In this document: in pieces, positions 1 through 64,000 of the stretch
Numbering within the stretch: the first letter of the stretch is position 1
Layout of the letters: each line of letters opens with the position of its first letter
From: Solimonas flava DSM 18980
GTDB lineage: Bacteria; Pseudomonadota; Gammaproteobacteria; Nevskiales; Nevskiaceae
Assembly: GCF_000426685.1 (NCBI RefSeq)
Contig: NZ_AUFV01000007.1
Coordinates: forward strand, 1-64,000
Reading direction: 5' to 3'
Length of the DNA stretch: 64,000 bases
The notes under the pieces: generated by a model
Databases searched by the model: none
What the model was told of the DNA's origin: nothing
Seen by the model: only the letters and a program-made list of their open reading frames with translations
Made by a program: the position numbers and the translations under genes

Positions 1-1
1 G

Positions 2-124
2 CAGCCGGAATTCCACATCCGCCCGAACCGGCTGGTCGAGTACAAATACGTGGCCGCGGCGCTGGCCGACGCCCAGCGTCTGGGCGTCACCAACATCGGG
101 CTGGTCGGTAACGAACAGCTTTAG
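2..124 (+). CDS. exbD: ExbD/TolR-family biopolymer transport protein, C-terminal fragment
   Basis: Only the last 40 codons are in the window; the 5' part lies to the left. They read through FHIRPNRLVEYKYV and end in GVTNIGLVGNEQL, the typical periplasmic C-terminal domain of ExbD/TolR, with a beta strand, an amphipathic helix and a final GVTNIGLV strand. ExbD works with ExbB and TonB in the inner membrane to energise TonB-dependent receptors by proton-motive force. Two such receptors lie further along this window, though nothing here links them directly. The TAG stop is shared with the first bases of the dispersed repeat that follows. The family call is fairly secure; ExbD versus TolR is less so because the membrane segment is absent. 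Confidence 0.8.
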   Translation, partial: QPEFHIRPNRLVEYKYVAAALADAQRLGVTNIGLVGNEQL

Positions 125-270
125 GGAGGGTCTGAAGAAGCTCATACATCGTCGTTGCGAGGAGCCGCAGGCGACGAAGCAATCCAGCGGCGCGCCACGC
201 AATGGGCGTCTCTGGATCGCCACGGCCGCAGCACGGCCTCGCGATGGCGAGCTTTTCAGACCTTCTTGGT
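122..270 (-). repeat. Palindromic dispersed repeat (MITE/REPIN-like), copy 1
   Basis: This roughly 145-bp element starts at the exbD stop codon with TAGGGAGGGTCTGAA and ends near TTCAGACCTT, an imperfect inverted copy of the same terminus. The interior is also imperfectly palindromic (GCGACGAAGCAATCC against GGATCGCC). Its reverse complement matches copy 2 at 28669-28816 along most of its length. The remainder of the gap up to dadA (271-516) is GC-rich with no gene, tRNA or convincing terminator visible. Non-autonomous repeats with inverted ends of this type are usually mobilised in trans by a transposase; none is encoded here. Confidence 0.75.
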
Positions 271-516
271 TTTAGCGGGACGGGGGACCCGGTGCTGCGG
301 GTTTCGTTGCGAAGGAAACGGGGCCCGAACGGCGGCTCTCGCAGCGCAAGGTTCTCCGGCCCCATTTTGATTCGGTGCGGCGCCCGTTGCGCCGCTCCTG
401 CAGCAGGGCGGCGCGCTTGTGCGGCCTTGCCGGCAGGCGTGCGATGCACGGCGTGCGCGGGCTTGCGCGCTGCCGGTGACAGCTGATCGTCGGCGTCGCG
501 GCTTGCGGAGTGTCGA

Positions 517-1782
517 ATGAAAGTGATCGTGATGGGCGCCGGAGTGATCGGCGTGGCTTCCGCCTGGTATCTCGCCAGGGCCGGGCATGAGGTCGTCGTA
601 CTCGAGCGCAATGCCGGCGCGGCGCGCGAAACGAGCTTCGGCAACGGCGGGCAGATTTCGGTGATCCATGCCGAGCCGTGGGCGAATCCGGCGGCGCCCT
701 GGAAGCTGTTGCGCTGGCTGGGCAAGGAAGACGCGCCGCTGCTGTTTCGCCTGCGCGCCGATGCGGCGCAATGGTCCTGGGGGCTGAAGTTCCTTGGCGA
801 ATGCACCTCGGCGCGCACACGGCACAACACGGTCCAGCTGTTGCGGCTGGGCCTGTATAGCCGCGAAAGCCTGCAGGCGCTGCGTGCCGAGACCGGCATC
901 GAGTACGACCACCTCGAGCGCGGCATCCTGCAGTACTTCACGAGCGAGAAGGAATTCGCCAAGGCCGACGGCGGTGCGCAGCTGATGCGCGAACTCGGCT
1001 GCGAGCGTCTGCTGATCGACGCCGACGAGGCCGTGCGCATCGAGCCGGCACTGGCGCAGATTCGTCCGCAGCTGGTCGGCGCGACGTACAGCCGCGCCGA
1101 CGAGTCGGGCGACGTGTATCTGTTCACGACCCGCCTCGCCGAGCGCTGCGCGGCGCTCGGCGTGCAGTTCCGCTACGGCGTGCGCATCCAGCGCCTGCAT
1201 GCCGAGGGCGGGCGCATGCGCGGCGTCGAGTATGCCGACGAGAGCGGTGCGTATCAGGTCGAGAAGGCCGATGCCTACGTGCTGGCGCTCGGCAGCTTCA
1301 GTCCGCAGCTCGCGCGCACCGCCGGCGTCGATCTCGACATCTTCCCGGTCAAAGGCTACTCGGTGACGCTGCCGGTGCTCGAACCGGCGCTGGCGCCGAC
1401 GGTCTGTCTGACCGATGAGGAGCACAAAGTGGTGTTCTCGCGTTTCGGCGACCGTCTGCGCGCGGCCGGTACGGCGGAGATCAACAGCTATTCGATGGAG
1501 CTGAATCGCGTGCGCTGCGAGGCCATCGTACGGCGCACGCTGGACGTGTTTCCCGGTGTCAGCCGCGCCGAGCTGGCGCAGTACTGGACCGGCCTGCGGC
1601 CGTCGACGCCGAGCAACGTGCCGTACATCGGCCGCAGCAAGGTCGAAGGCCTGTATCTCAATACCGGCCACGGCACGCTGGGCTGGACGCACGGCTGCGG
1701 CTCGGGCCGCGCGATCGCCGACATCATCGACGGCCGCCAGCCCGACTGCGATTTCGCGTTCTGCGGCACGGACCAGCCCTAA
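517..1782 (+). CDS. dadA: D-amino acid dehydrogenase (small subunit)
   Basis: A 421-residue FAD-dependent oxidoreductase that oxidatively deaminates D-amino acids, typically D-alanine, to 2-oxo acids and passes electrons to the respiratory chain at the inner membrane. The N-terminus carries the Rossmann dinucleotide-binding motif GAGVIGVASAWYLA. It is followed by the family signature ETSFGNGGQIS and, near the C-terminus, WTGLRPSTPSNVPYIGR and NTGHGTLGWTHGCGSGRA. Length matches the E. coli protein (432). The ATG at 517 follows a GGAG at 507-510. It stands alone here; in many proteobacteria dadA is paired with an alanine racemase, but the only racemase in the window (alr) is 8 kb away. It converges on the dehydratase gene with a 28-bp gap. 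Confidence 0.93.
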   Translation: MKVIVMGAGVIGVASAWYLARAGHEVVVLERNAGAARETSFGNGGQISVIHAEPWANPAAPWKLLRWLGKEDAPLLFRLRADAAQWSWGLKFLGECTSARTRHNTVQLLRLGLYSRESLQALRAETGIEYDHLERGILQYFTSEKEFAKADGGAQLMRELGCERLLIDADEAVRIEPALAQIRPQLVGATYSRADESGDVYLFTTRLAERCAALGVQFRYGVRIQRLHAEGGRMRGVEYADESGAYQVEKADAYVLALGSFSPQLARTAGVDLDIFPVKGYSVTLPVLEPALAPTVCLTDEEHKVVFSRFGDRLRAAGTAEINSYSMELNRVRCEAIVRRTLDVFPGVSRAELAQYWTGLRPSTPSNVPYIGRSKVEGLYLNTGHGTLGWTHGCGSGRAIADIIDGRQPDCDFAFCGTDQP

Positions 1783-1810
1783 CCGCTGCCGCGTCCAGCG
1801 GCTTGGTGCG

Positions 1811-2776
1811 CTACCAGGGCAGGCGATCGAGATCGACGTTGCCGCCGGTCAGGATCACGCCGATGCGGGCGCCCTGCAGGTTCAGGCGTTCGCGGTTCTC
1901 CAGCAGTGCGGCGAGCGCCACCGCGCTGCTCGGCTCGACGACGATCTTCAGGATCTGCCAGATCCGCCGCATCGCCTCGACGATCGCGCTTTCGCTGGCG
2001 GTCGCGAAGTCGTCGAGCAGCGCCTGCATGATCGTGAAGCCGTGGGCGCCGAGCGTCGTGCGCAGGCCGTCGGCGATCGTGTCGGGACTGCCGTCGCGCA
2101 GCCGCCGGCCCTGCCGCCACGAGCGGTAGGCGTCATCGGCGGCCGCCGGTTCGGTGGCGATGATGCGGATGTCCGGGCGCAGCGCGCGCGCCGCGACCGC
2201 AGTGCCGGCCATGAGCCCGCCGCCGCCGACCGGCGCGACGATCGCGTCCAGACCGGGCACGTCTTCGATCAGTTCCGCGGTCGCGGTGCCCTGTCCGGCG
2301 ATCACCAGCAGGTCGTCGTGCGGGTGCACGAGGCGCGCGCCTTCGCGCGCGACCAGTTCGGCGGCCATCGCTTCGCGCGCCTGCAGCGTCGGCTCGCAGA
2401 ACTGGATGCGGCCGCCGAGGCGCCGCACCGATTCGATCTTGGCCTGCGGCGCGTTGCTCGGCATCACGATCCAGGCCGGCACGCCGCGATTGCGGGCGGC
2501 GAGGCTCAGCGCGGCGGCATGATTGCCGGATGAGTGCGTGGCGACGCCGCGGCGCACGTCCTCGTCGTCGAGCGCGAACACCGCGTTGTGCGCGCCGCGC
2601 GCCTTGAAGGCGCCGATGCGCTGGAAATTCTCGCATTTGAAATGAAGCTCGGCGCCGAGCAGCGCGTCGAGCTGCGTCGAATGCAGCACCGGCGTGCGGT
2701 GCACGTAGGGGCGGATGCGCGCGGCGGCGGCCTGGATGTCGGCGTAGCGGACGGGAAGGGCGTCGAGCGGCGTCAA
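1811..2776 (-). CDS. PLP-dependent threonine/serine dehydratase (serine racemase-like)
   Basis: A 321-residue fold-type II PLP enzyme. The Schiff-base lysine is in FKARGAHN (Lys58 from the chosen start). The substrate-binding SSGNHAAA loop and the phosphate-binding GGGGLMAG loop are present. The single-domain length without an ACT regulatory domain resembles catabolic threonine dehydratases and serine racemases rather than biosynthetic IlvA (about 500 residues). Expected reaction: deamination of Thr/Ser to 2-oxo acids, possibly with serine racemisation. No ATG sits at the right place; the TTG at 2776 has GAGGA eight bases upstream and gives a normal N-terminus. Convergent with dadA, another amino-acid-deaminating enzyme. 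Confidence 0.85.
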   Translation of the reverse strand: MTPLDALPVRYADIQAAAARIRPYVHRTPVLHSTQLDALLGAELHFKCENFQRIGAFKARGAHNAVFALDDEDVRRGVATHSSGNHAAALSLAARNRGVPAWIVMPSNAPQAKIESVRRLGGRIQFCEPTLQAREAMAAELVAREGARLVHPHDDLLVIAGQGTATAELIEDVPGLDAIVAPVGGGGLMAGTAVAARALRPDIRIIATEPAAADDAYRSWRQGRRLRDGSPDTIADGLRTTLGAHGFTIMQALLDDFATASESAIVEAMRRIWQILKIVVEPSSAVALAALLENRERLNLQGARIGVILTGGNVDLDRLPW

Positions 2777-2940
2777 GGCGGGTTCCTCATGCGGGCGGAT
2801 GCCTGGTGTACGCAGCGAGCATGCCAGCAGCGACCCGCATCGGGCCGCCACGCGGCCTTGCTGATGCGGCCGGCATCGAGCGCAGATCCGGCGCATGCCG
2901 GCCAGAGGAGTCGGGCGGCCGGCAAAAAACGACGGACAAC

Positions 2941-2966
2941 AAAAAACCGCGCCGAAGCGCGGTTTT
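2941..2966 (-). terminator. Rho-independent terminator of tRNA-Leu
   Basis: Read on the minus strand, a perfect stem AAAACCGCGC/GCGCGGTTTT with a four-base loop is followed by a run of T. It lies about 37 bases beyond the 3' end of the tRNA, in its direction of transcription. Confidence 0.85.
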
Positions 2967-3002
2967 CTGCGTACGTTCCGGAAACCTCCCAGAACGCTAC
3001 AA

Positions 3003-3087
3003 TGGTGCCGAGAAGAGGACTCGAACCTCCACGGTGTTACCCGCCAGTACCTGAAACTGGTGCGTCTACCAATTCCGCCATCTCGGC
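3003..3087 (-). tRNA. tRNA-Leu (anticodon CAG)
   Basis: An 85-base class II tRNA with the 3' CCA encoded. The acceptor stem GCCGAGA pairs with TCTCGGC and the discriminator is A. The D-arm contains AATTGGTAGACGC. The anticodon stem CCAGT/ACTGG holds the loop TTCAGGT (anticodon CAG, reads CUG). There is a long variable arm, and the T-loop is GGTTCGAGTCC. The long variable arm and A discriminator are leucine identity features. Its 5' end is 84 bases from the start of rnr on the opposite strand. Confidence 0.97.
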
Positions 3088-3171
3088 ATTTGAGCGGCTG
3101 CGCCTCCGCGTTTACAGACTTGCGGATGACGTCAAGGGCGCGCATTGTGGCGACGCCAACTACCTTTGTCA

Positions 3172-5535
3172 ATGAAAAGAACGAAGTCCAAGGACCACTC
3201 CAAATCGGCGCACCGCGCCGCCCAGCCGGGCACCGCCTGGCAGACACAAGATGCCGAGTACGCGCAGGAACAGGCGCGCTACGCGGATCCCATTCCCAGC
3301 CGCAATCTGATTCTCGAGACGCTCGCCCAGCACGAGGGCCCGCTGACGCTCGACGAACTGGTCGGCGCGTTCGGGCTCGGCAAGCTGTCGCAGCAGGAGG
3401 CGCTGTCGAAGCGGCTCGTGGCGATGGTCCGCGAGGGCCAGCTGGTCGCCAACCGGCGCGGCGCCTACGGGCCGGTGACGCAGATGAATCTGATCGCCGG
3501 CGTGGTGCAGGCGCACCGCGACGGCTTCGGCTTCCTGATCCCGGATGCCGGCGGCAAGGACGTGTTCCTGGCGCCGCGGCAGATGCGTTCGCTGATGAAC
3601 GGCGACCGCGTGCTCGTGCGTGTCGTCGGCCTCGATTACAAGGGCCGTCCCGAGGGCGTCGTCGCCGAGGTCATCGAGCGGGTCAGCCGCAGCGTCGTCG
3701 GGCGCCTGCACGTCGAGCGCGGCGTCTCGTATGTCATCCCGGACAATCCGCGCGTGCAGCAGGACCTGCTGATCCCGGCCGATGATCTGGCCGGCGCACG
3801 GCACGGCCAGATGGTCGTCGCCGAGATCGTCGAGCCGCCGGGCAACCGCACGCTGCCGGTCGGCAAGGTCATCGAAATCCTCGGCGAGCATCTGGCGCCG
3901 GGCATGGAGATCGAAGCGGCGATCCGCGCGCACAGCCTGCCGAACGAATGGCCGGACGCCGTCGAGCGCGAGGCCGCGGCGATTCCCGATACGGTGCAGC
4001 CGGAGCAGATCGAGGGCCGCGAGGACCTGCGCCAGCTGCCGCTGATGACGATCGACGGTGCCGACGCCCGCGACTTCGACGACGCGGTCCACGCGCGCCG
4101 CGAACGTCGTGGCGGCTGGACGCTGTGGGTCGCGATCGCCGACGTCTCCGCGTATGTGAAGCCGGAATCGCCGCTCGACAAGGAAGCGCTGCGCCGCGGC
4201 AATTCCGTCTACTTCCCGCAGCGCGTGATTCCGATGCTGCCGGAGAAGCTGTCGAACGGCCTGTGCTCGCTGAACCCCGAGGTCGAGCGCCTGTGCATGG
4301 TTTGCGAGATGCGCGTGATGCCGGACGGCGAGGTCGCCAAGTCGCGCTTCTACGAAGCGGTGATGCGCAGCCACGCGCGACTGATCTACGAAGACGTCGC
4401 GGCCATGCTCGATGAGCCGGCCGGCGAGCTTGCGCAGAAGCGCGCGACGATCGTGCCGCACCTGCAGGTACTCGACGAAGTGTTCTCGGCGCTGTTCGCG
4501 GCGCGGTTGCGGCGTGGCGCGATCGACTTCGAGTCGACCGAGACGCGCATCGTGTTCTCGGGCGAGCGCAAGATCGACCGTATCGTGCCGGTCAAGCGCA
4601 ATCGCGCGCACCGGCTGATCGAGGAATGCATGGTCGCCGCCAACGTCGAGTCGGCGAAGCTGGTCGAGAAGCACAAGCTGCCGAATCTCTATCGCGTTCA
4701 CGAAGATCCGGATGCGATGAAGGTGGGCACGCTGCGCGAATTCCTGGCCCTCAAGGGCCTGAGCCTCGGCGGCGGCGACAAGCCGAAGGCCGGCGATTTC
4801 GCGCGCGTGCTCGAGCAGGCCAAGACCCGGCCGGACCTGACGCTGATCCAGACCGTGCTGCTGCGCACGCTGATGCAGGCCCGCTACAGCCCGGCCAACG
4901 TCGGGCACTTCGGCCTGGCGCTGACCCACTACGCGCATTTCACCTCGCCGATCCGCCGTTATCCGGACTTGCTGCTGCATCGCGCCATCAAGCACGCGCT
5001 GATCAAGCGTCGTCTGCTGCGCCGCAAGCCCGACTTCATCTACGGCGCCGAGCAGATGGAAGCGTTCGGCACGCACTGCTCGATGACCGAACGCCGCGCC
5101 GACGAGGCGACGCGCGAGGTCGTGACCTGGCTCAAGTGCGAATACATGAGCCACCGTGTCGGCGAGGAGTTCGACGGCATCGTCAGCGGTGTCGCGCCGT
5201 TCGGATTGTTCGTCGAGCTGGAGGGTCTGTATGTCGACGGACTCGTGCACGTCGCCACGCTGAAGAACGACTACTACGAGTTCGACGATCGTGCGCACCG
5301 GCTCAGCGGCAGCCGCAGCGGCATGAGCCACGGGCTCGGTGATCGCCTGCGGGTCAAGCTGGTGCGGGTCAATCTTGACGAGCGCAAGATCGACCTCGAA
5401 CTGATCCGTCAGATCTCGAAGGCGCCGGCCGCCCGGCGCGGGCCGCGTTCAGATTCGCTTCAGCCCCAGGCCAGACAATCGCGGCCGGAGAAGTCGCATT
5501 CGAAGCCGAATTCCAATCCGAGGAAACGTCGATGA
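3172..5535 (+). CDS. rnr: Ribonuclease R
   Basis: A 787-residue 3'-5' exoribonuclease of the RNase II/R family. It degrades structured RNA and takes part in tmRNA-linked decay and rRNA quality control in the cytoplasm. In order: an N-terminal winged-helix segment, cold-shock domains (AHRDGFGFLIPD), the RNB catalytic domain with the metal-binding TIDGADARDFDDAV and HYAHFTSPIRRYPDL motifs, a C-terminal S1 domain (FDGIVSGVAPFGLFVEL) and a lysine/arginine-rich tail. The ATG at 3172 gives MKRTKSKDHS. The stop overlaps the following ATG by four bases, so the OmpA-like gene is translationally coupled. rlmB follows, as in E. coli. Confidence 0.97.
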   Translation: MKRTKSKDHSKSAHRAAQPGTAWQTQDAEYAQEQARYADPIPSRNLILETLAQHEGPLTLDELVGAFGLGKLSQQEALSKRLVAMVREGQLVANRRGAYGPVTQMNLIAGVVQAHRDGFGFLIPDAGGKDVFLAPRQMRSLMNGDRVLVRVVGLDYKGRPEGVVAEVIERVSRSVVGRLHVERGVSYVIPDNPRVQQDLLIPADDLAGARHGQMVVAEIVEPPGNRTLPVGKVIEILGEHLAPGMEIEAAIRAHSLPNEWPDAVEREAAAIPDTVQPEQIEGREDLRQLPLMTIDGADARDFDDAVHARRERRGGWTLWVAIADVSAYVKPESPLDKEALRRGNSVYFPQRVIPMLPEKLSNGLCSLNPEVERLCMVCEMRVMPDGEVAKSRFYEAVMRSHARLIYEDVAAMLDEPAGELAQKRATIVPHLQVLDEVFSALFAARLRRGAIDFESTETRIVFSGERKIDRIVPVKRNRAHRLIEECMVAANVESAKLVEKHKLPNLYRVHEDPDAMKVGTLREFLALKGLSLGGGDKPKAGDFARVLEQAKTRPDLTLIQTVLLRTLMQARYSPANVGHFGLALTHYAHFTSPIRRYPDLLLHRAIKHALIKRRLLRRKPDFIYGAEQMEAFGTHCSMTERRADEATREVVTWLKCEYMSHRVGEEFDGIVSGVAPFGLFVELEGLYVDGLVHVATLKNDYYEFDDRAHRLSGSRSGMSHGLGDRLRVKLVRVNLDERKIDLELIRQISKAPAARRGPRSDSLQPQARQSRPEKSHSKPNSNPRKRR

Positions 5536-6227
5536 AAACTGTTCGTATCGCCGTGCTCGCCGCGGTGACCGTCACGCTCGCCGCGTGCGCGACCGATGAT
5601 CCGAACCGCCGCGCCAAGACCGGCGCCGTGATCGGTGCGGTCGCCGGCGGCGTGCTGGGCAATCAGGTCAGCCATGCCCGTGGCGCCCCGATCGTGGGTG
5701 CGGTGATCGGCGCGATCGCCGGCGGGGCGGCCGGCAATTACATGGATCGCCAGCAGGCGGAACTGAACCAGCAGCTCGCCGAGGAACAGCGCAACAACGA
5801 GTTGCAGATCACCAAGCTGTCCGACGGCTCGCTGAAAGTCGGCATCGCCAGCGATGTGAGCTTCGATCTCAACAGCGCCCAGCTCAAGCCGGAGGCGCTC
5901 GATACCTACGCCAAGATCGCCAACATCCTGAAGTCCTACGACAAGACGGTGATCCACGTCGTCGGTCACACCGACACGACCGGCAGCGATGAGTACAACA
6001 TGCGCCTGTCAGCGAGCCGCGCGAACTCGGTGGCGACCTACCTCGCCAGCCAGGGCGTGCCGAGCCAGCGCATCCGTCAGGAGGGTCGCGGCGAGCGTGA
6101 GCCGCTGGTGCGCACCGCCGACAACGTCAACGAGCCGCGCAACCGCCGCGTCGACATCGTCATCAAGCCGGTCATCGAAGGGCAGGAGCAGCAGGCCTGG
6201 ACGCCGCCGCCGTATCTCGGCGGCTGA
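5532..6227 (+). CDS. OmpA-family peptidoglycan-associated lipoprotein with glycine zipper
   Basis: 231 residues. The signal peptide ends in a lipobox (VTLAACA), so the protein should be an outer-membrane lipoprotein. Residues about 30-75 hold a glycine-zipper segment (TGAVIGAVAGGVLGNQV, repeated as VGAVIGAIAGGAAGN), which may insert in or fold against the membrane. An OmpA C-terminal domain follows, with SFDLNSAQLKP, the peptidoglycan-binding VVGHTDTTGSDEYNMRLSASRA and the closing NRRVDIV. The arrangement resembles YiaD/YfiB-type proteins that tether the outer membrane to murein. The start codon overlaps the rnr stop (ATGA). A strong hairpin terminator follows. Confidence 0.9.
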   Translation: MKTVRIAVLAAVTVTLAACATDDPNRRAKTGAVIGAVAGGVLGNQVSHARGAPIVGAVIGAIAGGAAGNYMDRQQAELNQQLAEEQRNNELQITKLSDGSLKVGIASDVSFDLNSAQLKPEALDTYAKIANILKSYDKTVIHVVGHTDTTGSDEYNMRLSASRANSVATYLASQGVPSQRIRQEGRGEREPLVRTADNVNEPRNRRVDIVIKPVIEGQEQQAWTPPPYLGG

Positions 6228-6241
6228 GCAGGCGTCTGCGC

Positions 6242-6283
6242 CACGAAGAAAGCCCCGCCGATGCGGGGCTTTCTTCGTCGTGG
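6242..6283. terminator. Bidirectional rho-independent terminator
   Basis: AAGCCCCGC-CGAT-GCGGGGCTT, extended by complementary flanks (CACGAAGAA/TTCTTCGTCGTG). The A-run and T-run on either side allow termination in both directions. It ends the rnr/OmpA-like transcript. Confidence 0.85.
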
Positions 6284-6381
6284 CGCCCGGCGTTGTCCGC
6301 CGGGCGCGCCAGCGGATGGTCGCAGCGCGGCGCGCGAATCTGGGACAATGCCGCCCTGATCGGCAACACAAAGAGCGGCAC

Positions 6382-7137
6382 GTGGCGAAATCGACATTGA
6401 TCGGCGGCTTTCATGCGGTTCTGGCGGCGCTCGAAGACGCGCACGACAAACCCTTCGAGATCCTGCTCGCCGATACCCGTAACGACGATCGCGCCCGCCG
6501 TGTGCAGGCGCTGGCGCGGCAGTACGAGGTGCGGCTGCGCGTGGTGCCGCGCGCCGACCTCGATCTCAAGGCGCCCGAGTTGCGCCATCAGGGCGTGCTC
6601 GCCTACGTGCCGGAAAAGGCTTTCGATGCCGAGGACGCGCTCTATCAGCCGGCCGAGAAGGACCGCTGGTTCCTGGCCCTCGACGGCGTGCAGGACCCGC
6701 ACAACCTCGGTGCCTGCCTGCGCACCGCCGAAGCCGTCGGGGTCAATGCCGTCATCATTCCGAAGGACCGCAGCGCCAGCCTGACGGCGGCGGCGCGGGC
6801 CGCCGCCGCCGGCAGCGCCGAGCGCGTGCCGCTGGTCGCGGTGACCAACCTCGCGCGTACGCTGGAGCGCCTGAAGGAACTCGGCTACTGGACCACCGGG
6901 CTGGCCGGCGAAGCGACGGAGACGCTCTACGAGGTCGACCTCACCGGTCCGACCGTGCTGGTCATGGGGGCCGAGGGCGAGGGGCTGCGGCGCCTGACGC
7001 GCGAGACCTGCGACCGTCTCGTGAAAATCCCGATGCAGGGCAAGACCGAGAGCCTCAACGTCTCGGTGGCCACCGCCGTGTGCCTCTACGAGGCGTATCG
7101 GCAGCGCCATCCGCCCGCGCCGCGGCGCCGCAAGTAG
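6382..7137 (+). CDS. rlmB: 23S rRNA (guanosine-2'-O-)-methyltransferase RlmB
   Basis: 251 residues, SpoU/TrmH (SPOUT) family. It methylates the 2'-O of G2251 (E. coli numbering) in the 23S P-loop using S-adenosylmethionine. The N-terminal substrate-binding domain (GGFHAVLAAL) is followed by motif 1 (LDGVQDPHNLGACLRTAEAVG), motif 2 (VLVMGAEGEGL) and motif 3 with the knot (PMQGKTESLNVSVATAVCLYEA). The GTG at 6382, giving VAKSTLIGG, is preferred over the long upstream extension because it matches the family N-terminus. It lies between rnr and rpsF, a common gammaproteobacterial order. Confidence 0.95.
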   Translation: MAKSTLIGGFHAVLAALEDAHDKPFEILLADTRNDDRARRVQALARQYEVRLRVVPRADLDLKAPELRHQGVLAYVPEKAFDAEDALYQPAEKDRWFLALDGVQDPHNLGACLRTAEAVGVNAVIIPKDRSASLTAAARAAAAGSAERVPLVAVTNLARTLERLKELGYWTTGLAGEATETLYEVDLTGPTVLVMGAEGEGLRRLTRETCDRLVKIPMQGKTESLNVSVATAVCLYEAYRQRHPPAPRRRK

Positions 7138-7190
7138 CCACGAGCGCCGGCTGTCGGGGCGCCGGGCGCCGGGGCGGGGCGTCGATTTCA

Positions 7191-7219
7191 TTGCGCCAGC
7201 GGCACGATTCCCCTAATAT
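7191..7219 (+). promoter_or_regulatory. Sigma-70 promoter of rpsF-rpsR-rplI
   Basis: TTGCGC at 7191-7196, a 17-bp spacer, then TAATAT at 7214-7219, about 110 bp before rpsF. No better candidate is seen in the gap after rlmB. Confidence 0.6.
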
Positions 7220-7236
7220 GCGCGCCCCTCGTGCCA

Positions 7237-7288
7237 TTCCGGTGCGGGGTTTCACTTGCTCCACCGTGACGCCGCAGCTGCGCCGGAA
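7237..7288 (+). promoter_or_regulatory. Possible structured leader of rpsF (S6:S18-type autoregulation)
   Basis: TTCCGGTGCGG at 7237-7247 can pair with CTGCGCCGGAA at 7278-7288, with one G-T at each of two positions, giving a long stem in the 5' UTR. Many rpsF leaders carry a conserved RNA that binds the S6:S18 complex. I can see the pairing but have not matched the consensus bulge, so the function is inferred from position. Confidence 0.35.
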
Positions 7289-7332
7289 CGGGGAGCCGCA
7301 CGCAGAAATGCATGCGTCCACAAGGAGATGCG

Positions 7333-7740
7333 ATGCGTCACTATGAGATTGTCGTCATGGTGCATCCGGACCAGAGCGAACAGGTTCCGGCCATGACCGA
7401 GCGTTACAAGAACATGATCCAGGCCGGTGGCGGCCAGGTTCACCGCCTCGAAGACTGGGGTCGCCGCCAGCTCGCGTACCCGATCGCCAAGGCGCACAAG
7501 GCCCACTACGTGCTGATGAACGTCGAGATCAACGACGCCACGCTGGCCGAGCTGGAGAACGCGTTCCGCTTCAACGACGCGGTCATCCGCAAGCTGGTGA
7601 TCCGCGCCGAAGCCGCGGCGACCGAGCAGTCGCCCCTGTTCAAGGCGCCGGAAGAGGAAAAGAAGCCGGGCGAGTTCCGCTCGCGCGGTACCGACGCCGA
7701 AGGCGCGACCGAAGAAGCGAACGCCGAGGAAGGAGTCTAA
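7333..7740 (+). CDS. rpsF: 30S ribosomal protein S6
   Basis: 135 residues. It binds 16S rRNA together with S18 at the platform of the small subunit. It begins [18 protein letters not shown] and contains the conserved [15 protein letters not shown] and the C-terminal strand with VIRKLVIR. An acidic low-complexity tail (EEANAEEGV) ends the protein. AAGGAGA at 7322-7328 places the start at the ATG of 7333. It is three bases upstream of rpsR and in the same operon as rplI. Confidence 0.97.
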
Positions 7741-7743
7741 GCC

Positions 7744-7974
7744 ATGGCACAGCAGTTCTACCGCCGCAAGAAGTCCTGCAAGTTCAGCTCGGACAACGCG
7801 CCGAAGATCGACTACAAGGATCTTGCGTTGCTCAAGGGTTACATCGGCGAGAACGGCAAGATCGTGCCGGCCCGCATCACCGGTACGCGCACGCGCTACC
7901 AGCGCGAGCTGGCGCTGGCGATCAAGCGCGCGCGCTTCCTGGCGCTGCTGCCGTACACCGACAAGCACGTGTAA
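7744..7974 (+). CDS. rpsR: 30S ribosomal protein S18
   Basis: 76 residues, the usual S18 length. It starts [14 protein letters not shown] and contains [13 protein letters not shown] and the rRNA-binding end [20 protein letters not shown]. It partners S6 on the 30S platform. Second gene of rpsF-rpsR-rplI, with short spacers on both sides. Confidence 0.97.
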
Positions 7975-7986
7975 GGGAGCGAGCCC

Positions 7987-8448
7987 ATGGAAGTCATTCT
8001 GCTCGAGAAGATCAAGAAGCTCGGCGACCTCGGCGAGACCGTGAAGGTCAAGTCCGGTTTCGGCCGCAACTACCTGCTGCCGCAGGGCAAGGCGCTGCCG
8101 GCGACGGAAGCCAACCGCAAGGTGTTCGAGGCCCGCAAGGCTGAGCTGGTGAAGAAGGCCGGCGACAGCATCAACGCCGCCAAGGCCCGCGCCGAGAAGC
8201 TGGCCGGCCAGACGCTGACGATCAAGGTGCTGGCCTCGGAAGAAGGCAAGCTGTACGGCTCGGTCGGCCCGGGCGAGATCGTCGAAGCCGCCGAAGCGGC
8301 CGGCCTCGACCTGAAGAAGAGCGAGATCGACATGATCACCGGCCCGATCCGCGCGATCGGCAGCTACGAGATCGCGGTGCGCCTGCACACCGAAGTCGAG
8401 ACCTCGCTGACCGTGGTCGTCACCGAGGAACGACAGCAGTCTCGCTAA
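7987..8448 (+). CDS. rplI: 50S ribosomal protein L9
   Basis: 153 residues. L9 binds 23S rRNA domain V at the base of the L1 stalk and affects reading-frame maintenance. The N-domain starts MEVILLEKIKKLGDLGE and has the signature VKVKSGFGRNYLLPQGKAL. A long connecting helix (residues about 40-75) leads to the C-terminal domain with EGKLYGSVGPGEI. Last gene of the operon; a strong terminator follows. Confidence 0.97.
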   Translation: MEVILLEKIKKLGDLGETVKVKSGFGRNYLLPQGKALPATEANRKVFEARKAELVKKAGDSINAAKARAEKLAGQTLTIKVLASEEGKLYGSVGPGEIVEAAEAAGLDLKKSEIDMITGPIRAIGSYEIAVRLHTEVETSLTVVVTEERQQSR

Positions 8449-8472
8449 GACGCGATCCGCTTCGTGCTTCGT

Positions 8473-8505
8473 GAAACGGCCCGCCTCGCGCGGGCCGTTT
8501 CGTTT
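8473..8505 (+). terminator. Terminator of rpsF-rpsR-rplI
   Basis: GAAACGGCCCGC, a five-base loop, then GCGGGCCGTTTC and a T-rich tail. It lies 24 bases after the rplI stop. Confidence 0.85.
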
Positions 8506-8558
8506 CCGTCGTCCCGCGGCCCCGTCCCGGCCGCATTCGCTGCATAATCTTCAGCCCG

Positions 8559-9935
8559 ATGAGCACCCCTCTGAAACTCCAGCAGCAGCCGAAGGCACCG
8601 CCGTACTCGGTCGAGGCCGAGCAGTCGGTGCTCGGCGGTCTGATGCTGGAGAACCGGCATTGGGACGATCTGGCCGACAAGCTCAACGCCGAGGATTTCT
8701 ACCGCGAGGATCACCAGCTGATCTTCCGCGCGATCGCCGAACTGGCCGGCAACCAGAAGCCCTGCGACTTTGTCACGCTCGCCGAGCATCTGAAGGCGCG
8801 CAGCCAGCTCGAAGCCGCCGGCGGCCTGGCCTACCTCGGCACGCTCGCCAACGACACGCCGAGCGCGGCCAACGTCCTGGCCTACGCGGAGATCGTCCGC
8901 GAACGGGCCGTGCTGCGCTCGCTGGCCAGCGCCGGCGGCGAGATCGCCGAGCTCGGCTACCGGCCCGACGGGCGCTCGTACGCGGAACTGCTCGATCTGG
9001 CCGAACAGAAGGTCTTCAAGCTGCGCGCCAAGGCCGATCGCACGAAGAACGACTATTACGCGATGCCGGGGCTGATCGACGCGCTCGAGAAGAAGATCGA
9101 CATGCTGCGCTCGAATCAGGGCCAGCTCGCCGGTCTGTCGAGCGGCTTTTCCGATCTCGACCGCAGCACGACCGGCCTGCATCCGGGCGACCTCGTCATC
9201 GTCGCCGGCCGTCCGTCGATGGGCAAGACGACCTTTGCGCTCAACATCGCCGAGCACGTCGTCATGTACGAGAAGAAGCCGGCGCTCGTGTTCAGCATGG
9301 AAATGCCGGCCGAGCAGCTGGCGATGCGTATGCTGTCCTCGTTCGCGCGCATTCCGCTCGGCAAGCTGCGCAGCGGCGAGCTCGACGACCGCGACATGGA
9401 CCGCCTCGTCTCGCAGAGCGGCTTCCTGCGCGAGGCGCCGCTGTACATCGACGAGACCGGCGCGATGTCGCCGCTCGACATCCGCGCGCGCGCACGACGC
9501 GTCAAGTCGCGCCATGGGCTCGGCCTGATCGTCGTCGACTACATCCAGCTGATGCAGGTGCCCGGCACGAAGGACAACCGTACCGGCGAAATCGCCGAGA
9601 TCTCGCGCAGCCTCAAGGCGCTCGGCAAGGAACTCGAAGTGCCGGTGATCGCGCTGTCGCAGCTCAACCGCGGCGTCGAGCAGCGCGACAACAAGCGTCC
9701 GCGCATGGCCGACCTGCGCGAGTCGGGCGGTATCGAACAGGACGCCGACTTGTGCCTGTTCATCTACCGTGACGAGGTTTACAACAAGGAATCGCCGGAC
9801 AAGGGCACGGCCGAAATCATCATTGCCAAGCAGCGTAACGGCCCGCTCGGCACGGTGCGGACGGCGTTCTTCGGTGAATTCACGCGCTTCGAGAATCTGG
9901 CGCAGGGCTACGGCGGCTTCGATCCGGGCGAATGA
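8559..9935 (+). CDS. dnaB: Replicative DNA helicase DnaB
   Basis: 458-residue hexameric helicase that unwinds the replication fork and recruits primase. The N-terminal domain (PPYSVEAEQSVLGGLML) is joined by a linker to the RecA-like domain. That domain has Walker A GRPSMGKTTFALN, Walker B LIVVDYIQLM, the SRSLKALGKEL helix and the LRESGGIEQDADLCLFI segment. No intein interrupts it. The ATG at 8559 follows a CATAAT-like -10 element near 8542. Its last four bases (ATGA) overlap the alr start, an arrangement typical of gammaproteobacteria. Confidence 0.98.
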   Translation: MSTPLKLQQQPKAPPYSVEAEQSVLGGLMLENRHWDDLADKLNAEDFYREDHQLIFRAIAELAGNQKPCDFVTLAEHLKARSQLEAAGGLAYLGTLANDTPSAANVLAYAEIVRERAVLRSLASAGGEIAELGYRPDGRSYAELLDLAEQKVFKLRAKADRTKNDYYAMPGLIDALEKKIDMLRSNQGQLAGLSSGFSDLDRSTTGLHPGDLVIVAGRPSMGKTTFALNIAEHVVMYEKKPALVFSMEMPAEQLAMRMLSSFARIPLGKLRSGELDDRDMDRLVSQSGFLREAPLYIDETGAMSPLDIRARARRVKSRHGLGLIVVDYIQLMQVPGTKDNRTGEIAEISRSLKALGKELEVPVIALSQLNRGVEQRDNKRPRMADLRESGGIEQDADLCLFIYRDEVYNKESPDKGTAEIIIAKQRNGPLGTVRTAFFGEFTRFENLAQGYGGFDPGE

Positions 9936-11047
9936 TTCCACGCGTCACGGCGACGATCGACCTCGCGGCGATCCAACACAACCTGCGCGTCATGCGCGCG
10001 CTGGCGCCGCGGTCGCGCGTCATGGCGCCGGTCAAGGCGGATGCCTACGGCCACGGTGCGGTGCCGGTGGCGCGGGCACTGGAAGCGGCCGGCGTCGACG
10101 CGCTGGCCGTGGCCTGCCTCGAAGAAGCGATGGAACTGCGCCAGGCGCACATCATCGCCCCGATCGCGCTGCTCGAAGGCGTGATCTCGCAGGAAGAAGC
10201 CGCGCTTGCGGTCTATGAACGCCTGCAGGTCGTGGTGCACGACCACTGGCAGATCGAACTGCTCGAGGCGCTGCCGGACAGCGCGCAGCTGACGCTGTGG
10301 TTCAAGCTCGACAGCGGCATGCACCGGCTCGGTTTTCCGCTCGCCGACGTGCCGCGGCTGCGCGAGGTGCTGCATCGCCATCCGAACTGGAAGCTGGAGG
10401 GCTGGCTGACGCATCTGGCCTGCGCCGACGAACCCGGCAGCGAATTCACGCGCCGGCAGATCGAGAGCTTCGGCGCGGCGCTGGCCGGCGTACCCGGCCC
10501 GCGCTCGATCGCCAATTCGGCCGGCGTCATCGCCTGGCCGCAGGCGCGCGTCGACTGGATCCGCCCCGGGCTGGCGCTGTACGGCTGCTCGCCGTTGCCG
10601 GAGCTCAGCGCGGCGACGCTCGGCCTGCGTCCGGCGATGACACTGGAGAGCCGCCTGATCGCGATCCGCACCTTTGCCGGCGGCGAGAGCATCGGCTACA
10701 GCCGCCGCTACATCTGTCCGGAGCGGATGCCGGTCGGCGTCGTCGCGATCGGCTACGCCGATGGTCTGCACCGGGCGTTCCGCAACGGTACGCCGCTGAT
10801 CGTCGACGGCCGCCGCGTGGCGCTCGCCGGACGTGTCTCGATGGACATGATCACGGTCGACCTGCGCGCCGCGCCGCAGGCGCGGGTCGGCGACGCCGTG
10901 CAGCTCTGGGGACCCGCGCTGTCGGCCGATGAAGTGGCCGCCCACGCCGACACGCTGTCGTACGAGCTGTTCTGCGGGCTCACGCAGCGCGTGCACTTCC
11001 GCCATCTGCACGGGCCCGAGGACACGCCGGCGTTCGCCGCGCACTGA
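9932..11047 (+). CDS. alr: Alanine racemase
   Basis: 371 residues. PLP enzyme interconverting L- and D-alanine for peptidoglycan. The Schiff-base lysine is Lys35 in APVKADAYGHG. The C-terminal beta domain carries GRVSMDMITVDL. GYSRRY and GYADGLHR are also family features. The start overlaps dnaB by four bases, so the two are probably co-translated. A 52-bp gap separates it from the convergent FHA gene; that gap holds only a weak GC-rich inverted repeat. Confidence 0.96.
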   Translation: MIPRVTATIDLAAIQHNLRVMRALAPRSRVMAPVKADAYGHGAVPVARALEAAGVDALAVACLEEAMELRQAHIIAPIALLEGVISQEEAALAVYERLQVVVHDHWQIELLEALPDSAQLTLWFKLDSGMHRLGFPLADVPRLREVLHRHPNWKLEGWLTHLACADEPGSEFTRRQIESFGAALAGVPGPRSIANSAGVIAWPQARVDWIRPGLALYGCSPLPELSAATLGLRPAMTLESRLIAIRTFAGGESIGYSRRYICPERMPVGVVAIGYADGLHRAFRNGTPLIVDGRRVALAGRVSMDMITVDLRAAPQARVGDAVQLWGPALSADEVAAHADTLSYELFCGLTQRVHFRHLHGPEDTPAFAAH

Positions 11048-11099
11048 GGCCGCGGCGGGGCAGGCGAGGGGCGCGCCGCGGGTTCGCGGCCGGGCGCGA

Positions 11100-11771
11100 T
11101 CAGGCCGTGAAGAAGCTCATCTGCGTGCCGAGCAGTTCGATCGTGTCGCCGGGCTGCAGCTTGCGCGCCTGCGTGTTGATCTCCTGGCCGTTGACGAGGG
11201 CGCGCTTGCCGCCGCTGTCGCCGCCGACGTGGACGATGTAGTAGCCATCGGCGCGGCGCGTGATCGCCGCCACCTGGACGCCCGGTTTGCCGACCGTGGT
11301 CAGCGCCTTGGACAGATCCAGCTCCTTGCCGGCGTTCGGGCCGCTGGCGACGCGCAGCTTGCCGAGCAGCGGCTTGGCGGCCGCAGGGGCGGGGGCGGCC
11401 GGGCTCTGCAGCTGCGACTCGAAGGCGGCGCCGAGCTGGCCCGGACGCAGGATCATGGTCTTCTCGAAGTCATCCTCGGCGCCGGCGTCCGCTTCATAGC
11501 GCAAGCGGTTGCGGCCGATCATGATTTCGTCGCCGTGCGCGAGCGGGTGCTTGCTGATCGCGCGGCCGTTGACGAGCGTGCCGTTGGTCGATTCGAGATC
11601 CTCGAGGAACGAATCATGGAGGACGGTGATGATGACGGCGTGGCGGCCGGAGACGGCCTTGTCGTTGAGTGCGACGTCGTTGTCCGGGTGGCGCCCGATG
11701 CTGATGCGCTCGCGGTCCAGCGGAAATTCCTGCGACTGTCCGCTGCTGTCGGTGACGATGAGCTTGCCCAT
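11100..11771 (-). CDS. FHA-domain protein (two FHA domains)
   Basis: 223 residues, cytoplasmic, with no signal or membrane segment. Residues about 20-95 form a canonical phosphothreonine-binding FHA domain (ISIGRHPDNDV, SGRHAVI, STNGTLVNGR). After a proline/alanine linker a second, degenerate FHA fold follows. It keeps RALVNGQEI, but GKPGVQVAAI replaces the GR..S..H core, so it may not bind phosphopeptide. EKTMIL in the linker is a plausible kinase target, by analogy with other FHA proteins. It is the third gene of a leftward kinase-phosphatase-FHA set, 19 bp after the phosphatase, and is presumably the reader of the kinase's output. Confidence 0.88.
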   Translation of the reverse strand: MGKLIVTDSSGQSQEFPLDRERISIGRHPDNDVALNDKAVSGRHAVIITVLHDSFLEDLESTNGTLVNGRAISKHPLAHGDEIMIGRNRLRYEADAGAEDDFEKTMILRPGQLGAAFESQLQSPAAPAPAAAKPLLGKLRVASGPNAGKELDLSKALTTVGKPGVQVAAITRRADGYYIVHVGGDSGGKRALVNGQEINTQARKLQPGDTIELLGTQMSFFTA

Positions 11772-11790
11772 ATGCCTTCGTGCCTAGAAA

Positions 11791-12612
11791 TCAGAACCAT
11801 TCCATCAGGCGCTCGTACCAGCGCCGGCCACGCGCGAACGACGCGTCGGCCCTCGCCAGCACGACCGAAATATTGTCTCTGCCCCCCGCATCGTTGGCGA
11901 GCTCGACGAGCCGGCGCGCCGCCGTTTCGAGGTTAGCAGTGTAGCGTTCCAGCGTTAAGCGGATGGTGTCGTCGCCGACCATGTCGGTCAGGCCGTCGGA
12001 GCACAGCAGCACGAGATCGCCGACTTCGATGGTGTCCTCGATCAGGTCGACCTGCACTTCGTTCTCGACGCCGAGCGCGCGGGTGACGATGTTCTTGCGG
12101 ACCAGCCGTGTGGCGTCTTCGCGCGAGTAGTGCCCGCGTGCGACCAGCTCCTCGAGCAGCGAGTGGTCGCGGGTCAGCTGTTCGAGCGTGCCGTTGCGCA
12201 GACGGTAGAGCCGCGAGTCGCCGACGTAGGCGATCGCCAGGCGGTCGTCGTGCAGCAGGGCGACCACGATCGTCGTGCCCATGCCGGCGCATTGCGGCTG
12301 CGTCTGCGCGACCTGGTGGATCGTCGCGTGCGCGTTCTCCAGTGCGCTCTTCAGCAACATGGCCTCGCTGCTGTAGCCGCTGTGCGCGTCGACTTCGCCG
12401 CGCCTGAGCGAAGGCCAGCTGCGCTTGACGACATCGAGCACGGTGGTCACGGCGATGCCGCTGGCGATCTCGCCGGCGTTGTAGCCGCCCATGCCGTCGG
12501 CGAGCACCAGCAGGCCGATCTCCTCGTCCTCGGCGACCGCGTCCTCGTTGTTGCCGCGTACGCGACCCGGATCGCTGAGCAGCGCCGTCGCGACCTTGTC
12601 CTTGAGCGCCAT
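11791..12612 (-). CDS. PP2C-family Ser/Thr protein phosphatase
   Basis: 273 residues, Stp1/PrpC type. The metal-binding motifs are all present: SDPGRVRGNNEDA, VLADGMGGYNAGE, YVGDSRLYRLRNG, LLCSDGLTDMV and GGRDNISVVLA. It should remove phosphate from Ser/Thr residues on the neighbouring kinase and its substrates. The gene lies between the kinase (7-bp gap) and the FHA gene, almost certainly in one transcript. No membrane segment is seen. Confidence 0.93.
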   Translation of the reverse strand: MALKDKVATALLSDPGRVRGNNEDAVAEDEEIGLLVLADGMGGYNAGEIASGIAVTTVLDVVKRSWPSLRRGEVDAHSGYSSEAMLLKSALENAHATIHQVAQTQPQCAGMGTTIVVALLHDDRLAIAYVGDSRLYRLRNGTLEQLTRDHSLLEELVARGHYSREDATRLVRKNIVTRALGVENEVQVDLIEDTIEVGDLVLLCSDGLTDMVGDDTIRLTLERYTANLETAARRLVELANDAGGRDNISVVLARADASFARGRRWYERLMEWF

Positions 12613-12619
12613 CCGCGCT

Positions 12620-15289
12620 TCAGCCCGTCAGGCCGCCGGCGGCGGCGCGCAGGTCACGGGCGAGATCGAGGCCGCGCGCGTAGCGGCGCGCCGGCTCCTT
12701 GTCGAGCAGGCGCGCGAGAATGGCGTCGACTTCGGCGGGCAGGTCGGGGCGCAGCAGCTGCGGCGGCAGATGCGGCTCGTTCGCGATCTTGAACATCAGT
12801 GTCGCCATCGATTCGGCCTGGAACGGCAGGGCGCCGGTCAGCAATTGATACAGCGTGACGCCGAGCGAGAAAAGGTCCGAGCGGCCGTCGACCTTTTTGC
12901 CCGACAGCTGTTCGGGCGACATGTAGCTCGGGGTGCCGAGCACCAGCCCGGTCCTGGTCTTGCTGGCGTCGGTGATGCGGGCGATGCCGAAGTCCATCAG
13001 CTTCAGCGCTCGTGTGCTCTCGAGCAGCATCATGTTGGCCGGCTTGATATCGCGATGGACGATGCCGTTGGCATGCGCGTAGTCGAGCGCATCGGCGGCC
13101 TCGGCGGCGAGGCGCAGGACCTCGGCGACCGGCAGCAGATTGTTCGGCTTGGTATGCCGCGTCAGATCGTGGCCGCGGATGAACTCCATCGCGATATAGG
13201 CGAGATCGTGCTCCTCGCCGGCATCGTAGATCGACACGATGTGCGGGTGCGCGAGACGCCCGGCGGTCTCGGCTTCGCGGAAGAAGCGTTCCTTGACCCC
13301 GGCCAGCTCGTCGGGCTCGAACTCCTGAGACAGCGCCAGCGTCTTGATCGCCACCTGACGGCCGATCTTCGGGTCGCGCCCGGCGTAGACGACGCCCATT
13401 GCGCCTTTGCCGAGCTCGCGTTCGACCTGATAGCGGCCGAGCATCGGTTTTTCGAGCTGTTGCGTGGCGTCGAGCACCAGCGTGCCGCCGGGCGTCGATG
13501 CCGCATGGCTGCCGAGGATCACGGTCTCGGACAGCTTCTTGGCGCGCGACAGTTTCTGCTGCACGTCGCGGAACTCGCGCTGGAAGCCGGCGATGTACTG
13601 GTAGGCGACCTCCGCCTTGCCGAACTGGCGCTTGCGCTCGAAGTCGAGCGCGAGGTTGTAGACGAGGTCGAGCAGCTTGTCGTCGACCGGCTGCACGCGA
13701 CGGAACTTCTCGAACGCCATGTCGAGCTGGCCCTGGCCCTGGAAGGCGAGGCCGAGCATGCGGTTCGACTCGGCGCTTTCGATGTCGCTGCTCTGCTTGA
13801 GGCGCTCGGTGATGTTGAACTTCTTGATGGTCATGAACAGATGGCCGACGGCGACAAACAGCGCGGCCAGCGTCAGCGGCAGCCAGAGGCCGCCGCCCAC
13901 CATCAGCCCGAACTGCGTGCCGAGCAGCATCACGACCAGCGCCAGCGTCGCCAGCGCGGCGGCGGTCGCGCGCAGGCGCGGCAGCGCGAACGCGAGGTAG
14001 GCGGCAAGCAGCAGCAGCACCGCGAGCTGGGCCCAGCGCGACCAGGCCGGGCGCGTCAGGAAATCCTGCTGCAGTACGCTGGAGACGCTGTGCGCGAGCG
14101 TCAGCACCGGCGCCATCGCGGCGCCGACCGGTGTCGCGAAGCTGTCGCCGGTGCCGGCGGCGGTGGTGCCGATCAGCACGATCTTGTCGCGGTAGCGGTC
14201 CGGCGGCAGCTTGCCGGACAGCAGGTCGTAGGCCGAGTCGACCGGAAACGCCGGCCGGCCGTCGCGGTCGGCGTAGAACTGCGTATACATGCGCAGCGCC
14301 GGCGTCGTCGCGATCGACAGATCGCCCAGCTCGATGCCTTCGCCGAGGCGCACGACGATGTCCGCCGGCTTCAGGTTCAGCGCCGCCGCCGCCAGCATCA
14401 GCGACAGCGAGGGGTAGAACGCGTCGTAGTACTGCACGACCAGCGGCTCGTAGCGCACGGCGCCGTCGATGTCCGGCGTGACGTTCAGGTGTCCGATCGC
14501 ACTGGCGCCGGCGCCGAGCTTCGCGATCGGCGCCTGCAGCGCGCGCGCCTGCAACGGCAGCGCGCCGACGGCGCGTGCGCCGACGCGGTCCTCGATCCGG
14601 GTCAGCGCATTGCGTTGCACGTAGTCGGGCAGCGGCGCGTCCGGCCGGCCCTGCGGGCGGCCGAGTTCGAACACCATCGGCAGTACGGTGCGGCCCTGTG
14701 CCGACAGCGCCGCGGCGAGCGCGTCGTCGCCGGCGCCGCCGGCCCTGGCGGCCGTCTCGATGCGCTCGGCGAGCGCGCCGATCAGCTGCCGGTAGTCGCG
14801 GGCCAGCGCCGACTCGCGATAGGACTTGGCGATCGCCGCGATCGTCGCGTTGCGCGGCGCGCCGTCGTCGAGCATCACGCCGAAGGTTTCGATCTCGGCC
14901 GGGATCTGCTGGCTCAGCGGCGACTGCCGCAGCTCGTCGGCCAGGGCCTGCAGGTCGTCGCTGCCGGCGCTGCGCTCGGCTTCGAGATAGAGCGCGGTGT
15001 TGCCGATCACCTTGGCGCCGCCGGCGCGCAGCCGCTCGATCAGCTGGGCCTGCAGCGTGCGCGGCCACGGCCAGCGGCCGAGGTTGCGGATCGAGGCGTC
15101 GTCGATGGCGACGATGGCGATCCGCTCGGACGGCGCGCGATCGCGCGTACGCACGCCGAGGTCGTAGGTGTAGCGTTCGAGCGACTGAAAGCTTTCGGCG
15201 AACACGCCGTATGCGAGCACGGCGAACACGACAGCAAATGCGAGCGCCGCGAACCAGTCTCTGGTCCACAGTTTTTCTTTCACCACCAA
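12620..15289 (-). CDS. CHASE2-domain transmembrane serine/threonine protein kinase
   Basis: 889 residues. An N-terminal membrane anchor leads to an extracytoplasmic CHASE2 sensor (RIAIVAIDDASIRNLGRWPWPR to IVLIGTTAAGTGD). Three further membrane segments follow at about residues 410-490, then a TPR-like helical stretch (ESNRMLGLAFQGQGQLDMA). The kinase is at the C-terminus, with P-loop GKGAMGVVYAG, catalytic lysine VAIKTLA, HRDIKPANMM, DFGIARI and GTPSYMSPEQ. All catalytic residues are present. The kinase sits after the sensor, the reverse of PknB-type proteins. Candidate starts are TTG 15289, GTG 15286 and GTG 15283, downstream of a G-rich stretch. It heads the kinase-phosphatase-FHA operon and diverges from radA. 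Confidence 0.92.
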   Translation of the reverse strand: MVVKEKLWTRDWFAALAFAVVFAVLAYGVFAESFQSLERYTYDLGVRTRDRAPSERIAIVAIDDASIRNLGRWPWPRTLQAQLIERLRAGGAKVIGNTALYLEAERSAGSDDLQALADELRQSPLSQQIPAEIETFGVMLDDGAPRNATIAAIAKSYRESALARDYRQLIGALAERIETAARAGGAGDDALAAALSAQGRTVLPMVFELGRPQGRPDAPLPDYVQRNALTRIEDRVGARAVGALPLQARALQAPIAKLGAGASAIGHLNVTPDIDGAVRYEPLVVQYYDAFYPSLSLMLAAAALNLKPADIVVRLGEGIELGDLSIATTPALRMYTQFYADRDGRPAFPVDSAYDLLSGKLPPDRYRDKIVLIGTTAAGTGDSFATPVGAAMAPVLTLAHSVSSVLQQDFLTRPAWSRWAQLAVLLLLAAYLAFALPRLRATAAALATLALVVMLLGTQFGLMVGGGLWLPLTLAALFVAVGHLFMTIKKFNITERLKQSSDIESAESNRMLGLAFQGQGQLDMAFEKFRRVQPVDDKLLDLVYNLALDFERKRQFGKAEVAYQYIAGFQREFRDVQQKLSRAKKLSETVILGSHAASTPGGTLVLDATQQLEKPMLGRYQVERELGKGAMGVVYAGRDPKIGRQVAIKTLALSQEFEPDELAGVKERFFREAETAGRLAHPHIVSIYDAGEEHDLAYIAMEFIRGHDLTRHTKPNNLLPVAEVLRLAAEAADALDYAHANGIVHRDIKPANMMLLESTRALKLMDFGIARITDASKTRTGLVLGTPSYMSPEQLSGKKVDGRSDLFSLGVTLYQLLTGALPFQAESMATLMFKIANEPHLPPQLLRPDLPAEVDAILARLLDKEPARRYARGLDLARDLRAAAGGLTG

Positions 15290-15374
15290 GCCCCCCGACC
15301 CGTGTGCTGCGGCGACACGAGCGACGATACTAGCGGTTCCGGACTTCGTCGTCCGCTACACGCGTCGCACTCGC

Positions 15375-16733
15375 ATGGCCAAAGCCAAAACCCAATACGT
15401 CTGCCAGAACTGCGGTGGTACCAGTCCGAAATGGGTCGGGCAATGCCCGGATTGTGGGGCCTGGAACAGCCTGACGGAGACGATCGCGACGGCGGCGCCG
15501 AAAGTGCGCGGCGGCGGTATCTCCGGCTTTGCCGGCGGCCGCGTACAGAAGCTTGACGAGGTCGAACTGCAGGAAGAGCCGCGTGCGCATACCGGGCTCG
15601 CCGAGATGGACCGTGTGCTCGGCGGCGGCATCGTACCGGGCGCGGTGATCCTGATCGGCGGCGATCCGGGCATCGGCAAGTCGACCCTGCTGCTGCAGAT
15701 GCTCGCCGAAGTGCACGGGCGCCTGCCGACGCTTTACGTGACCGGCGAGGAATCGCTGACGCAGGTGCACCTGCGCGCGCAACGCCTCGGCCTGACGCGG
15801 CTCGACCTGCCGGTGCTTGCCGAGACCGGCGTCGAGCAGATCATCGCCCAGCTGCAGGCGCTGCGGCCCGGCCTCGTCGTCATCGACTCGATCCAGACGC
15901 TGTACACCGAAACGCTCGATTCGGCGCCGGGCTCGGTGTCGCAGCTGCGCGAATGCGCGGCGCAGCTGGTGCGCTACGCGAAGTCGGCGCAGACGGCGGT
16001 CGTGCTGGTCGGCCACGTCACCAAGGAGGGCGCGATCGCCGGCCCGCGCGTGCTCGAGCACATGGTCGACACGGTGCTTTACTTCGAGCACGACCCGGGC
16101 TCGCGCTTCCGCATCATCCGCGCCGTCAAGAACCGCTTCGGCGCCGTCAACGAGCTCGGCGTGTTCGCGATGACCGACGGTGGCCTCAAGGAAGTCAGCA
16201 ACCCGTCGGCGCTGTTCCTGTCGCGCCACGGCGGGCCGGTGCCGGGCAGCGTCATCACCGTCACGCGCCAGGGCAGCCGGCCGATGCTGGTCGAGGTACA
16301 GGCGCTGGTCGATCAGTCGACGATCGGCAATCCGCGGCGCGTGACGCTCGGCCTCGAAGGCAATCGTCTCAACATGCTGCTGGCGGTGCTGCATCGCCAC
16401 GGCGGCATCTCGCTCGGCGACCAGGACGTGTTCGCCAACGTCGTCGGCGGCATGCGCATCCAGGAAACGGCGGCCGACCTGCCGCTGCTGGTGGCGGCGC
16501 TGTCGAGCTTTCGCAGCCGGCCGGTGCCCGGCGACTGGATCGTCTTCGGCGAGATCGGCCTGGCCGGCGAGGTGCGTCCGGTCGCCGGCGGCGAGGAGCG
16601 CCTGATCGAAGCCGCCAAGCAGGGCTTCCGGCGCGCGATCGTGCCGGAAGCGAACCGGCCGCGGCGCGGCACCAAGCTCGATCTCGACGTCGTCGCGGTA
16701 TCGCGCCTCGACGAGGCGCTGGCGCAGCTTTGA
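15375..16733 (+). CDS. radA: DNA repair protein RadA
   Basis: 452 residues. A DnaB-like/RecA-like ATPase that promotes branch migration in recombinational repair. The N-terminal zinc finger is CQNCGG...CPDCGAW. Walker A is GGDPGIGKSTLLLQ and the RadA-specific KNRFG motif is at AVKNRFGAVNELG. The C-terminal Lon-like domain includes IGEIGLAGEVRPV. The start is ATG 15375. It is convergent with corB (10-bp gap) and divergent from the kinase gene. Confidence 0.97.
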   Translation: MAKAKTQYVCQNCGGTSPKWVGQCPDCGAWNSLTETIATAAPKVRGGGISGFAGGRVQKLDEVELQEEPRAHTGLAEMDRVLGGGIVPGAVILIGGDPGIGKSTLLLQMLAEVHGRLPTLYVTGEESLTQVHLRAQRLGLTRLDLPVLAETGVEQIIAQLQALRPGLVVIDSIQTLYTETLDSAPGSVSQLRECAAQLVRYAKSAQTAVVLVGHVTKEGAIAGPRVLEHMVDTVLYFEHDPGSRFRIIRAVKNRFGAVNELGVFAMTDGGLKEVSNPSALFLSRHGGPVPGSVITVTRQGSRPMLVEVQALVDQSTIGNPRRVTLGLEGNRLNMLLAVLHRHGGISLGDQDVFANVVGGMRIQETAADLPLLVAALSSFRSRPVPGDWIVFGEIGLAGEVRPVAGGEERLIEAAKQGFRRAIVPEANRPRRGTKLDLDVVAVSRLDEALAQL

Positions 16734-16743
16734 GGCGCGGCGC

Positions 16744-18042
16744 TCAGGCGGCGCGCGGCCGGGTCGCGCTGCCGTTGCCGCCGTTCTTCGGCGGCCAGAT
16801 GCGCGTGGCCTTGATGACGTTGGCGCGCGCTTCGGTGATCTCCAGCGTATAGCCGTCGACCACCACGCGGTTGCCGGTCTGCGGCAGCGCTTCGAGGTGT
16901 TCGAGCATCAGGCCGTTGATCGTCTTCGGCCCTTGCGTGGGCAGGTGCCAGTCGAGGTTGCGGTTGAGGCTGCGCACCGTCACCGAGCCGGACACGCGGT
17001 ACGAGCCGTCGGCGTCGGCGTAGACGTTCTTCAGCCGTGTCGCCGGGTCCGAGGTGAATTCGCCGACGACTTCCTCGAGGATGTCCTCGAGTGTGACCAG
17101 GCCCTGGATGTCGCCGTACTCGTCGACGACGAAGCCGACCCGCCGCTTCTGGTTCTGGAAATTCAGCAGCTGCTGGTTCAGCGGCGTGCCTTCCGGCACG
17201 TAGTAGGGCTCGGTCGCCAGCGCCAGCAGGCTGTCGATGTCGAGCTTGTCCTCGGCGGCCAGGCGCACGGCACGGCGCAGATGGACGACGCCCTTGAGGT
17301 TGTCGATCGAGCCGTCGAACACCGGCAGGCGCGTGTGCTGGCTGCCGATGACGGCGTCGCGGATGCTCTCGCGGGAGTCGCCGATGTCGATGCCGACGAT
17401 CTCGTTGCGCGGCACCATGATGTCCTCGACCGTCGCTTTCTCGAGGTCGATGATCGACAGCAGCATCTTCTGGTGGCGCTGCGGGATCATCGCGCCGGCC
17501 TCGAGCACCACGGTGCGCAGTTCCTCGGAGCTGAGGCTGTGCTGGGCGGCGTCCTCCGGGGTGATGCCGAACAGGCGCAGCAGGCCGTTGCTGACCAGGT
17601 TGACGGCCCAGACGAACGGGAACAGCGGCAGGCGCAGGAACCAGTAGACGTAAGCCGCCGGCAGCGCGACGCGCTCGGGATGCAGGGCGGCCAGCGTCTT
17701 CGGCGTGACCTCGGCGAAGATCAGCATGACCAGCGTCATCGCGCCGGTCGCGATCAGGATCGCCGAATCGTGCGAGAACAGCCGCGCCGTGATCACCGCG
17801 ACGAGCGCCGCCGCCAGATTGTTGACGAAGGTGTTGCCGAGCAGGATCGTGCCGATCAGGCGGTCCGGGCGTCGCAGCAGGCGCCGGGCATAGCGGGCGC
17901 CGCGTTCGCCGTTCTGGGCGCGCGTCCGCAGGCGATAGCGGTTGAGCGTCATCAGCCCGGTTTCGGAGCCGGAGAAGAACGCCGATAGCGCCAGCAGGGC
18001 GATCAGCAGGCCCAGCAGGGCGGCGAGAGGTATGTCGTCCAA
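16744..18042 (-). CDS. corB: CorB/YfjD-type transporter (CNNM, HlyC/CorC family)
   Basis: 432 residues. The N-terminal DUF21 (CNNM) membrane domain has about four helices and the signature FFSGSETGLMTLNRYRLR. A CBS pair (DIMVPRNEIVGIDIGDS; GLVTLEDILEEVVGEF) and a C-terminal CorC_HlyC domain follow. The family mediates magnesium (and cobalt) transport or resistance. The best start is TTG 18042, which reproduces the start of E. coli CorB; an ATG is lacking. The neighbours ccsA-like and ffh are in the same relative positions as in E. coli ypjD-corB-ffh. Confidence 0.88.
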   Translation of the reverse strand: MDDIPLAALLGLLIALLALSAFFSGSETGLMTLNRYRLRTRAQNGERGARYARRLLRRPDRLIGTILLGNTFVNNLAAALVAVITARLFSHDSAILIATGAMTLVMLIFAEVTPKTLAALHPERVALPAAYVYWFLRLPLFPFVWAVNLVSNGLLRLFGITPEDAAQHSLSSEELRTVVLEAGAMIPQRHQKMLLSIIDLEKATVEDIMVPRNEIVGIDIGDSRESIRDAVIGSQHTRLPVFDGSIDNLKGVVHLRRAVRLAAEDKLDIDSLLALATEPYYVPEGTPLNQQLLNFQNQKRRVGFVVDEYGDIQGLVTLEDILEEVVGEFTSDPATRLKNVYADADGSYRVSGSVTVRSLNRNLDWHLPTQGPKTINGLMLEHLEALPQTGNRVVVDGYTLEITEARANVIKATRIWPPKNGGNGSATRPRAA

Positions 18043-18131
18043 GTAGGATTGCGTCGAGAGGGCCGGGTCAGCGGCTTCTAGTTATCGAAGCGCGTCGGTC
18101 GCTGTCAACGGCCGCACATGAGAAAAGTGCT

Positions 18132-18914
18132 TCAAGTCCAATGCCGGCCTAGGATTTCTTCAAGGATCAGCTTGCTGCCGAAATACGCCAGAATCAGTGT
18201 CGCGTAGCCGGCGAGGGCCCAGCGGATCGCCGTGCGGCCGCGCCAGCCGTGCCGGACGCGACCCCACAGCAGCACGCCGAAGATCAGCCAGGCGGTGACC
18301 GACAGGATGGTCTTGTGGGCCAGATGCTGGGCCAGCCAGTCGCGGATGAACCACAGGCCGGACAGCAGCGTCAGCGACAGCAGCACGAAACCGATGCCGA
18401 TCAGCTGGAACAGCAGGCGCTCCATGGTCTGCACCGGCGGCAGCGCGCGCGCCAGGCGGGTCAGCTGGCGGCGATGCAGCAGGCGGTCCTGCGCCGCCAG
18501 CAGGATCGACTGCACCGCGGCCAGCGTCAGCAGGCCGGCCGAGAACAGCGACAGCACGATGTGGATGCGGGCTTTCCAGTCGCTGACCATCGTGTCGCTG
18601 ACCGGCGAAGGCCAGATGATCGCGGCCAGCGCCGCGGCGGCGGTCAGCGGGTAGACCGCCATGCCGAGCACGCGCAGTGGCTCGCGGAAGCACAGCGCCC
18701 ACAGCAGCAGCGAGGACTGCCAGCTGAACATCGACAGCGCTTCGTTGAAGCCGATGGTGATGGTGCCGCCATGGAAGACGTAGCCGCTCAGCGCGATGCC
18801 GTGCAGCAGCAGTGCGAGCGGCGGCAGACTGCGCTCGAGGAGCGGTTGCGGCCATCGCCAGATCAGCAGCGCGGTGGCGACGTAGAGCGCGCCGGCGAGT
18901 ACGGTCAGGATCAT
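18132..18914 (-). CDS. ypjD: CcsA/YpjD-type cytochrome c assembly membrane protein
   Basis: 260 residues with about eight predicted membrane helices. It matches the cytochrome c assembly (CcsA/CcmC-like) family. Histidines in LALLLHGIAL, ARIHIVLSL and AQHLAHKT are in haem-handling positions of that family. The conserved neighbourhood with corB and ffh supports identity with E. coli YpjD, whose exact role is unsettled. Transcribed leftward from ATG 18914, back to back with the metallo-beta-lactamase-fold gene. Confidence 0.8.
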   Translation of the reverse strand: MILTVLAGALYVATALLIWRWPQPLLERSLPPLALLLHGIALSGYVFHGGTITIGFNEALSMFSWQSSLLLWALCFREPLRVLGMAVYPLTAAAALAAIIWPSPVSDTMVSDWKARIHIVLSLFSAGLLTLAAVQSILLAAQDRLLHRRQLTRLARALPPVQTMERLLFQLIGIGFVLLSLTLLSGLWFIRDWLAQHLAHKTILSVTAWLIFGVLLWGRVRHGWRGRTAIRWALAGYATLILAYFGSKLILEEILGRHWT

Positions 18915-18977
18915 GGAGCGAGCATAGCATTGGCGCCCGTCGTGCTAGCATCGTCCGATCGGGTTTTCCGGAAAGCT

Positions 18978-19748
18978 ATGCGTATCAAGATCCTCGGATG
19001 CAGTGGCGGCGTCGGTCCCGGCTTGCGGACCACCAGCCTGTTGCTCGACGAGGAAATCCTGATCGACGCCGGCACCGGCGTCGGCGACCTGACCTTGACC
19101 CAGCAGCAGCGCATTCGCCGCGTGTTCCTCACGCACTGCCATCTCGATCATGTCTGCGGCCTGGCGTTCATGGCCGACAATCTGTTCGACCGCATCGAGC
19201 AGCCGATCGTCGTGCACGCCAGCCGCGATACCCTGCAGGCGTTGCGCGAGCACATCTTCAACTGGCGGATCTGGCCGGACTTCTCGACGCTGCCGGACGA
19301 GTCGACCCCGCTGCTGCGCTGGCGCGAGGTGGCGATGGAAGAGCGCATCGATCTCGGCGAGGGGCGCACGGTCATTCCATTTCGCGTGCTGCATACGGTG
19401 CCCGCCAACGGCTATGCGATCGAGGCGCGCGGCGGCACCTTCGCATTCACTGGCGACACCTACGCCGACGATGCGCTGTGGGTGTTCCTCAACCGGCTGC
19501 CGCGGCTCGACAAGCTGATGATCGAGATCGCATTCCCGGACCAGGAAGCGGCGCTGAGCCATGCTTCGAAGCATTTCACGCCGGAGCTGCTCGGCGTCGA
19601 GCTGCGCAAGCTCGTGCATCGTCCGAAGCTGTACCTGACGCATCACAAGCCCGGAACCGAGGCGCAGATCGAGCGGGAATGCCGGCGCGCGCTGCGCGGC
19701 TGGGAATATGTCCATCTCAAGCGCGGCGACAGCATTGCGCTGAACTGA
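18978..19748 (+). CDS. Metallo-beta-lactamase-fold hydrolase
   Basis: 256 residues, no signal peptide. The zinc site HxHxDH is present as THCHLDHVCG, with further ligands in FTGDTYADD and YLTHHKPG. The N-terminus MRIKILGCSGGVGPGLRTTS resembles RNase Z/phosphodiesterase-type MBL proteins, including class II cyclic-nucleotide phosphodiesterases. The substrate cannot be told from sequence. The ATG at 18978 follows CCGGAAAG. Placed between the ypjD-like gene and ffh. Confidence 0.75.
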   Translation: MRIKILGCSGGVGPGLRTTSLLLDEEILIDAGTGVGDLTLTQQQRIRRVFLTHCHLDHVCGLAFMADNLFDRIEQPIVVHASRDTLQALREHIFNWRIWPDFSTLPDESTPLLRWREVAMEERIDLGEGRTVIPFRVLHTVPANGYAIEARGGTFAFTGDTYADDALWVFLNRLPRLDKLMIEIAFPDQEAALSHASKHFTPELLGVELRKLVHRPKLYLTHHKPGTEAQIERECRRALRGWEYVHLKRGDSIALN

Positions 19749-19812
19749 GCGCCGGCCGCCGGGCCGCGCGCCGCGCCGCTACAATAGGCCGATCCGACTT
19801 CCGTAGCCCTTC

Positions 19813-21174
19813 ATGTTCGAAAATCTGACGACGCGCCTCGGGCGCGTGCTCGACTCCATCCGCGGCCAGGGCCGCCTGACCGAAGAGCAGATCAACGCCG
19901 CCAGCCGCGAGCTGCGCATGGCGCTGCTCGAAGCCGACGTGGCGCTGCCGGTCGTCAAGGACTTCGTCGACAAGGTCAAGGCGCGCGCGCTGGGCGTCGA
20001 GATCACGCAGTCGCTGACGCCCGGCCAGGAGTTCCTGCGCGTCGTCCAGCAGGAACTGACGGCGACCCTCGGCGGCGTCACCGAGCCGCTGAACCTGCGC
20101 GCGCAGCCGCCGGCGATCATCCTGATGGCCGGCCTGCAGGGTTCGGGCAAGACCACCAGCACCGGCAAGCTGGCGCTGTGGCTGAAGGAACAGAAGAAGA
20201 AGGTCGTCGTCGTCTCGTGCGACGTCTACCGCCCGGCCGCCATCGAGCAGCTGCGCATCGTCGCCGGCAACGTCGGCGTCGAATTCTTCCCGTCGCAGGT
20301 CGGCCAGAATCCGGTCGACATCGCCAAAGCGGCGCTCGCCGAGGCGCGCAAACAGTACGCCGACGTGCTGATCGTCGACACCGCCGGCCGCACCACGGTC
20401 GACGAGGACATGATGCAGGAGATCGCGGCGCTGCACGCCGCGCTCGATCCGGTCGAGACGCTGTTCGTCGTCGACAGCATGACCGGCCAGGACGCCGCGC
20501 AGACCGCGCGCGCGTTCGCCGATCGGCTGCCGCTGACCGGCGTGATCCTGACCAAGGTCGACGGCGATGCCCGCGGCGGCGCGGCGCTGTCGGTCCGGCA
20601 GGTCACCGGCAAGCCGATCAAGTTCCTCGGCGTCGGCGAAAAGTCCGACCGCCTCGAGGTTTTCCACCCGGACCGCATCGCCACGCGCATCCTCGGCCAG
20701 GGCGACGTGCTCAGCCTGATCGAGGAAACGGCGCGCAAGGTCGACCACGAGAAGGCGCAGAAGCTCGCCGAGAAGCTGAAAAAGTCGAAGAACTTCGACC
20801 TCGCGGACTTCCGCGAGCAGATGCTGCAGATGCAGAACATGGGCAGCATGCAGTCGCTGATCGAGAAGCTGCCGGGCGGCGCCCAGCTGCAGGCGCAGCT
20901 CAAGAACGTCGATGCCGAAAAGCAGGTGCGGCGCACGATCGCGATCATCAACTCGATGACGCCGCAGGAGCGCCGCTTCCCGGACCTCATCAAGGCCTCG
21001 CGCAAGCGTCGCATCGCCGCCGGCGCCGGCCTCGAAGTGCAGCAGGTCAATCAGCTGTTGCGCCAGTTCGAGACCACGCGCGACATGATGAAGAAGGTCG
21101 CCAGCGGCGGCATGGCGAAGATGATGCGCGGTCTCGCCGGGCGCCTGCCGCCCGGCATGATCCCCCGGCGCTGA
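19813..21174 (+). CDS. ffh: Signal recognition particle protein Ffh
   Basis: 453 residues. SRP54 GTPase that binds 4.5S RNA and nascent signal/transmembrane sequences and docks on FtsY. The N domain is at residues 1-85. The G domain has GLQGSGKTTSTGKLA, DTAGRTTVDEDMM and TKVDGDARGGAAL. The methionine-rich M domain (MLQMQNMGSMQSL...MMRGLAGRLPPGMIPRR) binds RNA and signal peptide. A TACAAT -10 element lies at 19790-19795. In most gammaproteobacteria rpsP follows ffh closely; here about 4.7 kb of other genes lie between. Confidence 0.97.
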   Translation: MFENLTTRLGRVLDSIRGQGRLTEEQINAASRELRMALLEADVALPVVKDFVDKVKARALGVEITQSLTPGQEFLRVVQQELTATLGGVTEPLNLRAQPPAIILMAGLQGSGKTTSTGKLALWLKEQKKKVVVVSCDVYRPAAIEQLRIVAGNVGVEFFPSQVGQNPVDIAKAALAEARKQYADVLIVDTAGRTTVDEDMMQEIAALHAALDPVETLFVVDSMTGQDAAQTARAFADRLPLTGVILTKVDGDARGGAALSVRQVTGKPIKFLGVGEKSDRLEVFHPDRIATRILGQGDVLSLIEETARKVDHEKAQKLAEKLKKSKNFDLADFREQMLQMQNMGSMQSLIEKLPGGAQLQAQLKNVDAEKQVRRTIAIINSMTPQERRFPDLIKASRKRRIAAGAGLEVQQVNQLLRQFETTRDMMKKVASGGMAKMMRGLAGRLPPGMIPRR

Positions 21175-21178
21175 GCCT

Positions 21179-21694
21179 GTGCGCCGCGCCTGGGTCGGCT
21201 TGTTGGCGGGCATGGCGCTGGCGCTCAGCGCGCCGGCGCAGGCGATCAAGATCGGCCAGCAGGCGCCGGAAGCCGCCGGCGTGGTCCTGCAGGGGCCGCA
21301 GGGCACCAAGCTCAGCGCGCTGAAGGGCAAGGTCGTCGTCCTCGATTTCTGGGCCTCGTGGTGCGGCCCGTGCATCGAGTCCATGCCGCAGATCGACGCG
21401 ATCCACGGCCGTCTGAGAAAGCAGGGCTACGGCGAGCGTTTCGAAGTGCTGTCGGTCAGCATCGACCAGGAAGTCGACAGGGCACAGCGCTTCCTCAAGC
21501 TGCATCCGGTTTCCTATCCGGTGATCGTCGATCCGATCGGCATCGCCACGCGCTTCTTCGATCTCTGGCGCCTGCCGGCGACCTTCATCATCACGCCAAG
21601 CGGCGAGATCGACCAGATCTACTACGGCTTCGGCGACAGTTTCGCCGGCGACATCGAAAGCCGCGTGCTCGCGCTGCTCGGCGCGTCGCGTTAA
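21179..21694 (+). CDS. Periplasmic TlpA/ResA-like thioredoxin-fold protein
   Basis: 171 residues with an N-terminal signal peptide (GLLAGMALALSAPAQA). The redox motif WCGPC lies in VVVLDFWASWCGPCIESMP, with the cis-proline region in RLPATFIITPSGEI. The AhpC/TSA-Redoxin fold suggests periplasmic thiol reduction, as in cytochrome c maturation. GTG 21179 starts four bases after the ffh stop, so it is probably cotranscribed with ffh. A haem-containing di-haem oxidoreductase is encoded 2.8 kb downstream, and a link through haem-thiol chemistry is possible but unproven. Confidence 0.88.
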   Translation: MRRAWVGLLAGMALALSAPAQAIKIGQQAPEAAGVVLQGPQGTKLSALKGKVVVLDFWASWCGPCIESMPQIDAIHGRLRKQGYGERFEVLSVSIDQEVDRAQRFLKLHPVSYPVIVDPIGIATRFFDLWRLPATFIITPSGEIDQIYYGFGDSFAGDIESRVLALLGASR

Positions 21695-21833
21695 GCGACA
21701 GCCCCTCCTGAACCCACGCTTCGCGGCGCGCGCCGGGCGGGCGCGGCTTGCCGCCGCCCGGGCATTGCGCTGGCGCATCTGCGGTTCGGGCCCTCGGCAA
21801 GCGGGCGAACGACCTATCGCGGGCCTTTGCGTT

Positions 21834-21859
21834 TCGTTATATAGTTAATTACATAACGA
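21834..21859. promoter_or_regulatory. ModE-like operator
   Basis: CGTTATATA (21835-21843), six bases, then TACATAACG (21850-21858), flanked by T and A that extend the symmetry. The ModE site as I recall it is two CGTTATATA/TATATAACG arms with a six-base spacer; this site differs at one position and keeps the spacing. It is the only AT-rich stretch in the 266-bp gap and lies about 100 bp before the TonB receptor start. ModE is the molybdate-binding LysR-like regulator; its gene is not in the window. Confidence 0.55.
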
Positions 21860-21960
21860 CCGGTCCAACGACGCGCCGGCGCAACCGCGCAAGGCCGGCG
21901 GGCGTTCTTCGTCCCGGGCTCGGCGTCCTTGCGGAACCGAAAGACCTTGGGAGCAACGAT

Positions 21961-23976
21961 ATGAAACGGATGGTCACGGCCGGCGCGGCGCTGTGCGCGC
22001 TGTCGATGGCGGCGCAAGCGCAGCAGGATGAAATTTCGCCGTTCGCGCTCGGCGAGATCGTGGTGACGGCGCCGGGCGAGGGCGCGCCGCAGGCAGGCGG
22101 CAGTGAGGTCGATCAGGCCGAATTGCAGCGCTTCAACCGCGAGACGGTCGGGCGGGCATTGAGCCTGATGCCGGGCGTCGTCACCGGCGGTGTCGGCGCG
22201 CGCAACGAGCAGGCCTTCTTCGTGCGCGGCTTCGATCTGCGTCAGGTGCCGGTGTTCATCGACGGCATTCCGGTCTATATCTCGTACGACGGCTACGCCG
22301 ACATGGGCCGTTTCAATACCTTCGACCTCGCCGAGATCCAGGTCGCCAAGGGTTTCAGTTCGGTGCTGTACGGTCCGAACACGCTCGGCGGCGCCGTCAA
22401 CCTGATCAGCCGTCGCCCCGGCGCGAAGCTCGAAGGCGATGTCGGTGGCGGCCTGTACTACGACCGCGACATGAACGACGAGGGCTATCGCGCGAGCGTC
22501 AACCTCGGCAGCAACCAGGGCCTGTGGTACGCGCAGCTCGGCGGCTCGTATCTGGATCGTCGCCATTTCTCGCTGTCCGACGCTGACAGGCCGACGGCGG
22601 CCGAGGACGGCGGTGCGCGCGAAAACTCGTACAACACCGACCAGAAGCTCAACCTGAAGCTGGCGTATACGCCCAACGCGACCGACGAGTACGCGCTGAA
22701 CTACGTCGTGCAGCGCGGCGAAAAGGGCAATCCGCCGTATGCCGGCAGTGCGGCCGGCGTCAGCGTGCGTTACTGGCAGTGGCCGAGCTGGGACAAGGAC
22801 AGCCTGTACTACATTTCGAAGACGGCATTCGGCGATGCCTACGTCAAGGTTCGCGCCTACTACGACACCTTCCGGAACTCGCTGTTCAGCTATGACGACG
22901 CGTCGTACTCGACGATCACCAAGCGTTATGCGTTCAAGAGCTGGTACGACGATTACAGCTACGGCGGCAGCCTCGAAGCCGGCACGCAGCTGGGCGCTGC
23001 CAACACGCTGAAGGCATCCGCGCACTACAAGGCCGACTTCCACCGTGAGCACGACAACAGCGATCCGGTGCAGCACTTCGAGGATCGGACTTACTCGATA
23101 GGCATCGAGGACACGCAGCGCCTCGGCGCGCGCCTCGACGTCGTCGCTGGCGCCAGCTACGACCGCCGCGACGGCAAGCGTGCCGAGGATTACGGCAGCG
23201 CCGGCGGCCTTGCCGACTTCGAGCTCGGCAAGGCCTCGTCGTTCAATCCGCAGCTCGGGCTGTTCTACAAGACCGCGGACGACGGCAACGCCTACTTCAC
23301 CGTCGCGCGCAAGAGCCGCTTCCCGACGATCAAGGATCGCTACTCGTACAGCTTCGGCACCTCAGTGCCGAATCCCGACCTGAAGGCCGAGTACGCGACG
23401 CACTACCAGCTCGGCATCGCGCAGGCCTGGCACGGCGTGCAGATCGATGCGGCGCTCTACTACAGCGATATCAGCGATCTGATTCAGGCCGTGTCCATCG
23501 ATCCGTCGCGTTGCACCGACAGCGGTTCGAGCTGCACGCAGAAACAGAACGTCGGCAACGTATCGAGTCAGGGCGCCGACCTCGGCCTGCGCGGCCGGCC
23601 GCTCGCGAGCGTCGAACTCGGCGGCAACTACACCTGGCTCGACCGGCGCAATGTCAGCGACGATCCGGAGATTCGCAAAATCCGCCTGACCGACGTGCCC
23701 AGGCACAAGCTGTTCGTCTACGGGCAGTGGGATGCCACGTCTGCGCTCAGTGTGGTCGCCAGCGCCGAGTACAACGCCGATCGCCTCAACACGACGGACG
23801 GCCAGCGCAGCGTGTCCAGCTATACCGTCGCCAACCTCAAGCTGTCGGCCGCACTCGGCCGCGGCCTCAGCGTCGAGGCCGGCGCCAACAATCTGTTCGA
23901 CCGCAACTACGCCTACACCGAGGGCTTTCCCGAGGCCGGCCGCAATTTCTTCAGCAACCTGAACTACCGCTTCTGA
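21961..23976 (+). CDS. TonB-dependent outer-membrane receptor (possible ModE regulon)
   Basis: 671 residues. The signal peptide is MKRMVTAGAALCALSMAAQA, followed by a TonB-box-like FALGEIVVTAP. The plug domain (about residues 45-150) has FVRGFDLRQVPVFIDGIPV and LYGPNTLGGAVNLIS. The rest is a 22-strand barrel ending in aromatic NYRF. There is no STN signalling domain. The size and plug resemble siderophore and metal-chelate receptors. The ModE-like operator upstream makes an oxyanion or metal chelate (molybdate/tungstate) a testable substrate, but the protein sequence alone does not show this. First gene of a three-gene rightward set. Confidence 0.88.
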   Translation: MKRMVTAGAALCALSMAAQAQQDEISPFALGEIVVTAPGEGAPQAGGSEVDQAELQRFNRETVGRALSLMPGVVTGGVGARNEQAFFVRGFDLRQVPVFIDGIPVYISYDGYADMGRFNTFDLAEIQVAKGFSSVLYGPNTLGGAVNLISRRPGAKLEGDVGGGLYYDRDMNDEGYRASVNLGSNQGLWYAQLGGSYLDRRHFSLSDADRPTAAEDGGARENSYNTDQKLNLKLAYTPNATDEYALNYVVQRGEKGNPPYAGSAAGVSVRYWQWPSWDKDSLYYISKTAFGDAYVKVRAYYDTFRNSLFSYDDASYSTITKRYAFKSWYDDYSYGGSLEAGTQLGAANTLKASAHYKADFHREHDNSDPVQHFEDRTYSIGIEDTQRLGARLDVVAGASYDRRDGKRAEDYGSAGGLADFELGKASSFNPQLGLFYKTADDGNAYFTVARKSRFPTIKDRYSYSFGTSVPNPDLKAEYATHYQLGIAQAWHGVQIDAALYYSDISDLIQAVSIDPSRCTDSGSSCTQKQNVGNVSSQGADLGLRGRPLASVELGGNYTWLDRRNVSDDPEIRKIRLTDVPRHKLFVYGQWDATSALSVVASAEYNADRLNTTDGQRSVSSYTVANLKLSAALGRGLSVEAGANNLFDRNYAYTEGFPEAGRNFFSNLNYRF

Positions 23977-23981
23977 ACGCC

Positions 23982-24506
23982 ATGGCCCTTCGCACGCTGC
24001 TGCTTCGCGCTTTGCTGCCGCTGCTCGCGGTTTCCTGGATCACGGCCGCCCCGGCGGCGGCGCCCTGCGAGGGCTTCAAGTGGGACGTCGCCGATGTCCG
24101 CGCCGTCTTCGCCAGCGAGCCGCTGGCGCTGGCGGCGGGCCGCGCGCGCGACGCCGCGCCGCGGCTCGAAAGCGGCCGGCTCTACGCGCTGCAGCTGGCG
24201 CCGCAGGAAGCGGTGAGCCTGATCGCGCCGCCGGCCAAGAAGACGCTCGCCGATGGCGCCTCGGCCGGTTTGGCACGCGTGCGGATCGCGCAGGCCGGCC
24301 GTTATCGCGTCGCGCTCGACGTGCCGTTCTGGATCGACGTGCTCGCAGCGGGCCAGTCGCTGCCGTCGCTGGATTTCAACGGCGATCCGGCCTGCAGCGC
24401 GCCGCGCAAGATCGTCGTCTACGCGCTGCCGGCCGGCGAGGTCTGGCTGCAGCTGAGCGGCCATGCCGGCGAGACCGTGCGCCTGTCGGTGACCGCGGCG
24501 CCGTGA
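23982..24506 (+). CDS. Secreted protein of unknown function
   Basis: 174 residues. An N-terminal signal peptide (LLRALLPLLAVSWITAAPAAA) predicts periplasmic export. Two cysteines, in APCEGFKW and DPACSAPRK, could form a disulfide. The body looks like an all-beta sandwich (RVRIAQAGRYRVALDV; EVWLQLSGHAGETVRLSV), similar in style to periplasmic copper/metal-binding or lectin-like modules, but I recognise no family. It starts five bases after the TonB receptor stop and overlaps the di-haem gene by four bases, so all three should be made together. Confidence 0.7.
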   Translation: MALRTLLLRALLPLLAVSWITAAPAAAPCEGFKWDVADVRAVFASEPLALAAGRARDAAPRLESGRLYALQLAPQEAVSLIAPPAKKTLADGASAGLARVRIAQAGRYRVALDVPFWIDVLAAGQSLPSLDFNGDPACSAPRKIVVYALPAGEVWLQLSGHAGETVRLSVTAAP

Positions 24507-25771
24507 CGCGCGCGCTGGCGTTCTTCGCCGCGCTGGCCTGCGGCAGAGCGGCGGCGGCCGACTTCGGCCGCCAGCCGCTCGCGGATCCGCGCGACCCGCC
24601 GGCGTATGCGCCGCTGTCGGGCGGCGAGGGCGCAAGCTACGAACTCGGACAGCGCGTGCTCAACACGCAGTGGGTCGTCGCCGGCGCGCCGCGCGCGGCG
24701 CGCATCGACGGGCTCGGGCCGCTGTTCAACATCGGCAGCTGCGACGGCTGCCACAACGACGGCGCGCGCGGCCGCGGTCCGGAAGGCGACGGCCCGGTGC
24801 CCGGTTCGCTGGTCCTGCAACTGCAGCGCGGCGCCGGGCCGGACCCGGTCTACGGTCACACGCTGAACGTGGCGGCGATCGACGGTCTCGAAGCCGAGGC
24901 CGCGGTGTCGGTGCACTACCGGGCGCGGCACGGCCGCTATCCGGACGGCGAGCGCTGGACCCTGCGCGTGCCGGCGTATCGCGTCGAGGCCCTGCGCGAC
25001 GGCGCGCTGGCGGCCGACACGGTCCTGCAGCCGCGCGTCGCGCCGGCCTTGTACGGCGCCGGCCTGCTGGAGCGCATCAGCGATGCCCAGCGCCGGCGCT
25101 GGGCCGCCGATCCGGCAGCGCGTCGCGACGGCATCCGCGGCGAGCGGGCCGGACGGTTCGGTTGGCAGGGCGCCTCGGTATCGATTGCCGAGCAGACGGC
25201 GCGCGCGTTCTCGCGCGAGATGGGCCTGATGACGCGGCTGCTGCCGGCCGACGACTGCACGCCGGCGCAGACGCGTTGCCGCCTGGCGGACGGCGGTGTT
25301 CCGGAAGTCGACGATGCGCTGTTCGCGGCGGTGCTGGCGTTCCAGCAGAAACTCGCGGTGCCGGCCGTGCAGCGCCGGCCGGAGAGCGGAGAACGGGCGG
25401 GCGCCACGCTGTTCGCGGCGGCCGGCTGTGCGCTGTGCCACCGGCCGCGGGCGAGCGTGCGTCTCGACGATGGCCGCACCGTCACGATCGCCGCGTACAG
25501 CGATTTGCTGCTGCATGATCTCGGGCCGGGTCTGGCCGACCGCGACGCCGCCGGGCGGCCGCACACGCGGCGCTGGCGGACCGCGCCGCTATGGGCCGTC
25601 GGCCTCGTCCCGCGCACCGGCGTGCCGACGTATCTGCATGACGGCAGGGCACTTTCGCTGGAGCAGGCGGTGCTCTGGCACGACGGCGAGGCGGCCCGCG
25701 CGCGACTGCGTTTCGAGGCGCTCGACGCCGGGCGGCGCGGGCAGTTGCTGGCCTGGCTGGCGCGGCGCTGA
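24503..25771 (+). CDS. Di-haem oxidoreductase-like protein (DUF1111/DHOR family)
   Basis: 422 residues with an N-terminal signal sequence (LAFFAALACGRAAAA). Two c-type haem motifs are seen: CDGCH (GSCDGCHNDGARGRGPEG, near residue 80) and CALCH (near residue 310). The C-terminal RTAPLWAVGLV and YLHDGRALSLEQAVLWHDGEA are typical of DUF1111 proteins, distant relatives of MauG and di-haem peroxidases. These often accompany periplasmic metal-uptake genes. The GTG at 24503 overlaps the preceding stop (GTGA). It is the last gene of the inserted cluster; rpsP follows after 121 bp. Confidence 0.85.
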   Translation: MTRALAFFAALACGRAAAADFGRQPLADPRDPPAYAPLSGGEGASYELGQRVLNTQWVVAGAPRAARIDGLGPLFNIGSCDGCHNDGARGRGPEGDGPVPGSLVLQLQRGAGPDPVYGHTLNVAAIDGLEAEAAVSVHYRARHGRYPDGERWTLRVPAYRVEALRDGALAADTVLQPRVAPALYGAGLLERISDAQRRRWAADPAARRDGIRGERAGRFGWQGASVSIAEQTARAFSREMGLMTRLLPADDCTPAQTRCRLADGGVPEVDDALFAAVLAFQQKLAVPAVQRRPESGERAGATLFAAAGCALCHRPRASVRLDDGRTVTIAAYSDLLLHDLGPGLADRDAAGRPHTRRWRTAPLWAVGLVPRTGVPTYLHDGRALSLEQAVLWHDGEAARARLRFEALDAGRRGQLLAWLARR

Positions 25772-25892
25772 GCGGCAAATTCCGCCCGCCTTGCGGAAGT
25801 GCTGGAGTTCTGTGAGGAAATCGCTAAAATACGCGGCCTTTCAGCGGCCTTAGCGGCCTGCTAGGTCGTCTAGAAAACAGGAATTTGCAAGC

Positions 25893-26144
25893 ATGGTTAC
25901 GATTCGTCTGGCTCGCGCCGGCGCCAAGAAGCGCCCGTTTTACCACGTGGTTGCCACCGAGAAGAGCAGCGCCCGCGACGGCCGCTTCATCGAGCGCCTC
26001 GGCCACTACAACCCGAACGCCAAGGGTCAGGAGCAGAAGCTCGTGCTCGACCTGGCCCGCGTCGAACACTGGACCAAGAACGGCGCGCAGCTGTCGGAGC
26101 GCGTTGCGTTCCTGGTCAAGACGGCGCCGAAGGCCGCCGCCTAA
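25893..26144 (+). CDS. rpsP: 30S ribosomal protein S16
   Basis: 83 residues, normal length. It begins [23 protein letters not shown], with [14 protein letters not shown]. Needed for 30S assembly. A TAAAAT at 25825-25830 is a likely -10 element. First gene of rpsP-rimM-trmD-rplS. Confidence 0.97.
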
Positions 26145-26147
26145 GCT

Positions 26148-26684
26148 GTGGAAACGCGCCGGGTGACGCTGGGCCGCGTCGCCGGCGTCTACGGCGTCAA
26201 GGGCTGGATCAAGGTGTACTCGGACACCCGGCCGGCCCAGAACATTCTGAAGTACCGCCGCTGGTGGATCGCCCGCGGCGACGGCTTCGAAGCGAAGCTG
26301 CTCGCCGGTCAGGTGCATGGCAACAGTCTGGTGGCGCAGATCAGCGACGCCAGCGGCGCACCGATCGAGGATCGCGAGATCGCCGCCGGGCTGATCGGCG
26401 CCGAGATCCAGGTCGAGCGCAGCGAGATGCCGAAGCTGCCGGACGGCCAGTATTACTGGGCCGAGCTGATCGGCCTTCGCGTCGAGAACGTTGAAGGACT
26501 GCCGCTGGGCACGGTCACCGACATGACCAGCAATGGGCCGCAGGACGTGCTGGTCATCACCGATCGCAGTGGCGACGGCGAGGATGCGACGACGCGGCTG
26601 ATTCCGTTCGTCAGTCCGCAGATCGTCCGCGAGGTCGATCTGGCCGGCGGTCGCATCGTCTGCGAGTGGCAGCCGGACTGGTGA
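26148..26684 (+). CDS. rimM: Ribosome maturation factor RimM
   Basis: 178 residues. Binds S19 and assists 30S head assembly. The N-terminal RimM domain has LGRVAGVYGVKGWIKVYSDT; the C-terminal PRC barrel has YYWAELIGLRV and LIPFV. It starts at GTG 26148, three bases after the rpsP stop. Its stop shares one base with the trmD ATG. Confidence 0.95.
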   Translation: METRRVTLGRVAGVYGVKGWIKVYSDTRPAQNILKYRRWWIARGDGFEAKLLAGQVHGNSLVAQISDASGAPIEDREIAAGLIGAEIQVERSEMPKLPDGQYYWAELIGLRVENVEGLPLGTVTDMTSNGPQDVLVITDRSGDGEDATTRLIPFVSPQIVREVDLAGGRIVCEWQPDW

Positions 26685-27418
26685 TGAAGGTCGAGGTCAT
26701 CACGCTGTTCCCGGAATTCGTGGAGCAGGTGACGCGGTTCGGGATGCCCCGGATCGCGGTCGAGCAGGGCCAGCTCGCGCTGTCGACGCGCAATCCGCGC
26801 GACTACAGCACGAACAAGTGGCGTCGGGTCGACGCCCGGCCGTACGGCGGCGGGCCCGGCATGGTGATGGAAGCCGAGCCGCTCGCGGCCGCGATCGACG
26901 CGGCGCGGGCATCGCTCGGAGCGGCGAAGGTTGTCTACCTGTCGCCGCAGGGCAGCCGCTTCGACCAGCGATGGGCGGAGCGCCTGAGCGCGGAGCCGGG
27001 CTTGATCCTGCTCTGCGGGCGGTACGAAGGCCTGGACGAGCGCGTGCTCGAGGCCGAAGTGGATTTTGAACTGTCGCTGGGCGACTTCGTGTTGTCCGGC
27101 GGCGAACTGGCGGCGATGGTGGTGGTCGATGCCATTGCCCGCCTGTTGCCCGGCGTGCTGGGCGACGAGCAGTCGGCGGTGAACGACTCGTTCTCCGCGG
27201 GGCTTCTGGATCATCCGCACTACACGCGGCCGGAAGTCTGGCGCGATGCCGTGGTCCCGGACGTGCTGTTGTCCGGCGATCATGCGAAAATCGCGCGCTG
27301 GCGTCGTCAGCAGGCGCTCGGGCAGACATGGTTGAAGCGGCCCGAGCTGCTCGACGGGCTGGAGCTGGACGAGGATTCAAGGGCGCTGCTGCGGGACTTC
27401 ATCGCGCAGCAGCGGTAG
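26684..27418 (+). CDS. trmD: tRNA (guanine-N1-)-methyltransferase TrmD
   Basis: 244 residues. Methylates G37 next to the anticodon and prevents frameshifting. SPOUT knot methylase motifs: [32 protein letters not shown] and [14 protein letters not shown]. The chosen ATG overlaps the rimM stop as TGATG, giving tight coupling; a GTG three bases upstream is the alternative. Confidence 0.96.
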
Positions 27419-27438
27419 GCACAACAGAGGTATCAGAC

Positions 27439-27792
27439 ATGCGTACGAACAAGATCATTGCCGCGGTTGAAGCGGAACAGATGAACAAGCAGGTTCCGGC
27501 TTTCAATCCGGGTGACACGGTCGAGGTCAAGGTCAAGGTCAAGGAAGGCGACCGCGAGCGTCTGCAGTCGTTCGAAGGCGTCGTCATCGCCAAGCGCAAC
27601 CGTGGCCTGAACTCGGCGTTCACCGTGCGCAAGACCTCGCACGGCGAGGGCGTCGAGCGCGTGTTCCAGACCTACAGCCCGCAGGTCGCGGAGATCAGCG
27701 TGAAGCGCCGCGGCGAAGTCCGCCGCGCCAAGCTGTACTACCTGCGCAATCTGTCCGGCAAGGCTGCGCGCATCACCGAGAAGCTCGGCTAA
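27439..27792 (+). CDS. rplS: 50S ribosomal protein L19
   Basis: 117 residues. Lies at the 30S-50S interface. Contains [39 protein letters not shown] and [18 protein letters not shown]. It begins at ATG 27439 after AGAGG. Last gene of the rpsP operon; a strong terminator follows. Confidence 0.97.
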
Positions 27793-27837
27793 GACGCGCT
27801 GTCCGGCCGCGGCGCGGCCGGCACCGGCCGTGATGTC

Positions 27838-27874
27838 GCCACGGCGGACCTTCAAAGGTCCGCCGTGGCTTTTT
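27838..27874 (+). terminator. Terminator of rpsP-rimM-trmD-rplS
   Basis: Near-perfect 14-bp stem GCCACGGCGGACCT/AGGTCCGCCGTGGC with a short loop and TTTTT. Confidence 0.92.
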
Positions 27875-27960
27875 GTCGTCCGCGTTTTGGCGAGCGGCGC
27901 CGGACCACGCCGCGCCGGCGCTTGACCGGCCCGCGCGCCGAGCGTATTAAAGCGACTGTT

Positions 27961-27976
27961 TCAAACACTTGTTTGA
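27961..27976. promoter_or_regulatory. TetR-type operator of the cecR-like gene
   Basis: A perfect inverted repeat TCAAACA-CT-TGTTTGA ends 8 bp before the regulator's start codon. The position in the regulator's own leader and the palindrome length fit autorepression by the encoded TetR protein. Confidence 0.65.
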
Positions 27977-27984
27977 TAAAGTCG

Positions 27985-28671
27985 ATGAATCTTCCGCGTC
28001 GCAGCGCCGCCACCCCGAAGAAGACCGCCGCCGGCGGCTCGCCCGAGGCGACGCGCGCCGCGCTGCTGCAGGCGGCGACGGCGGTCTTCGTCGCAGCCGG
28101 CTACGAGCAGGCGCGCGTGCGCGATATCGCCGAGCGCGCCGGCGCCAACGTCGCTGCGATCAACTATCACTTCGGCAGCAAGGAAGCGCTGTATCTGGAA
28201 GTGCTGCGCCGGCAGGCGAGCGAGCGCATCGAGCGCTATCCGCTGCCCGACCCGGCCAAGGCGGAAACGCCCGAAGCGGCGCTGCACGCCGCGCTGAGCA
28301 TGCTGCTGAGCCGCTTCCTCGCCGACGACCAGCGCGCCTTCGTGCCGAAGCTGCTGATGCGCGAGCTGCTGGCGCCGAGCGCGGCGCTGCCGGCGATGGT
28401 GCAGGATGTCATCGCGCCGCAGTTCCGGCAGCTGTCGGCCGTCGTGGCAGCGCTGCTCGGACCGCGTGCGGACGCCGCCACGATCCAGCGCTGCACGTTC
28501 AGCCTCGTCAGCCAGTGCATGTTCTACCTGTTCGCGCGGCCGCTGGTGCAGACACTGGCGCCGCAGACCTATGACGACGGCGCGGTTGCGCGCCTTTCCG
28601 CCCATATCGCGCAGTTTTCGCTCGCCGCGCTGCGCGCGCAGCGTGAGGCCCTGGAGCGCGCCGATGCCTAG
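27985..28671 (+). CDS. cecR: TetR-family regulator, CecR (YbiH)-like
   Basis: 228 residues. The N-terminal helix-turn-helix (VRDIAERAGANVAAINYHFGSKEALYLEVL) has the variant recognition helix of CecR/YbiH. The C-terminal domain (MLLSRFLADDQRAFVPKLLMRELLAPSAAL) matches the DUF1956 ligand domain. In E. coli CecR represses ybhGFSR and rhlE. Here a ybhG/F/S-like set follows directly, and an operator-like palindrome precedes the gene. The TAG stop belongs to the dispersed repeat that begins there. Confidence 0.82.
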   Translation: MNLPRRSAATPKKTAAGGSPEATRAALLQAATAVFVAAGYEQARVRDIAERAGANVAAINYHFGSKEALYLEVLRRQASERIERYPLPDPAKAETPEAALHAALSMLLSRFLADDQRAFVPKLLMRELLAPSAALPAMVQDVIAPQFRQLSAVVAALLGPRADAATIQRCTFSLVSQCMFYLFARPLVQTLAPQTYDDGAVARLSAHIAQFSLAALRAQREALERADA

Positions 28672-28816
28672 GGAAGGTCTGAATCACGCCGCCATCGCGA
28701 GGCCGCGTAGCGCCCGTGGCGAGCCGCAAACGCCCCTTGCATCGCGCGCCGCCGGATGGCTTCGTCGCTGGCGGCGCTTCGCCATGACGATGGATGAACT
28801 TCTTCGGAGGCTCCCC
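28669..28816 (+). repeat. Palindromic dispersed repeat (MITE/REPIN-like), copy 2
   Basis: It starts TAGGGAAGGTCTGAA at the regulator's stop codon and ends GAACTTCTTCGGAGGCTCCC. Its right half is the reverse complement of the left half of copy 1 (122-270), so the two copies lie in opposite orientation. The likely start codon of the next gene (ATG 28784 or 28790) and its first eight or so codons lie inside the element. Confidence 0.75.
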
Positions 28817-29782
28817 GGATCGTCCGCCGTCGCGGGCCTGCTGTGCCTGCTGTGCCTGCTGTGCCTGCTGGCCGTCGCCGCCTGCTCGGGTGGCGAAGGC
28901 GACCGCTACCAGGGCTATGCCGAAGGCGAGTTCGTCTACGTCGCCGCCTCGCAGGCCGGGCGGCTGGAGCGTCTCGAAGTACGACGCGGCGACGCGGTCC
29001 GCGCCGGTGCGCCGCTGTTCGCGCTCGAAGCGACGCTGGAGTCGGCCGCGCAGCGCCAGGCGGCGCAGCAGCTGTCTGCGGCGCAGGCGCAGTACGCGGA
29101 TCTGCTGACCGGCAAGCGTGCCCCCGAGATCGCGGTGCTGCGCGCGCAGCTGGCGCAGGCCATGGCCGCCGACCGCAACGCTGCCGAGCAGTGGCGCCGC
29201 GATCAGGCGCTGGCCGGCAGCGGCGCAGTGTCGCTGGCCCAGCTCGACGCCAGCCGCGCCGCCGCCGAGGCCGCCGCCGAGCGCGTGCGCGAACTGCGCG
29301 ACCAGCTCGCGGTTGCCGCGCTGCCGGGGCGCGAGCAGCAGATCGCCGCGCAGGCGGCGCAGGTCGAGGCGGCGCGCGCGCAGCTGGCGCAGGCGCAGTG
29401 GCGGCTCGACGAGAAGACGCTGCGGGCCGGGCAGGACGCGCAGGTCTACGATACGCTGTATCGCGTCGGCGAATGGGTGCCGGCCGGCAGCCCGGTCGTG
29501 CGCCTGCTGCCGCCGGGCAACGTCAAGGTCCGCTTCTTCGTGCCGGAGACCACGGTCGGGCGGCTGCATGCCGGTCAGAGCGTGCGCCTGCAGTGCGACG
29601 GCTGTGCGCGCGAGGTGGCGGCGACGATTCGCTACGTGGCGGGCGAGGCCGAGTACACGCCGCCGGTGATCTACAGCAACGAGACGCGCGACAAGCTGGT
29701 GTTCATGGTCGAGGCCTGGCCGACGCCTGCCGACGCCGGCGTGCTGCATCCGGGCCAGCCGCTGACGGTGACGCTGCCGTGA
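28784..29782 (+). CDS. HlyD/YbhG-like periplasmic adaptor lipoprotein
   Basis: 332 residues. Membrane-fusion adaptor for an ABC-2 exporter. A short N-terminus and hydrophobic segment end in a lipobox (LLAVAAC), so it is probably lipid-anchored. Barrel-sandwich halves (YVAASQAGRLERLEVRRGDAV; ADAGVLHPGQPLTVTLP) flank a long coiled coil rich in Gln/Ala/Arg (residues about 85-200). No in-frame start lies downstream of the repeat element until deep inside the protein, so the start must be ATG 28784 or 28790; neither has a clear ribosome binding site. The stop overlaps the ATPase start (GTGA). Confidence 0.85.
   Translation: MTMDELLRRLPGSSAVAGLLCLLCLLCLLAVAACSGGEGDRYQGYAEGEFVYVAASQAGRLERLEVRRGDAVRAGAPLFALEATLESAAQRQAAQQLSAAQAQYADLLTGKRAPEIAVLRAQLAQAMAADRNAAEQWRRDQALAGSGAVSLAQLDASRAAAEAAAERVRELRDQLAVAALPGREQQIAAQAAQVEAARAQLAQAQWRLDEKTLRAGQDAQVYDTLYRVGEWVPAGSPVVRLLPPGNVKVRFFVPETTVGRLHAGQSVRLQCDGCAREVAATIRYVAGEAEYTPPVIYSNETRDKLVFMVEAWPTPADAGVLHPGQPLTVTLP
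28838..28870 (+). repeat. 9-bp tandem repeat in the adaptor signal sequence
   Basis: Three perfect copies of CTGCTGTGC plus a partial fourth. They encode Leu-Leu-Cys three times and then Leu-Leu, in frame, inside the hydrophobic core of the lipoprotein signal peptide. Confidence 0.9.
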
Positions 29783-30717
29783 GCGCCGAGGCGCTGGCGA
29801 TCGACGTCCAGGGCTTGAACAAGTTCTTCGGCGACAAGCACGTCGTCGCCGATCTCAGCCTGCAGGTGCGGCGCGGCGAGATCTTCGGCTTTCTCGGCCC
29901 GAATGGCAGCGGCAAGACCACGTCGATCCGCATGATGTGCGGCCTGCTGACACCGGATTCCGGCAGTGGCCGCTGCCTCGGCTACGACATCCTGCGCGAG
30001 TCCGACGCGATCAAGCATCAGGTCGGCTACATGACGCAGCGCTTCTCGTACTGGGAAGACCTGACGATTCGCGAGAATCTCGATTTCGTCGCGCGCCTTT
30101 ACGAAATGCCAAACCGCCGCGCCGCCGTCGACGAGGCGCTCGAACGGCTCGGTCTCACCTCGCGCGCGCAGCAGCTGACCGGTGCGCTGTCGGGCGGCTG
30201 GAAGCAGCGTCTGGCGCTGGCGGCGTGCATGCTGCACCGGCCGCAGCTGCTGCTGCTCGACGAGCCGACCGCCGGCGTCGACCCGACCGCGCGCCGCGAC
30301 TTCTGGGAGGAGTTGCACGACCTCGCCGCGCAGGGCATTTCGGTGCTCGTCAGCACGCACTACATGGACGAGGCCGAGCGTTGCCACAAGCTCGCCTACA
30401 TGGCCTACGGCCAGCTGCTGGTGCAGGGTACCGCTGCCGAAGTCGTCGCCGCGCAGCGGCTGACGACCTGGGCCGTGCACGGCGAGCATCTGGGCGAGCT
30501 GTCGCAGCGCCTGCGCGAGGCGCCGGGCGTCGAACAGACCGTGGTCTTCGGCAGTGTCCTGCACGTGACCGGCGCCGACGCCGCGACGCTGGAAGCCAGC
30601 GTGCGCCGCATCGCCGGCGGCGCCGGTCTGCACGTCGAGACGGTGCCGACCAGCCTGGAGGACGTCTTCATCCACCTGATGAGCCGTGCGACCGACAACT
30701 ATCAGGACCGGCCATGA
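29779..30717 (+). CDS. ABC exporter ATP-binding protein (YbhF-like, single domain)
   Basis: 312 residues with one nucleotide-binding domain: Walker A LGPNGSGKTTS, Q-loop GYMTQRFSYWEDLT, signature LSGGWKQRLALA, Walker B LLLLDEPTAGVDP and switch histidine STHYMDEAE. A C-terminal regulatory extension ends in VPTSLEDVFIHLM. E. coli YbhF is about twice this size with two fused ATPase domains, so this protein would act as a homodimer. GTG start overlapping the adaptor stop; its own stop overlaps the permease ATG. Confidence 0.93.
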   Translation: MSAEALAIDVQGLNKFFGDKHVVADLSLQVRRGEIFGFLGPNGSGKTTSIRMMCGLLTPDSGSGRCLGYDILRESDAIKHQVGYMTQRFSYWEDLTIRENLDFVARLYEMPNRRAAVDEALERLGLTSRAQQLTGALSGGWKQRLALAACMLHRPQLLLLDEPTAGVDPTARRDFWEELHDLAAQGISVLVSTHYMDEAERCHKLAYMAYGQLLVQGTAAEVVAAQRLTTWAVHGEHLGELSQRLREAPGVEQTVVFGSVLHVTGADAATLEASVRRIAGGAGLHVETVPTSLEDVFIHLMSRATDNYQDRP

Positions 30718-31868
30718 AAGCCTGGCTCGCCAACTTCCGCGGCTTCTCCGCGGCGCGCTGGTGGGGGGTCGTTCTCAAGGAGTTCCTGCAGCTGCGCCGC
30801 GACCGCGTCACCTTCGCGATGATCGTCGGCATCCCGATCGTGCAGCTGGCGCTGTTCGGCTTCGCGATCAACACCGACCCGCGCCATCTGCCGACGGCGG
30901 TGATCAGCGCCGAACAAAGCGAGTTCAGCCGCAGTCTGGTCGCCGCGCTGCGCAACTCGCGCTACTTCGCGATCACCGAGGAACTGCCGGACGAGGCCGC
31001 CGGGCGTGAAGCGCTGGCCGAAGGCCGCGTGCAGTTCGTGCTCAGCATTCCGCCGGATTTCAGCAAGCGCCTGCTGCGCGGCGAGAAACCGGCCGTGCTG
31101 CTCGAGGCCGACGCCACCGATCCGACCGCGACCGGCATGGCGCTCGGCGCCGCCGAGCAGATCGCCGGCGCCGTCGCCCGCAAAGACCTGCGCGGGCCGC
31201 TCGCGGCGCTGGTGCCGGGCGAACCGCCGTTCGAGATCCGCGTGCACCGTCTCTACAACCCGGAGGGCGTGACCCAGTACAACATCATCCCCGGCCTGAT
31301 GGGCGTGATCCTGACGATGACGCTGGTGATGATGACCGGGCTGGCGATGACGCGCGAACGCGAGCGCGGCACGATGGAAAATCTGCTGGCGACGCCGGTG
31401 CGGCCGCTCGAGGTGATCAGCGGCAAGATCGTGCCGTATATCGCGATCGGGCTGGTGCAGTCGACGATCATCCTGCTCGCCGCGCGCTTCGTGTTCGGCG
31501 TGCCGTTCTTCGGCAGCATCGTCGCGATCTACGTCGCCGCACTGCTGTTCATCGCCGCCAATCTGACGGTCGGCATCACGCTGTCGTCGCTGGCGATCAA
31601 TCAGCTGCAGGCGATGCAGATGGCGATTTTCTATTTCATGCCGAACATGCTGCTGTCCGGTTTCATGTTCCCGTTCGCCGGCATGCCGACCTGGGCGCAA
31701 TGGCTCGCCAGCGCGCTGCCGCTGACGCACTTCAACCGCCTGATCCGCGGCATCATCCTCAAGGGCAACGGCTGGGTCGAGCTGTGGCCGAACATCTGGC
31801 CGATCCTGGTCTTTACGGTCATCGTCATGGCGGTCGCCGTGCGCTTCTACCGGCGCACGCTGGACTGA
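30714..31868 (+). CDS. ABC-2 type permease (YbhS-like)
   Basis: 384 residues. An N-terminal helix (FAMIVGIPIVQLALFGFAI) is followed by a periplasmic loop of about 130 residues. Five C-terminal helices follow, with the ABC-2 signature YNIIPGLMGVILTMTLVMMTGLAMTRERERGTMENLL. It pairs with the upstream ATPase and adaptor to export drugs or lipophilic compounds. E. coli has two permeases (YbhS, YbhR); only one is present here, so a homodimeric channel is inferred. ATGA overlap with the ATPase gene. Converges on fecR-like with a 31-bp gap. Confidence 0.92.
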   Translation: MKAWLANFRGFSAARWWGVVLKEFLQLRRDRVTFAMIVGIPIVQLALFGFAINTDPRHLPTAVISAEQSEFSRSLVAALRNSRYFAITEELPDEAAGREALAEGRVQFVLSIPPDFSKRLLRGEKPAVLLEADATDPTATGMALGAAEQIAGAVARKDLRGPLAALVPGEPPFEIRVHRLYNPEGVTQYNIIPGLMGVILTMTLVMMTGLAMTRERERGTMENLLATPVRPLEVISGKIVPYIAIGLVQSTIILLAARFVFGVPFFGSIVAIYVAALLFIAANLTVGITLSSLAINQLQAMQMAIFYFMPNMLLSGFMFPFAGMPTWAQWLASALPLTHFNRLIRGIILKGNGWVELWPNIWPILVFTVIVMAVAVRFYRRTLD

Positions 31869-31899
31869 AGGCGCGACCAGTCGTGGCCGCGCCGCGTGC

Positions 31900-32880
31900 T
31901 CAGCCCGCGGCCGGGGCGCGCCGGAACAGCAGGGTCCGGCTGCCGTCGCTGCGATGCTCGATGCCGTAGAGCTCGTGCAGTGCAAACAGCACGCTGTCGG
32001 TGTCGCCGATGCGGAACGTGCCGGAAATCGTCAGCTCGGCCAGCGCCGGGTCGTCGAGCACCAGCCGCGTGCGCGTATAGCGGTTGAGCTCGTCGATCGC
32101 GTCGTCGAGCCGGCTGTCGTCGAGCACGATCTTGCCGTCGCGCCAGGCGGTCTTGAGGCCGACCCCGGCATCGTTCTCGACCCGCGGCGGCGCCGCCGCC
32201 TCGAAGCGCGCGATCTGGCCGGCGCTGATCGATGTCGGCGGCACGACGGCCGCTTCGCGGTGGCCGCCGGCGTCGACGCGCACATGGCCTTGCAGCACCG
32301 CCACTTCGAGCGCGCCGTGCCGCTGGCGGACGTCGAAGCGGGTGCCGGTGACGACCACGCGGCGCTCGCCGGAGGCGACCACGAACGGCCGCGACGCATC
32401 GTGCGCGACATCGAAGAAGGCCTCGCCGCGCTGCAGCTCGACGCGGCGCTCGGTGCCGTTGAAGCGCAGGCGCAGCCGGGAATCGGTGTTGAGCCAGATC
32501 GTCGAACCGTCCGGCAGCGCCAGCATGCGGTTCTGGCCGACCGGCGTGCGGTACACGTCGGCCTGCTGCCAGACCAGCAGCGTCACGGCGAGCACGATGC
32601 CGGCAGCTGCCGCAAAGCCGAGCTGCCAGCGCCGCGCGGCCGGCATCGGCAGCGGCCGCTCGGCGAGCTGGCGCAGTTCGCCGCGGATGCGCGGGCTCGC
32701 CGCCAGGCCGGGGGCCAGGCCGGACACCGCCTGCAGGCGCAGGACGAGCGGACGCTGCTCCGGGTGCGCGGCGAGCCAGGCTTCGAAGGCCGCGAAATCG
32801 GCGGCCGTCGCCGTGTTCGAGCGCAGGCGCGCGATCCATTCCGGAGCGCTGCGCGGGGTTCTGTGGAAGAAGGAGCGCAT
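31900..32880 (-). CDS. fecR: FecR-family anti-sigma/sigma regulator
   Basis: 326 residues. The N-terminal cytoplasmic domain (DUF4880-like: WIARLRSNTATAADFAAFEAWLAAHPEQ) would bind the sigma factor. One membrane helix lies at about residues 87-105. The periplasmic FecR domain has LPDGSTIWLNTDSRLRLRF, RRVELQRGEAFFDVAHD and GTRFDVRQ, and the end resembles an STN fold that contacts the receptor. It begins five bases after the sigma stop. Expected role: relay the substrate-bound signal from the TonB receptor's STN domain to the sigma factor. Confidence 0.92.
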   Translation of the reverse strand: MRSFFHRTPRSAPEWIARLRSNTATAADFAAFEAWLAAHPEQRPLVLRLQAVSGLAPGLAASPRIRGELRQLAERPLPMPAARRWQLGFAAAAGIVLAVTLLVWQQADVYRTPVGQNRMLALPDGSTIWLNTDSRLRLRFNGTERRVELQRGEAFFDVAHDASRPFVVASGERRVVVTGTRFDVRQRHGALEVAVLQGHVRVDAGGHREAAVVPPTSISAGQIARFEAAAPPRVENDAGVGLKTAWRDGKIVLDDSRLDDAIDELNRYTRTRLVLDDPALAELTISGTFRIGDTDSVLFALHELYGIEHRSDGSRTLLFRRAPAAG

Positions 32881-32885
32881 GGCGG

Positions 32886-33461
32886 CTAGGGATCGGCGAG
32901 AAAGGGTTGCAGGCGATCGGCGCAGTGGCTCAGGGCGCGCGCCATTTCGCGCTCCACGGTGCGCGTCGTCACGCCCAGGCGGCGGGCGATCTCCGGATAG
33001 CTGAGATGCTCGAGGTGATGCAGCAGGAAGACCCGCCGCGTCGACGGCCGCAGGCCGTAGAGCGCCGCTTCGAGTTCGCGCAGACCCTGGTCCCAGTGCG
33101 CGGCCATGGCGGCGTCGGGGCTGTCGTCTTCGATGCCTTCGTCGCCGAGCGGCTCGTGCGTGTCGCTGTGACGTACCGCGTTGCGGCGGTGGCGGTCGCG
33201 CGCCACGTTCAGAGCCGTGGTGAACAGATAGCCGTGCGTCTCGCCGCGCAGCGTACCGCGCTGCTCCTGGCGCCAGATCTTCAGGAAGGTTTCCTGGATG
33301 CACTCGTCGATTTCGTCGCCGCTCTGCAGATAGCGGCGCAGGAAACGCCCGAGGTCGCGCGCGTGCGCGACGAACCAGGTTTCGACGATCGACTTGCCCT
33401 GCAGGGGTTCGTTCCCGGTCACGGGGAGGTCCGGCGAGTGTAGGGCAAGGCCGCTTTTCAC
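32886..33461 (-). CDS. fecI: FecI-like ECF sigma factor
   Basis: 191 residues. Region 2 (FLRRYLQSGDEIDECIQETFLKIWRQ) and region 4 (LRPSTRRVFLLHHLEHLSYPEIARRLGVTTRTVEREMARAL) are both complete. There is no anti-sigma-like extension. The best start is GTG 33461, overlapping the stop of the alpha/beta hydrolase gene as GTGA; this places the sigma gene inside a hydrolase operon. It probably recognises CTGTCGGG-N13-GCGCGTAGA, seen at two divergent promoter regions (35624-35683 and 40768-40832), one of which would drive its own operon. Confidence 0.93.
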   Translation of the reverse strand: MKSGLALHSPDLPVTGNEPLQGKSIVETWFVAHARDLGRFLRRYLQSGDEIDECIQETFLKIWRQEQRGTLRGETHGYLFTTALNVARDRHRRNAVRHSDTHEPLGDEGIEDDSPDAAMAAHWDQGLRELEAALYGLRPSTRRVFLLHHLEHLSYPEIARRLGVTTRTVEREMARALSHCADRLQPFLADP

Positions 33462-34354
33462 GGCGCCAGCGTGTCGACGAACGCGAGGATCTGCCCGGCC
33501 AGCGCCGTCGCCGCCTCGCGACCGGTGAGGAGCGTGCCGTGCGTGGCGGCGTCGATCACCACTTGCCGGCCGTTCGCCGCCCGCGCCGCCGTCTCGCGGT
33601 GATGGCGCAGCGACGGATGCGCGTCGGCCGCCGGTGCGCGGCGGCGGCCGCGCTGGCTGGCACTGATCACGCGCAGCGGCAGCTGCGCGGGAAACGGCAG
33701 TGCGGCGAGCTCGGCCTGGATCGCCGGAATCGCGCGCAACTCGCGAATGAAGCCGGCGAGATGGCGCGGGTCGGCGATCGCCGCAAGCGCTTCGCGCCGG
33801 GCCTCGTCCGGCAGTCCGGCGACCAGCGCGGCGAACGGATGAAAGCGCCGCAGCAGGCCGGTACGGGCCAGGCCGCGCAGCACCTGCAGCAGCGGAATCA
33901 GCACCGGCAGCAGGCGTCGGTTGGCGCGGTCGAGCAGGTGCGCGTCGAGCGGCGTCGGATCGACCAGCACGAGGCCGGCCGCGCGCTTCGGGTGGGTCGC
34001 GGCGTAGTGCAGCGCGTAGAGCGCGCCGAGCGAATGGCCGACGAAGACGCAGGGGCGATCGATGCCGAGCGCGTCGAGCAGGGCGTCGAGGCGGGCGCCG
34101 ACGGCGGCGGCGCTGACCGTGTCGGTCGCCCCGCTGGCGCCGAGTCCGGCGCGGTCATAGCGGATCGTCAGCGTGCGCGCGGCGAGCGGCGGCTGGACCC
34201 AGGCCCACCAGGCGCCGATCGCGCCGCCGCCGGCTTCGAGGACGATCGGCGGCAGGGCGCCGCGCGTGCCCTCGACGTGGACGTGCAGCGGCACGCCGTC
34301 GCAGTGCACCAAGCTTTCCGGCGGCGGGACGGCGGATTGGCGGTCGGAGGGCAT
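33458..34354 (-). CDS. Alpha/beta hydrolase
   Basis: 298 residues, no signal peptide, so cytoplasmic. The oxyanion/strand region is IVLEAGGGAIGAWWAW, the nucleophile elbow is VGHSLGALYAL (Ser near residue 112) and the probable catalytic histidine is in DAATHGTLL. Overall type resembles proline iminopeptidase/haloalkane dehalogenase-like hydrolases; the substrate is unknown. In context (amidohydrolase, S9 peptidase, epimerase) a peptidase or ester/amide hydrolase role is plausible. It lies 7 bases after the amidohydrolase and overlaps the sigma gene. Confidence 0.82.
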   Translation of the reverse strand: MPSDRQSAVPPPESLVHCDGVPLHVHVEGTRGALPPIVLEAGGGAIGAWWAWVQPPLAARTLTIRYDRAGLGASGATDTVSAAAVGARLDALLDALGIDRPCVFVGHSLGALYALHYAATHPKRAAGLVLVDPTPLDAHLLDRANRRLLPVLIPLLQVLRGLARTGLLRRFHPFAALVAGLPDEARREALAAIADPRHLAGFIRELRAIPAIQAELAALPFPAQLPLRVISASQRGRRRAPAADAHPSLRHHRETAARAANGRQVVIDAATHGTLLTGREAATALAGQILAFVDTLAP

Positions 34355-34361
34355 GGCGGGC

Positions 34362-35591
34362 TCAGATCTGCCGCTTGTGGAAGCGGCCGGCCTTCATGAT
34401 CATGGCCAGCGCGCCGCCGGCGGCGAGCGCTGCCGGATCGCGCAGCGGATCGCCGTCGACCACCAGCAGGTCGGCATGGGCGCCCGGCGCGATGCAGCCG
34501 AGGCGTCCCGGCTGCTGCAGCAGCGCGGCGTTGACGCTGCAGGCCGAGCGCAGGACGTTGAGCGGACTTTGCACCTGGCGGCGCAGCTGGAATTCGAGTT
34601 CGGTGTGCCGGTGCAGCGGGCCGATCAGGTCGGTGCCGAAGCCGATGTGCACGCCGGCCTGCTGCATGTGGTCGAGGCCGGTGAGGGCGTGTTCGGCGAT
34701 GCGCGCGAGCTTGTCGAGGCTGGCCGACGGCAGGCCGAGCGCCGCGCCCTGCGCCTGCAGCGCCGCGCTGACGGCCAGCGTCGGCACGCAATAGCTGCCG
34801 TGCGCGGCGGCCAGCGCCGCGGTGTCCGCGTCGATCAGCGTCGCGTGCTCGATCGAGCGCACGCCGAGTTCGATCGCGCGGCGGATCGCGGCCAGCGGAT
34901 GGCAGTGCGCGGCGACGTAGGCGCCGGCGCGCGCCGCCTCCTCGACGGCGACGCGGATTTCATCGTCCGCGTACTGGCAGCGATCGATCGGATCGGTCGG
35001 CGAGGTGACGCCGCCCGAGCTCATCAGCTTGATGTGGTGGGCGCCGCGGCGCAGTTCCTCGCGCACCGCCAGGCGCACCGCCTGCGGCCCGTCGACCACC
35101 GCCATGCCGAAGCTGCCGTGCGCGGCGCAGCCGCAGGCGGCGCCGTCCTCGTCGGCGCTGCGGAAATCGCCGTGGCCGCCGGTCTGCGACAGCACGCGCC
35201 CGCCGTAGAAGAAGCGCGGCGCATCGAGCAGGCCGTCGGCGATCGCCTGCGCCAGGCTGCGGTCGCCGCCGCCGACGTCGCGCACGGTGGTGAAGCCGCG
35301 GTCGAGCGCGTGGCGCAGGAAGCGGCTCGCGTAGTGCGCCGCGTAGCCGGCGCCGAGCCGCGCGTCGCGCGCGACGTCGAAGCTGGCCGCGTAGACGTGC
35401 ACGTGCGCGTCGATCAGGCCGGGCATCAGCGTGCGGCCGCCGCAATCGATCACCTCCGCATCGCCGGCGCGCAGTGCGCCCGTCGACACCTCCTGGATCA
35501 GCCCGTCGGCGACGCGCACGGCACAGCCTTCGGCGCAATCGCCGCTGTGGCCGTCGAAGATCCGCGCGTTGCGGAACAGGATGCCCGTCAT
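34362..35591 (-). CDS. Amidohydrolase-superfamily protein (prolidase/imidazolonepropionase-like)
   Basis: 409 residues, cytoplasmic. Binuclear-metal amidohydrolase motifs: MPGLIDAHVHVYAASFD (His-x-His), IKLMSSGG (the lysine that becomes carboxylated), YVAAHCHPL, SIEHATLID and GFGTDLIGP. The family includes Caulobacter-type Xaa-Pro and Xaa-Arg/Lys dipeptidases, which fits neighbouring peptide enzymes. The ATG at 35591 gives MTGILFRNARIFDGHSGD; the open frame continues upstream but overlaps the receptor gene and is not credible there. First gene of the operon amidohydrolase-hydrolase-sigma-FecR. Confidence 0.88.
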   Translation of the reverse strand: MTGILFRNARIFDGHSGDCAEGCAVRVADGLIQEVSTGALRAGDAEVIDCGGRTLMPGLIDAHVHVYAASFDVARDARLGAGYAAHYASRFLRHALDRGFTTVRDVGGGDRSLAQAIADGLLDAPRFFYGGRVLSQTGGHGDFRSADEDGAACGCAAHGSFGMAVVDGPQAVRLAVREELRRGAHHIKLMSSGGVTSPTDPIDRCQYADDEIRVAVEEAARAGAYVAAHCHPLAAIRRAIELGVRSIEHATLIDADTAALAAAHGSYCVPTLAVSAALQAQGAALGLPSASLDKLARIAEHALTGLDHMQQAGVHIGFGTDLIGPLHRHTELEFQLRRQVQSPLNVLRSACSVNAALLQQPGRLGCIAPGAHADLLVVDGDPLRDPAALAAGGALAMIMKAGRFHKRQI

Positions 35592-35623
35592 GTCTTGCCG
35601 CCCGAGTCGCTGCACTACCGATG

Positions 35624-35653
35624 GATACGCACGCGGGCGTGCCGACCCGACAG
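35624..35653 (-). promoter_or_regulatory. Predicted ECF-sigma promoter for the amidohydrolase-sigma-FecR operon
   Basis: On the minus strand: CTGTCGGG (35653-35646), exactly 13 bases, then GTGCGTATC (35632-35624). The -10 part keeps the GCGTA core but differs from the other three copies at three positions. The -35 half is shared with the rightward promoter through a perfect 16-bp palindrome (35646-35661). The amidohydrolase ATG is 33 bp downstream. Confidence 0.65.
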
Positions 35654-35683
35654 CTGTCGGGAAAGGCGCGGCCGGCGCGTAGA
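35654..35683 (+). promoter_or_regulatory. Predicted ECF-sigma promoter for the STN TonB receptor and MFS genes
   Basis: CTGTCGGG (35654-35661), 13 bases, GCGCGTAGA (35675-35683). Identical in both elements and spacing to the two promoters at 40768-40832. The receptor ATG is 46 bp downstream. Confidence 0.75.
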
Positions 35684-35729
35684 CATCTGCAGCAGCGCCG
35701 TCATGCATCATCACCGGGGGGGACTCTCG

Positions 35730-38345
35730 ATGCGCCCGCAGTCCATTGCCGTTTCGCGTCCTGCCGTCCGGCCGTTGTGGCCGGCCGGCCTGTTGTGTGT
35801 CCTCGCGATCCTTGCCGGCCTGCCGCGGCCGGCGGTCGCGCAGGCCTCGTCGTCCGCCGCCCTCGCGCAGGAGGCGCAGTTCGATCTCGACATTCCGGCC
35901 GGCAGCCTGGTCGCCGCGCTCGACGCCCTGCGCAGCCAGACCGGCGCGGCGATCGTGTATTCGCCACAGCAGCTCGCGCAGCAGAGCACGCCGGCGCTCG
36001 GCGGCCGCTACTCTGTCGCCGCCGCGCTCGGTCGTCTGCTCGACGGGACGCACTTCGTCTTCAGCGACGACGGCCGCGGCACGTTCGTCGTCAGGCCGGG
36101 CACTGCCGCATCGCCGCCGGCCGCGCCGCTGCGCAGCAGCGGCATCGAGGAGATCGTCGTCACCGCGCAGAAGCGCGAGGAGAAGGCCAAGGACGTCGCC
36201 GGCTCGCTGACCGCCCTGTCCGGCCAGGCGCTCGACAAGCTCGGCGCCAAGACGATCGGCGACTACGCCGCCTACGTGCCCGGCATGGGCTTCAACAGCG
36301 GCCAGGCGGGCCTCGGCCAGATCACGCTGCGCGGCGTCACGACCGGCGTGCAGCAATCGAGCGCGACGGTCGGCACCTATGTCGACGACACACCGTTCAC
36401 GCCGTTCAGCCGCACCGCCAGCGGCACGACGCTGGTGCCTGACGTCGACACCTTCGACGTGCAGCGCGTCGAGGTGCTGCGCGGGCCGCAGGGCACGCTG
36501 TACGGCGCCGGCGCGATGGGCGGCCTGCTCAAGTACGTGACTACACCGCCGAGCTTCGCCGGCTGGCGCGGACGCGCGGAACTGGAGCCCGGCCGCACGG
36601 TCAACGCCGACGGCTGGAACTTCGGCGGCAAGGCCATGCTCAACGCGCCGCTCGGCGATGATCTGGCGCTGCGCGCCAGCGGCTTCAGCCGTCGCGACGC
36701 CGGCTTCATCGACGACGTCGGCACCGGCGCGGACGGCGTCAACCACAGCCGCTCGGACGGCGGACGTCTGGGCCTGCGCTTCGCGCCCGGCGAGCGTCTC
36801 GACGTGCGCCTGACCGCGCTGCTGCAGCGCAACGCCGCCGGCAGCGGCACCAGCGTCGACGTCGACCCCGATACGCTGCGGCCGCTGTACGGCGATCTGC
36901 AGCAGTCGCGGCAGATGCCGGAGCGCACGACGATGCGCTTCCAGGTCTACAACCTCGCGCTCAACTGGGATCTGGACTGGGCCAGCTTCGTGTCGTCGAC
37001 GAGCTACGCCGACACCTCGGTCGACGCGCTCGTCGACTACTCGCAGAGCTACGGCTCGACCATCGCCCTGCTGTCGGCGCTGTACCTGCATCCGGTCGCG
37101 CAGTCGCCGCTGGTGTCGGCGTCGGCGGACGTCGGCGCGCGCAAGCTGACCCAGGAATTCCGCCTGACGTCGCCGAACAACCGCTCGCTGGAATGGATCG
37201 TCGGCGCCTTCTACACGCGCGAGACCACCGATACCGCGCAGGACATCCGCGCCTGGCTGCCGGACGAGAACGCCTTGCTGAAGCTGGCGCCGCAGATGGA
37301 GCGTCCGCTGGTGCTGTCGGTGCCGTCGCGCTACCGCGAGTACGCCGGCTTCGGCAGCATCGACTGGTATTTCACCGAGCGCATCGACCTGACGCTCGGC
37401 GCACGCTGGAGCGCCAACCGACAGTCGGCGACGCAGAACGCCTCCGGCGCGCTGTGGGACCTGACCTCGCTGCTCGCCGACGCCAGCTCGGTCGATCTCG
37501 CCGCGATCCTGGCCGCGCTGCAGGATGCGGGCGCGACCACGACCACGACCACGCACTCGTCCTCGTCGGACAACACCGCGACCTACCGCATCGCGCCGCG
37601 CTGGCGCGTGACGGACGACGTGACGCTGTACGCCGCCGCCGCCAACGGCTACCGCCCCGGTGGTCCGAACATGCAGCTCAGCCCGTCGGTGCCGGAATCG
37701 TTCGGGCCCGACTCGCTGTGGAGCTACGAGGCCGGCGTCAAGACGCAGCTGTTCGAGCGCCGGGTGTCGTTCGATCTGGCCGGCTTCTACATCGACTGGA
37801 ACGACATCCAGCTCGGTTCGACGGCCGACGGCTTCTCCTACCTCGCCAACGGCGGCGCGGCGTCGAGCCGCGGCGCGGAGATGAACTTCGCGTGGCGCGT
37901 GTGGCCGAGCCTGGTGGTCGGCGTCAACGGCGCCTACACGCGTGCGCGGCTCGACGCCGATGCGCCCGACGTCGGCGGCCGTCGCGGCGACGCGCTGCCG
38001 ACGGTGCCGAAGTGGAGCTATTCGATCGTCGTCGACCAGCTGCTGCCGCTGTTCGACGACTGGATGGCGAATTTCGGTGCCAGCTATCGCTATCTCGGCG
38101 CGCGCAACAGCAGCTTCGAGGCCAGCGGGAACAAGCCCAACGTCGTGATGCCTTCGTACCAGACGCTCAATTTGCGTGCCGGCCTGCTCAACGACGTCTG
38201 GGGCCTGACGCTGTTCGCCAACAACGTCTTCGACGAGCGCGGCATCGTCACCGTCGACACCAGCTTCGTGCCCGACGGCGGCGCGGCGCGCGCCAACGTC
38301 ATCGTGCCGCGCACGATCGGCTTGCGCCTGTCGGCGCAGTTCTGA
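35730..38345 (+). CDS. TonB-dependent receptor with N-terminal STN signalling domain
   Basis: 871 residues. Signal peptide (LWPAGLLCVLAILAGLPRPAVAQ), then an STN/secretin domain at about residues 50-120 (FDLDIPAGSLVAALDALRSQTGAAIVYSP; VAAALGRLLDGTHFVF). The TonB box region EEIVVTAQKREEKAKDV, plug (TLRGVTTGVQQSSATVGTYVDD; VLRGPQGTLYGAGAMGGLLKYVT) and a large barrel ending in SAQF follow. A threonine-rich patch (ATTTTTTHSSSS) near residue 605 looks like a surface loop. The STN domain marks it as a transducer that signals to FecR/ECF sigma. The plug is of the large peptide/carbohydrate-uptake type. ATG 35730 is preferred over 35703. Confidence 0.9.
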   Translation: MRPQSIAVSRPAVRPLWPAGLLCVLAILAGLPRPAVAQASSSAALAQEAQFDLDIPAGSLVAALDALRSQTGAAIVYSPQQLAQQSTPALGGRYSVAAALGRLLDGTHFVFSDDGRGTFVVRPGTAASPPAAPLRSSGIEEIVVTAQKREEKAKDVAGSLTALSGQALDKLGAKTIGDYAAYVPGMGFNSGQAGLGQITLRGVTTGVQQSSATVGTYVDDTPFTPFSRTASGTTLVPDVDTFDVQRVEVLRGPQGTLYGAGAMGGLLKYVTTPPSFAGWRGRAELEPGRTVNADGWNFGGKAMLNAPLGDDLALRASGFSRRDAGFIDDVGTGADGVNHSRSDGGRLGLRFAPGERLDVRLTALLQRNAAGSGTSVDVDPDTLRPLYGDLQQSRQMPERTTMRFQVYNLALNWDLDWASFVSSTSYADTSVDALVDYSQSYGSTIALLSALYLHPVAQSPLVSASADVGARKLTQEFRLTSPNNRSLEWIVGAFYTRETTDTAQDIRAWLPDENALLKLAPQMERPLVLSVPSRYREYAGFGSIDWYFTERIDLTLGARWSANRQSATQNASGALWDLTSLLADASSVDLAAILAALQDAGATTTTTTHSSSSDNTATYRIAPRWRVTDDVTLYAAAANGYRPGGPNMQLSPSVPESFGPDSLWSYEAGVKTQLFERRVSFDLAGFYIDWNDIQLGSTADGFSYLANGGAASSRGAEMNFAWRVWPSLVVGVNGAYTRARLDADAPDVGGRRGDALPTVPKWSYSIVVDQLLPLFDDWMANFGASYRYLGARNSSFEASGNKPNVVMPSYQTLNLRAGLLNDVWGLTLFANNVFDERGIVTVDTSFVPDGGAARANVIVPRTIGLRLSAQF

Positions 38346-38359
38346 GCGGCGCCATTTCC

Positions 38360-39709
38360 ATGCAAGCCTCTCAGGCCGGGCCCGGCGCGGGTCCGGCGCC
38401 GGCGCTCAGCGTCTGGCGCAAGCTCGGCTTCGGCACCGGCGCGGCCGGCATCGGCATCGGCAACGCGCCGATCAGTCTGCTGCTGCTCTTCTATCTGACC
38501 GAGATCGCCGGCCTGCCGCCGGGTCTGGCCGGCGTCGTCGTCGGTCTGCCGAAGATCTGGGACATCGTCATCGACCCTCTGCTCGGCGGCGCCGTCGACC
38601 GCCTCAGTCGCCGCCGCGGCCGCCGTGCGCCGCTGGCCTTCGTCTCGGCGCTGGCCTACGTGGTGGCGCTGTACGGCCTGTTCGCGATCCCGGACGGCCT
38701 GTCGCAGGGGGCGGTGATGGCGCTGGCGATCGCGCTGCTGATCGTCTCGTCGGTCGCGCACACTGCGTTCATGGTGCTCAAGCTGGCGCTCAGCGACGAC
38801 ATGAGCCCCGAGCCGCGCGCACGCACGGCGCTGCTCGCCTATTCGGGCGTGCTGTCGATGCTGCTGACGCTGGTGGCGACGGCGCTGGTGCCGTTCCTCG
38901 TCAAATGGGGCGGCGACGGGCGCGAGGGCTACGCGCGCATGGCGCTGGTGATCGCCGCCGCCGGCGCGGCGACCTTCTTCGTCTTCCTGCTGTCGACGCA
39001 CCGCTATCCGGCATTGCAGCCGTACCGGAGCGGGGGCGAGCCGGCGCTGTGGCGCTCGATCCGCATGACGCTCGGCAACCGCCCGTTCTTCTGGCTGATC
39101 GGCTTCCTGATCTGTCTGGGCGTATCGAGCGGCCTGCTCAGCGCCTTCGTGCCGTACATCAACCAGTACGTGCTGCGCGGCGGCACGGCGAGCCTGTCGG
39201 TGCTCGGCTCGATCGTGCTGATCAGCACCCTGATCGCGATGCCATTCGTCACGCTGCTGGCGCGCCGCATCGGCAACACCGCGACCCTGCGTCTCAGCAA
39301 CTGGATCTTCCTGGCCTCGTTCCCGCTGCTGTGGCTGGCCTCGTACGGGCCGCTGTGGGCGAGCTGGGCGGCGGTCGGCGTGTTCGGTCTCGGCGCCGGC
39401 GGCATGGCGGTGCTGCTGCAGTCCACCGTCATCGACCTCGCCAAGGCGGTGCTGCCCGGCGGCGTGGTCGTTTCGCTCGGCATCTACCTCGGCATCCTGA
39501 TGGCGGCGCAGAAGCTCGGCCAGTCGGCCGGCAGCGCCGGCGCCGGCTTCGTGCTCGAACTGATCGGCTTCGTGCCGGGCCAGGCCGCGCAGAGCGACGT
39601 CACGCTGTCGGTGCTGCGCCTCGGCTACACGCTGCTGCCGTTCCTGCTCAGCCTGCTCGGCACGGTCTGCATCCGCCGCGTGCGCGTCACCGCGGAGCCG
39701 GCGGCCTAG
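38360..39709 (+). CDS. MFS transporter (GPH-like)
   Basis: 449 residues, about 12 membrane helices. The N-terminus LSVWRKLGFGTGAAGIGIGNAPISLLLLFYLTE style and KIWDIVIDPLLGGAVDRLSRRRGRRAP loop are typical of glycoside-pentoside-hexuronide-type and related MFS symporters. It should carry the receptor's substrate, or a fragment of it, across the inner membrane. It begins 14 bp after the receptor stop, on the same predicted ECF transcript. Ends 7 bp from the convergent epimerase gene. Confidence 0.85.
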   Translation: MQASQAGPGAGPAPALSVWRKLGFGTGAAGIGIGNAPISLLLLFYLTEIAGLPPGLAGVVVGLPKIWDIVIDPLLGGAVDRLSRRRGRRAPLAFVSALAYVVALYGLFAIPDGLSQGAVMALAIALLIVSSVAHTAFMVLKLALSDDMSPEPRARTALLAYSGVLSMLLTLVATALVPFLVKWGGDGREGYARMALVIAAAGAATFFVFLLSTHRYPALQPYRSGGEPALWRSIRMTLGNRPFFWLIGFLICLGVSSGLLSAFVPYINQYVLRGGTASLSVLGSIVLISTLIAMPFVTLLARRIGNTATLRLSNWIFLASFPLLWLASYGPLWASWAAVGVFGLGAGGMAVLLQSTVIDLAKAVLPGGVVVSLGIYLGILMAAQKLGQSAGSAGAGFVLELIGFVPGQAAQSDVTLSVLRLGYTLLPFLLSLLGTVCIRRVRVTAEPAA

Positions 39710-39716
39710 CAGGATC

Positions 39717-40727
39717 TCAGGCGGCCAGCCCCCAGCCGCCGGCCTCGACCAGCGCGCCGCCGGCGTAACGCGTCGCCGGCTCGCGGTCGCGGCGCAGGAA
39801 CAGCGGGCCGTCGAGATCGACCCAGTCGCAGAACTGCGCGAGCACGAAGGCCGGCGCGATCGACAGCGAGGTGCCGCCCATGCAGCCGACCATCACGCCG
39901 AGCCCGCGCGTCCGCGCCGCGGCGACGATCGCCAGTGCCTCGCTGAGACCGCCGGTCTTGTCGAGCTTCAGGTTGACGGCCTGGTAGAGCGCGGCGACGC
40001 GGTCCAGATCGGCGAGGCCCTGCAGCGATTCGTCGGCGGCGAACGGAATCGGCGAGCGGATCGAACCCAGCGCGTCGTCGCGGCCGGCCGGCAGCGGCTG
40101 CTCGATCAGCGCCACAGCGCAGCGCTGCAGCGTCGGCAGCAGCGCGCACAGATGATCCGGCGTCCAGCCCTGGTTGGCGTCGACGGTGAGCGTCGCGTCG
40201 GCGCGCGCCGCGCGTACCGCCGCGACCCGCGCTGCATCGAGCGCGCTGCCGTCGAGCTTGAGCTTGAGCAGGCCGAAGTCCGACAGCGCCGCGGCCTGCT
40301 GCGCCATCGTCTCCGGCGCGTCGACGCCGAGCGTCACCGTGGTCGGCCGCGCGCGCAGCGCGGCGAGGCCGAGACGCGTCGCCACCGCCACGCCGCTGCG
40401 CTGCGCTTCGAGATCCCACAGCGCGCAGTCGAGCGCGTTGCGCGCGCCGCCGCAGGGCAGCAGGCGTCGCGCGCCGTCGCGGTCGAGGCCGGCCTCGATT
40501 TCGTCGCGCACCGTTTCGAGTTGCGCGCGCAGGGTGTCGACGCTCTCGCCGCGGTAGTGCACGCCCAGCGCCTCGCCGCGGCCGCAGTGCGCGCCCTGGC
40601 GCAAGGTGACGACCACCACCGGCGAGCCGTCGACGACGCCGTTGCTGAGCCGGACCGGCTGCCGGAAATCCCATTGCTCGATGGCGAGGTCGAGCTGCAG
40701 AGGGGCGTGTGACGGGGAGGTGTTCAT
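39717..40727 (-). CDS. Dipeptide epimerase (enolase superfamily, L-Ala-D/L-Glu epimerase-like)
   Basis: 336 residues, cytoplasmic. Enolase-superfamily barrel with the catalytic KxK (Lys155 and Lys157 in LLKLKLDG), metal ligands Asp183 (TVDANQGW), Glu209 (IEQPLP) and Asp232 (AADESL), and the second base Lys257 (LKLDKTGG). CMGGTS and the DLDG near residue 304-306, which binds the dipeptide amino group, point to the dipeptide epimerase subgroup. It interconverts L and D residues at the second position of a dipeptide, often in murein or D-amino-acid peptide catabolism. Leftward from its own predicted ECF promoter. Confidence 0.88.
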   Translation of the reverse strand: MNTSPSHAPLQLDLAIEQWDFRQPVRLSNGVVDGSPVVVVTLRQGAHCGRGEALGVHYRGESVDTLRAQLETVRDEIEAGLDRDGARRLLPCGGARNALDCALWDLEAQRSGVAVATRLGLAALRARPTTVTLGVDAPETMAQQAAALSDFGLLKLKLDGSALDAARVAAVRAARADATLTVDANQGWTPDHLCALLPTLQRCAVALIEQPLPAGRDDALGSIRSPIPFAADESLQGLADLDRVAALYQAVNLKLDKTGGLSEALAIVAAARTRGLGVMVGCMGGTSLSIAPAFVLAQFCDWVDLDGPLFLRRDREPATRYAGGALVEAGGWGLAA

Positions 40728-40767
40728 CGTGCTCGCGCGGTTTCGGAAAAGGGCTTTCTGCTGAAGC

Positions 40768-40797
40768 TCTACGCGCTGTCGGTCGCCGCCCCGACAG
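40768..40797 (-). promoter_or_regulatory. Predicted ECF-sigma promoter for the dipeptide epimerase
   Basis: On the minus strand: CTGTCGGG (40797-40790), exactly 13 bases, GCGCGTAGA (40776-40768), a perfect match to the rightward copies. The epimerase ATG is 40 bp downstream. Confidence 0.75.
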
Positions 40798-40802
40798 CTC
40801 GC

Positions 40803-40832
40803 CTGTCGGGATCGCGACCGGTGGCGCGTAGA
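40803..40832 (+). promoter_or_regulatory. Predicted ECF-sigma promoter for the serine hydrolase and S9 peptidase genes
   Basis: CTGTCGGG (40803-40810), 13 bases, GCGCGTAGA (40824-40832). With the leftward promoter it forms an inverted repeat with a five-base centre (CTCGC), so the whole 40768-40832 segment is symmetric. Confidence 0.75.
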
Positions 40833-40876
40833 GAAGGGACACGGGCACTGCGCCCGAGTCAGGAGGTCCGCTTTTC

Positions 40877-42556
40877 GTGAACGAGATGCCCGTGTCCGAT
40901 CCCGCCGCGCTGCAGGCGCGGCTCGATGAGCTGTTCGCGCCGCAGAATCGCGGCGACGCGCCGGGGCTGACGGTCGCGGTCGCCCGGCAGGGCCGGATGC
41001 TTTACCGGCGCGGCTTCGGCCTGGCCAGCATCGAGCACGGCGTCGCCAACCGCCCGGCGACGCGCATGCGCATCGGCTCGACGACCAAGCAGTTCACCTG
41101 CCTGTCGGTCCTGCTGCTCGCCGAGGAAGGCCGCCTCGATCTGGATGCCGACGTGCGCGCCGTGCTGCCGGAGATGCCGCGCTTCACCGCGCCGCTGACG
41201 GCGCGCCAGCTGATGCAGCACAGCAGCGGCCTGCGCTGTCACCTGGACCTGTGGATGCTGGCGACCGGCAGCAAGGCGCGCCTGCCGGACGGCGAGCCCT
41301 ACGCCCAGCTGCTGCGCCTGCGCGAACTCAACTTTGCGCCGGGCGAGCGCATGATCTACTGCAACGGCGGCTACGTGGTGCTCGCGCAGCTGATCGAGCG
41401 TCTGTCCGGGCTGTCGCTGGGCGCGTTCTTCGAGCGCCGCATTTTCAAGCCGCTGCGCATGCTCGACACCGAACTGCTGCCGCGCGACGGCCAGCTGCTG
41501 CCGGGTTGCGCCGGTCTGCACGTGCGCGCCGGCGACGGTTACGTGCGCGGCCAGATTCCGCTGCCGATGAGCGGCGACGGCGGCCTCGTCTCGACGGTCG
41601 ACGATCTGCTGATCTGGCTGCGCCACATGGACGCGCCGGTGATCGGCAGCGCACGCAGCTGGGCGGCGATGCGGGCGCCGACGCGTTTCACCGGCGGCAC
41701 CGAAGGCGACTACGGCCTGGGCCTGATCCGTCGGCCGTATCGCGGCGTGACGCTGCTCGGCCACGCCGGCGCGGTGATCGGCGGTCTGGCGGAATGCGTG
41801 AAGGTGCCCGAGCACGGCCTCGACATCGCGCTGCTCGCCAATCGCTCCGACGTGCCGACCGCCGAGCTGGTCAAGCGCATCGTCGATCTCGTGCTCGGCG
41901 AACGGCTCGCGCCGCCGCCGCCGCGCGCCACCGTCGCCGGCAGCGCCGCGTTCGAAGGGCTTTACTGCCATGCCTACAGCGGCCAGCTGCTCGGCGTTGT
42001 TGCCAGCGGCGAGCATCTGGCGGCGGATTTCGCCGGCCTGAAGCTGCCGCTCTGGCAGCGCGGGGATGATCTGGTCGCCGCCGGCAGCGTCGGCGATGTC
42101 GTGTTCCGGCGCCCCGCCGGCGCCGCCGATGCGCCGGGCGATCTGGACGTCATCGAATGCGGCATCGCGCAGCGCTTTCGCCGGCTCGGCGCGGCGCCGG
42201 ACGCGCTGAGCGCCGGCGCGGCTGCGCTCGCCGGTCGTTACCGCAGCGCCGAACTGCCGGCCGAGGCCGAGATCTTCGAGGTCGACGGCCGCTGGCTGCT
42301 CGGCGTGCAGGCGCGCCACGGACGCACGCTGTACGCGATGACGCCGCTCGACGTCGACCTCTGGTCGATCGCACTCGCCGACGGCTCGCTGCCGTATCGC
42401 CAGCTGCTGACGGTGGCGCGCGACGGCGCGCAGGTATCCGGCCTGCAGCTGTCGTCGCTGCGCACGCGGCGGCTGGCGTTCGCGCGGGTCGGTGCCGATG
42501 CGGCGCCCTGCCTCGGCCGCGGCTGGCTCGAGGGCTTCACGTTCGCGCCGGCCTGA
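40877..42556 (+). CDS. Beta-lactamase-fold serine hydrolase (class C/D-aminopeptidase-like)
   Basis: 559 residues without a signal peptide. SxxK is Ser68-Thr-Thr-Lys71 (RIGSTTKQFT), the YxN motif is Tyr161-Cys-Asn163, and a HxG-type motif appears in LLGHAGAVIGG. A C-terminal lipocalin-like extension (residues about 370-559) resembles D-aminopeptidases and related peptidases rather than secreted beta-lactamases. Cytoplasmic location and neighbours suggest hydrolysis of an imported peptide. GTG 40877 is chosen because a perfect AGGAGGT lies at 40861-40867. A 76-bp gap, containing a short tandem ATTTCCGCGCCC repeat, precedes the S9 peptidase. Confidence 0.88.
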   Translation: MNEMPVSDPAALQARLDELFAPQNRGDAPGLTVAVARQGRMLYRRGFGLASIEHGVANRPATRMRIGSTTKQFTCLSVLLLAEEGRLDLDADVRAVLPEMPRFTAPLTARQLMQHSSGLRCHLDLWMLATGSKARLPDGEPYAQLLRLRELNFAPGERMIYCNGGYVVLAQLIERLSGLSLGAFFERRIFKPLRMLDTELLPRDGQLLPGCAGLHVRAGDGYVRGQIPLPMSGDGGLVSTVDDLLIWLRHMDAPVIGSARSWAAMRAPTRFTGGTEGDYGLGLIRRPYRGVTLLGHAGAVIGGLAECVKVPEHGLDIALLANRSDVPTAELVKRIVDLVLGERLAPPPPRATVAGSAAFEGLYCHAYSGQLLGVVASGEHLAADFAGLKLPLWQRGDDLVAAGSVGDVVFRRPAGAADAPGDLDVIECGIAQRFRRLGAAPDALSAGAAALAGRYRSAELPAEAEIFEVDGRWLLGVQARHGRTLYAMTPLDVDLWSIALADGSLPYRQLLTVARDGAQVSGLQLSSLRTRRLAFARVGADAAPCLGRGWLEGFTFAPA

Positions 42557-42632
42557 GCCGGCGACCGCTTCTTTCCCATTCCGAATTTCCGCGCCCCATT
42601 TCCGCGCCCAACTTCCGCACCAAGGTCCGCCC

Positions 42633-44570
42633 GTGACTGCCTCCGCTCCGCTGTTGCCCCGATCCCTGCTGCTCGGCAATCCGAGCCGTGCCGCGCCGCT
42701 GCTCAGCCCCGACGGCCGGCGCATCAGCTTCATCGCGCCGCTCGACGGCGTGCTCAACATCTGGATCGCGCCGGCCGACGATCCCGCCGCCGCGCGGCCG
42801 CTGACGCGCGACACCGGCCGCGGTATCCGCCAGCACGGCTGGGCGCACGCCGGCACGCATCTCTGGTATCTGCAGGACGAGGGCGGCAACGAGAACTTCC
42901 ATCTGTACTCGGTGCCGATCGACGGCGGCGCCGCGCTCGACCTGACGCCGTACCCACGCGTGCAGGCGCGCATCGTCGGTTTCAGCCGCCGCTTTCCGCG
43001 CGAGGCGCTGGTGGCGGTCAATCACCGCGATCCGCGCTGGCACGACGTGCTGCGCATCGACCTCGGCGACGGGCGCACGACGACGGTTTGCGAGAACCAC
43101 GGATTCGCGCAGTTCCTTGCCGACGACGCGCTGCAGCTGCGCGTCGCACTGCGCAACACCGCCGACGGCGGCCGCGACGTGCTGGTGCCGGACGGTGCGG
43201 GCTGGCGCGAGCTGTTCCATATCGGCCGCGACGACGTCATCACCAGCAGCCCGCTCGCGGTCGGGCCCGACGACAGCGGATTGCTGTACTTCCTCGACAG
43301 CCGCGGCCGCGACACCGCGGCGGCGGTGGCGATCGACGCCGCCAGCGGTGCCGTGACGGCGCTCGGCGCGCATCCGCGCACCGACGTGCTCGGCGTGGTC
43401 TTCAATCCGCAGACGCGCCGGCCCGAGGCCTACCGCACCGACGAGCTGCAGCCGGAATGGACCGTCATCGATCCCGCCGTCGAGGCCGACTTCCGCCATC
43501 TGCGCGCGCAGGCCTCGGGCGATTTCCGCATCGTCGATCGCAGCGCCGACGACCGCCGCTGGATCGTCGTGTTCTCCTGCGACCGCCTGCCCGGGCACTA
43601 CTACCTGTACGAGCGCGACAGCGGCCGGCTCGCGTTTCTGTTCTCGGCGCGCCCGGATCTCGAAGGCTGGACGCTGGCGGCGATGCGCGCGGTGGCGATC
43701 GAGGCGCGCGACGGCCGGCGTCTGGTGTCGTACCTGAGCCTGCCGCCGGACGCGTCGCCGGCGGCCGGTCCGCTGCCGATGGTGCTGCTCGTGCACGGCG
43801 GACCGTGGTCGCGCGATCACTACGGCTACAACCCGGAGCACCAGTTCTTCGCCAGCCGCGGCTACGCCGTGCTCAGCGTCAACTTCCGCGGCTCGACCGG
43901 CTTCGGCAAGGACTTCGTCAACGCCGGCGATCTCGAATGGGGCGGCCGCATGCACGAGGACCTGCTCGACGCGGTCGAGTGGGCGGTGACGCAGGGCATC
44001 GCGCAGCGCGAGCGCATCGCCATCATGGGCGGCAGCTACGGCGGCTACGCCGCACTGGCCGGCCTCAGCTTCACGCCGGAGGTGTTCGCCTGCGGCATCG
44101 ACATCGTCGGGCCGTCGAATCTCGAAACGCTTCTGTCGAGCTTTCCGGCGTACTGGGCGCCGCTGTTCGAGAACTTCGCGCAGCGCGTCGGCGATCCGCG
44201 CACCGAGGCCGGCCGCGCACTACTGCGTGCGCGCTCGCCGCTGCATTGCTGTGAGCGCATCGTGCGGCCGCTGCTGATCGCGCAGGGCGCCAACGACGTG
44301 CGCGTGACGCGCGCCGAGTCCGACCAGATCGTCGAGACCCTGCAGCGCAACGGCCAGCCGGTGATCTACGCGCTCTATCCGGACGAGGGTCACGGCTTCG
44401 CCAGGCCGCAGAACCGGCTGTCGTTCATGGCGATCGCCGAGGCCTTCCTGGCCTCGGTGCTCGGCGGCCGCTGCCAGCCGTACGGCGACGATCTCGGCGC
44501 TTCCAGCCTCGTCATCCTCGCCGGCGCCGAGCAGGTCGCGGCGATCAACGCGTCGGGTTGTTCAGGGTGA
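42633..44570 (+). CDS. Prolyl oligopeptidase-family (S9) peptidase
   Basis: 645 residues, no signal peptide. The N-terminal beta-propeller (LSPDGRRISFIAPLDG; HLWYLQDEGGNENFHLYSV) occupies about residues 25-370. The C-terminal hydrolase has VLLVHGGPWSRDHYGYN, Ser468 in MGGSYGGYAAL, Asp555 in ANDVRV and His587 in DEGHGFA, a complete triad. The arrangement is closest to acylaminoacyl/dipeptidyl-peptidase-like S9C enzymes. Lasso-peptide isopeptidases also belong to S9, but no lasso biosynthesis genes are visible. It starts at GTG 42633 and is cotranscribed with the serine hydrolase. Confidence 0.92.
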   Translation: MTASAPLLPRSLLLGNPSRAAPLLSPDGRRISFIAPLDGVLNIWIAPADDPAAARPLTRDTGRGIRQHGWAHAGTHLWYLQDEGGNENFHLYSVPIDGGAALDLTPYPRVQARIVGFSRRFPREALVAVNHRDPRWHDVLRIDLGDGRTTTVCENHGFAQFLADDALQLRVALRNTADGGRDVLVPDGAGWRELFHIGRDDVITSSPLAVGPDDSGLLYFLDSRGRDTAAAVAIDAASGAVTALGAHPRTDVLGVVFNPQTRRPEAYRTDELQPEWTVIDPAVEADFRHLRAQASGDFRIVDRSADDRRWIVVFSCDRLPGHYYLYERDSGRLAFLFSARPDLEGWTLAAMRAVAIEARDGRRLVSYLSLPPDASPAAGPLPMVLLVHGGPWSRDHYGYNPEHQFFASRGYAVLSVNFRGSTGFGKDFVNAGDLEWGGRMHEDLLDAVEWAVTQGIAQRERIAIMGGSYGGYAALAGLSFTPEVFACGIDIVGPSNLETLLSSFPAYWAPLFENFAQRVGDPRTEAGRALLRARSPLHCCERIVRPLLIAQGANDVRVTRAESDQIVETLQRNGQPVIYALYPDEGHGFARPQNRLSFMAIAEAFLASVLGGRCQPYGDDLGASSLVILAGAEQVAAINASGCSG

Positions 44571-44597
44571 ATTTCCGAGCCCGACGGCCCCTGGCCC

Positions 44598-44626
44598 TTG
44601 AAAAGATTCCGGAAAGGCCTTAACTA
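44598..44626 (+). promoter_or_regulatory. htpG promoter (heat-shock-like overlapping sigma-70)
   Basis: TTGAAA (44598-44603), a 17-bp spacer, TAACTA (44621-44626). The -35 extends to CCCTTGAAA, which is also the sigma-32 -35 consensus; the sigma-32 -10 is poorer. Confidence 0.5.
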
Positions 44627-44659
44627 CGCGGCCACCGAGTTCTCAGGGAGGTGATAGGA

Positions 44660-46525
44660 ATGGCGGTCGAAAAGCGTGAATTCCAGGCGGAAGTGCGGCA
44701 TCTGCTGCACCTGATGATCCATTCGCTGTACTCGAACAAGGAAATCTTCCTGCGCGAGCTGATTTCGAATGCCTCGGATGCCTGCGACAAGCTGCGCTTC
44801 GAGGCGATCGCCAGGCCCGAGCTGCTCGGCGGCGACGAGCTCGCAGTCGAGCTGATTCCCGATCCGGCGGCGGGCACGCTGACGATCCGCGACAACGGCG
44901 TCGGCATGTCGCGCGACGAGGTGATCGAGAACCTCGGCACGATCGCGCGCTCGGGCACGCGCAAGTTCATCGAGTCGCTGTCCGGTGACCAGAAGAAGGA
45001 CTCGCAGCTGATCGGCCAGTTCGGCGTCGGCTTCTACTCCGCCTACATCGTCGCCGACCGGGTGACGGTGCTGAGCAAGCGTACCGACGCCGACGCGGTG
45101 CGCTGGGAATCGGACGGGCAGGGCGAGTTTTCCGTCGAGCCCTCGTTCAAGCTCGACCGCGGCACCGAGGTGATCCTGCACCTGCGCGAGGACGACAAGG
45201 AATTTCTGGAGCCGGTGCGTCTGGCGACGATCGTGCGCCGCTACTCGGACCACATCGGCCTGCCGATCAAGCTCAAGAACGACAAGGGCGAGCTCGAGAC
45301 GCTGAATCAGGCGCGCGCGTTCTGGACGCGGCCGAAGTCCGAGCTCAAGGACGAGGACTACGCGAAATTCTACGAGCAGATCGCGCACGACTATCAGGCG
45401 CCGCTGGCCTGGGCGCATCACAAGGTCGAAGGCACGATCGAGTACACCTCGCTGCTCTACATTCCGTCGCACGCGCCGTTCGATCTCTGGGATCGCGAGC
45501 AGTCGCGCGGCGTGCAGCTCTACGTCAAACGCGTCTTCATCATGGACAAGGCGGCCGAGCTGCTGCCGCCGTACCTGCGCTTCGTGCGTGGCGTGGTCGA
45601 CACGCCGGACCTGCCGCTGAACGTTTCGCGCGAGATCCTGCAGGGCAATCGCACGGTCGAGAAGATCCGCGGCGCGCTGGTCAAGCGCGTGCTCGATCTG
45701 CTCGACGACATGGCCGCCAACAAGCCGGACGACTACGCGAAATTCTGGGCGGCGTTCGGCGTGGTGCTGAAGGAGGGCATCGTCGAGGATGCCGCCAACC
45801 GCGAGCGCATCGCCCGCCTGTGCCGCTTCCATTCGACCGCCGCGCCGGATCAGCCGGAGGTTTCGCTCGAAGCCTACGTGGCGCGCATGCCGGCCGAGCA
45901 GGGCGGCATCTACTATCTGACTGCCGACACGCTGGCGGCCGCGCGCAGCTCGCCGCATCTGGAGGGTTTCCGCGCCCGCAACTTCGAGGTGCTGCTGCTC
46001 GTCGACCGCATCGATGAATGGGTGGTCGGCCATCTGAACGAATTCGGTGGCAAGAAGCTGGAATCGGTGTCGCGGGCGTCCAGGGATCTCGAAAGCAAGA
46101 TCGAGACGCCGGACAAGGCGCGCCTCGAAGGCGAGTACAAGGACGTGCTCGAACACCTGCAGAAGACACTCGGCGAGCGCGTCGAGTCGGTGCGGCTGTC
46201 GTCGCGCCTGACCGAGTCGCCGTCATGCCTGGTGGCCGGCGAATACGCGCTGTCGCGCCGGCTCGAGGAAATGCTCAAGCGCGCCGGCGAGCAGGCGCCG
46301 TCGTCGCGGCCGATCCTCGAACTCAATCCGACCCATCCGCTGGTCGAGAAGCTGAAGGCGACCGCCGACGAGGCGACGTTCGCCGATCTCGGCGAGCTGC
46401 TGTTCGGTCAGGCGGTGCTCGCCGAAGGCGGCCAGCTCGACGATCCGGCCGGCTTCGTGCGCCGCCTGAACAAGCTGCTGCTTGGCGGCACCGGCGGCAA
46501 CGCCGGCCGCATCATCGTCGGCTGA
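44660..46525 (+). CDS. htpG: Molecular chaperone HtpG (Hsp90)
   Basis: 621 residues. ATP-dependent cytosolic chaperone dimer. The GHKL ATPase domain has [42 protein letters not shown] and [14 protein letters not shown]. The middle domain ([30 protein letters not shown]) and the C-terminal dimerisation domain follow. ATG 44660 has GGGAGGTG at 44646-44653; the in-frame GTG at 44651 lies inside that ribosome binding site. Confidence 0.97.
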
Positions 46526-46555
46526 AAGACTGCGCCGCTGCCGCGCCCGCAGCGT

Positions 46556-47287
46556 TCAGGGCGCGGCGGCGGCGGTACGGATGAAGCTCGGCGTGCGCGT
46601 CTCGCGGCGCGCGGTGACCGTCGCGCAGTGCAGGAAGCGCGACGACGCCAGCCAGTGCGAATCCGGGTAGTACGAGAATAGCAGCTGGCCGTTCTTCATC
46701 GCGTCGATCAGCGGCCGTGCGATGCCGGCGCGCACCGCCGGGCAGCCCCAGCTGCGGCCGATGCGACCCTGCTTGGCGCCGAGCGCGGCGTCGACGTACG
46801 GAGCGCCGTGAATGACCAGCGCGCGCTGCAGCGCCAGATCGTTGACGCCCGGTTCGAGCCCGGCCAGACGCAGCGAATAGCCGTTGCCGCCCTGATAGCT
46901 GTTCAGGGTGCGGAACAGGCCGAGGCTCGACTGCAGGCTGCCGTCGCGGTTCGAGAAGCGTTCGGCGTAGCGCTCGCCGGAGTTGCGGCCATGCGCGACG
47001 AGTTCGCGGAACAGCAGCCGGCGCTCGCCGAGATCGAAGATCCACAGTCGCGGCTGTGTCGACGGCAGCGAGTAGTCGATCAGCGCCAGGCGCCGCGCGT
47101 CGCCGATCTCATCGGCCGACTGTGCGCAGCTCAGCGCGTCGAGCGCGGCCTGCAGGGCCTGCGGCTGCGCATCGGGCGCGGCGCGGTGCAGGTCGGTGTA
47201 GAGCGAGGAGGCGTCCGCGGCGTGTGCGCAGAACGGAAGCAACAGGGCAGCGCATGCGGACGCTACGGCCGATCGGAAAGACTGCAT
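46556..47287 (-). CDS. Murein L,D-transpeptidase catalytic-domain protein (YkuD_2 family)
   Basis: 243 residues with a signal peptide (ASACAALLLPFCAHA). The catalytic histidine/cysteine pair is visible in ALVIHGAPYVD and GRIGRSWGCPAVR. The RLWIFDLGERRLLFRELVAHGRNSG segment is typical of the family. The exact activity of YkuD_2 proteins is not established; transpeptidase or carboxypeptidase action on murein is expected. It diverges from the YcbB-like transpeptidase gene. Confidence 0.88.
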   Translation of the reverse strand: MQSFRSAVASACAALLLPFCAHAADASSLYTDLHRAAPDAQPQALQAALDALSCAQSADEIGDARRLALIDYSLPSTQPRLWIFDLGERRLLFRELVAHGRNSGERYAERFSNRDGSLQSSLGLFRTLNSYQGGNGYSLRLAGLEPGVNDLALQRALVIHGAPYVDAALGAKQGRIGRSWGCPAVRAGIARPLIDAMKNGQLLFSYYPDSHWLASSRFLHCATVTARRETRTPSFIRTAAAAP

Positions 47288-47500
47288 TTTCAAAACACCG
47301 TGTCTGGCGGTGCGGCTGGCGCCCGGGGCGCGACCGCAACCATGGGGGAAACAGGACGGGCATCCGGGGCGGCCATCGCGTCCGATGCGAAGATGCCGGA
47401 CCGCCGGGTGCGCCTGCATGGTACCGGCTGGCGGCGGATTCGCCAAATGGACCGCGCCCGGCCGGGACGCTACCGTGACGGCCCTTCACGAGGACAGCAC

Positions 47501-49147
47501 ATGCACGGACGCGCACGCGCTCTGGCCGTCACCATCGTTTTCTTCTTCGTCTGCGCGCTGCCGGGACCGCCGGCGCGCGCCGCGGCGGCGGACGCCGCCG
47601 TGCTGGCCGACGCGCAGCAGCGGCTGGCGGCGCGCGCGGCACCGCTGCGCGCGCGCGCCGAGGCGCAGCTGGCGGCGGTGCCCGGCAGCGCCACGCCGCC
47701 GCTCGGCTTCGACGAGGCGATCGGGCTGTTCTACGACGCGCGCGGCGGCCGGCCGGCGTGGACCGATCCGCAGCGGCGCGCGGCGCTGGCGGCGGCGTTG
47801 CGCGGTCTTGCCGACGACGGCCTCGATCCGGCGGGCTACCAGCTCGCCGAGGTCGACCGCCCGGCGCCGGCGGCGTCGGGCCAGACGCTGGCCGACGACG
47901 ACTGGCGGGTGACGCACAGTGCGATGCTGGCGCTGCTGCATCTGTATCGCGGCAAGGTCGAGCCCGGCACGCTCGATACGCACTGGAACTTCGTGCCGCG
48001 CGCGATCGATCCGCAAGCCGGCCTGCGCGCGTTCGCCGCGGCCGTCGACAGCGGCGATTTCGCCGGCCTGTTCGCGGCAGCGCGGCCGGCGCATCCGATC
48101 TACGCGCGCATGCGCGCGGCGCTGGGGCGGCTGCGCGCGCTCGATGCGGCCGGCGGCTGGCCGGCGATCGCGGCCGGTCCGTCGCTCAAGCCGGGCGCCG
48201 AGGATGCGCGCGTGCCGGTGCTGCGCCGGCGCCTCGCGCTCGACGGCGCGACGCTGACCGCCGACGCGCAGAGTCCGCTGTACGACAGCGAGCTGCAGGC
48301 GGCAGTGGAGGCTTATCAGGCGGCGCAGTATCTCGACGCCGACGGCGTCGTCGGTCGTGCCACGCTGCAGGCGCTGAACGTGCCGGTGGCGGCGCGCATC
48401 GCGCAGCTGCGCGCCAACCTGGAACGCGGCCGCTGGCTGCTGCATCGCGTCGACGGTGATTTCGTGCTGGTCGACGTCGCCGGCTACCGCATCGCGCTGT
48501 ATCGCCACGGCCAAGCGGTGTGGCGCTCGCGTGTGCAGGTCGGCAAGCCGTACCGCAGCACGCCGATCTTCGAGTCGGCGATCAACATCGTCACCTTCAA
48601 TCCGACCTGGACGGTGCCGCCGACGATCCTGCGCGAGGACGTGCTGCCGAAGCTGCGCAAGGATCTCGGCTATCTGCAGCGCAACCGCCTGCGCGTGCTC
48701 GATGCCAGCGGCCGCGAACTCGATCCGGCATCGATCGACTGGAGCCGGCCCGGCAACGTCACGCTGCGCCAGGATGCCGGCGCCGACAACTCGCTTGGCC
48801 GCGTCGCGATACGGTTCCCGAATCCGTACTCCGTCTATCTGCACGACACGCCGCATCAGGCGCTGTTCGACGTGCGGCGACGCGCCTTCAGCTCGGGCTG
48901 TATCCGCGTCGAGCGCGCGCTGGAACTCGTCGAGCTGCTGTTCGACGATCCGCAGCGCTGGAACCGCGCGGCGATCGACGCGCAGCTGGCGACCGAGCAA
49001 ACCCAGAACGTTTCCCTGCCCAGGCCGGTGCCGATCCTGATCGCCTACTGGACGGTCGAGGTCGATGCCGACGGACGGGTGGCGTTCAGGCCCGACGTGT
49101 ACGATCGCGATCCGGCGTTGATCGCCGCGCTCGATCGCGCACCCTGA
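47501..49147 (+). CDS. ldtD: L,D-transpeptidase, YcbB/LdtD-like
   Basis: 548 residues. Signal peptide (ALAVTIVFFFVCALPGPPARA), a scaffold domain with FYDARGGRPAWTD and DDGLDPAGYQ, a peptidoglycan-binding segment (YQAAQYLDADGVVGRATLQALN) and the YkuD catalytic domain. The catalytic cysteine is in RRAFSSGCIRVERA, with the conserved histidine in VYLHDTPHQALF. It forms 3-3 cross-links between meso-diaminopimelate residues. The ATG at 47501 follows CACGAGGACAGC (AGGA). Confidence 0.93.
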   Translation: MHGRARALAVTIVFFFVCALPGPPARAAAADAAVLADAQQRLAARAAPLRARAEAQLAAVPGSATPPLGFDEAIGLFYDARGGRPAWTDPQRRAALAAALRGLADDGLDPAGYQLAEVDRPAPAASGQTLADDDWRVTHSAMLALLHLYRGKVEPGTLDTHWNFVPRAIDPQAGLRAFAAAVDSGDFAGLFAAARPAHPIYARMRAALGRLRALDAAGGWPAIAAGPSLKPGAEDARVPVLRRRLALDGATLTADAQSPLYDSELQAAVEAYQAAQYLDADGVVGRATLQALNVPVAARIAQLRANLERGRWLLHRVDGDFVLVDVAGYRIALYRHGQAVWRSRVQVGKPYRSTPIFESAINIVTFNPTWTVPPTILREDVLPKLRKDLGYLQRNRLRVLDASGRELDPASIDWSRPGNVTLRQDAGADNSLGRVAIRFPNPYSVYLHDTPHQALFDVRRRAFSSGCIRVERALELVELLFDDPQRWNRAAIDAQLATEQTQNVSLPRPVPILIAYWTVEVDADGRVAFRPDVYDRDPALIAALDRAP

Positions 49148-49231
49148 GGCAGGGCCTGTCGGCGCGCGCTGACAGATTTCTGACATGGGCCCCGTTACCG
49201 TTGCGCCAAACCGGTCCTGCAAGGAGTTCCG

Positions 49232-50167
49232 ATGAATCCGCGTCTACGCTTCGTTTGCCTGCTCGCCGCCGTTCTCGCCAGCGCCAGCCTGCCGGCGCGC
49301 GCCGCGTCGGTCGCCGACCGCGCCAAGGCCGTCACCACCGCTGCGCAGGGTGACGCCGACTGCAAGAAGCTCGGCGATTTCTACTGGGAGATCGGCGACG
49401 CCAAGGGCGTGCTCGCCAGCGGCGCCGTCGGCACCGAGTATTCGGCGAACAGCGAAATGAAGATCGCTTCGGCGTCGAAGTTCGTCTGGGGCGCCTACGT
49501 GCTCGAGAAGATCGGTCGCAACAACAAGCCGAGCGCCGAGCAGCTCTCGTACCTGGAGATGCGCGCCGGCTACACCAAGCTCAACCCGCTGTTCTGCATG
49601 TTCTCCAAGACTTCCGACGATTGCCTCAACAAGCGCGAGAACGGCATGCGCGTCGCTGCCGACGTCGGCAAGTTCTCGTACAACGCCGGCCATGACCAGA
49701 AGCTCGCGCAGATCCTCGGGCTCGGCGGCTACACGGCGCAGCGCATGACCGAGGAGGTCATGGGCTACATCGGCCGTGATATCAACCTTTCGTATTCGAG
49801 CCCGTCGCCGGCCGGCGGCATGCAGGGCACGCCGGCGGGATACGGCGCGTTCCTGCGCAAGATCCTGTCCGGGCAGCTGCGCATGCACGACTTCCTCGGC
49901 TACGAGCCGGTCTGCACCAAGTGCGCGAGCGCCGCCTTCAGCCCGGCGCCGTGGGCCTGGCACTACAGCATCAACCACTGGGTCGAGGACGATCCGCAGA
50001 ACGGCGATGGTGCGTTCAGCAGCCCGGGCCTGATGGGCTTCTATCCGTGGATCTCCGCCGACAAGAGCACCTATGGCATCGTCGCGCGCCAGAAGCTGTC
50101 GACCAGCGCCTACGTCGACTCCGCGGTCTGCGGCCGCAAGCTGCGCGCGGCGTGGATGAAGTCCTGA
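49232..50167 (+). CDS. Exported SxxK serine hydrolase-like protein
   Basis: 311 residues with a signal peptide (VCLLAAVLASASLPARA). A putative SxxK motif is Ser80-Ala-Ser-Lys83 in MKIASASKFVWGAYVLE, in the position expected for a beta-lactamase/PBP fold, and YSIN may be a later motif. Eight or so cysteines (CKKLG, FCMF, DDCLNK, VCTKCAS, AVCGR) suggest disulfide bonds in the periplasm. The substrate is unknown; proximity to L,D-transpeptidases hints at cell-wall or beta-lactam-like substrates. It starts 84 bp after ldtD and is followed by a terminator. Confidence 0.72.
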   Translation: MNPRLRFVCLLAAVLASASLPARAASVADRAKAVTTAAQGDADCKKLGDFYWEIGDAKGVLASGAVGTEYSANSEMKIASASKFVWGAYVLEKIGRNNKPSAEQLSYLEMRAGYTKLNPLFCMFSKTSDDCLNKRENGMRVAADVGKFSYNAGHDQKLAQILGLGGYTAQRMTEEVMGYIGRDINLSYSSPSPAGGMQGTPAGYGAFLRKILSGQLRMHDFLGYEPVCTKCASAAFSPAPWAWHYSINHWVEDDPQNGDGAFSSPGLMGFYPWISADKSTYGIVARQKLSTSAYVDSAVCGRKLRAAWMKS

Positions 50168-50215
50168 GCGTACGCGCGGCGCCGGCCTGAGCGGCGGGCT
50201 GGCTTTACGCCGAAG

Positions 50216-50250
50216 CGGCCGGATCTGCAGCCGCAGGTCCGGCCGTTTTT
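50216..50250 (+). terminator. Terminator after the SxxK hydrolase gene
   Basis: CGGCCGGA/TCCGGCCG outer stem with an inner CTGC/GCAG pairing, followed by TTTTT. Confidence 0.8.
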
Positions 50251-50341
50251 GTCGGGAAGTTTCGCGCCGGCGCGCCGCGAAGAAGGCGAGCTCGGCTTGG
50301 CCTGCGGTGGCGAGCGCAGTGCGGCCGGGCTCGCCGCCGGT

Positions 50342-50806
50342 TCAGGGCAGCACGCGCACCGCGTCGACGAAGTGCTTCTGCCAGTAGGCGAGGTGCACGC
50401 CGGCGACGATCACCGAGCGGCCGCTCGCCGGCGCGTGCACCGCCTCGTCGTCGCCGAGATAGATCGCGACGTGATCGATGCCGCGGCCGCTGAAGCTGTA
50501 AAACAGCAGATCGCCGGGCACCGCGTCGTCGAGGTCGATCCGGCGGCCGGCGGCGTGCTGTTCGCGCGTCGTGCGCGGCACTTTCACGCCGACCTGCGCG
50601 TAGACGTACTGCACCAGACCGCTGCAGTCGTAACCGGCCGGCGTCGCGCCGCCGTAGCGATACGGCCGGCCGATCTGGCCGAGCGCTTCGAGCACGATCG
50701 CGCGCCGCGTGCCGTCATTGGCGGGGTCCGGCCGCACGCCGCCGCCGCAGGCGGCGAGCATCAGCAGCAGCGCCAGCGCCGCGCCGCGCCAGGCGGACCG
50801 GCGCAT
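50342..50806 (-). CDS. NlpC/P60-family lipoprotein endopeptidase
   Basis: 154 residues. Lipobox LLLMLAAC in the signal peptide predicts a lipoprotein. The NlpC/P60 catalytic cysteine is in GYDCSGLVQYVY, the first histidine in GIDHVAIYLGDD and the third residue in VHAPASG. Such enzymes cleave D-Glu-DAP bonds in murein stem peptides. ATG 50806 is preferred; a GTG at 50812 would overlap the preceding gst stop as GTGA. Last of a leftward pair with the GST gene. Confidence 0.88.
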   Translation of the reverse strand: MRRSAWRGAALALLLMLAACGGGVRPDPANDGTRRAIVLEALGQIGRPYRYGGATPAGYDCSGLVQYVYAQVGVKVPRTTREQHAAGRRIDLDDAVPGDLLFYSFSGRGIDHVAIYLGDDEAVHAPASGRSVIVAGVHLAYWQKHFVDAVRVLP

Positions 50807-50808
50807 GG

Positions 50809-51435
50809 TCACGCTGCCTGCGGCGCCGTCTTCTGCATCGACGGGCGCTCGCTGAACTGCGCGTACCAGGCGGCGAGGGCGTCGTGGTGCTTGCGCCACT
50901 CCAGGTACGGCATGCGGAAATCCAGATAGCCGAGCGCGCAGCCGACGGTGATCTCGACCGTGGTCGGCGTCTCGGAATTCAGCTCGGCGGCCTCGGCATC
51001 GAGCTGATCGATCGCGCGGCGCATCGCCGCGATCTGACGGTCGAGGAAGACCTGATAGATGATGCCTTCGGGCCGCCGTTTCTCGTTGGTCGAGGCCACC
51101 GCCGCATCGATGATGCCCTCGGCCAGATACTGGCGGCGCAGCGCGCCCCAGCGGCGGGCGCCGCTCGGCAGCGCGGCGAGCCCGTGCCCGCGCGTGAACA
51201 GATAGCTCATGATCAGGTTCGAGTCGGGCAGTGCCTCGCCCTGCTCGGTGATCAGCACCGGCACCTTCGACAGCGGGTTGATCTTGAGGAATTCCGCCGG
51301 CGGGTTGTACGGATCGACGTCGATTTCCTCGATCTGCTCGCCGAGCCCCAGCTCCTCGATCACGGCGCGCACGCGGCGCGTGTACGGTGAGGCCAGGTTG
51401 CGATACAGCCGCATCTTGTTGTCGGTTTCGCTCAT
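50809..51435 (-). CDS. Glutathione S-transferase-like protein (SspA-like)
   Basis: 208 residues. The N-terminal thioredoxin-fold domain has LYRNLASPYTRRVRAVIEELGL, NPLSKVPVLI with the cis-proline, and LPDSNLIMSYL. The all-helical C-terminal domain has TVEITVGCALGYLDFR. It could act as a glutathione transferase or, like SspA, as an RNA-polymerase-associated stress factor; the active-site serine is in the first group of residues (ASPYTRR). Cytoplasmic. Its stop meets the NlpC start. Confidence 0.82.
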   Translation of the reverse strand: MSETDNKMRLYRNLASPYTRRVRAVIEELGLGEQIEEIDVDPYNPPAEFLKINPLSKVPVLITEQGEALPDSNLIMSYLFTRGHGLAALPSGARRWGALRRQYLAEGIIDAAVASTNEKRRPEGIIYQVFLDRQIAAMRRAIDQLDAEAAELNSETPTTVEITVGCALGYLDFRMPYLEWRKHHDALAAWYAQFSERPSMQKTAPQAA

Positions 51436-51496
51436 CGGCGCGCAGTCATGATACGGACCTGCGCATTATCGCCGCCGGTCTTGCGCGCACGCAAAG

Positions 51497-51528
51497 CAAA
51501 ACGCCCCGGATCAAGGACCCGGGGCGTC
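51497..51528 (-). terminator. Terminator of trxB
   Basis: Read on the minus strand, ACGCCCCGGG/CCGGGGCGT with an eight-base loop is followed by TTTTGCTTT, 23 bases beyond the trxB stop. Confidence 0.85.
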
Positions 51529-51550
51529 GCTTGCGCAGCGTCGGTGGCGT

Positions 51551-53204
<1,654 letters not shown>

Positions 53205-53287
53205 ACTGGGGAATTCCTCAGGCGGCGGATGTGGAGAAACGCCCTGTGGCGGCCGGCGGGAACGGGCGGCGACAGCGCGGCCGACGC

Positions 53288-53316
53288 ATGCTAAGCAGCG
53301 TCTTCCGATAGGTCAA
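53288..53316 (-). promoter_or_regulatory. Sigma-70 promoter of the peroxiredoxin gene
   Basis: On the minus strand TTGACC (53316-53311), a 17-bp spacer, TAGCAT (53293-53288). Confidence 0.6.
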
Positions 53317-53386
53317 AGCATTTGTTCATATTCGCCTCATAGCGGGACTCAATGCTTCATCGTGCTATCGCATTGTTTGCGGAGGC

Positions 53387-53415
53387 TTGTCATCGAAACG
53401 TCACCCATTGTTCAT
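53387..53415 (+). promoter_or_regulatory. Pho box upstream of phoB
   Basis: Three half-sites at 11-bp steps: TTGTCAT (53387), ACGTCAC (53398), TGTTCAT (53409). They resemble the PhoB repeat CTGTCAT-N4. This suggests autoregulation of phoBR. Confidence 0.6.
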
Positions 53416-53449
53416 ATGCTGCCGTTGTCATTAAATGGAAAGCATGTCG

Positions 53450-54142
53450 ATGCAGGGAAAACTCATTCTGGTCGTCGATGACGAGGCGCCGATCCGCGAG
53501 ATGCTGCGTTTCGCGCTCGGCCGCGCCGACTTCCGGGTCGTCGAGGCGTCTGGCGCGCAGGAAGCGCGCCTGCGCATTGCCGACGAGCGCCCGGACCTGA
53601 TCCTGATGGACTGGATGATGCCGGGCATGTCCGGCGTCGAGCTGACGCGCGAGCTGAAGAGCCAGGCGATGACGCGCGACATCCCCGTCATCATGGTGAC
53701 GGCGCGCGTCGAGGAAGAGGACAAGGTGCGCGGTCTCAACATCGGCTGCGACGACTACGTCTCCAAGCCGTTCTCGTATCCGGAGCTGATCGCCCGCATC
53801 CAGGCGGTGCTGCGGCGCGCGATGCCGGGCGGTGAGGAGGAGCGTCTGGCGATCAACGGCCTGGAGGTCGACGCCGCCAGCCAGCGTGTCACCGCCAAGG
53901 GCCAGCCGGTGCGGCTCGGGCCGACCGAGTATCGGCTGCTGCATTTCTTCGTCAGCCACCCGGAGCGGGTCTACACGCGCGAACAGGTTCTCGACCGCGT
54001 CTGGGGCCAGAACGTCTACGTCGAGGAACGCACGGTCGACGTGCACATCCGCCGCCTGCGCAAGGCGCTCGAGCCGTTCGGCTATGATGAAATGATCCAG
54101 ACGGTGCGGGGCTCCGGGTACCGCTTCTCCGAAAAGATCTGA
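53450..54142 (+). CDS. phoB: Phosphate response regulator PhoB
   Basis: 230 residues from ATG 53450 (two in-frame ATGs at 53435 and 53444 are alternatives; GGAAAG at 53437-53442 favours 53450). The receiver domain has the acidic pocket VVDDE, phosphoacceptor Asp in LILMDWMMPG and Lys in DDYVSKPFS. The OmpR-type winged helix ends in RTVDVHIRRLRKALEPFGYDEMIQTVRGSGYRF. Activates phosphate-starvation genes by binding Pho boxes. The partner kinase PhoR begins 10 bp downstream. Confidence 0.95.
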   Translation: MQGKLILVVDDEAPIREMLRFALGRADFRVVEASGAQEARLRIADERPDLILMDWMMPGMSGVELTRELKSQAMTRDIPVIMVTARVEEEDKVRGLNIGCDDYVSKPFSYPELIARIQAVLRRAMPGGEEERLAINGLEVDAASQRVTAKGQPVRLGPTEYRLLHFFVSHPERVYTREQVLDRVWGQNVYVEERTVDVHIRRLRKALEPFGYDEMIQTVRGSGYRFSEKI

Positions 54143-54152
54143 TCACGCGACG

Positions 54153-55583
54153 ATGACAGGGCCGGTGACAACAAGGCCGGCCACGAGTGCGCCGCAGCCG
54201 GGATCGGCGCCGCGCAACGGCGTGGCCGACGATTTTCCGTACGCCGAGCTCTGGTGGCGCGGCGTCGGCAAGCTGGCTGTCATCGCCCTGATCGGCGCCG
54301 CTGCCGGCGCGATCTTCGGCTATTCCGCGCTCGGTGCGCTGGCCGCCGTGCTGATCTTCGTGCTGCTGCAGCTGCGCCAGCTGATCCGCCTGCGCGCCTG
54401 GCTGCATGCCCCGAAGCGGCATTTCCTGCCCGATGCCGGCGGCATCTGGGGCGAGGTCTTCGACCTGCTGATCGACCTTCAGCGCAAGAACCGCAAGCGC
54501 AAGAAGAAGCTCGCGCTGATGCTGGCCGAATTCCAGGCGTCGACGGCGGCGCTGCCGGACGGTGCCGTGGTGCTCGCCGATCGCGGCGAGATTTCCTGGT
54601 TCAATACCGCGGCCCGCCAGCTGCTCGGCCTGCGCGCGCCGCAGGATCTCGGCATCCGCATTCCGAACCTGATCCGCCATCCGAGCTTCACGGAGTTCTT
54701 CGAGGCCGGCGATTTCGAGCTGGAAACCGAGGCGCCGTCGCCGATCAACCGCAACCGCATGCTGTCGCTGCGCATCATCCCGTACGGCAACGAGCAGAAG
54801 CTGCTGATCGTCCGCGACATCTCGGAGCGCCGGCAGCTGGAGGCGGCACGCCGCGATTTCGTCGCCAACGCTTCGCACGAGCTGCGCACGCCGCTGACCG
54901 TGCTGCGCGGCTATCTCGATCTGATGGAGATGGATACGCAGGGTGCCGGGCCGCTGGCCGGCTGGCGCACGCCGGTGCTGGAGATGCGCAACCAGGCGCT
55001 ACGCATGGAAGCGCTCATCAACGACATGCTCAAGCTGGCGCGCCTCGAAGCCGACCGCGCGCATATGCGCGACGAGCTGTTGCAGGCGCCGACGCTGGTG
55101 GCGCGTGCGGTCGAGGAAGCCAAGGCGGTATCGAAGGGCCAGCATCGCTTCGAGCAGATGGTCGAGCCGGACCTGCTGCTGCTCGGTGGCGAGATCGAGT
55201 TCTACAGCATCATCATCAATCTGCTGACCAACGCCGTCCGCTACACGCCAGCCGGCGGGGCGATCCGCGTCAGCTGGGAACGCGCCGGCGACAGCGCACG
55301 TTTCGCCGTGGCCGATACCGGCATCGGCGTTGCGCCCGAGGATATTCCGCGGCTGACCGAGCGCTTCTACCGCGTCGACGTCGGCCGCTCGCGCGCTTCC
55401 GGGGGCACCGGCCTGGGCCTGTCGATCGTCAAGCATGCGCTCGAAGCTTTCGATGCCCAGCTCGAGATCGAGAGCGAGGTCGGCGTCGGCTCCACGTTCA
55501 TCTGCCGCTTCCCGCCGCACCGCGTCCAGGACGCCGCCAGCGCCGCGCTGGCGGCCGCCGAGCGCGGCGCCGATCCGGACTGA
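54153..55583 (+). CDS. phoR: Phosphate sensor histidine kinase PhoR
   Basis: 476 residues. Two N-terminal helices (LAVIALIGAAAGAIFGYSALGALAAVLIFVLL region), a charged linker, a PAS domain (STAALPDGAVVLADRGEISWFN), then DHp (FVANASHELRTPLTVLRGYL) and an ATPase domain with N box NLLTNAVRYTP, G1 ADTGIGV and G2 GGTGLGLSIV. No large periplasmic domain, as usual for PhoR, which senses phosphate through PstSCAB and PhoU. Phosphorylates PhoB. Followed by a GCCGGAT-centred hairpin at 55584-55599 with no T-run. Confidence 0.95.
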   Translation: MTGPVTTRPATSAPQPGSAPRNGVADDFPYAELWWRGVGKLAVIALIGAAAGAIFGYSALGALAAVLIFVLLQLRQLIRLRAWLHAPKRHFLPDAGGIWGEVFDLLIDLQRKNRKRKKKLALMLAEFQASTAALPDGAVVLADRGEISWFNTAARQLLGLRAPQDLGIRIPNLIRHPSFTEFFEAGDFELETEAPSPINRNRMLSLRIIPYGNEQKLLIVRDISERRQLEAARRDFVANASHELRTPLTVLRGYLDLMEMDTQGAGPLAGWRTPVLEMRNQALRMEALINDMLKLARLEADRAHMRDELLQAPTLVARAVEEAKAVSKGQHRFEQMVEPDLLLLGGEIEFYSIIINLLTNAVRYTPAGGAIRVSWERAGDSARFAVADTGIGVAPEDIPRLTERFYRVDVGRSRASGGTGLGLSIVKHALEAFDAQLEIESEVGVGSTFICRFPPHRVQDAASAALAAAERGADPD

Positions 55584-55681
55584 GCCGGATCGATCCGGCC
55601 GGGCGTCGCCGTTGATCCGCCCGATCGTGCCGGTTGCAGGACGTGTTGGGCAAGGCCGCCGCAGCGGCCGAGAATGCGGGC

Positions 55682-56914
55682 ATGCCGATGCTGCTCGACG
55701 CCCGCACCCTGTATCTGGAAATGTTCGCGACCTGCGTCGTGCTGGGCGTTGCCGAGCTCGTCTTCTACCTGCGGCGGCCGCAAAGCCACGGCGTCGGCTG
55801 GTGGGCGCTGGCCAATCTCGGCGCCGCGCTCGGCACGCTGTTGATCGGCCTGCGCGGCTACGTGCCGGCAATCTGGTCGATTGCGGTCGGTAACGCAGTG
55901 GCGGTCGCAGCGGTCGCTGCCGCCTGGTTCGGCATGCTGGCCTACGACCGGCGCCGACTGCCGCGTTGGGCCGCGGTACTGCCGGTGCTGGCGCTGTTCG
56001 CCGCGCTGGCGATTCCGTCGCCGCTCAGTGCCGACCTTGCTTCGCGCATCGTCGTCGTCGGCCTGGCGCTCGCCGGCTTCGAGCTGCTCATCGCGGCGGC
56101 GGCGGTGCGCATCGCTCGTCGCGACGGCTCGATCGCGGCCTGGATCTGCACGGTCCTGATGGTGCTGTGCGCGCTCGTCAACCTCGCGCGCGTCGTCGTG
56201 GTGCTGCGCTATGGCGCCGGCGACGACTACATGGGCCGCAACGCCCTGCATTCGCTGCTGCTGTTCGTGCTGATTCCAGCGTACGCCGGCTGGAACATGA
56301 GCCTGATGATGATGTCGATGGAGCGTACGCAACGCTCGCTGGCACGGGCCGCGCGTACCGACGCGATGACCGGCGTGCTTAATCGCGAGGGCTTTCGCGA
56401 GCAGGCCGAGGCGCGAGTCCGTGACGCGCTGCAGGCCGGACGGCCGCTGGTGATGGCGCTGGTCGACCTCGATCACTTCAAGCTCATCAACGACCGCGGC
56501 GGCCACGCCGCCGGCGACGCGGCGCTGTGCCGCTTCGCGCAGATCGCCGCCGTGCAGCTGCGCGGCCGCGACCTGCTCGGCCGCTACGGCGGCGATGAGT
56601 TCGCGATGCTGCTCGAGGACATCGACGCCGCCCAGGCCGAGCGCATCGCCGCGCGGTTGTGCCAGCGTTTCTCGGAGGCGATGCGCGGCGTGGTCGACGG
56701 CGCCAGCCCGACGCTGAGCATCGGCGTCGCCGTGCTCGAGCCGGACCTGACGCTGGACACGCTGATCGGGTTCGCCGACGTGGCGCTGTACCGCGCCAAG
56801 GCAGGCGGCCGCAACGGGGTGGCGCTGGTTCGCGACCTGCAGGCGCTGGGCGCGACGGTGCCGCCGGAGTCCCCGGCGCCGCGCCGCGACGGCGAGGCGC
56901 TGCTGTTCGACTGA
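55682..56914 (+). CDS. Membrane GGDEF diguanylate cyclase
   Basis: 410 residues. About seven N-terminal helices (residues 10-205) form a 7TM-like sensor. The GGDEF domain follows (RTDAMTGVLNREGF; DLDHFKLINDRGGHAAGD; RYGGDEFAMLLED), with an intact catalytic GGDEF and no clear RxxD inhibitory site. Synthesises cyclic di-GMP. The start at ATG 55682 is the most reasonable, but no clear ribosome binding site is visible. It lies 99 bp after phoR; cotranscription would tie c-di-GMP to phosphate status. It converges on pstB. Confidence 0.85.
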   Translation: MPMLLDARTLYLEMFATCVVLGVAELVFYLRRPQSHGVGWWALANLGAALGTLLIGLRGYVPAIWSIAVGNAVAVAAVAAAWFGMLAYDRRRLPRWAAVLPVLALFAALAIPSPLSADLASRIVVVGLALAGFELLIAAAAVRIARRDGSIAAWICTVLMVLCALVNLARVVVVLRYGAGDDYMGRNALHSLLLFVLIPAYAGWNMSLMMMSMERTQRSLARAARTDAMTGVLNREGFREQAEARVRDALQAGRPLVMALVDLDHFKLINDRGGHAAGDAALCRFAQIAAVQLRGRDLLGRYGGDEFAMLLEDIDAAQAERIAARLCQRFSEAMRGVVDGASPTLSIGVAVLEPDLTLDTLIGFADVALYRAKAGGRNGVALVRDLQALGATVPPESPAPRRDGEALLFD

Positions 56915-57035
56915 GCCGGAAAGTCTGTGCCGCCGGCGTTTTCCGCCGGCGCCGCCTCGAATGCGGCCCGGTCTTGCGGCGCCGCGCGCCGGCGTCTGGC
57001 AGCGGACGCGTATTGCAGCGCAGGTCCTCCGGCAC

Positions 57036-57063
57036 AAAAAAAGAGGCACGCGATGCGTGCCTC
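57036..57063 (-). terminator. Terminator of pstSCAB
   Basis: Read on the minus strand, GAGGCACGC-ATC-GCGTGCCTC is followed by seven T residues, 48 bases past the pstB stop. Confidence 0.93.
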
Positions 57064-57110
57064 TGCTTGTGAATCGTCGCGCGATGCGCCGCGTTGCCGC
57101 GGCGTGGCGA

Positions 57111-57941
<831 letters not shown>

Positions 57942-57945
57942 GGTA

Positions 57946-58803
57946 TCAGCGGTCACTGGCCCGGGGAGAAGAGAGGGTGCGGGCGATGATGTTGAGGCTG
58001 AGAACGGCAACGGTGATCAGCAGAGCGCCGACCCAGGCCAGCTGCTGCCAGTCTTCGTAGGGCGAAAGCGCGAACTGGAAGATGACGACCGGCAGGTTCG
58101 CCATCGGCGCGTTCATATTCACGCTCCAGAACTGGTTGTTCAGCGAGGTGAACAGCAGTGGCGCGGTCTCGCCGCTGATGCGCGCGATCGCCAGCAGCGT
58201 GCCGGTGATCAGGCCGGCGCGGGCGGCGCGGTAGCAGACCTTCTGGATGACCAGCCAGCGCGGAGCGCCGAGGGCGCTGGCGGCTTCGCGCAGGCTGTCC
58301 GGCACCAGCAGCAGCATGTCCTCGGTGGTGCGCACGACGACCGGCAGCACCAGGATCGACAGTGCCACGCAGCCGGCCCAGGCCGAGAAGTGGCCCATCG
58401 GCTGCACCATGATCTCGTAGACGAACAGACCGACCACGATCGAAGGCGCCGACAGCAGCACGTCGTTGATGAAGCGCACGACCGACGTGAGGCCGTTGTT
58501 GCGTCCGTACTCGGCCATGTAGGTGCCGGCCAGGATGCCGACCGGCGTGCCGATCAGGGTCGCCACCAGCGTCTGTATCAGGCTGCCGAAGATCGCGTTG
58601 AGCAGGCCGCCGCTGCTGCCGGGCGGCGGCGTCATTTGCGTGAACACCGCCAGCGACACGCCTGAGGCGCCCTTGAGGACCAGCGTCGCGAGAATCCAGA
58701 CCAGTGCCACCATGCCGGCGCCGGCGGCGCCGCACGACAGCACCATTGCCGCCTGATTGCGACGCCGGCGGCGTTTGTAGAGCGTCATGCTCGAATCATT
58801 CAT
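57946..58803 (-). CDS. pstA: Phosphate ABC transporter permease PstA
   Basis: 285 residues, six helices. The permease EAA-like loop is [39 protein letters not shown] and [11 protein letters not shown] are PstA hallmarks. ATG 58803 follows the pstC stop by one base. Forms the membrane channel with PstC. Confidence 0.95.
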
Positions 58804-58804
58804 G

Positions 58805-59779
58805 TCAGTGGCCTTCCGCACGCTTCATGCGCAGCAGCAGCAGGCGGGCGCCGGCCAGGACGATGAAGGTGATGACGAAGAGAATCAGGCCGAGCGCGAT
58901 CAGCGACGAGGTGTACAGCTCGCCGTCGGCTTCGGTGAATTCGTTGGCGATGCTGGCCGAGATCGTCGTGCCGGGCGCGAGCAGCGAGTGGCTGATGCGA
59001 TGCGCGTTGCCGATGACGAAGGTCACCGCCATGGTCTCGCCGAGCGCGCGGCCGAGGCCGAGCATGACGCCGCCGATGACGCCGGTCTTGGTGAAGGGCA
59101 GGACCACGTGGCGGACGACTTCCCAGGTCGTGCAGCCGAGGCCGTAAGCCGATTCCTTGAGCATCGGCGGCACGGTCTCGAACACGTCGCGGGTGATCGA
59201 GGTGATGAACGGCAGCACCATGATGCTGAGGATCAGCGATGCCGTCAGGATGCCGATGCCGTACGGCGGTCCGGCGAACAGCGACGACAGTACCGGCACG
59301 TTCTCGAACGCGCCGATCAGCAGCGGTTGCACGTACTTCTGCAGCAGCGGGGCCAGCACGAACAGGCCCCAGATGCCATAGATGATGCTGGGAATGCCGG
59401 CGAGCAGCTCGATCGCGGTGCTGATCGGGCGCTTCAGGCGCGGCGGGCACAGCTCGGTGATGAAGATGGCGATGCCGATGCTGATCGGCACGCCGATCAG
59501 CATCGCGATCAGCGACGTGACGATCGTGCCGTAGACGGGAGCCGCGGCGCCGAACTTCTCGGTCACCGGATTCCAGGATTGGGTGTGGATGAACGAAAAT
59601 CCGAAGGTCTTGAGCGCGGGCAGCGCGCCGTCGACCAGCGACAGGATGACGCCGGTCAGCATGACCAGCACGACGATGGCCGCGCTGCGCGTCGAAATGC
59701 GCAGGAGGCTGTCCAGCAACTTGTTACGCGCCAGCGTGGACGAGGTCCTGCCGGCAACGGCGGTGACGGCGTTATTCAC
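58805..59779 (-). CDS. pstC: Phosphate ABC transporter permease PstC
   Basis: 324 residues, six helices. [37 protein letters not shown] and [20 protein letters not shown] (EAA loop) are present, as is [17 protein letters not shown]. The GTG at 59779 with GGGAG six bases upstream gives [10 protein letters not shown] and is better than the 21-residue upstream extension. Separated from pstS by 97 bp that contain a 12-bp perfect hairpin. Confidence 0.95.
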
Positions 59780-59828
59780 GACACTCCCTGACACGCGAGC
59801 CTGTACGCAATTGTAATGTGACAGCGAG

Positions 59829-59855
59829 AGGAGGGGGCGCATGGCGCCCCCTCCT
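59829..59855 (-). promoter_or_regulatory. Intercistronic hairpin between pstS and pstC
   Basis: Perfect 12-bp stem AGGAGGGGGCGC/GCGCCCCCTCCT with a three-base loop. In the pst direction there is no T-run, so it is more likely an mRNA-stabilising or partial terminator element that raises PstS over the membrane subunits. Confidence 0.6.
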
Positions 59856-59876
59856 GTTTTCGCGACAGTCTACTTC

Positions 59877-60926
59877 TTACTTCGTCCAGACCGGCTTGCC
59901 GCCGTCACGGATGTTGTCCATCCAGGCCTTTTCGACCATGTCGACGACCGGCTTCGGCATCGCCACGTAGTCGAGTTCGTCGGCCATCTTGCCGCCGTTC
60001 TTGTACGCCCAGTCGAAGAACTTCAGCGCGATCAGCGAGTCGGCCGCGTTGACCGGCTTCTTGTACATGATGATGAACGTCGCGGCGGTCATCGGCCAGC
60101 TGTCGGCGCCCGGCTGGTCGGCGAGGATCAGGTAGAAGTTCTTGGTCTTCGACCAGTCCGCGTTGGCAGCGGCGGCGGCGAACGTTTCGCTGCTCGGCGA
60201 GACGATCTTGCCGTCCTTGTTCACCATCTTCGTGTACGTCATCTTGTTCTGCAGCGCGTAGGCGTACTCGACGTAGCCGATCGAGCCTTCGGTCTGCGTG
60301 ACCGTGGCCGACACGCCTTCGTTACCCTTGCCGCCGATGCCGACCGGCCATTCGACCGAAGCGTCGACGCCGACGTTGACGCGCCACGATTCGCTGACCT
60401 GACCCAGGTAGTAGGTGAAGTTGAAGGTCGTGCCCGAGCCGTCCGAGCGGTGGGCGACCGCGATCGCGGTCTTCGGCAGGTTGACGCCCGGGTTCAGCTT
60501 GGCGATCGCCGCGTCGTTCCACTTGGTGATGCGGCCCTGGAAGATGTCGGCGAGGGTCTTGCCGTCCAGCGTCAGCTGGCCCGGGGCGATGCCCTTGACG
60601 TTGATGACCGGCACCACGCCGCCCATCACCATCGGCCACTGGATGGCGCCCATTTCGTCGAGCTCTTCCGGCTTCAGCGGCTTGTCGGACGCGCCGAACG
60701 TGACCGTCTTGGCCTTGATCTGCTTGATGCCGCCGCCCGAACCGATCGACTGATAATTCAGGCCGATGTTGGTCTCCTTCTTATAGGCGTCCGCCCACTT
60801 GGCGTAGATCGGATAGGGGAAGGTCGCGCCGGCGCCCGAGATATCGGCGGCCATCGCGGTGCCGGCGAGGGCGGCGCCCGCGAAGGCGAGCGACACGCGC
60901 GCGAGGGTCTTGCGGAAAACGGTCAC
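59877..60926 (-). CDS. pstS: Periplasmic phosphate-binding protein PstS
   Basis: 349 residues with a Sec signal peptide (LARVSLAFAGAALAGTAMA). Phosphate-contact motifs: GAGATFPYPIYAKW, SIGSGGGIKQI, FGASDKPL and HRSDGSGTTFNFTYYL. Delivers phosphate to PstCA. GTG 60926 has GGAG nine bases upstream. A Pho-box-like element precedes it. Confidence 0.97.
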   Translation of the reverse strand: MTVFRKTLARVSLAFAGAALAGTAMAADISGAGATFPYPIYAKWADAYKKETNIGLNYQSIGSGGGIKQIKAKTVTFGASDKPLKPEELDEMGAIQWPMVMGGVVPVINVKGIAPGQLTLDGKTLADIFQGRITKWNDAAIAKLNPGVNLPKTAIAVAHRSDGSGTTFNFTYYLGQVSESWRVNVGVDASVEWPVGIGGKGNEGVSATVTQTEGSIGYVEYAYALQNKMTYTKMVNKDGKIVSPSSETFAAAAANADWSKTKNFYLILADQPGADSWPMTAATFIIMYKKPVNAADSLIALKFFDWAYKNGGKMADELDYVAMPKPVVDMVEKAWMDNIRDGGKPVWTK

Positions 60927-60980
60927 TGGGGTGTCTCCGTTGTAGTGGATGAATCATCGTGGGTATCGATGAGCGGCGCG

Positions 60981-61014
60981 AGGTTAACGGCCCTGTTTTA
61001 CAGTTTCGTTGCAA
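60981..61014 (-). promoter_or_regulatory. Putative Pho box and -10 of pstS
   Basis: On the minus strand: TTGCAAC (61014-61008), four bases, CTGTAAA (61003-60997), then ten bases to TAACCT (60986-60981) as -10. The ten-base distance is that of PhoB-activated promoters. The wider pstS-phoU gap (60927-61251) also holds a GC-rich inverted repeat around 61020-61075 and no gene. Confidence 0.5.
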
Positions 61015-61094
61015 TGTCCCGCCGGCGGCCGGATGGCGCGAGCCGGGCGACTTTATATCGCTCCGGCCGGCGTTTTCACGGAAATGCCGCCGAC

Positions 61095-61112
61095 ATGTCA
61101 TTTGGCCGTCAT
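61095..61112 (+). promoter_or_regulatory. Putative Pho box in the pstS-phoU divergent region
   Basis: ATGTCAT (61095), four bases, CCGTCAT (61106), the 11-bp direct repeat expected for PhoB and oriented towards phoU. A -10 at the expected distance is not obvious; TATAGT near 61200 could serve a separate start. Confidence 0.45.
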
Positions 61113-61251
61113 AAACAGACCGCAGAGTGCCGCGCCTGCGCCACGCCCACCCGCCGGCGCGCCCGCCCCGCCACGCTGTGAAAACCGCGGACGGAATGTC
61201 TATAGTCACGAGCAGAGCCGCGGCTCACCAATCACCGGATCACGCAAGCAC

Positions 61252-61968
61252 ATGGACAAGCCGATTTTCCGCCAACACATTTCGAGCCAGTTCAACGCCG
61301 AGCTCGAAGACGTGCGCCAGCGCGTCATGGCGATGGGTGGCCTGGTCGAGCAGCAGATCGTCGACGCCACCACGGCGTTGATGGACCTGGATGCCGATCT
61401 CGCCGAGCAGGTCAATCTCAACGACTTCAAGATCAATCAGCTCGAGGTCTCGATCGACGAGGAATGCTCGCGCATCCTCGCCCGCCGTCAGCCGACGGCC
61501 AGCGACCTGCGCCTGGTCTACGCCGTGATCAAGACCATCACCGACCTCGAACGCATCGGCGACGAGGCCGGCAAGGTCGCGCGCATGGCCAAGGATCTGG
61601 CCGCGCAGGAGCGGATTCACGAGAACATGCGCGAGGTCCAGCACCTGTCGCGCCAGGTTTCGCAGATGGTTCGCGACGCGCTCGATGCCTTCGCCCGCAT
61701 GGACGCCGAGGCGGCGCTGAACGTCGCCCGCCAGGACCGCGAGGTCGACCGCGAGTACGAAGCGCTGCTGCGCCAGTGCATCACCTTCATGATGGAAGAC
61801 CCGCGCACGATCGGCCGGGTGATGGACATCATCTGGTGCGTGCGCTCGCTGGAGCGCATGGGCGACCATGCCAAGAACATTTCCGAGTACGTGATCTACT
61901 TCGTCAAGGGCAAGGACGTCCGCCACCTGTCGCTGGAGACGGTGGAAAAGGAAATCACCTCGAACTGA
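61252..61968 (+). CDS. phoU: Phosphate signalling protein PhoU
   Basis: 238 residues of two three-helix bundles, each with a metal-binding helix (VKTITDLERIGDEAGKVAR-type segment near residue 90; WCVRSLERMGDHAKNISEYVIY near residue 200). Represses PhoR signalling when phosphate is plentiful and modulates PstSCAB. In E. coli phoU is the last gene of pstSCAB-phoU; here it is divergent from pstS. ATG 61252 gives MDKPIFRQHISSQFNAELEDV. Confidence 0.96.
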   Translation: MDKPIFRQHISSQFNAELEDVRQRVMAMGGLVEQQIVDATTALMDLDADLAEQVNLNDFKINQLEVSIDEECSRILARRQPTASDLRLVYAVIKTITDLERIGDEAGKVARMAKDLAAQERIHENMREVQHLSRQVSQMVRDALDAFARMDAEAALNVARQDREVDREYEALLRQCITFMMEDPRTIGRVMDIIWCVRSLERMGDHAKNISEYVIYFVKGKDVRHLSLETVEKEITSN

Positions 61969-61994
61969 TGGCGCGCGCGCTATCGAGGGCTTCG

Positions 61995-62022
61995 AAGGCT
62001 GCGGCGGTTCGCAGCCTTTTTT
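61995..62022 (+). terminator. Terminator of phoU
   Basis: AAGGCTGCG, six-base loop, CGCAGCCTT and then TTTT. It lies 26 bases after the phoU stop. Confidence 0.9.
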
Positions 62023-62068
62023 GTTCGGGTCGCCCGGCTTGCCGGCGGCCGCTTTTTTCGGAGTTGCC

Positions 62069-62947
62069 ATGTTTCGTTTCGCGAAGTTGATTGCCCCGGC
62101 TCTGCTGCTGTCACTGGCGGCCTGCGCCAGTCCTCAGCTGCGTCTCTACGAGGGCGCGGCCAAGCCGGCCGCCCAGGTCGCCGTCATCACCATGCCCGAG
62201 CAGCTGGAGGTCGCCAGCATCAACGGCACCGAGGTGCCGGGCGCCAAGGGCATGTGGAGCAAGGGCGACAAGCGCCTCGAAGTCCTGCCCGGCCGCTACG
62301 AGGCCCTGATCTACTACCGCGAGGTCTGGCAGAGCGGCGACAACAGCGACGTGCTGCGTTCGCGCAGCCCGGCGCTGTTCGTGATCGATGCCCAGGCCGG
62401 GCACCAGTACCGCATCGGCTATCCGCAGCCGGCGAACTACGAGGGCGCCAAGCGCCTGGCCCAGGATTTCCAGGGGTGGGTCGATGACCAGACCGGCGGT
62501 ACGCGCACGGCGTCGGTCGACAGCGGCGTGAAGTTCAAGGAAGGCGTGCTGGCCCAGGTGAGCGGTGACGGCGGCTTGGTCGCCGACCGCGGTGCGGAAG
62601 GTCCGCGCGCCGTCCAGCCGGTGCGGCCGCTGCCGCCCGCGCCGACGGTGGCGCCGGTCGCGCCGCCGGTATCGGCGGTGGCAGTCCCGTCCGTTGCGGC
62701 GTCCACTGCCGCGGGATCGGTCGCTCCGGCGGCGGGCGCCGCCGGGCGTGATTGGGTGAGTCTGATGAAGGGCTGGTGGAAGCAGGCGAGCGCCGACGAG
62801 CGCCGCGGGTTCCTGCGCTGGGTCGGCGGCGAGGACGGCAAGACCGTTGCCGGCGGCGACTGGCTGGAGACGATCAAGACCTGGTGGGCGCAGTCGGGCG
62901 ACAGCCAGCGGCGCGAATTCCTGCGCTGGGTCGGCGAACAACCCTGA
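62069..62947 (+). CDS. DUF2057-like lipoprotein with duplicated C-terminal Trp motif
   Basis: 292 residues. Signal peptide with lipobox LLSLAAC. The region up to about residue 150 (TMPEQLEVASINGTEV; LEVLPGRYEALIYYREVW; VIDAQAGHQYRIGYPQP) fits the DUF2057 (YccT) family of envelope proteins of unknown function. A proline/alanine/valine linker follows. The C-terminus has two copies of a roughly 20-residue motif: GWWKQASADERRGFLRWVGG and TWWAQSGDSQRREFLRWVGE. The repeats are not part of DUF2057 as I know it. ATG 62069 has GGAG upstream. Own terminator downstream. Confidence 0.75.
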   Translation: MFRFAKLIAPALLLSLAACASPQLRLYEGAAKPAAQVAVITMPEQLEVASINGTEVPGAKGMWSKGDKRLEVLPGRYEALIYYREVWQSGDNSDVLRSRSPALFVIDAQAGHQYRIGYPQPANYEGAKRLAQDFQGWVDDQTGGTRTASVDSGVKFKEGVLAQVSGDGGLVADRGAEGPRAVQPVRPLPPAPTVAPVAPPVSAVAVPSVAASTAAGSVAPAAGAAGRDWVSLMKGWWKQASADERRGFLRWVGGEDGKTVAGGDWLETIKTWWAQSGDSQRREFLRWVGEQP

Positions 62948-63023
62948 GCGCCGGCGGACGGCGCGAGTCCGACAAGGGCGGGTAAGCCGCGCTGAATCTC
63001 GGCTTTCGCGGCCTTCACGAACC

Positions 63024-63046
63024 AAGCCCCGGCATGCCCGGGGCTT
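63024..63046 (+). terminator. Terminator of the DUF2057-like gene
   Basis: AAGCCCCGG, five-base loop, CCGGGGCTT, then TTGTCATTT. Confidence 0.8.
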
Positions 63047-63056
63047 TGTCATTTAA

Positions 63057-63101
63057 GCGTCACAAAGCTGCAAAGATTCAGTCACCAGCCGTCCCCATAC
63101 T
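63057..63101 (+). promoter_or_regulatory. Putative Pho box and -10 of the porin gene
   Basis: Three half-sites in 11-bp steps: GCGTCAC (63057), CTGCAAA (63068), CAGTCAC (63079). Ten bases later CATACT (63096-63101) is a candidate -10. The layout is that of a PhoB-activated promoter. Confidence 0.5.
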
Positions 63102-63232
63102 GCGCGCCGTCCGCAGAGCCATGTCGCAACGCACCTGCGCCGTGGTGCGAGGGCCGCAGGGAGTGCGGCCGAACCTGCGATGCAGTGAGCTGCGTCCAAA
63201 TTCTTAATCGATATCCTGAAGGAGATGTTTGC

Positions 63233-64000
63233 GTGAACAAGAATCTGCTTGCGATCGCTGTGGGGGCCGTTTTCGCCATTCCGAGCGCGGCGTTCGCTGA
63301 CACCAAGGTGTACGGCAAGTTCAACATCGGTCTGGACAGCCAGAAGGACGAGATCGGTCTCGACTTCAACAAGGACAAGACGGTTGCCGGCAAGGACAAC
63401 ACCTGGAAGTTCCGCGACAACAACAACTCCTCGCGCCTCGGCTTCAAGGGCGACCAGGATGTCGGCCTCGGCGATCTGAAGGTCATCTACCAGCTCGAAT
63501 ACGGCATCGATCCGGATGGTTCGGAAAACACCCCGTTCTCGGAGCGCAACATCTTCGTCGGCCTGAAGGGCGGCTGGGGTACGGTCAAGTTCGGCAAGTA
63601 CGACACGCCGGTGAAGGTCGCCGGTGAGAAGGCCGACCAGTTCAACGACACGATCGGCGACGACACGAACCTGATGTCGGGTGAGACGCGCGCCAACAAC
63701 ATGATTCAGTACACCTCGCCGACGCTGGGCGACATGTTCTCGTTCAACGTTGCGGTCGCTCCGGGCGAAGGCCGCGCCGCTGCCGACGACAACAGCGACG
63801 TCGACAACGGTCTGGCCGACACGTACTACGCCTCGCTCGTGTTCGACATGAAGATGGTCTACGCCTCGCTCGCCTACGCCGGCAACGAAGTGTCGGGCCT
63901 GAAGGTCGACGGCTCGCCGTACGCGATCGACATCCTGCGCGCCACGGTCGCCGTCAAGCCGATCACCGACCTCGAGATCGCCGCGCTGTACCAGCAGGCC
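63233..64000 (+). CDS. Outer-membrane porin, N-terminal part (runs off the window)
   Basis: 256 codons without a stop. Signal peptide (LLAIAVGAVFAIPSAAFA), then strands typical of the Gram-negative general porin family (TKVYGKFNIGLDSQ; SSRLGFKGDQDVGLGDLKVIYQLEYGI; RNIFVGLKGGWGTVKFGKYDTPVK). It belongs to the trimeric general porins rather than to OprP/OprO by appearance. GTG 63233 with AAGGAGA at 63219-63225. Acidic loops (DDNSDVDNG) are frequent. The Pho-box-like promoter suggests phosphate-starvation induction. Confidence 0.88.
   Translation, partial: MNKNLLAIAVGAVFAIPSAAFADTKVYGKFNIGLDSQKDEIGLDFNKDKTVAGKDNTWKFRDNNNSSRLGFKGDQDVGLGDLKVIYQLEYGIDPDGSENTPFSERNIFVGLKGGWGTVKFGKYDTPVKVAGEKADQFNDTIGDDTNLMSGETRANNMIQYTSPTLGDMFSFNVAVAPGEGRAAADDNSDVDNGLADTYYASLVFDMKMVYASLAYAGNEVSGLKVDGSPYAIDILRATVAVKPITDLEIAALYQQA

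Follow-up and report, generated by a model that had tools for sequence, protein, structure and literature searches.

A predicted cell-surface-signalling regulon with back-to-back ECF promoters in Solimonas flava

Results

Gene content of the island

We analysed a stretch of 64,000 nucleotides from Solimonas flava DSM 18980 (contig NZ_AUFV01000007.1, positions 1-64,000, forward strand), referred to as the window. The whole genome comprises 4.46 Mb. The island within the window holds the following features.

31900..32880, minus strand: FecR-type anti-sigma factor (Pfam FecR 4.7e-25, DUF4880 2.9e-9)
32886..33461, minus strand: FecI-like ECF sigma factor, 191 aa (Pfam Sigma70_r4_2 2.7e-15, Sigma70_r2 4.1e-12)
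33458..34354, minus strand: alpha/beta hydrolase (Pfam Abhydrolase_1 1.7e-16), overlapping the sigma gene by 4 bp
34362..35591, minus strand: amidohydrolase, Xaa-Pro dipeptidase-like, first in the sigma operon (Pfam Amidohydro_1 2.9e-44)
35626..35652, minus strand: predicted ECF promoter 1, into amidohydrolase, hydrolase, sigma and anti-sigma; 34 nt from the end of CGTA to the start codon
35655..35681, plus strand: predicted ECF promoter 2, into receptor and transporter; 48 nt to the start codon
35730..38345, plus strand: TonB-dependent receptor with N-terminal STN domain (Pfam barrel 5.3e-35, Plug 4.2e-19)
38360..39709, plus strand: MFS_2/GPH-type inner-membrane symporter (Pfam MFS_2 4.9e-51, longer frame scanned)
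39717..40727, minus strand: enolase-superfamily enzyme, dipeptide epimerase/N-acetyl-D-Glu racemase-like (NCBIfam matches)
40770..40796, minus strand: predicted ECF promoter 3, into epimerase; 42 nt to the start codon
40804..40830, plus strand: predicted ECF promoter 4, into serine hydrolase and, probably, the S9 peptidase behind it; start codon 46 nt away
40877..42556, plus strand: beta-lactamase-fold serine hydrolase, D-aminopeptidase-like (Pfam Beta-lactamase 7.1e-59)
42633..44570, plus strand: S9 (prolyl oligopeptidase family) peptidase (Pfam Peptidase_S9 4.8e-42, from 42627), with an inferred start codon

Both Pfam sigma regions of the sigma factor scored above cut-off, and its matches to the NCBIfam FecI models (E 6.7e-22 and 6.6e-21) fell under it. 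The FecR gene shares the strand of the sigma gene and lies 5 bp behind it; its FecR_C match (1.2e-4) reached 22.5 bits against a cut-off of 24.4. The STN domain of the receptor (6.1e-6, 26.4 bits) was slightly under the Pfam cut-off of 28.4.

The enzymes resemble peptide-processing families. The amidohydrolase matched XaaProDiPepCaul (5.4e-75, 252.9 bits, cut-off 500) and the enolase-superfamily enzyme matched both DgcA (1.3e-110, 369.7 bits, cut-off 400) and the L-Ala-D/L-Glu epimerase model (1.2e-73, 248 bits, cut-off 343). The serine hydrolase matched the D-aminopeptidase model (5.8e-49, 167 bits, cut-off 443), while the S9 peptidase stayed far under cut-off for Dpp5 (4.5e-24) and the Atxe2-type lasso isopeptidase (9.5e-22). 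From these families, with NCBIfam scores below cut-off, we infer that the substrate may be a peptide, perhaps with D-residues; this is a guess.

Four matched sites in two divergent regions

The window contains four copies of TGTCGGG-N16-CGTA in two divergent intergenic regions. The initial annotation had described four matched sites with inverted arms and a 13-base distance, and we found all of these letters and coordinates present. The CTGTCGGG arms of pair 1 lie at 35646-35653 (minus) and 35654-35661 (plus) with spacing 0, and those of pair 2 at 40790-40797 (minus) and 40803-40810 (plus) with spacing 5. Exactly 13 bases after each arm stands GCGCGTAGA at three sites and GTGCGTATC at one. Directly after CGTA, promoter 1 has T; of the 22 aligned sites (four from the window and 18 from relatives), all 21 others have G. 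Since it lacks this G, promoter 1 may be weaker than the others.

The CTGTCGGG arm alone is only modestly enriched: the window holds 9 copies, where 100 shuffles averaged 2.91 and had at most 7. With two mismatches allowed, TGTCGG-N14-GYGCGTA matched the window 13 times; shuffles averaged 7.26, and 13 was reached in 3 of 100. The exact matches were the four reported sites only. TGTCGG-N17-CGTA occurred 4 times in the window, compared with 0.18 on average and at most 3 in 400 letter-permuted controls.

In the whole genome, TGTCGG-N16-GCGTA matched four times, all in the island. The reversed-pattern control also gave 4 matches (3+1). This means that the genome total is not unusual and that the signal is the co-location. 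TGTCGG-N8-26-CGTA, with free spacing, showed no genome-wide enrichment (194 matches, reversed control 175). TGTCG-N18-CGTA matched 16 times, with TGTCGG in just these four, against 48 for the reversed control. Confinement of the regulon was judged by the exact pattern genome-wide, and mismatched single promoters elsewhere could be weaker regulon members.

Conservation of the motif at sigma-orthologue loci

Orthologous sigma genes were compared at seven loci of relatives (Stagnimonas and six mostly alphaproteobacterial MAGs; 116,847 bases). Two loci with weak or partial sigma matches, L042 and L043, were excluded from the spacing counts, and L042 had no motif match. All seven loci have the motif. 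TGTCGG and CGTA were found at spacing 17 in 18 cases, against 10 in total over the other 35 spacings tested (5 to 40), while 400 permuted motifs averaged 0.27 and never exceeded 3. Each of the 18 matches has a G directly after CGTA that was not selected for. When CGTA or CGTC was permitted at this spacing, we obtained 18 CGTA and 3 CGTC sites. Since sites were selected on TGTCGG and the CGT letters, independent evidence comes from the other columns alone, such as this G.

From the alignment we omitted L038 6408-6434, a TGTCGG-N17-CGTAG match within the sigma gene that is counted among the 18 spacing-17 matches, and the CGTC forms within ORFs at L038 3386-3412 and L039 3653-3679. The 22 aligned sites include one CGTC site, L037 4155-4181, which is absent from the count of 18. 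The strongly conserved element is TGTCGG-N17-CGTAG, and GCG directly before CGTA is only weakly conserved, with no column above 12 of 22. The CGTA core of the −10 element first proposed was retained, while its longer form, GCGCGTAGA, had to be narrowed to CGTAG.

Among the aligned sites of relatives, 17 of 18 read into a gene. The genes behind them encode receptors, S9 peptidase, amidohydrolase or a fragment of it, alpha/beta hydrolase and sigma, as well as an amino-acid enzyme, amidases and two more ORFs. The site at L035 9774-9800 runs antisense into the transporter gene. The motif recurs before homologous genes in relatives, and this comparison supports the reading of the four window sites as ECF promoters. 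Autoregulation is not universal, since in L038-L041 the intergenic site next to the sigma gene is directed away from it. STN domains scored above cut-off in the receptor orthologues of L035, L036 and L037 and in L040 and L041 receptors; at E 0.001, none was seen in the receptors encoded divergently from sigma at L038, L039 and L040.

The sigma factor and the proposed regulon

In region 4 of the sigma factor, TRTVEREMARA is invariant in 8 of 8 aligned sequences. The S. flava genome has 8 matches to the island sigma, itself included, among 28 candidates. Of the 4 paralogue regions compared, one gave no alignment, and the three FecI-like paralogues that were aligned have letters differing from TRTVEREMARA. 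When 398 genomes of the phylum were searched with the sigma profile (E <= 1e-35, at most 8 candidates scored per genome), S. flava alone was found.

These data bear on two other explanations of the four sites. Chance matches in GC-rich DNA would agree with the five further CTGTCGGG copies in the window, with the near-background counts once mismatches or free spacing are allowed, and with the genomic matches of reversed patterns. However, the letter and spacing controls, the recurrence at sigma orthologues and the surplus of spacing 17 in relatives, together with the unselected G, leave chance a negligible probability. The promoters could also be read by another sigma of the same cell, the linked one being one of several. 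The eight matches in the genome fit this, as does the TGTCGG −35 form of Sinorhizobium RpoE10 (ECF42) in a promoter row of PMC6180224. We nevertheless consider it improbable, because the motif accompanies orthologues of the island sigma in Gamma- and Alphaproteobacteria and the three aligned paralogues differ in region 4.

Since the island combines a FecI-like sigma, a FecR anti-sigma and an STN-type TonB receptor, the system would work like cell-surface signalling. Judging from the sequences, a regulon of the FecI/FecR/TonB-transducer type, whose sigma reads the TGTCGG-N17-CGTAG promoters of the island, is very probable. Comparison of sequences supports well both the promoter reading and the confinement of the predicted regulon to the island. 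The initial annotation had placed the sigma, anti-sigma, receptor, transporter and five enzymes in one regulon, which agrees with the gene order and with the motif before homologous genes in relatives; the sigma dependence we infer.

In the proposed mechanism, an extracellular peptide or derivative would bind the TonB-dependent receptor, and the STN domain would signal to the FecR anti-sigma. By family resemblance, FecR would then free the FecI-like sigma, which, as comparative genomics suggests, would recognise TGTCGG-N17-CGTAG promoters. According to the gene order, the four promoters in two back-to-back pairs would feed the operons of the island, including that of sigma itself. Since this operon is among the targets, positive feedback would follow. 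The products would import and cleave the peptide, and the epimerase would act on its residues.

Meaning of the mirror symmetry

Four mirror pairs were found in two species of one family, two of them in Stagnimonas aquatica, with gaps of 2, 7, 6 and 3 bp between the TGTCGG cores. The amidohydrolase/receptor region of the window has a gap of 2, and its Stagnimonas orthologue one of 6. In relatives with a different gene order the promoter occurs singly. CCGACA stands <=12 bp upstream in 8 of 225 TGTCGG (window and seven loci), as many as the four pairs have arms. Of 85 genomes from the order, 2 had the bidirectional form (two places in S. flava, one in G019), as did 1 of 398 genomes sampled from the phylum (S. 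flava), with no control matches in either set. Symmetric ECF −35 pairs were not recognised in our searches of open-licence literature, which is weak evidence of absence.

The inverted repeat is, as we read the alignments, two divergent −35 elements, and the symmetry is real and rare. Since the core gaps vary and relatives have single promoters, there is no fixed palindromic element, and the earlier suggestion of a special symmetric palindrome is not supported. The mirror image would arise where four operons diverge pairwise from short intergenic regions with their −35 elements nearly touching.

Inverted repeats in two divergent regions are also the usual layout of operators, so the CTGTCGGG arms could instead bind a dimeric repressor or activator. 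This is very unlikely given the variable core gaps, and no additional DNA-binding regulator was recognised among the scanned island proteins. Moreover, 13 of the 14 aligned sites outside mirror pairs have no exact CCGACA <=40 bp upstream (in the remaining one it is 23 bp away), while all 14 (13 single sites and this one) retain N17-CGTAG. We rejected the operator reading because the half-site keeps its register with CGTAG even where a partner arm is missing. If the arms are −35 elements, their symmetry might still be a selected device that admits one polymerase at a time and so fixes the operon ratio, or that couples the two promoters by supercoiling. In its favour, the core gaps of the four pairs span just 2-7 bp, two species of one family share the arrangement, and TGTCGG with close CCGACA are as numerous as the paired arms. 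Yet short intergenic regions crowd the promoters anyway (34-48 nt from CGTA to the start codon in the window), the orthologous gap is not conserved and other relatives manage without pairs, which makes selection doubtful. It is likewise rather unlikely, though conceivable, that the near-touching −35 pairs form a functional bidirectional ECF promoter module with one holoenzyme at a time on the shared stretch, which measures 16 and 21 bp in the two window pairs, counting both TGTCGGG arms. If so, the two operons would compete or couple via the same initiation event, setting their ratio within the positive-feedback loop.

Discussion

Among the closest parallels is the ferric citrate system FecI/FecR/FecA of E. 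coli, with which the island shares a FecI-like sigma, a FecR anti-sigma and a TonB receptor with an N-terminal signalling domain. In both, the receptor gene is under the sigma, in the island by prediction. Unlike the Fec system, the island has the sigma's own promoter type before the sigma operon, hydrolase and symporter genes are its targets, and its −35/−10 code is TGTCGG/CGTAG. According to a review, fecIR and hasI lack autoregulation (PMC9249621). PUMA3 (VreA/VreI/VreR) of Pseudomonas aeruginosa has the sigma gene and a putative target gene in one operon (PMC2729926), so the island is not alone in placing a sigma inside an operon of its regulon. In PUMA3 the anti-sigma gene appears to form a unit of its own and the receptor has no barrel, whereas the island has adjacent sigma and anti-sigma genes and a barrel. 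The neighbourhood also resembles lasso-peptide isopeptidase clusters of Asticcacaulis and Sphingopyxis, where, according to PMC9266682, a prolyl-oligopeptidase-like hydrolase lies beside a TonB-dependent transporter and a sigma/anti-sigma pair. We dropped this label since the S9 protein reached 77.5 bits against the Atxe2-family isopeptidase cut-off of 400.

The type of switch is already known, while the form it takes in the island looks new, as does the promoter code. Together they would mark out a subfamily of FecI-like sigma factors whose promoter code is sharply defined and occurs in two bacterial classes, and such a code makes the regulon readable from the genome. The arrangement suggests cell-surface signalling for apparent peptide scavenging with built-in positive feedback. 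ECF42 factors carry a fused C-terminal domain, in contrast to the island sigma of 191 aa. In an ECF42 promoter row of Sinorhizobium RpoE10, the −35 has the TGTCGG form and the −10 is CGTC (PMC6180224), against CGTA at all four window sites and CGTAG in the conserved element.

The paired promoters offer a natural test case of two ECF promoters on one shared DNA stretch. In the bacterial bidirectional promoters of Warman et al. 2021, the symmetry reportedly lies within the −10 of housekeeping promoters. A short stretch shared by divergent promoters is common to both cases (that work as cited in PMC12340889). In Sorangium, as described in PMC9304148, two divergent promoters overlap under the CarH repressor; that case concerns a repressor, whereas the island would have two separate ECF −35 elements facing away from each other.

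Putative island promoters and their genomic specificity

The amidohydrolase/receptor (138 bp) and epimerase/serine-hydrolase (149 bp) intergenic regions are divergent, and each carries two outward TGTCGGG-N16-CGTA elements. When we re-checked the sequence, the letters and coordinates of the four motif copies in the initial annotation were exact. The putative ECF promoters, the genes behind them and the distances from the end of CGTA to the start codon are:

35626..35652 (-), promoter 1: amidohydrolase, alpha/beta hydrolase, FecI-like sigma and FecR anti-sigma (intergenic gaps 7, -4 and 5 bp in this order); 34 nt
35655..35681 (+), promoter 2: STN-type TonB receptor, then MFS_2 symporter; 48 nt
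40770..40796 (-), promoter 3: Ala-Glu-epimerase/DgcA-like enzyme; 42 nt
40804..40830 (+), promoter 4: D-aminopeptidase-like serine hydrolase, then S9 peptidase; 46 nt

Judging by gaps and strand, each gene set would form one transcript. A putative HtpG-like chaperone gene (44651-46525, +), named from its first residues, begins 80 bp past the S9 peptidase gene, and read-through into it from promoter 4 is possible.

In the window, a TGTCGG-to-CGTA spacing of 17 bases gave four matches and the remaining spacings together five. Arms without the rest of the motif are weak evidence. The window count of CTGTCGGG was 9 against a shuffle mean of 2.91, and the whole motif with two mismatches allowed was near background (13 against 7.26). 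A genome-wide search found TGTCGG-N16-GCGTA at four places in 4.46 Mb, all in the island; the reversed control also gave four matches in this genome, so the signal is the location of the matches and not their number. Free spacing of 8 to 26 brought no enrichment (194 genome matches, 175 in the control). TGTCG-N18-CGTA matched 16 times in the genome, with the TGTCGG form in these four island sites only.

Conservation with the sigma factor

Among 61 genomes (Solimonas flava and 60 relatives) we found one further close sigma orthologue, 63% identical, in Stagnimonas aquatica (G019); no other match exceeded 36%. A profile search of 398 phylum genomes (E <= 1e-35, at most eight candidates scored per genome) returned only the S. 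flava genome, and the sigma subfamily therefore looks rare. Short peptide patterns run against genome contigs picked out nine loci. In seven of these the sigma is 48-70% identical across most of its length; they come from Stagnimonas (L037) and from six MAGs whose labels are Alphaproteobacteria, Caulobacteraceae, Rhodospirillaceae or Proteobacteria (L035, L036, L038-L041). All seven contain the motif.

Spacing 17 accounted for 18 matches in these loci (116,847 bases), compared with 10 for the 35 remaining spacings between 5 and 40 taken together. All 18 have G after CGTA, which the pattern did not require. For 400 letter-permuted motifs the mean count was 0.27 in the seven loci and 0.18 in the window, and the highest count in either set was 3. 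One of the 18 matches, at L038 6408-6434, falls inside the sigma gene and is likely to be coding sequence. A separate alignment of 22 sites (four from the window and 18 from relatives, leaving out this L038 match and including a CGTC form at L037 4155-4181) showed conserved TGTCGG, a following G (16/22), CGTA (last column 21/22) and a further G (21/22).

Seventeen of the 18 aligned sites from relatives lead into a gene or ORF. That at L039 15387-15413 (-) leads to a 1068-residue ORF (12075-15281). The remaining promoter-like site, L035 9774-9800 (-), lies beside the sigma gene and faces the transporter gene's end in antisense orientation. It has an inverted arm with one mismatch at gap 0, and is perhaps left over from a mirror pair whose genes were rearranged.

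The region 4 stretch TRTVEREMARA is invariant in all eight sigma sequences. We examined four regions of FecI-like paralogues from S. flava; three aligned, and this position is visibly different in those three. This agrees with the linked sigma being the putative reader of TGTCGG. A promoter row for Sinorhizobium RpoE10 has the same TGTCGG, paired there with CGTC (PMC6180224) instead of the CGTA of the window sites. In a review, fecIR and hasI are described as not autoregulated (PMC9249621).

Stagnimonas, L035 and L036 share with the window the receptor, symporter, sigma, anti-sigma, alpha/beta hydrolase, D-aminopeptidase-like and S9 genes; the Stagnimonas locus ends inside its S9 gene. The amidohydrolase had no match in L036. 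In L035 it matched over its first 56 residues only (11641-11808), right behind a promoter, and the gene may be truncated. Sigma and FecR-like genes are also common to L038-L041 (in L038 the FecR-like match is a 64-residue stretch), where receptors are present. L040 and L041 have amidases, with the same promoter upstream at L040 10119-10145 (+) and L041 8034-8060 (+); the window peptidases had no match in the available DNA of these two loci.

Mirror symmetry

Within the order, TACG-N17-CCGACA-N0-12-TGTCGG-N17-CGTA occurs at three places, spread over 2 of 85 genomes; of 398 phylum genomes, 1 has it. Control patterns gave no matches in either set. Stagnimonas has a second mirror pair, one side ending CGTC. 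CCGACA lies within 12 bp upstream of 8 of the 225 TGTCGG in the window and seven loci, which is the arm count of four pairs. No mirror pair was found in L035 or L036, where the matched genes all point in one direction. The initial annotation knew of no description of symmetric bidirectional -35 palindromes for an ECF factor. We regard the symmetric promoters as rare in their layout and not as a new element. Bidirectional promoters are known in bacteria (PMC12340889).

Core-to-core gaps measure 2 and 7 bp for the two window pairs and 6 and 3 bp for those of Stagnimonas. At the amidohydrolase/receptor region, which is orthologous between the two species, the gap is 2 in the window and 6 in Stagnimonas. 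The constant feature is the internal spacing of each promoter, while the gap between promoters varies. Gaps of 2-7 bp probably leave no room for two polymerases next to each other, so competition between the two directions of a mirror pair is a fair prediction.

Possible substrate

An amino-acid-type enzyme accompanies the hydrolases in all three islands examined. NCBIfam scores, that of the D-aminopeptidase-like hydrolase included, are below cut-off, so assignments are safe at family level only:

window 39717-40727: Ala-Glu-epimerase/DgcA-like enzyme
L037 (Stagnimonas) 8362-9666: protein with D-serine-dehydratase domain, first gene of a mirror promoter
L035 12700-13836: D-cysteine-desulfhydrase-family enzyme

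The three are unrelated, as if a substrate-specific step had been swapped. In lasso isopeptidase clusters, genes for a TonB transporter and a sigma/anti-sigma pair accompany a prolyl-oligopeptidase-like hydrolase (PMC9266682). Together with the D-aminopeptidase-like hydrolase, the amino-acid-type enzymes suggest peptides with D-residues as the candidate substrate.
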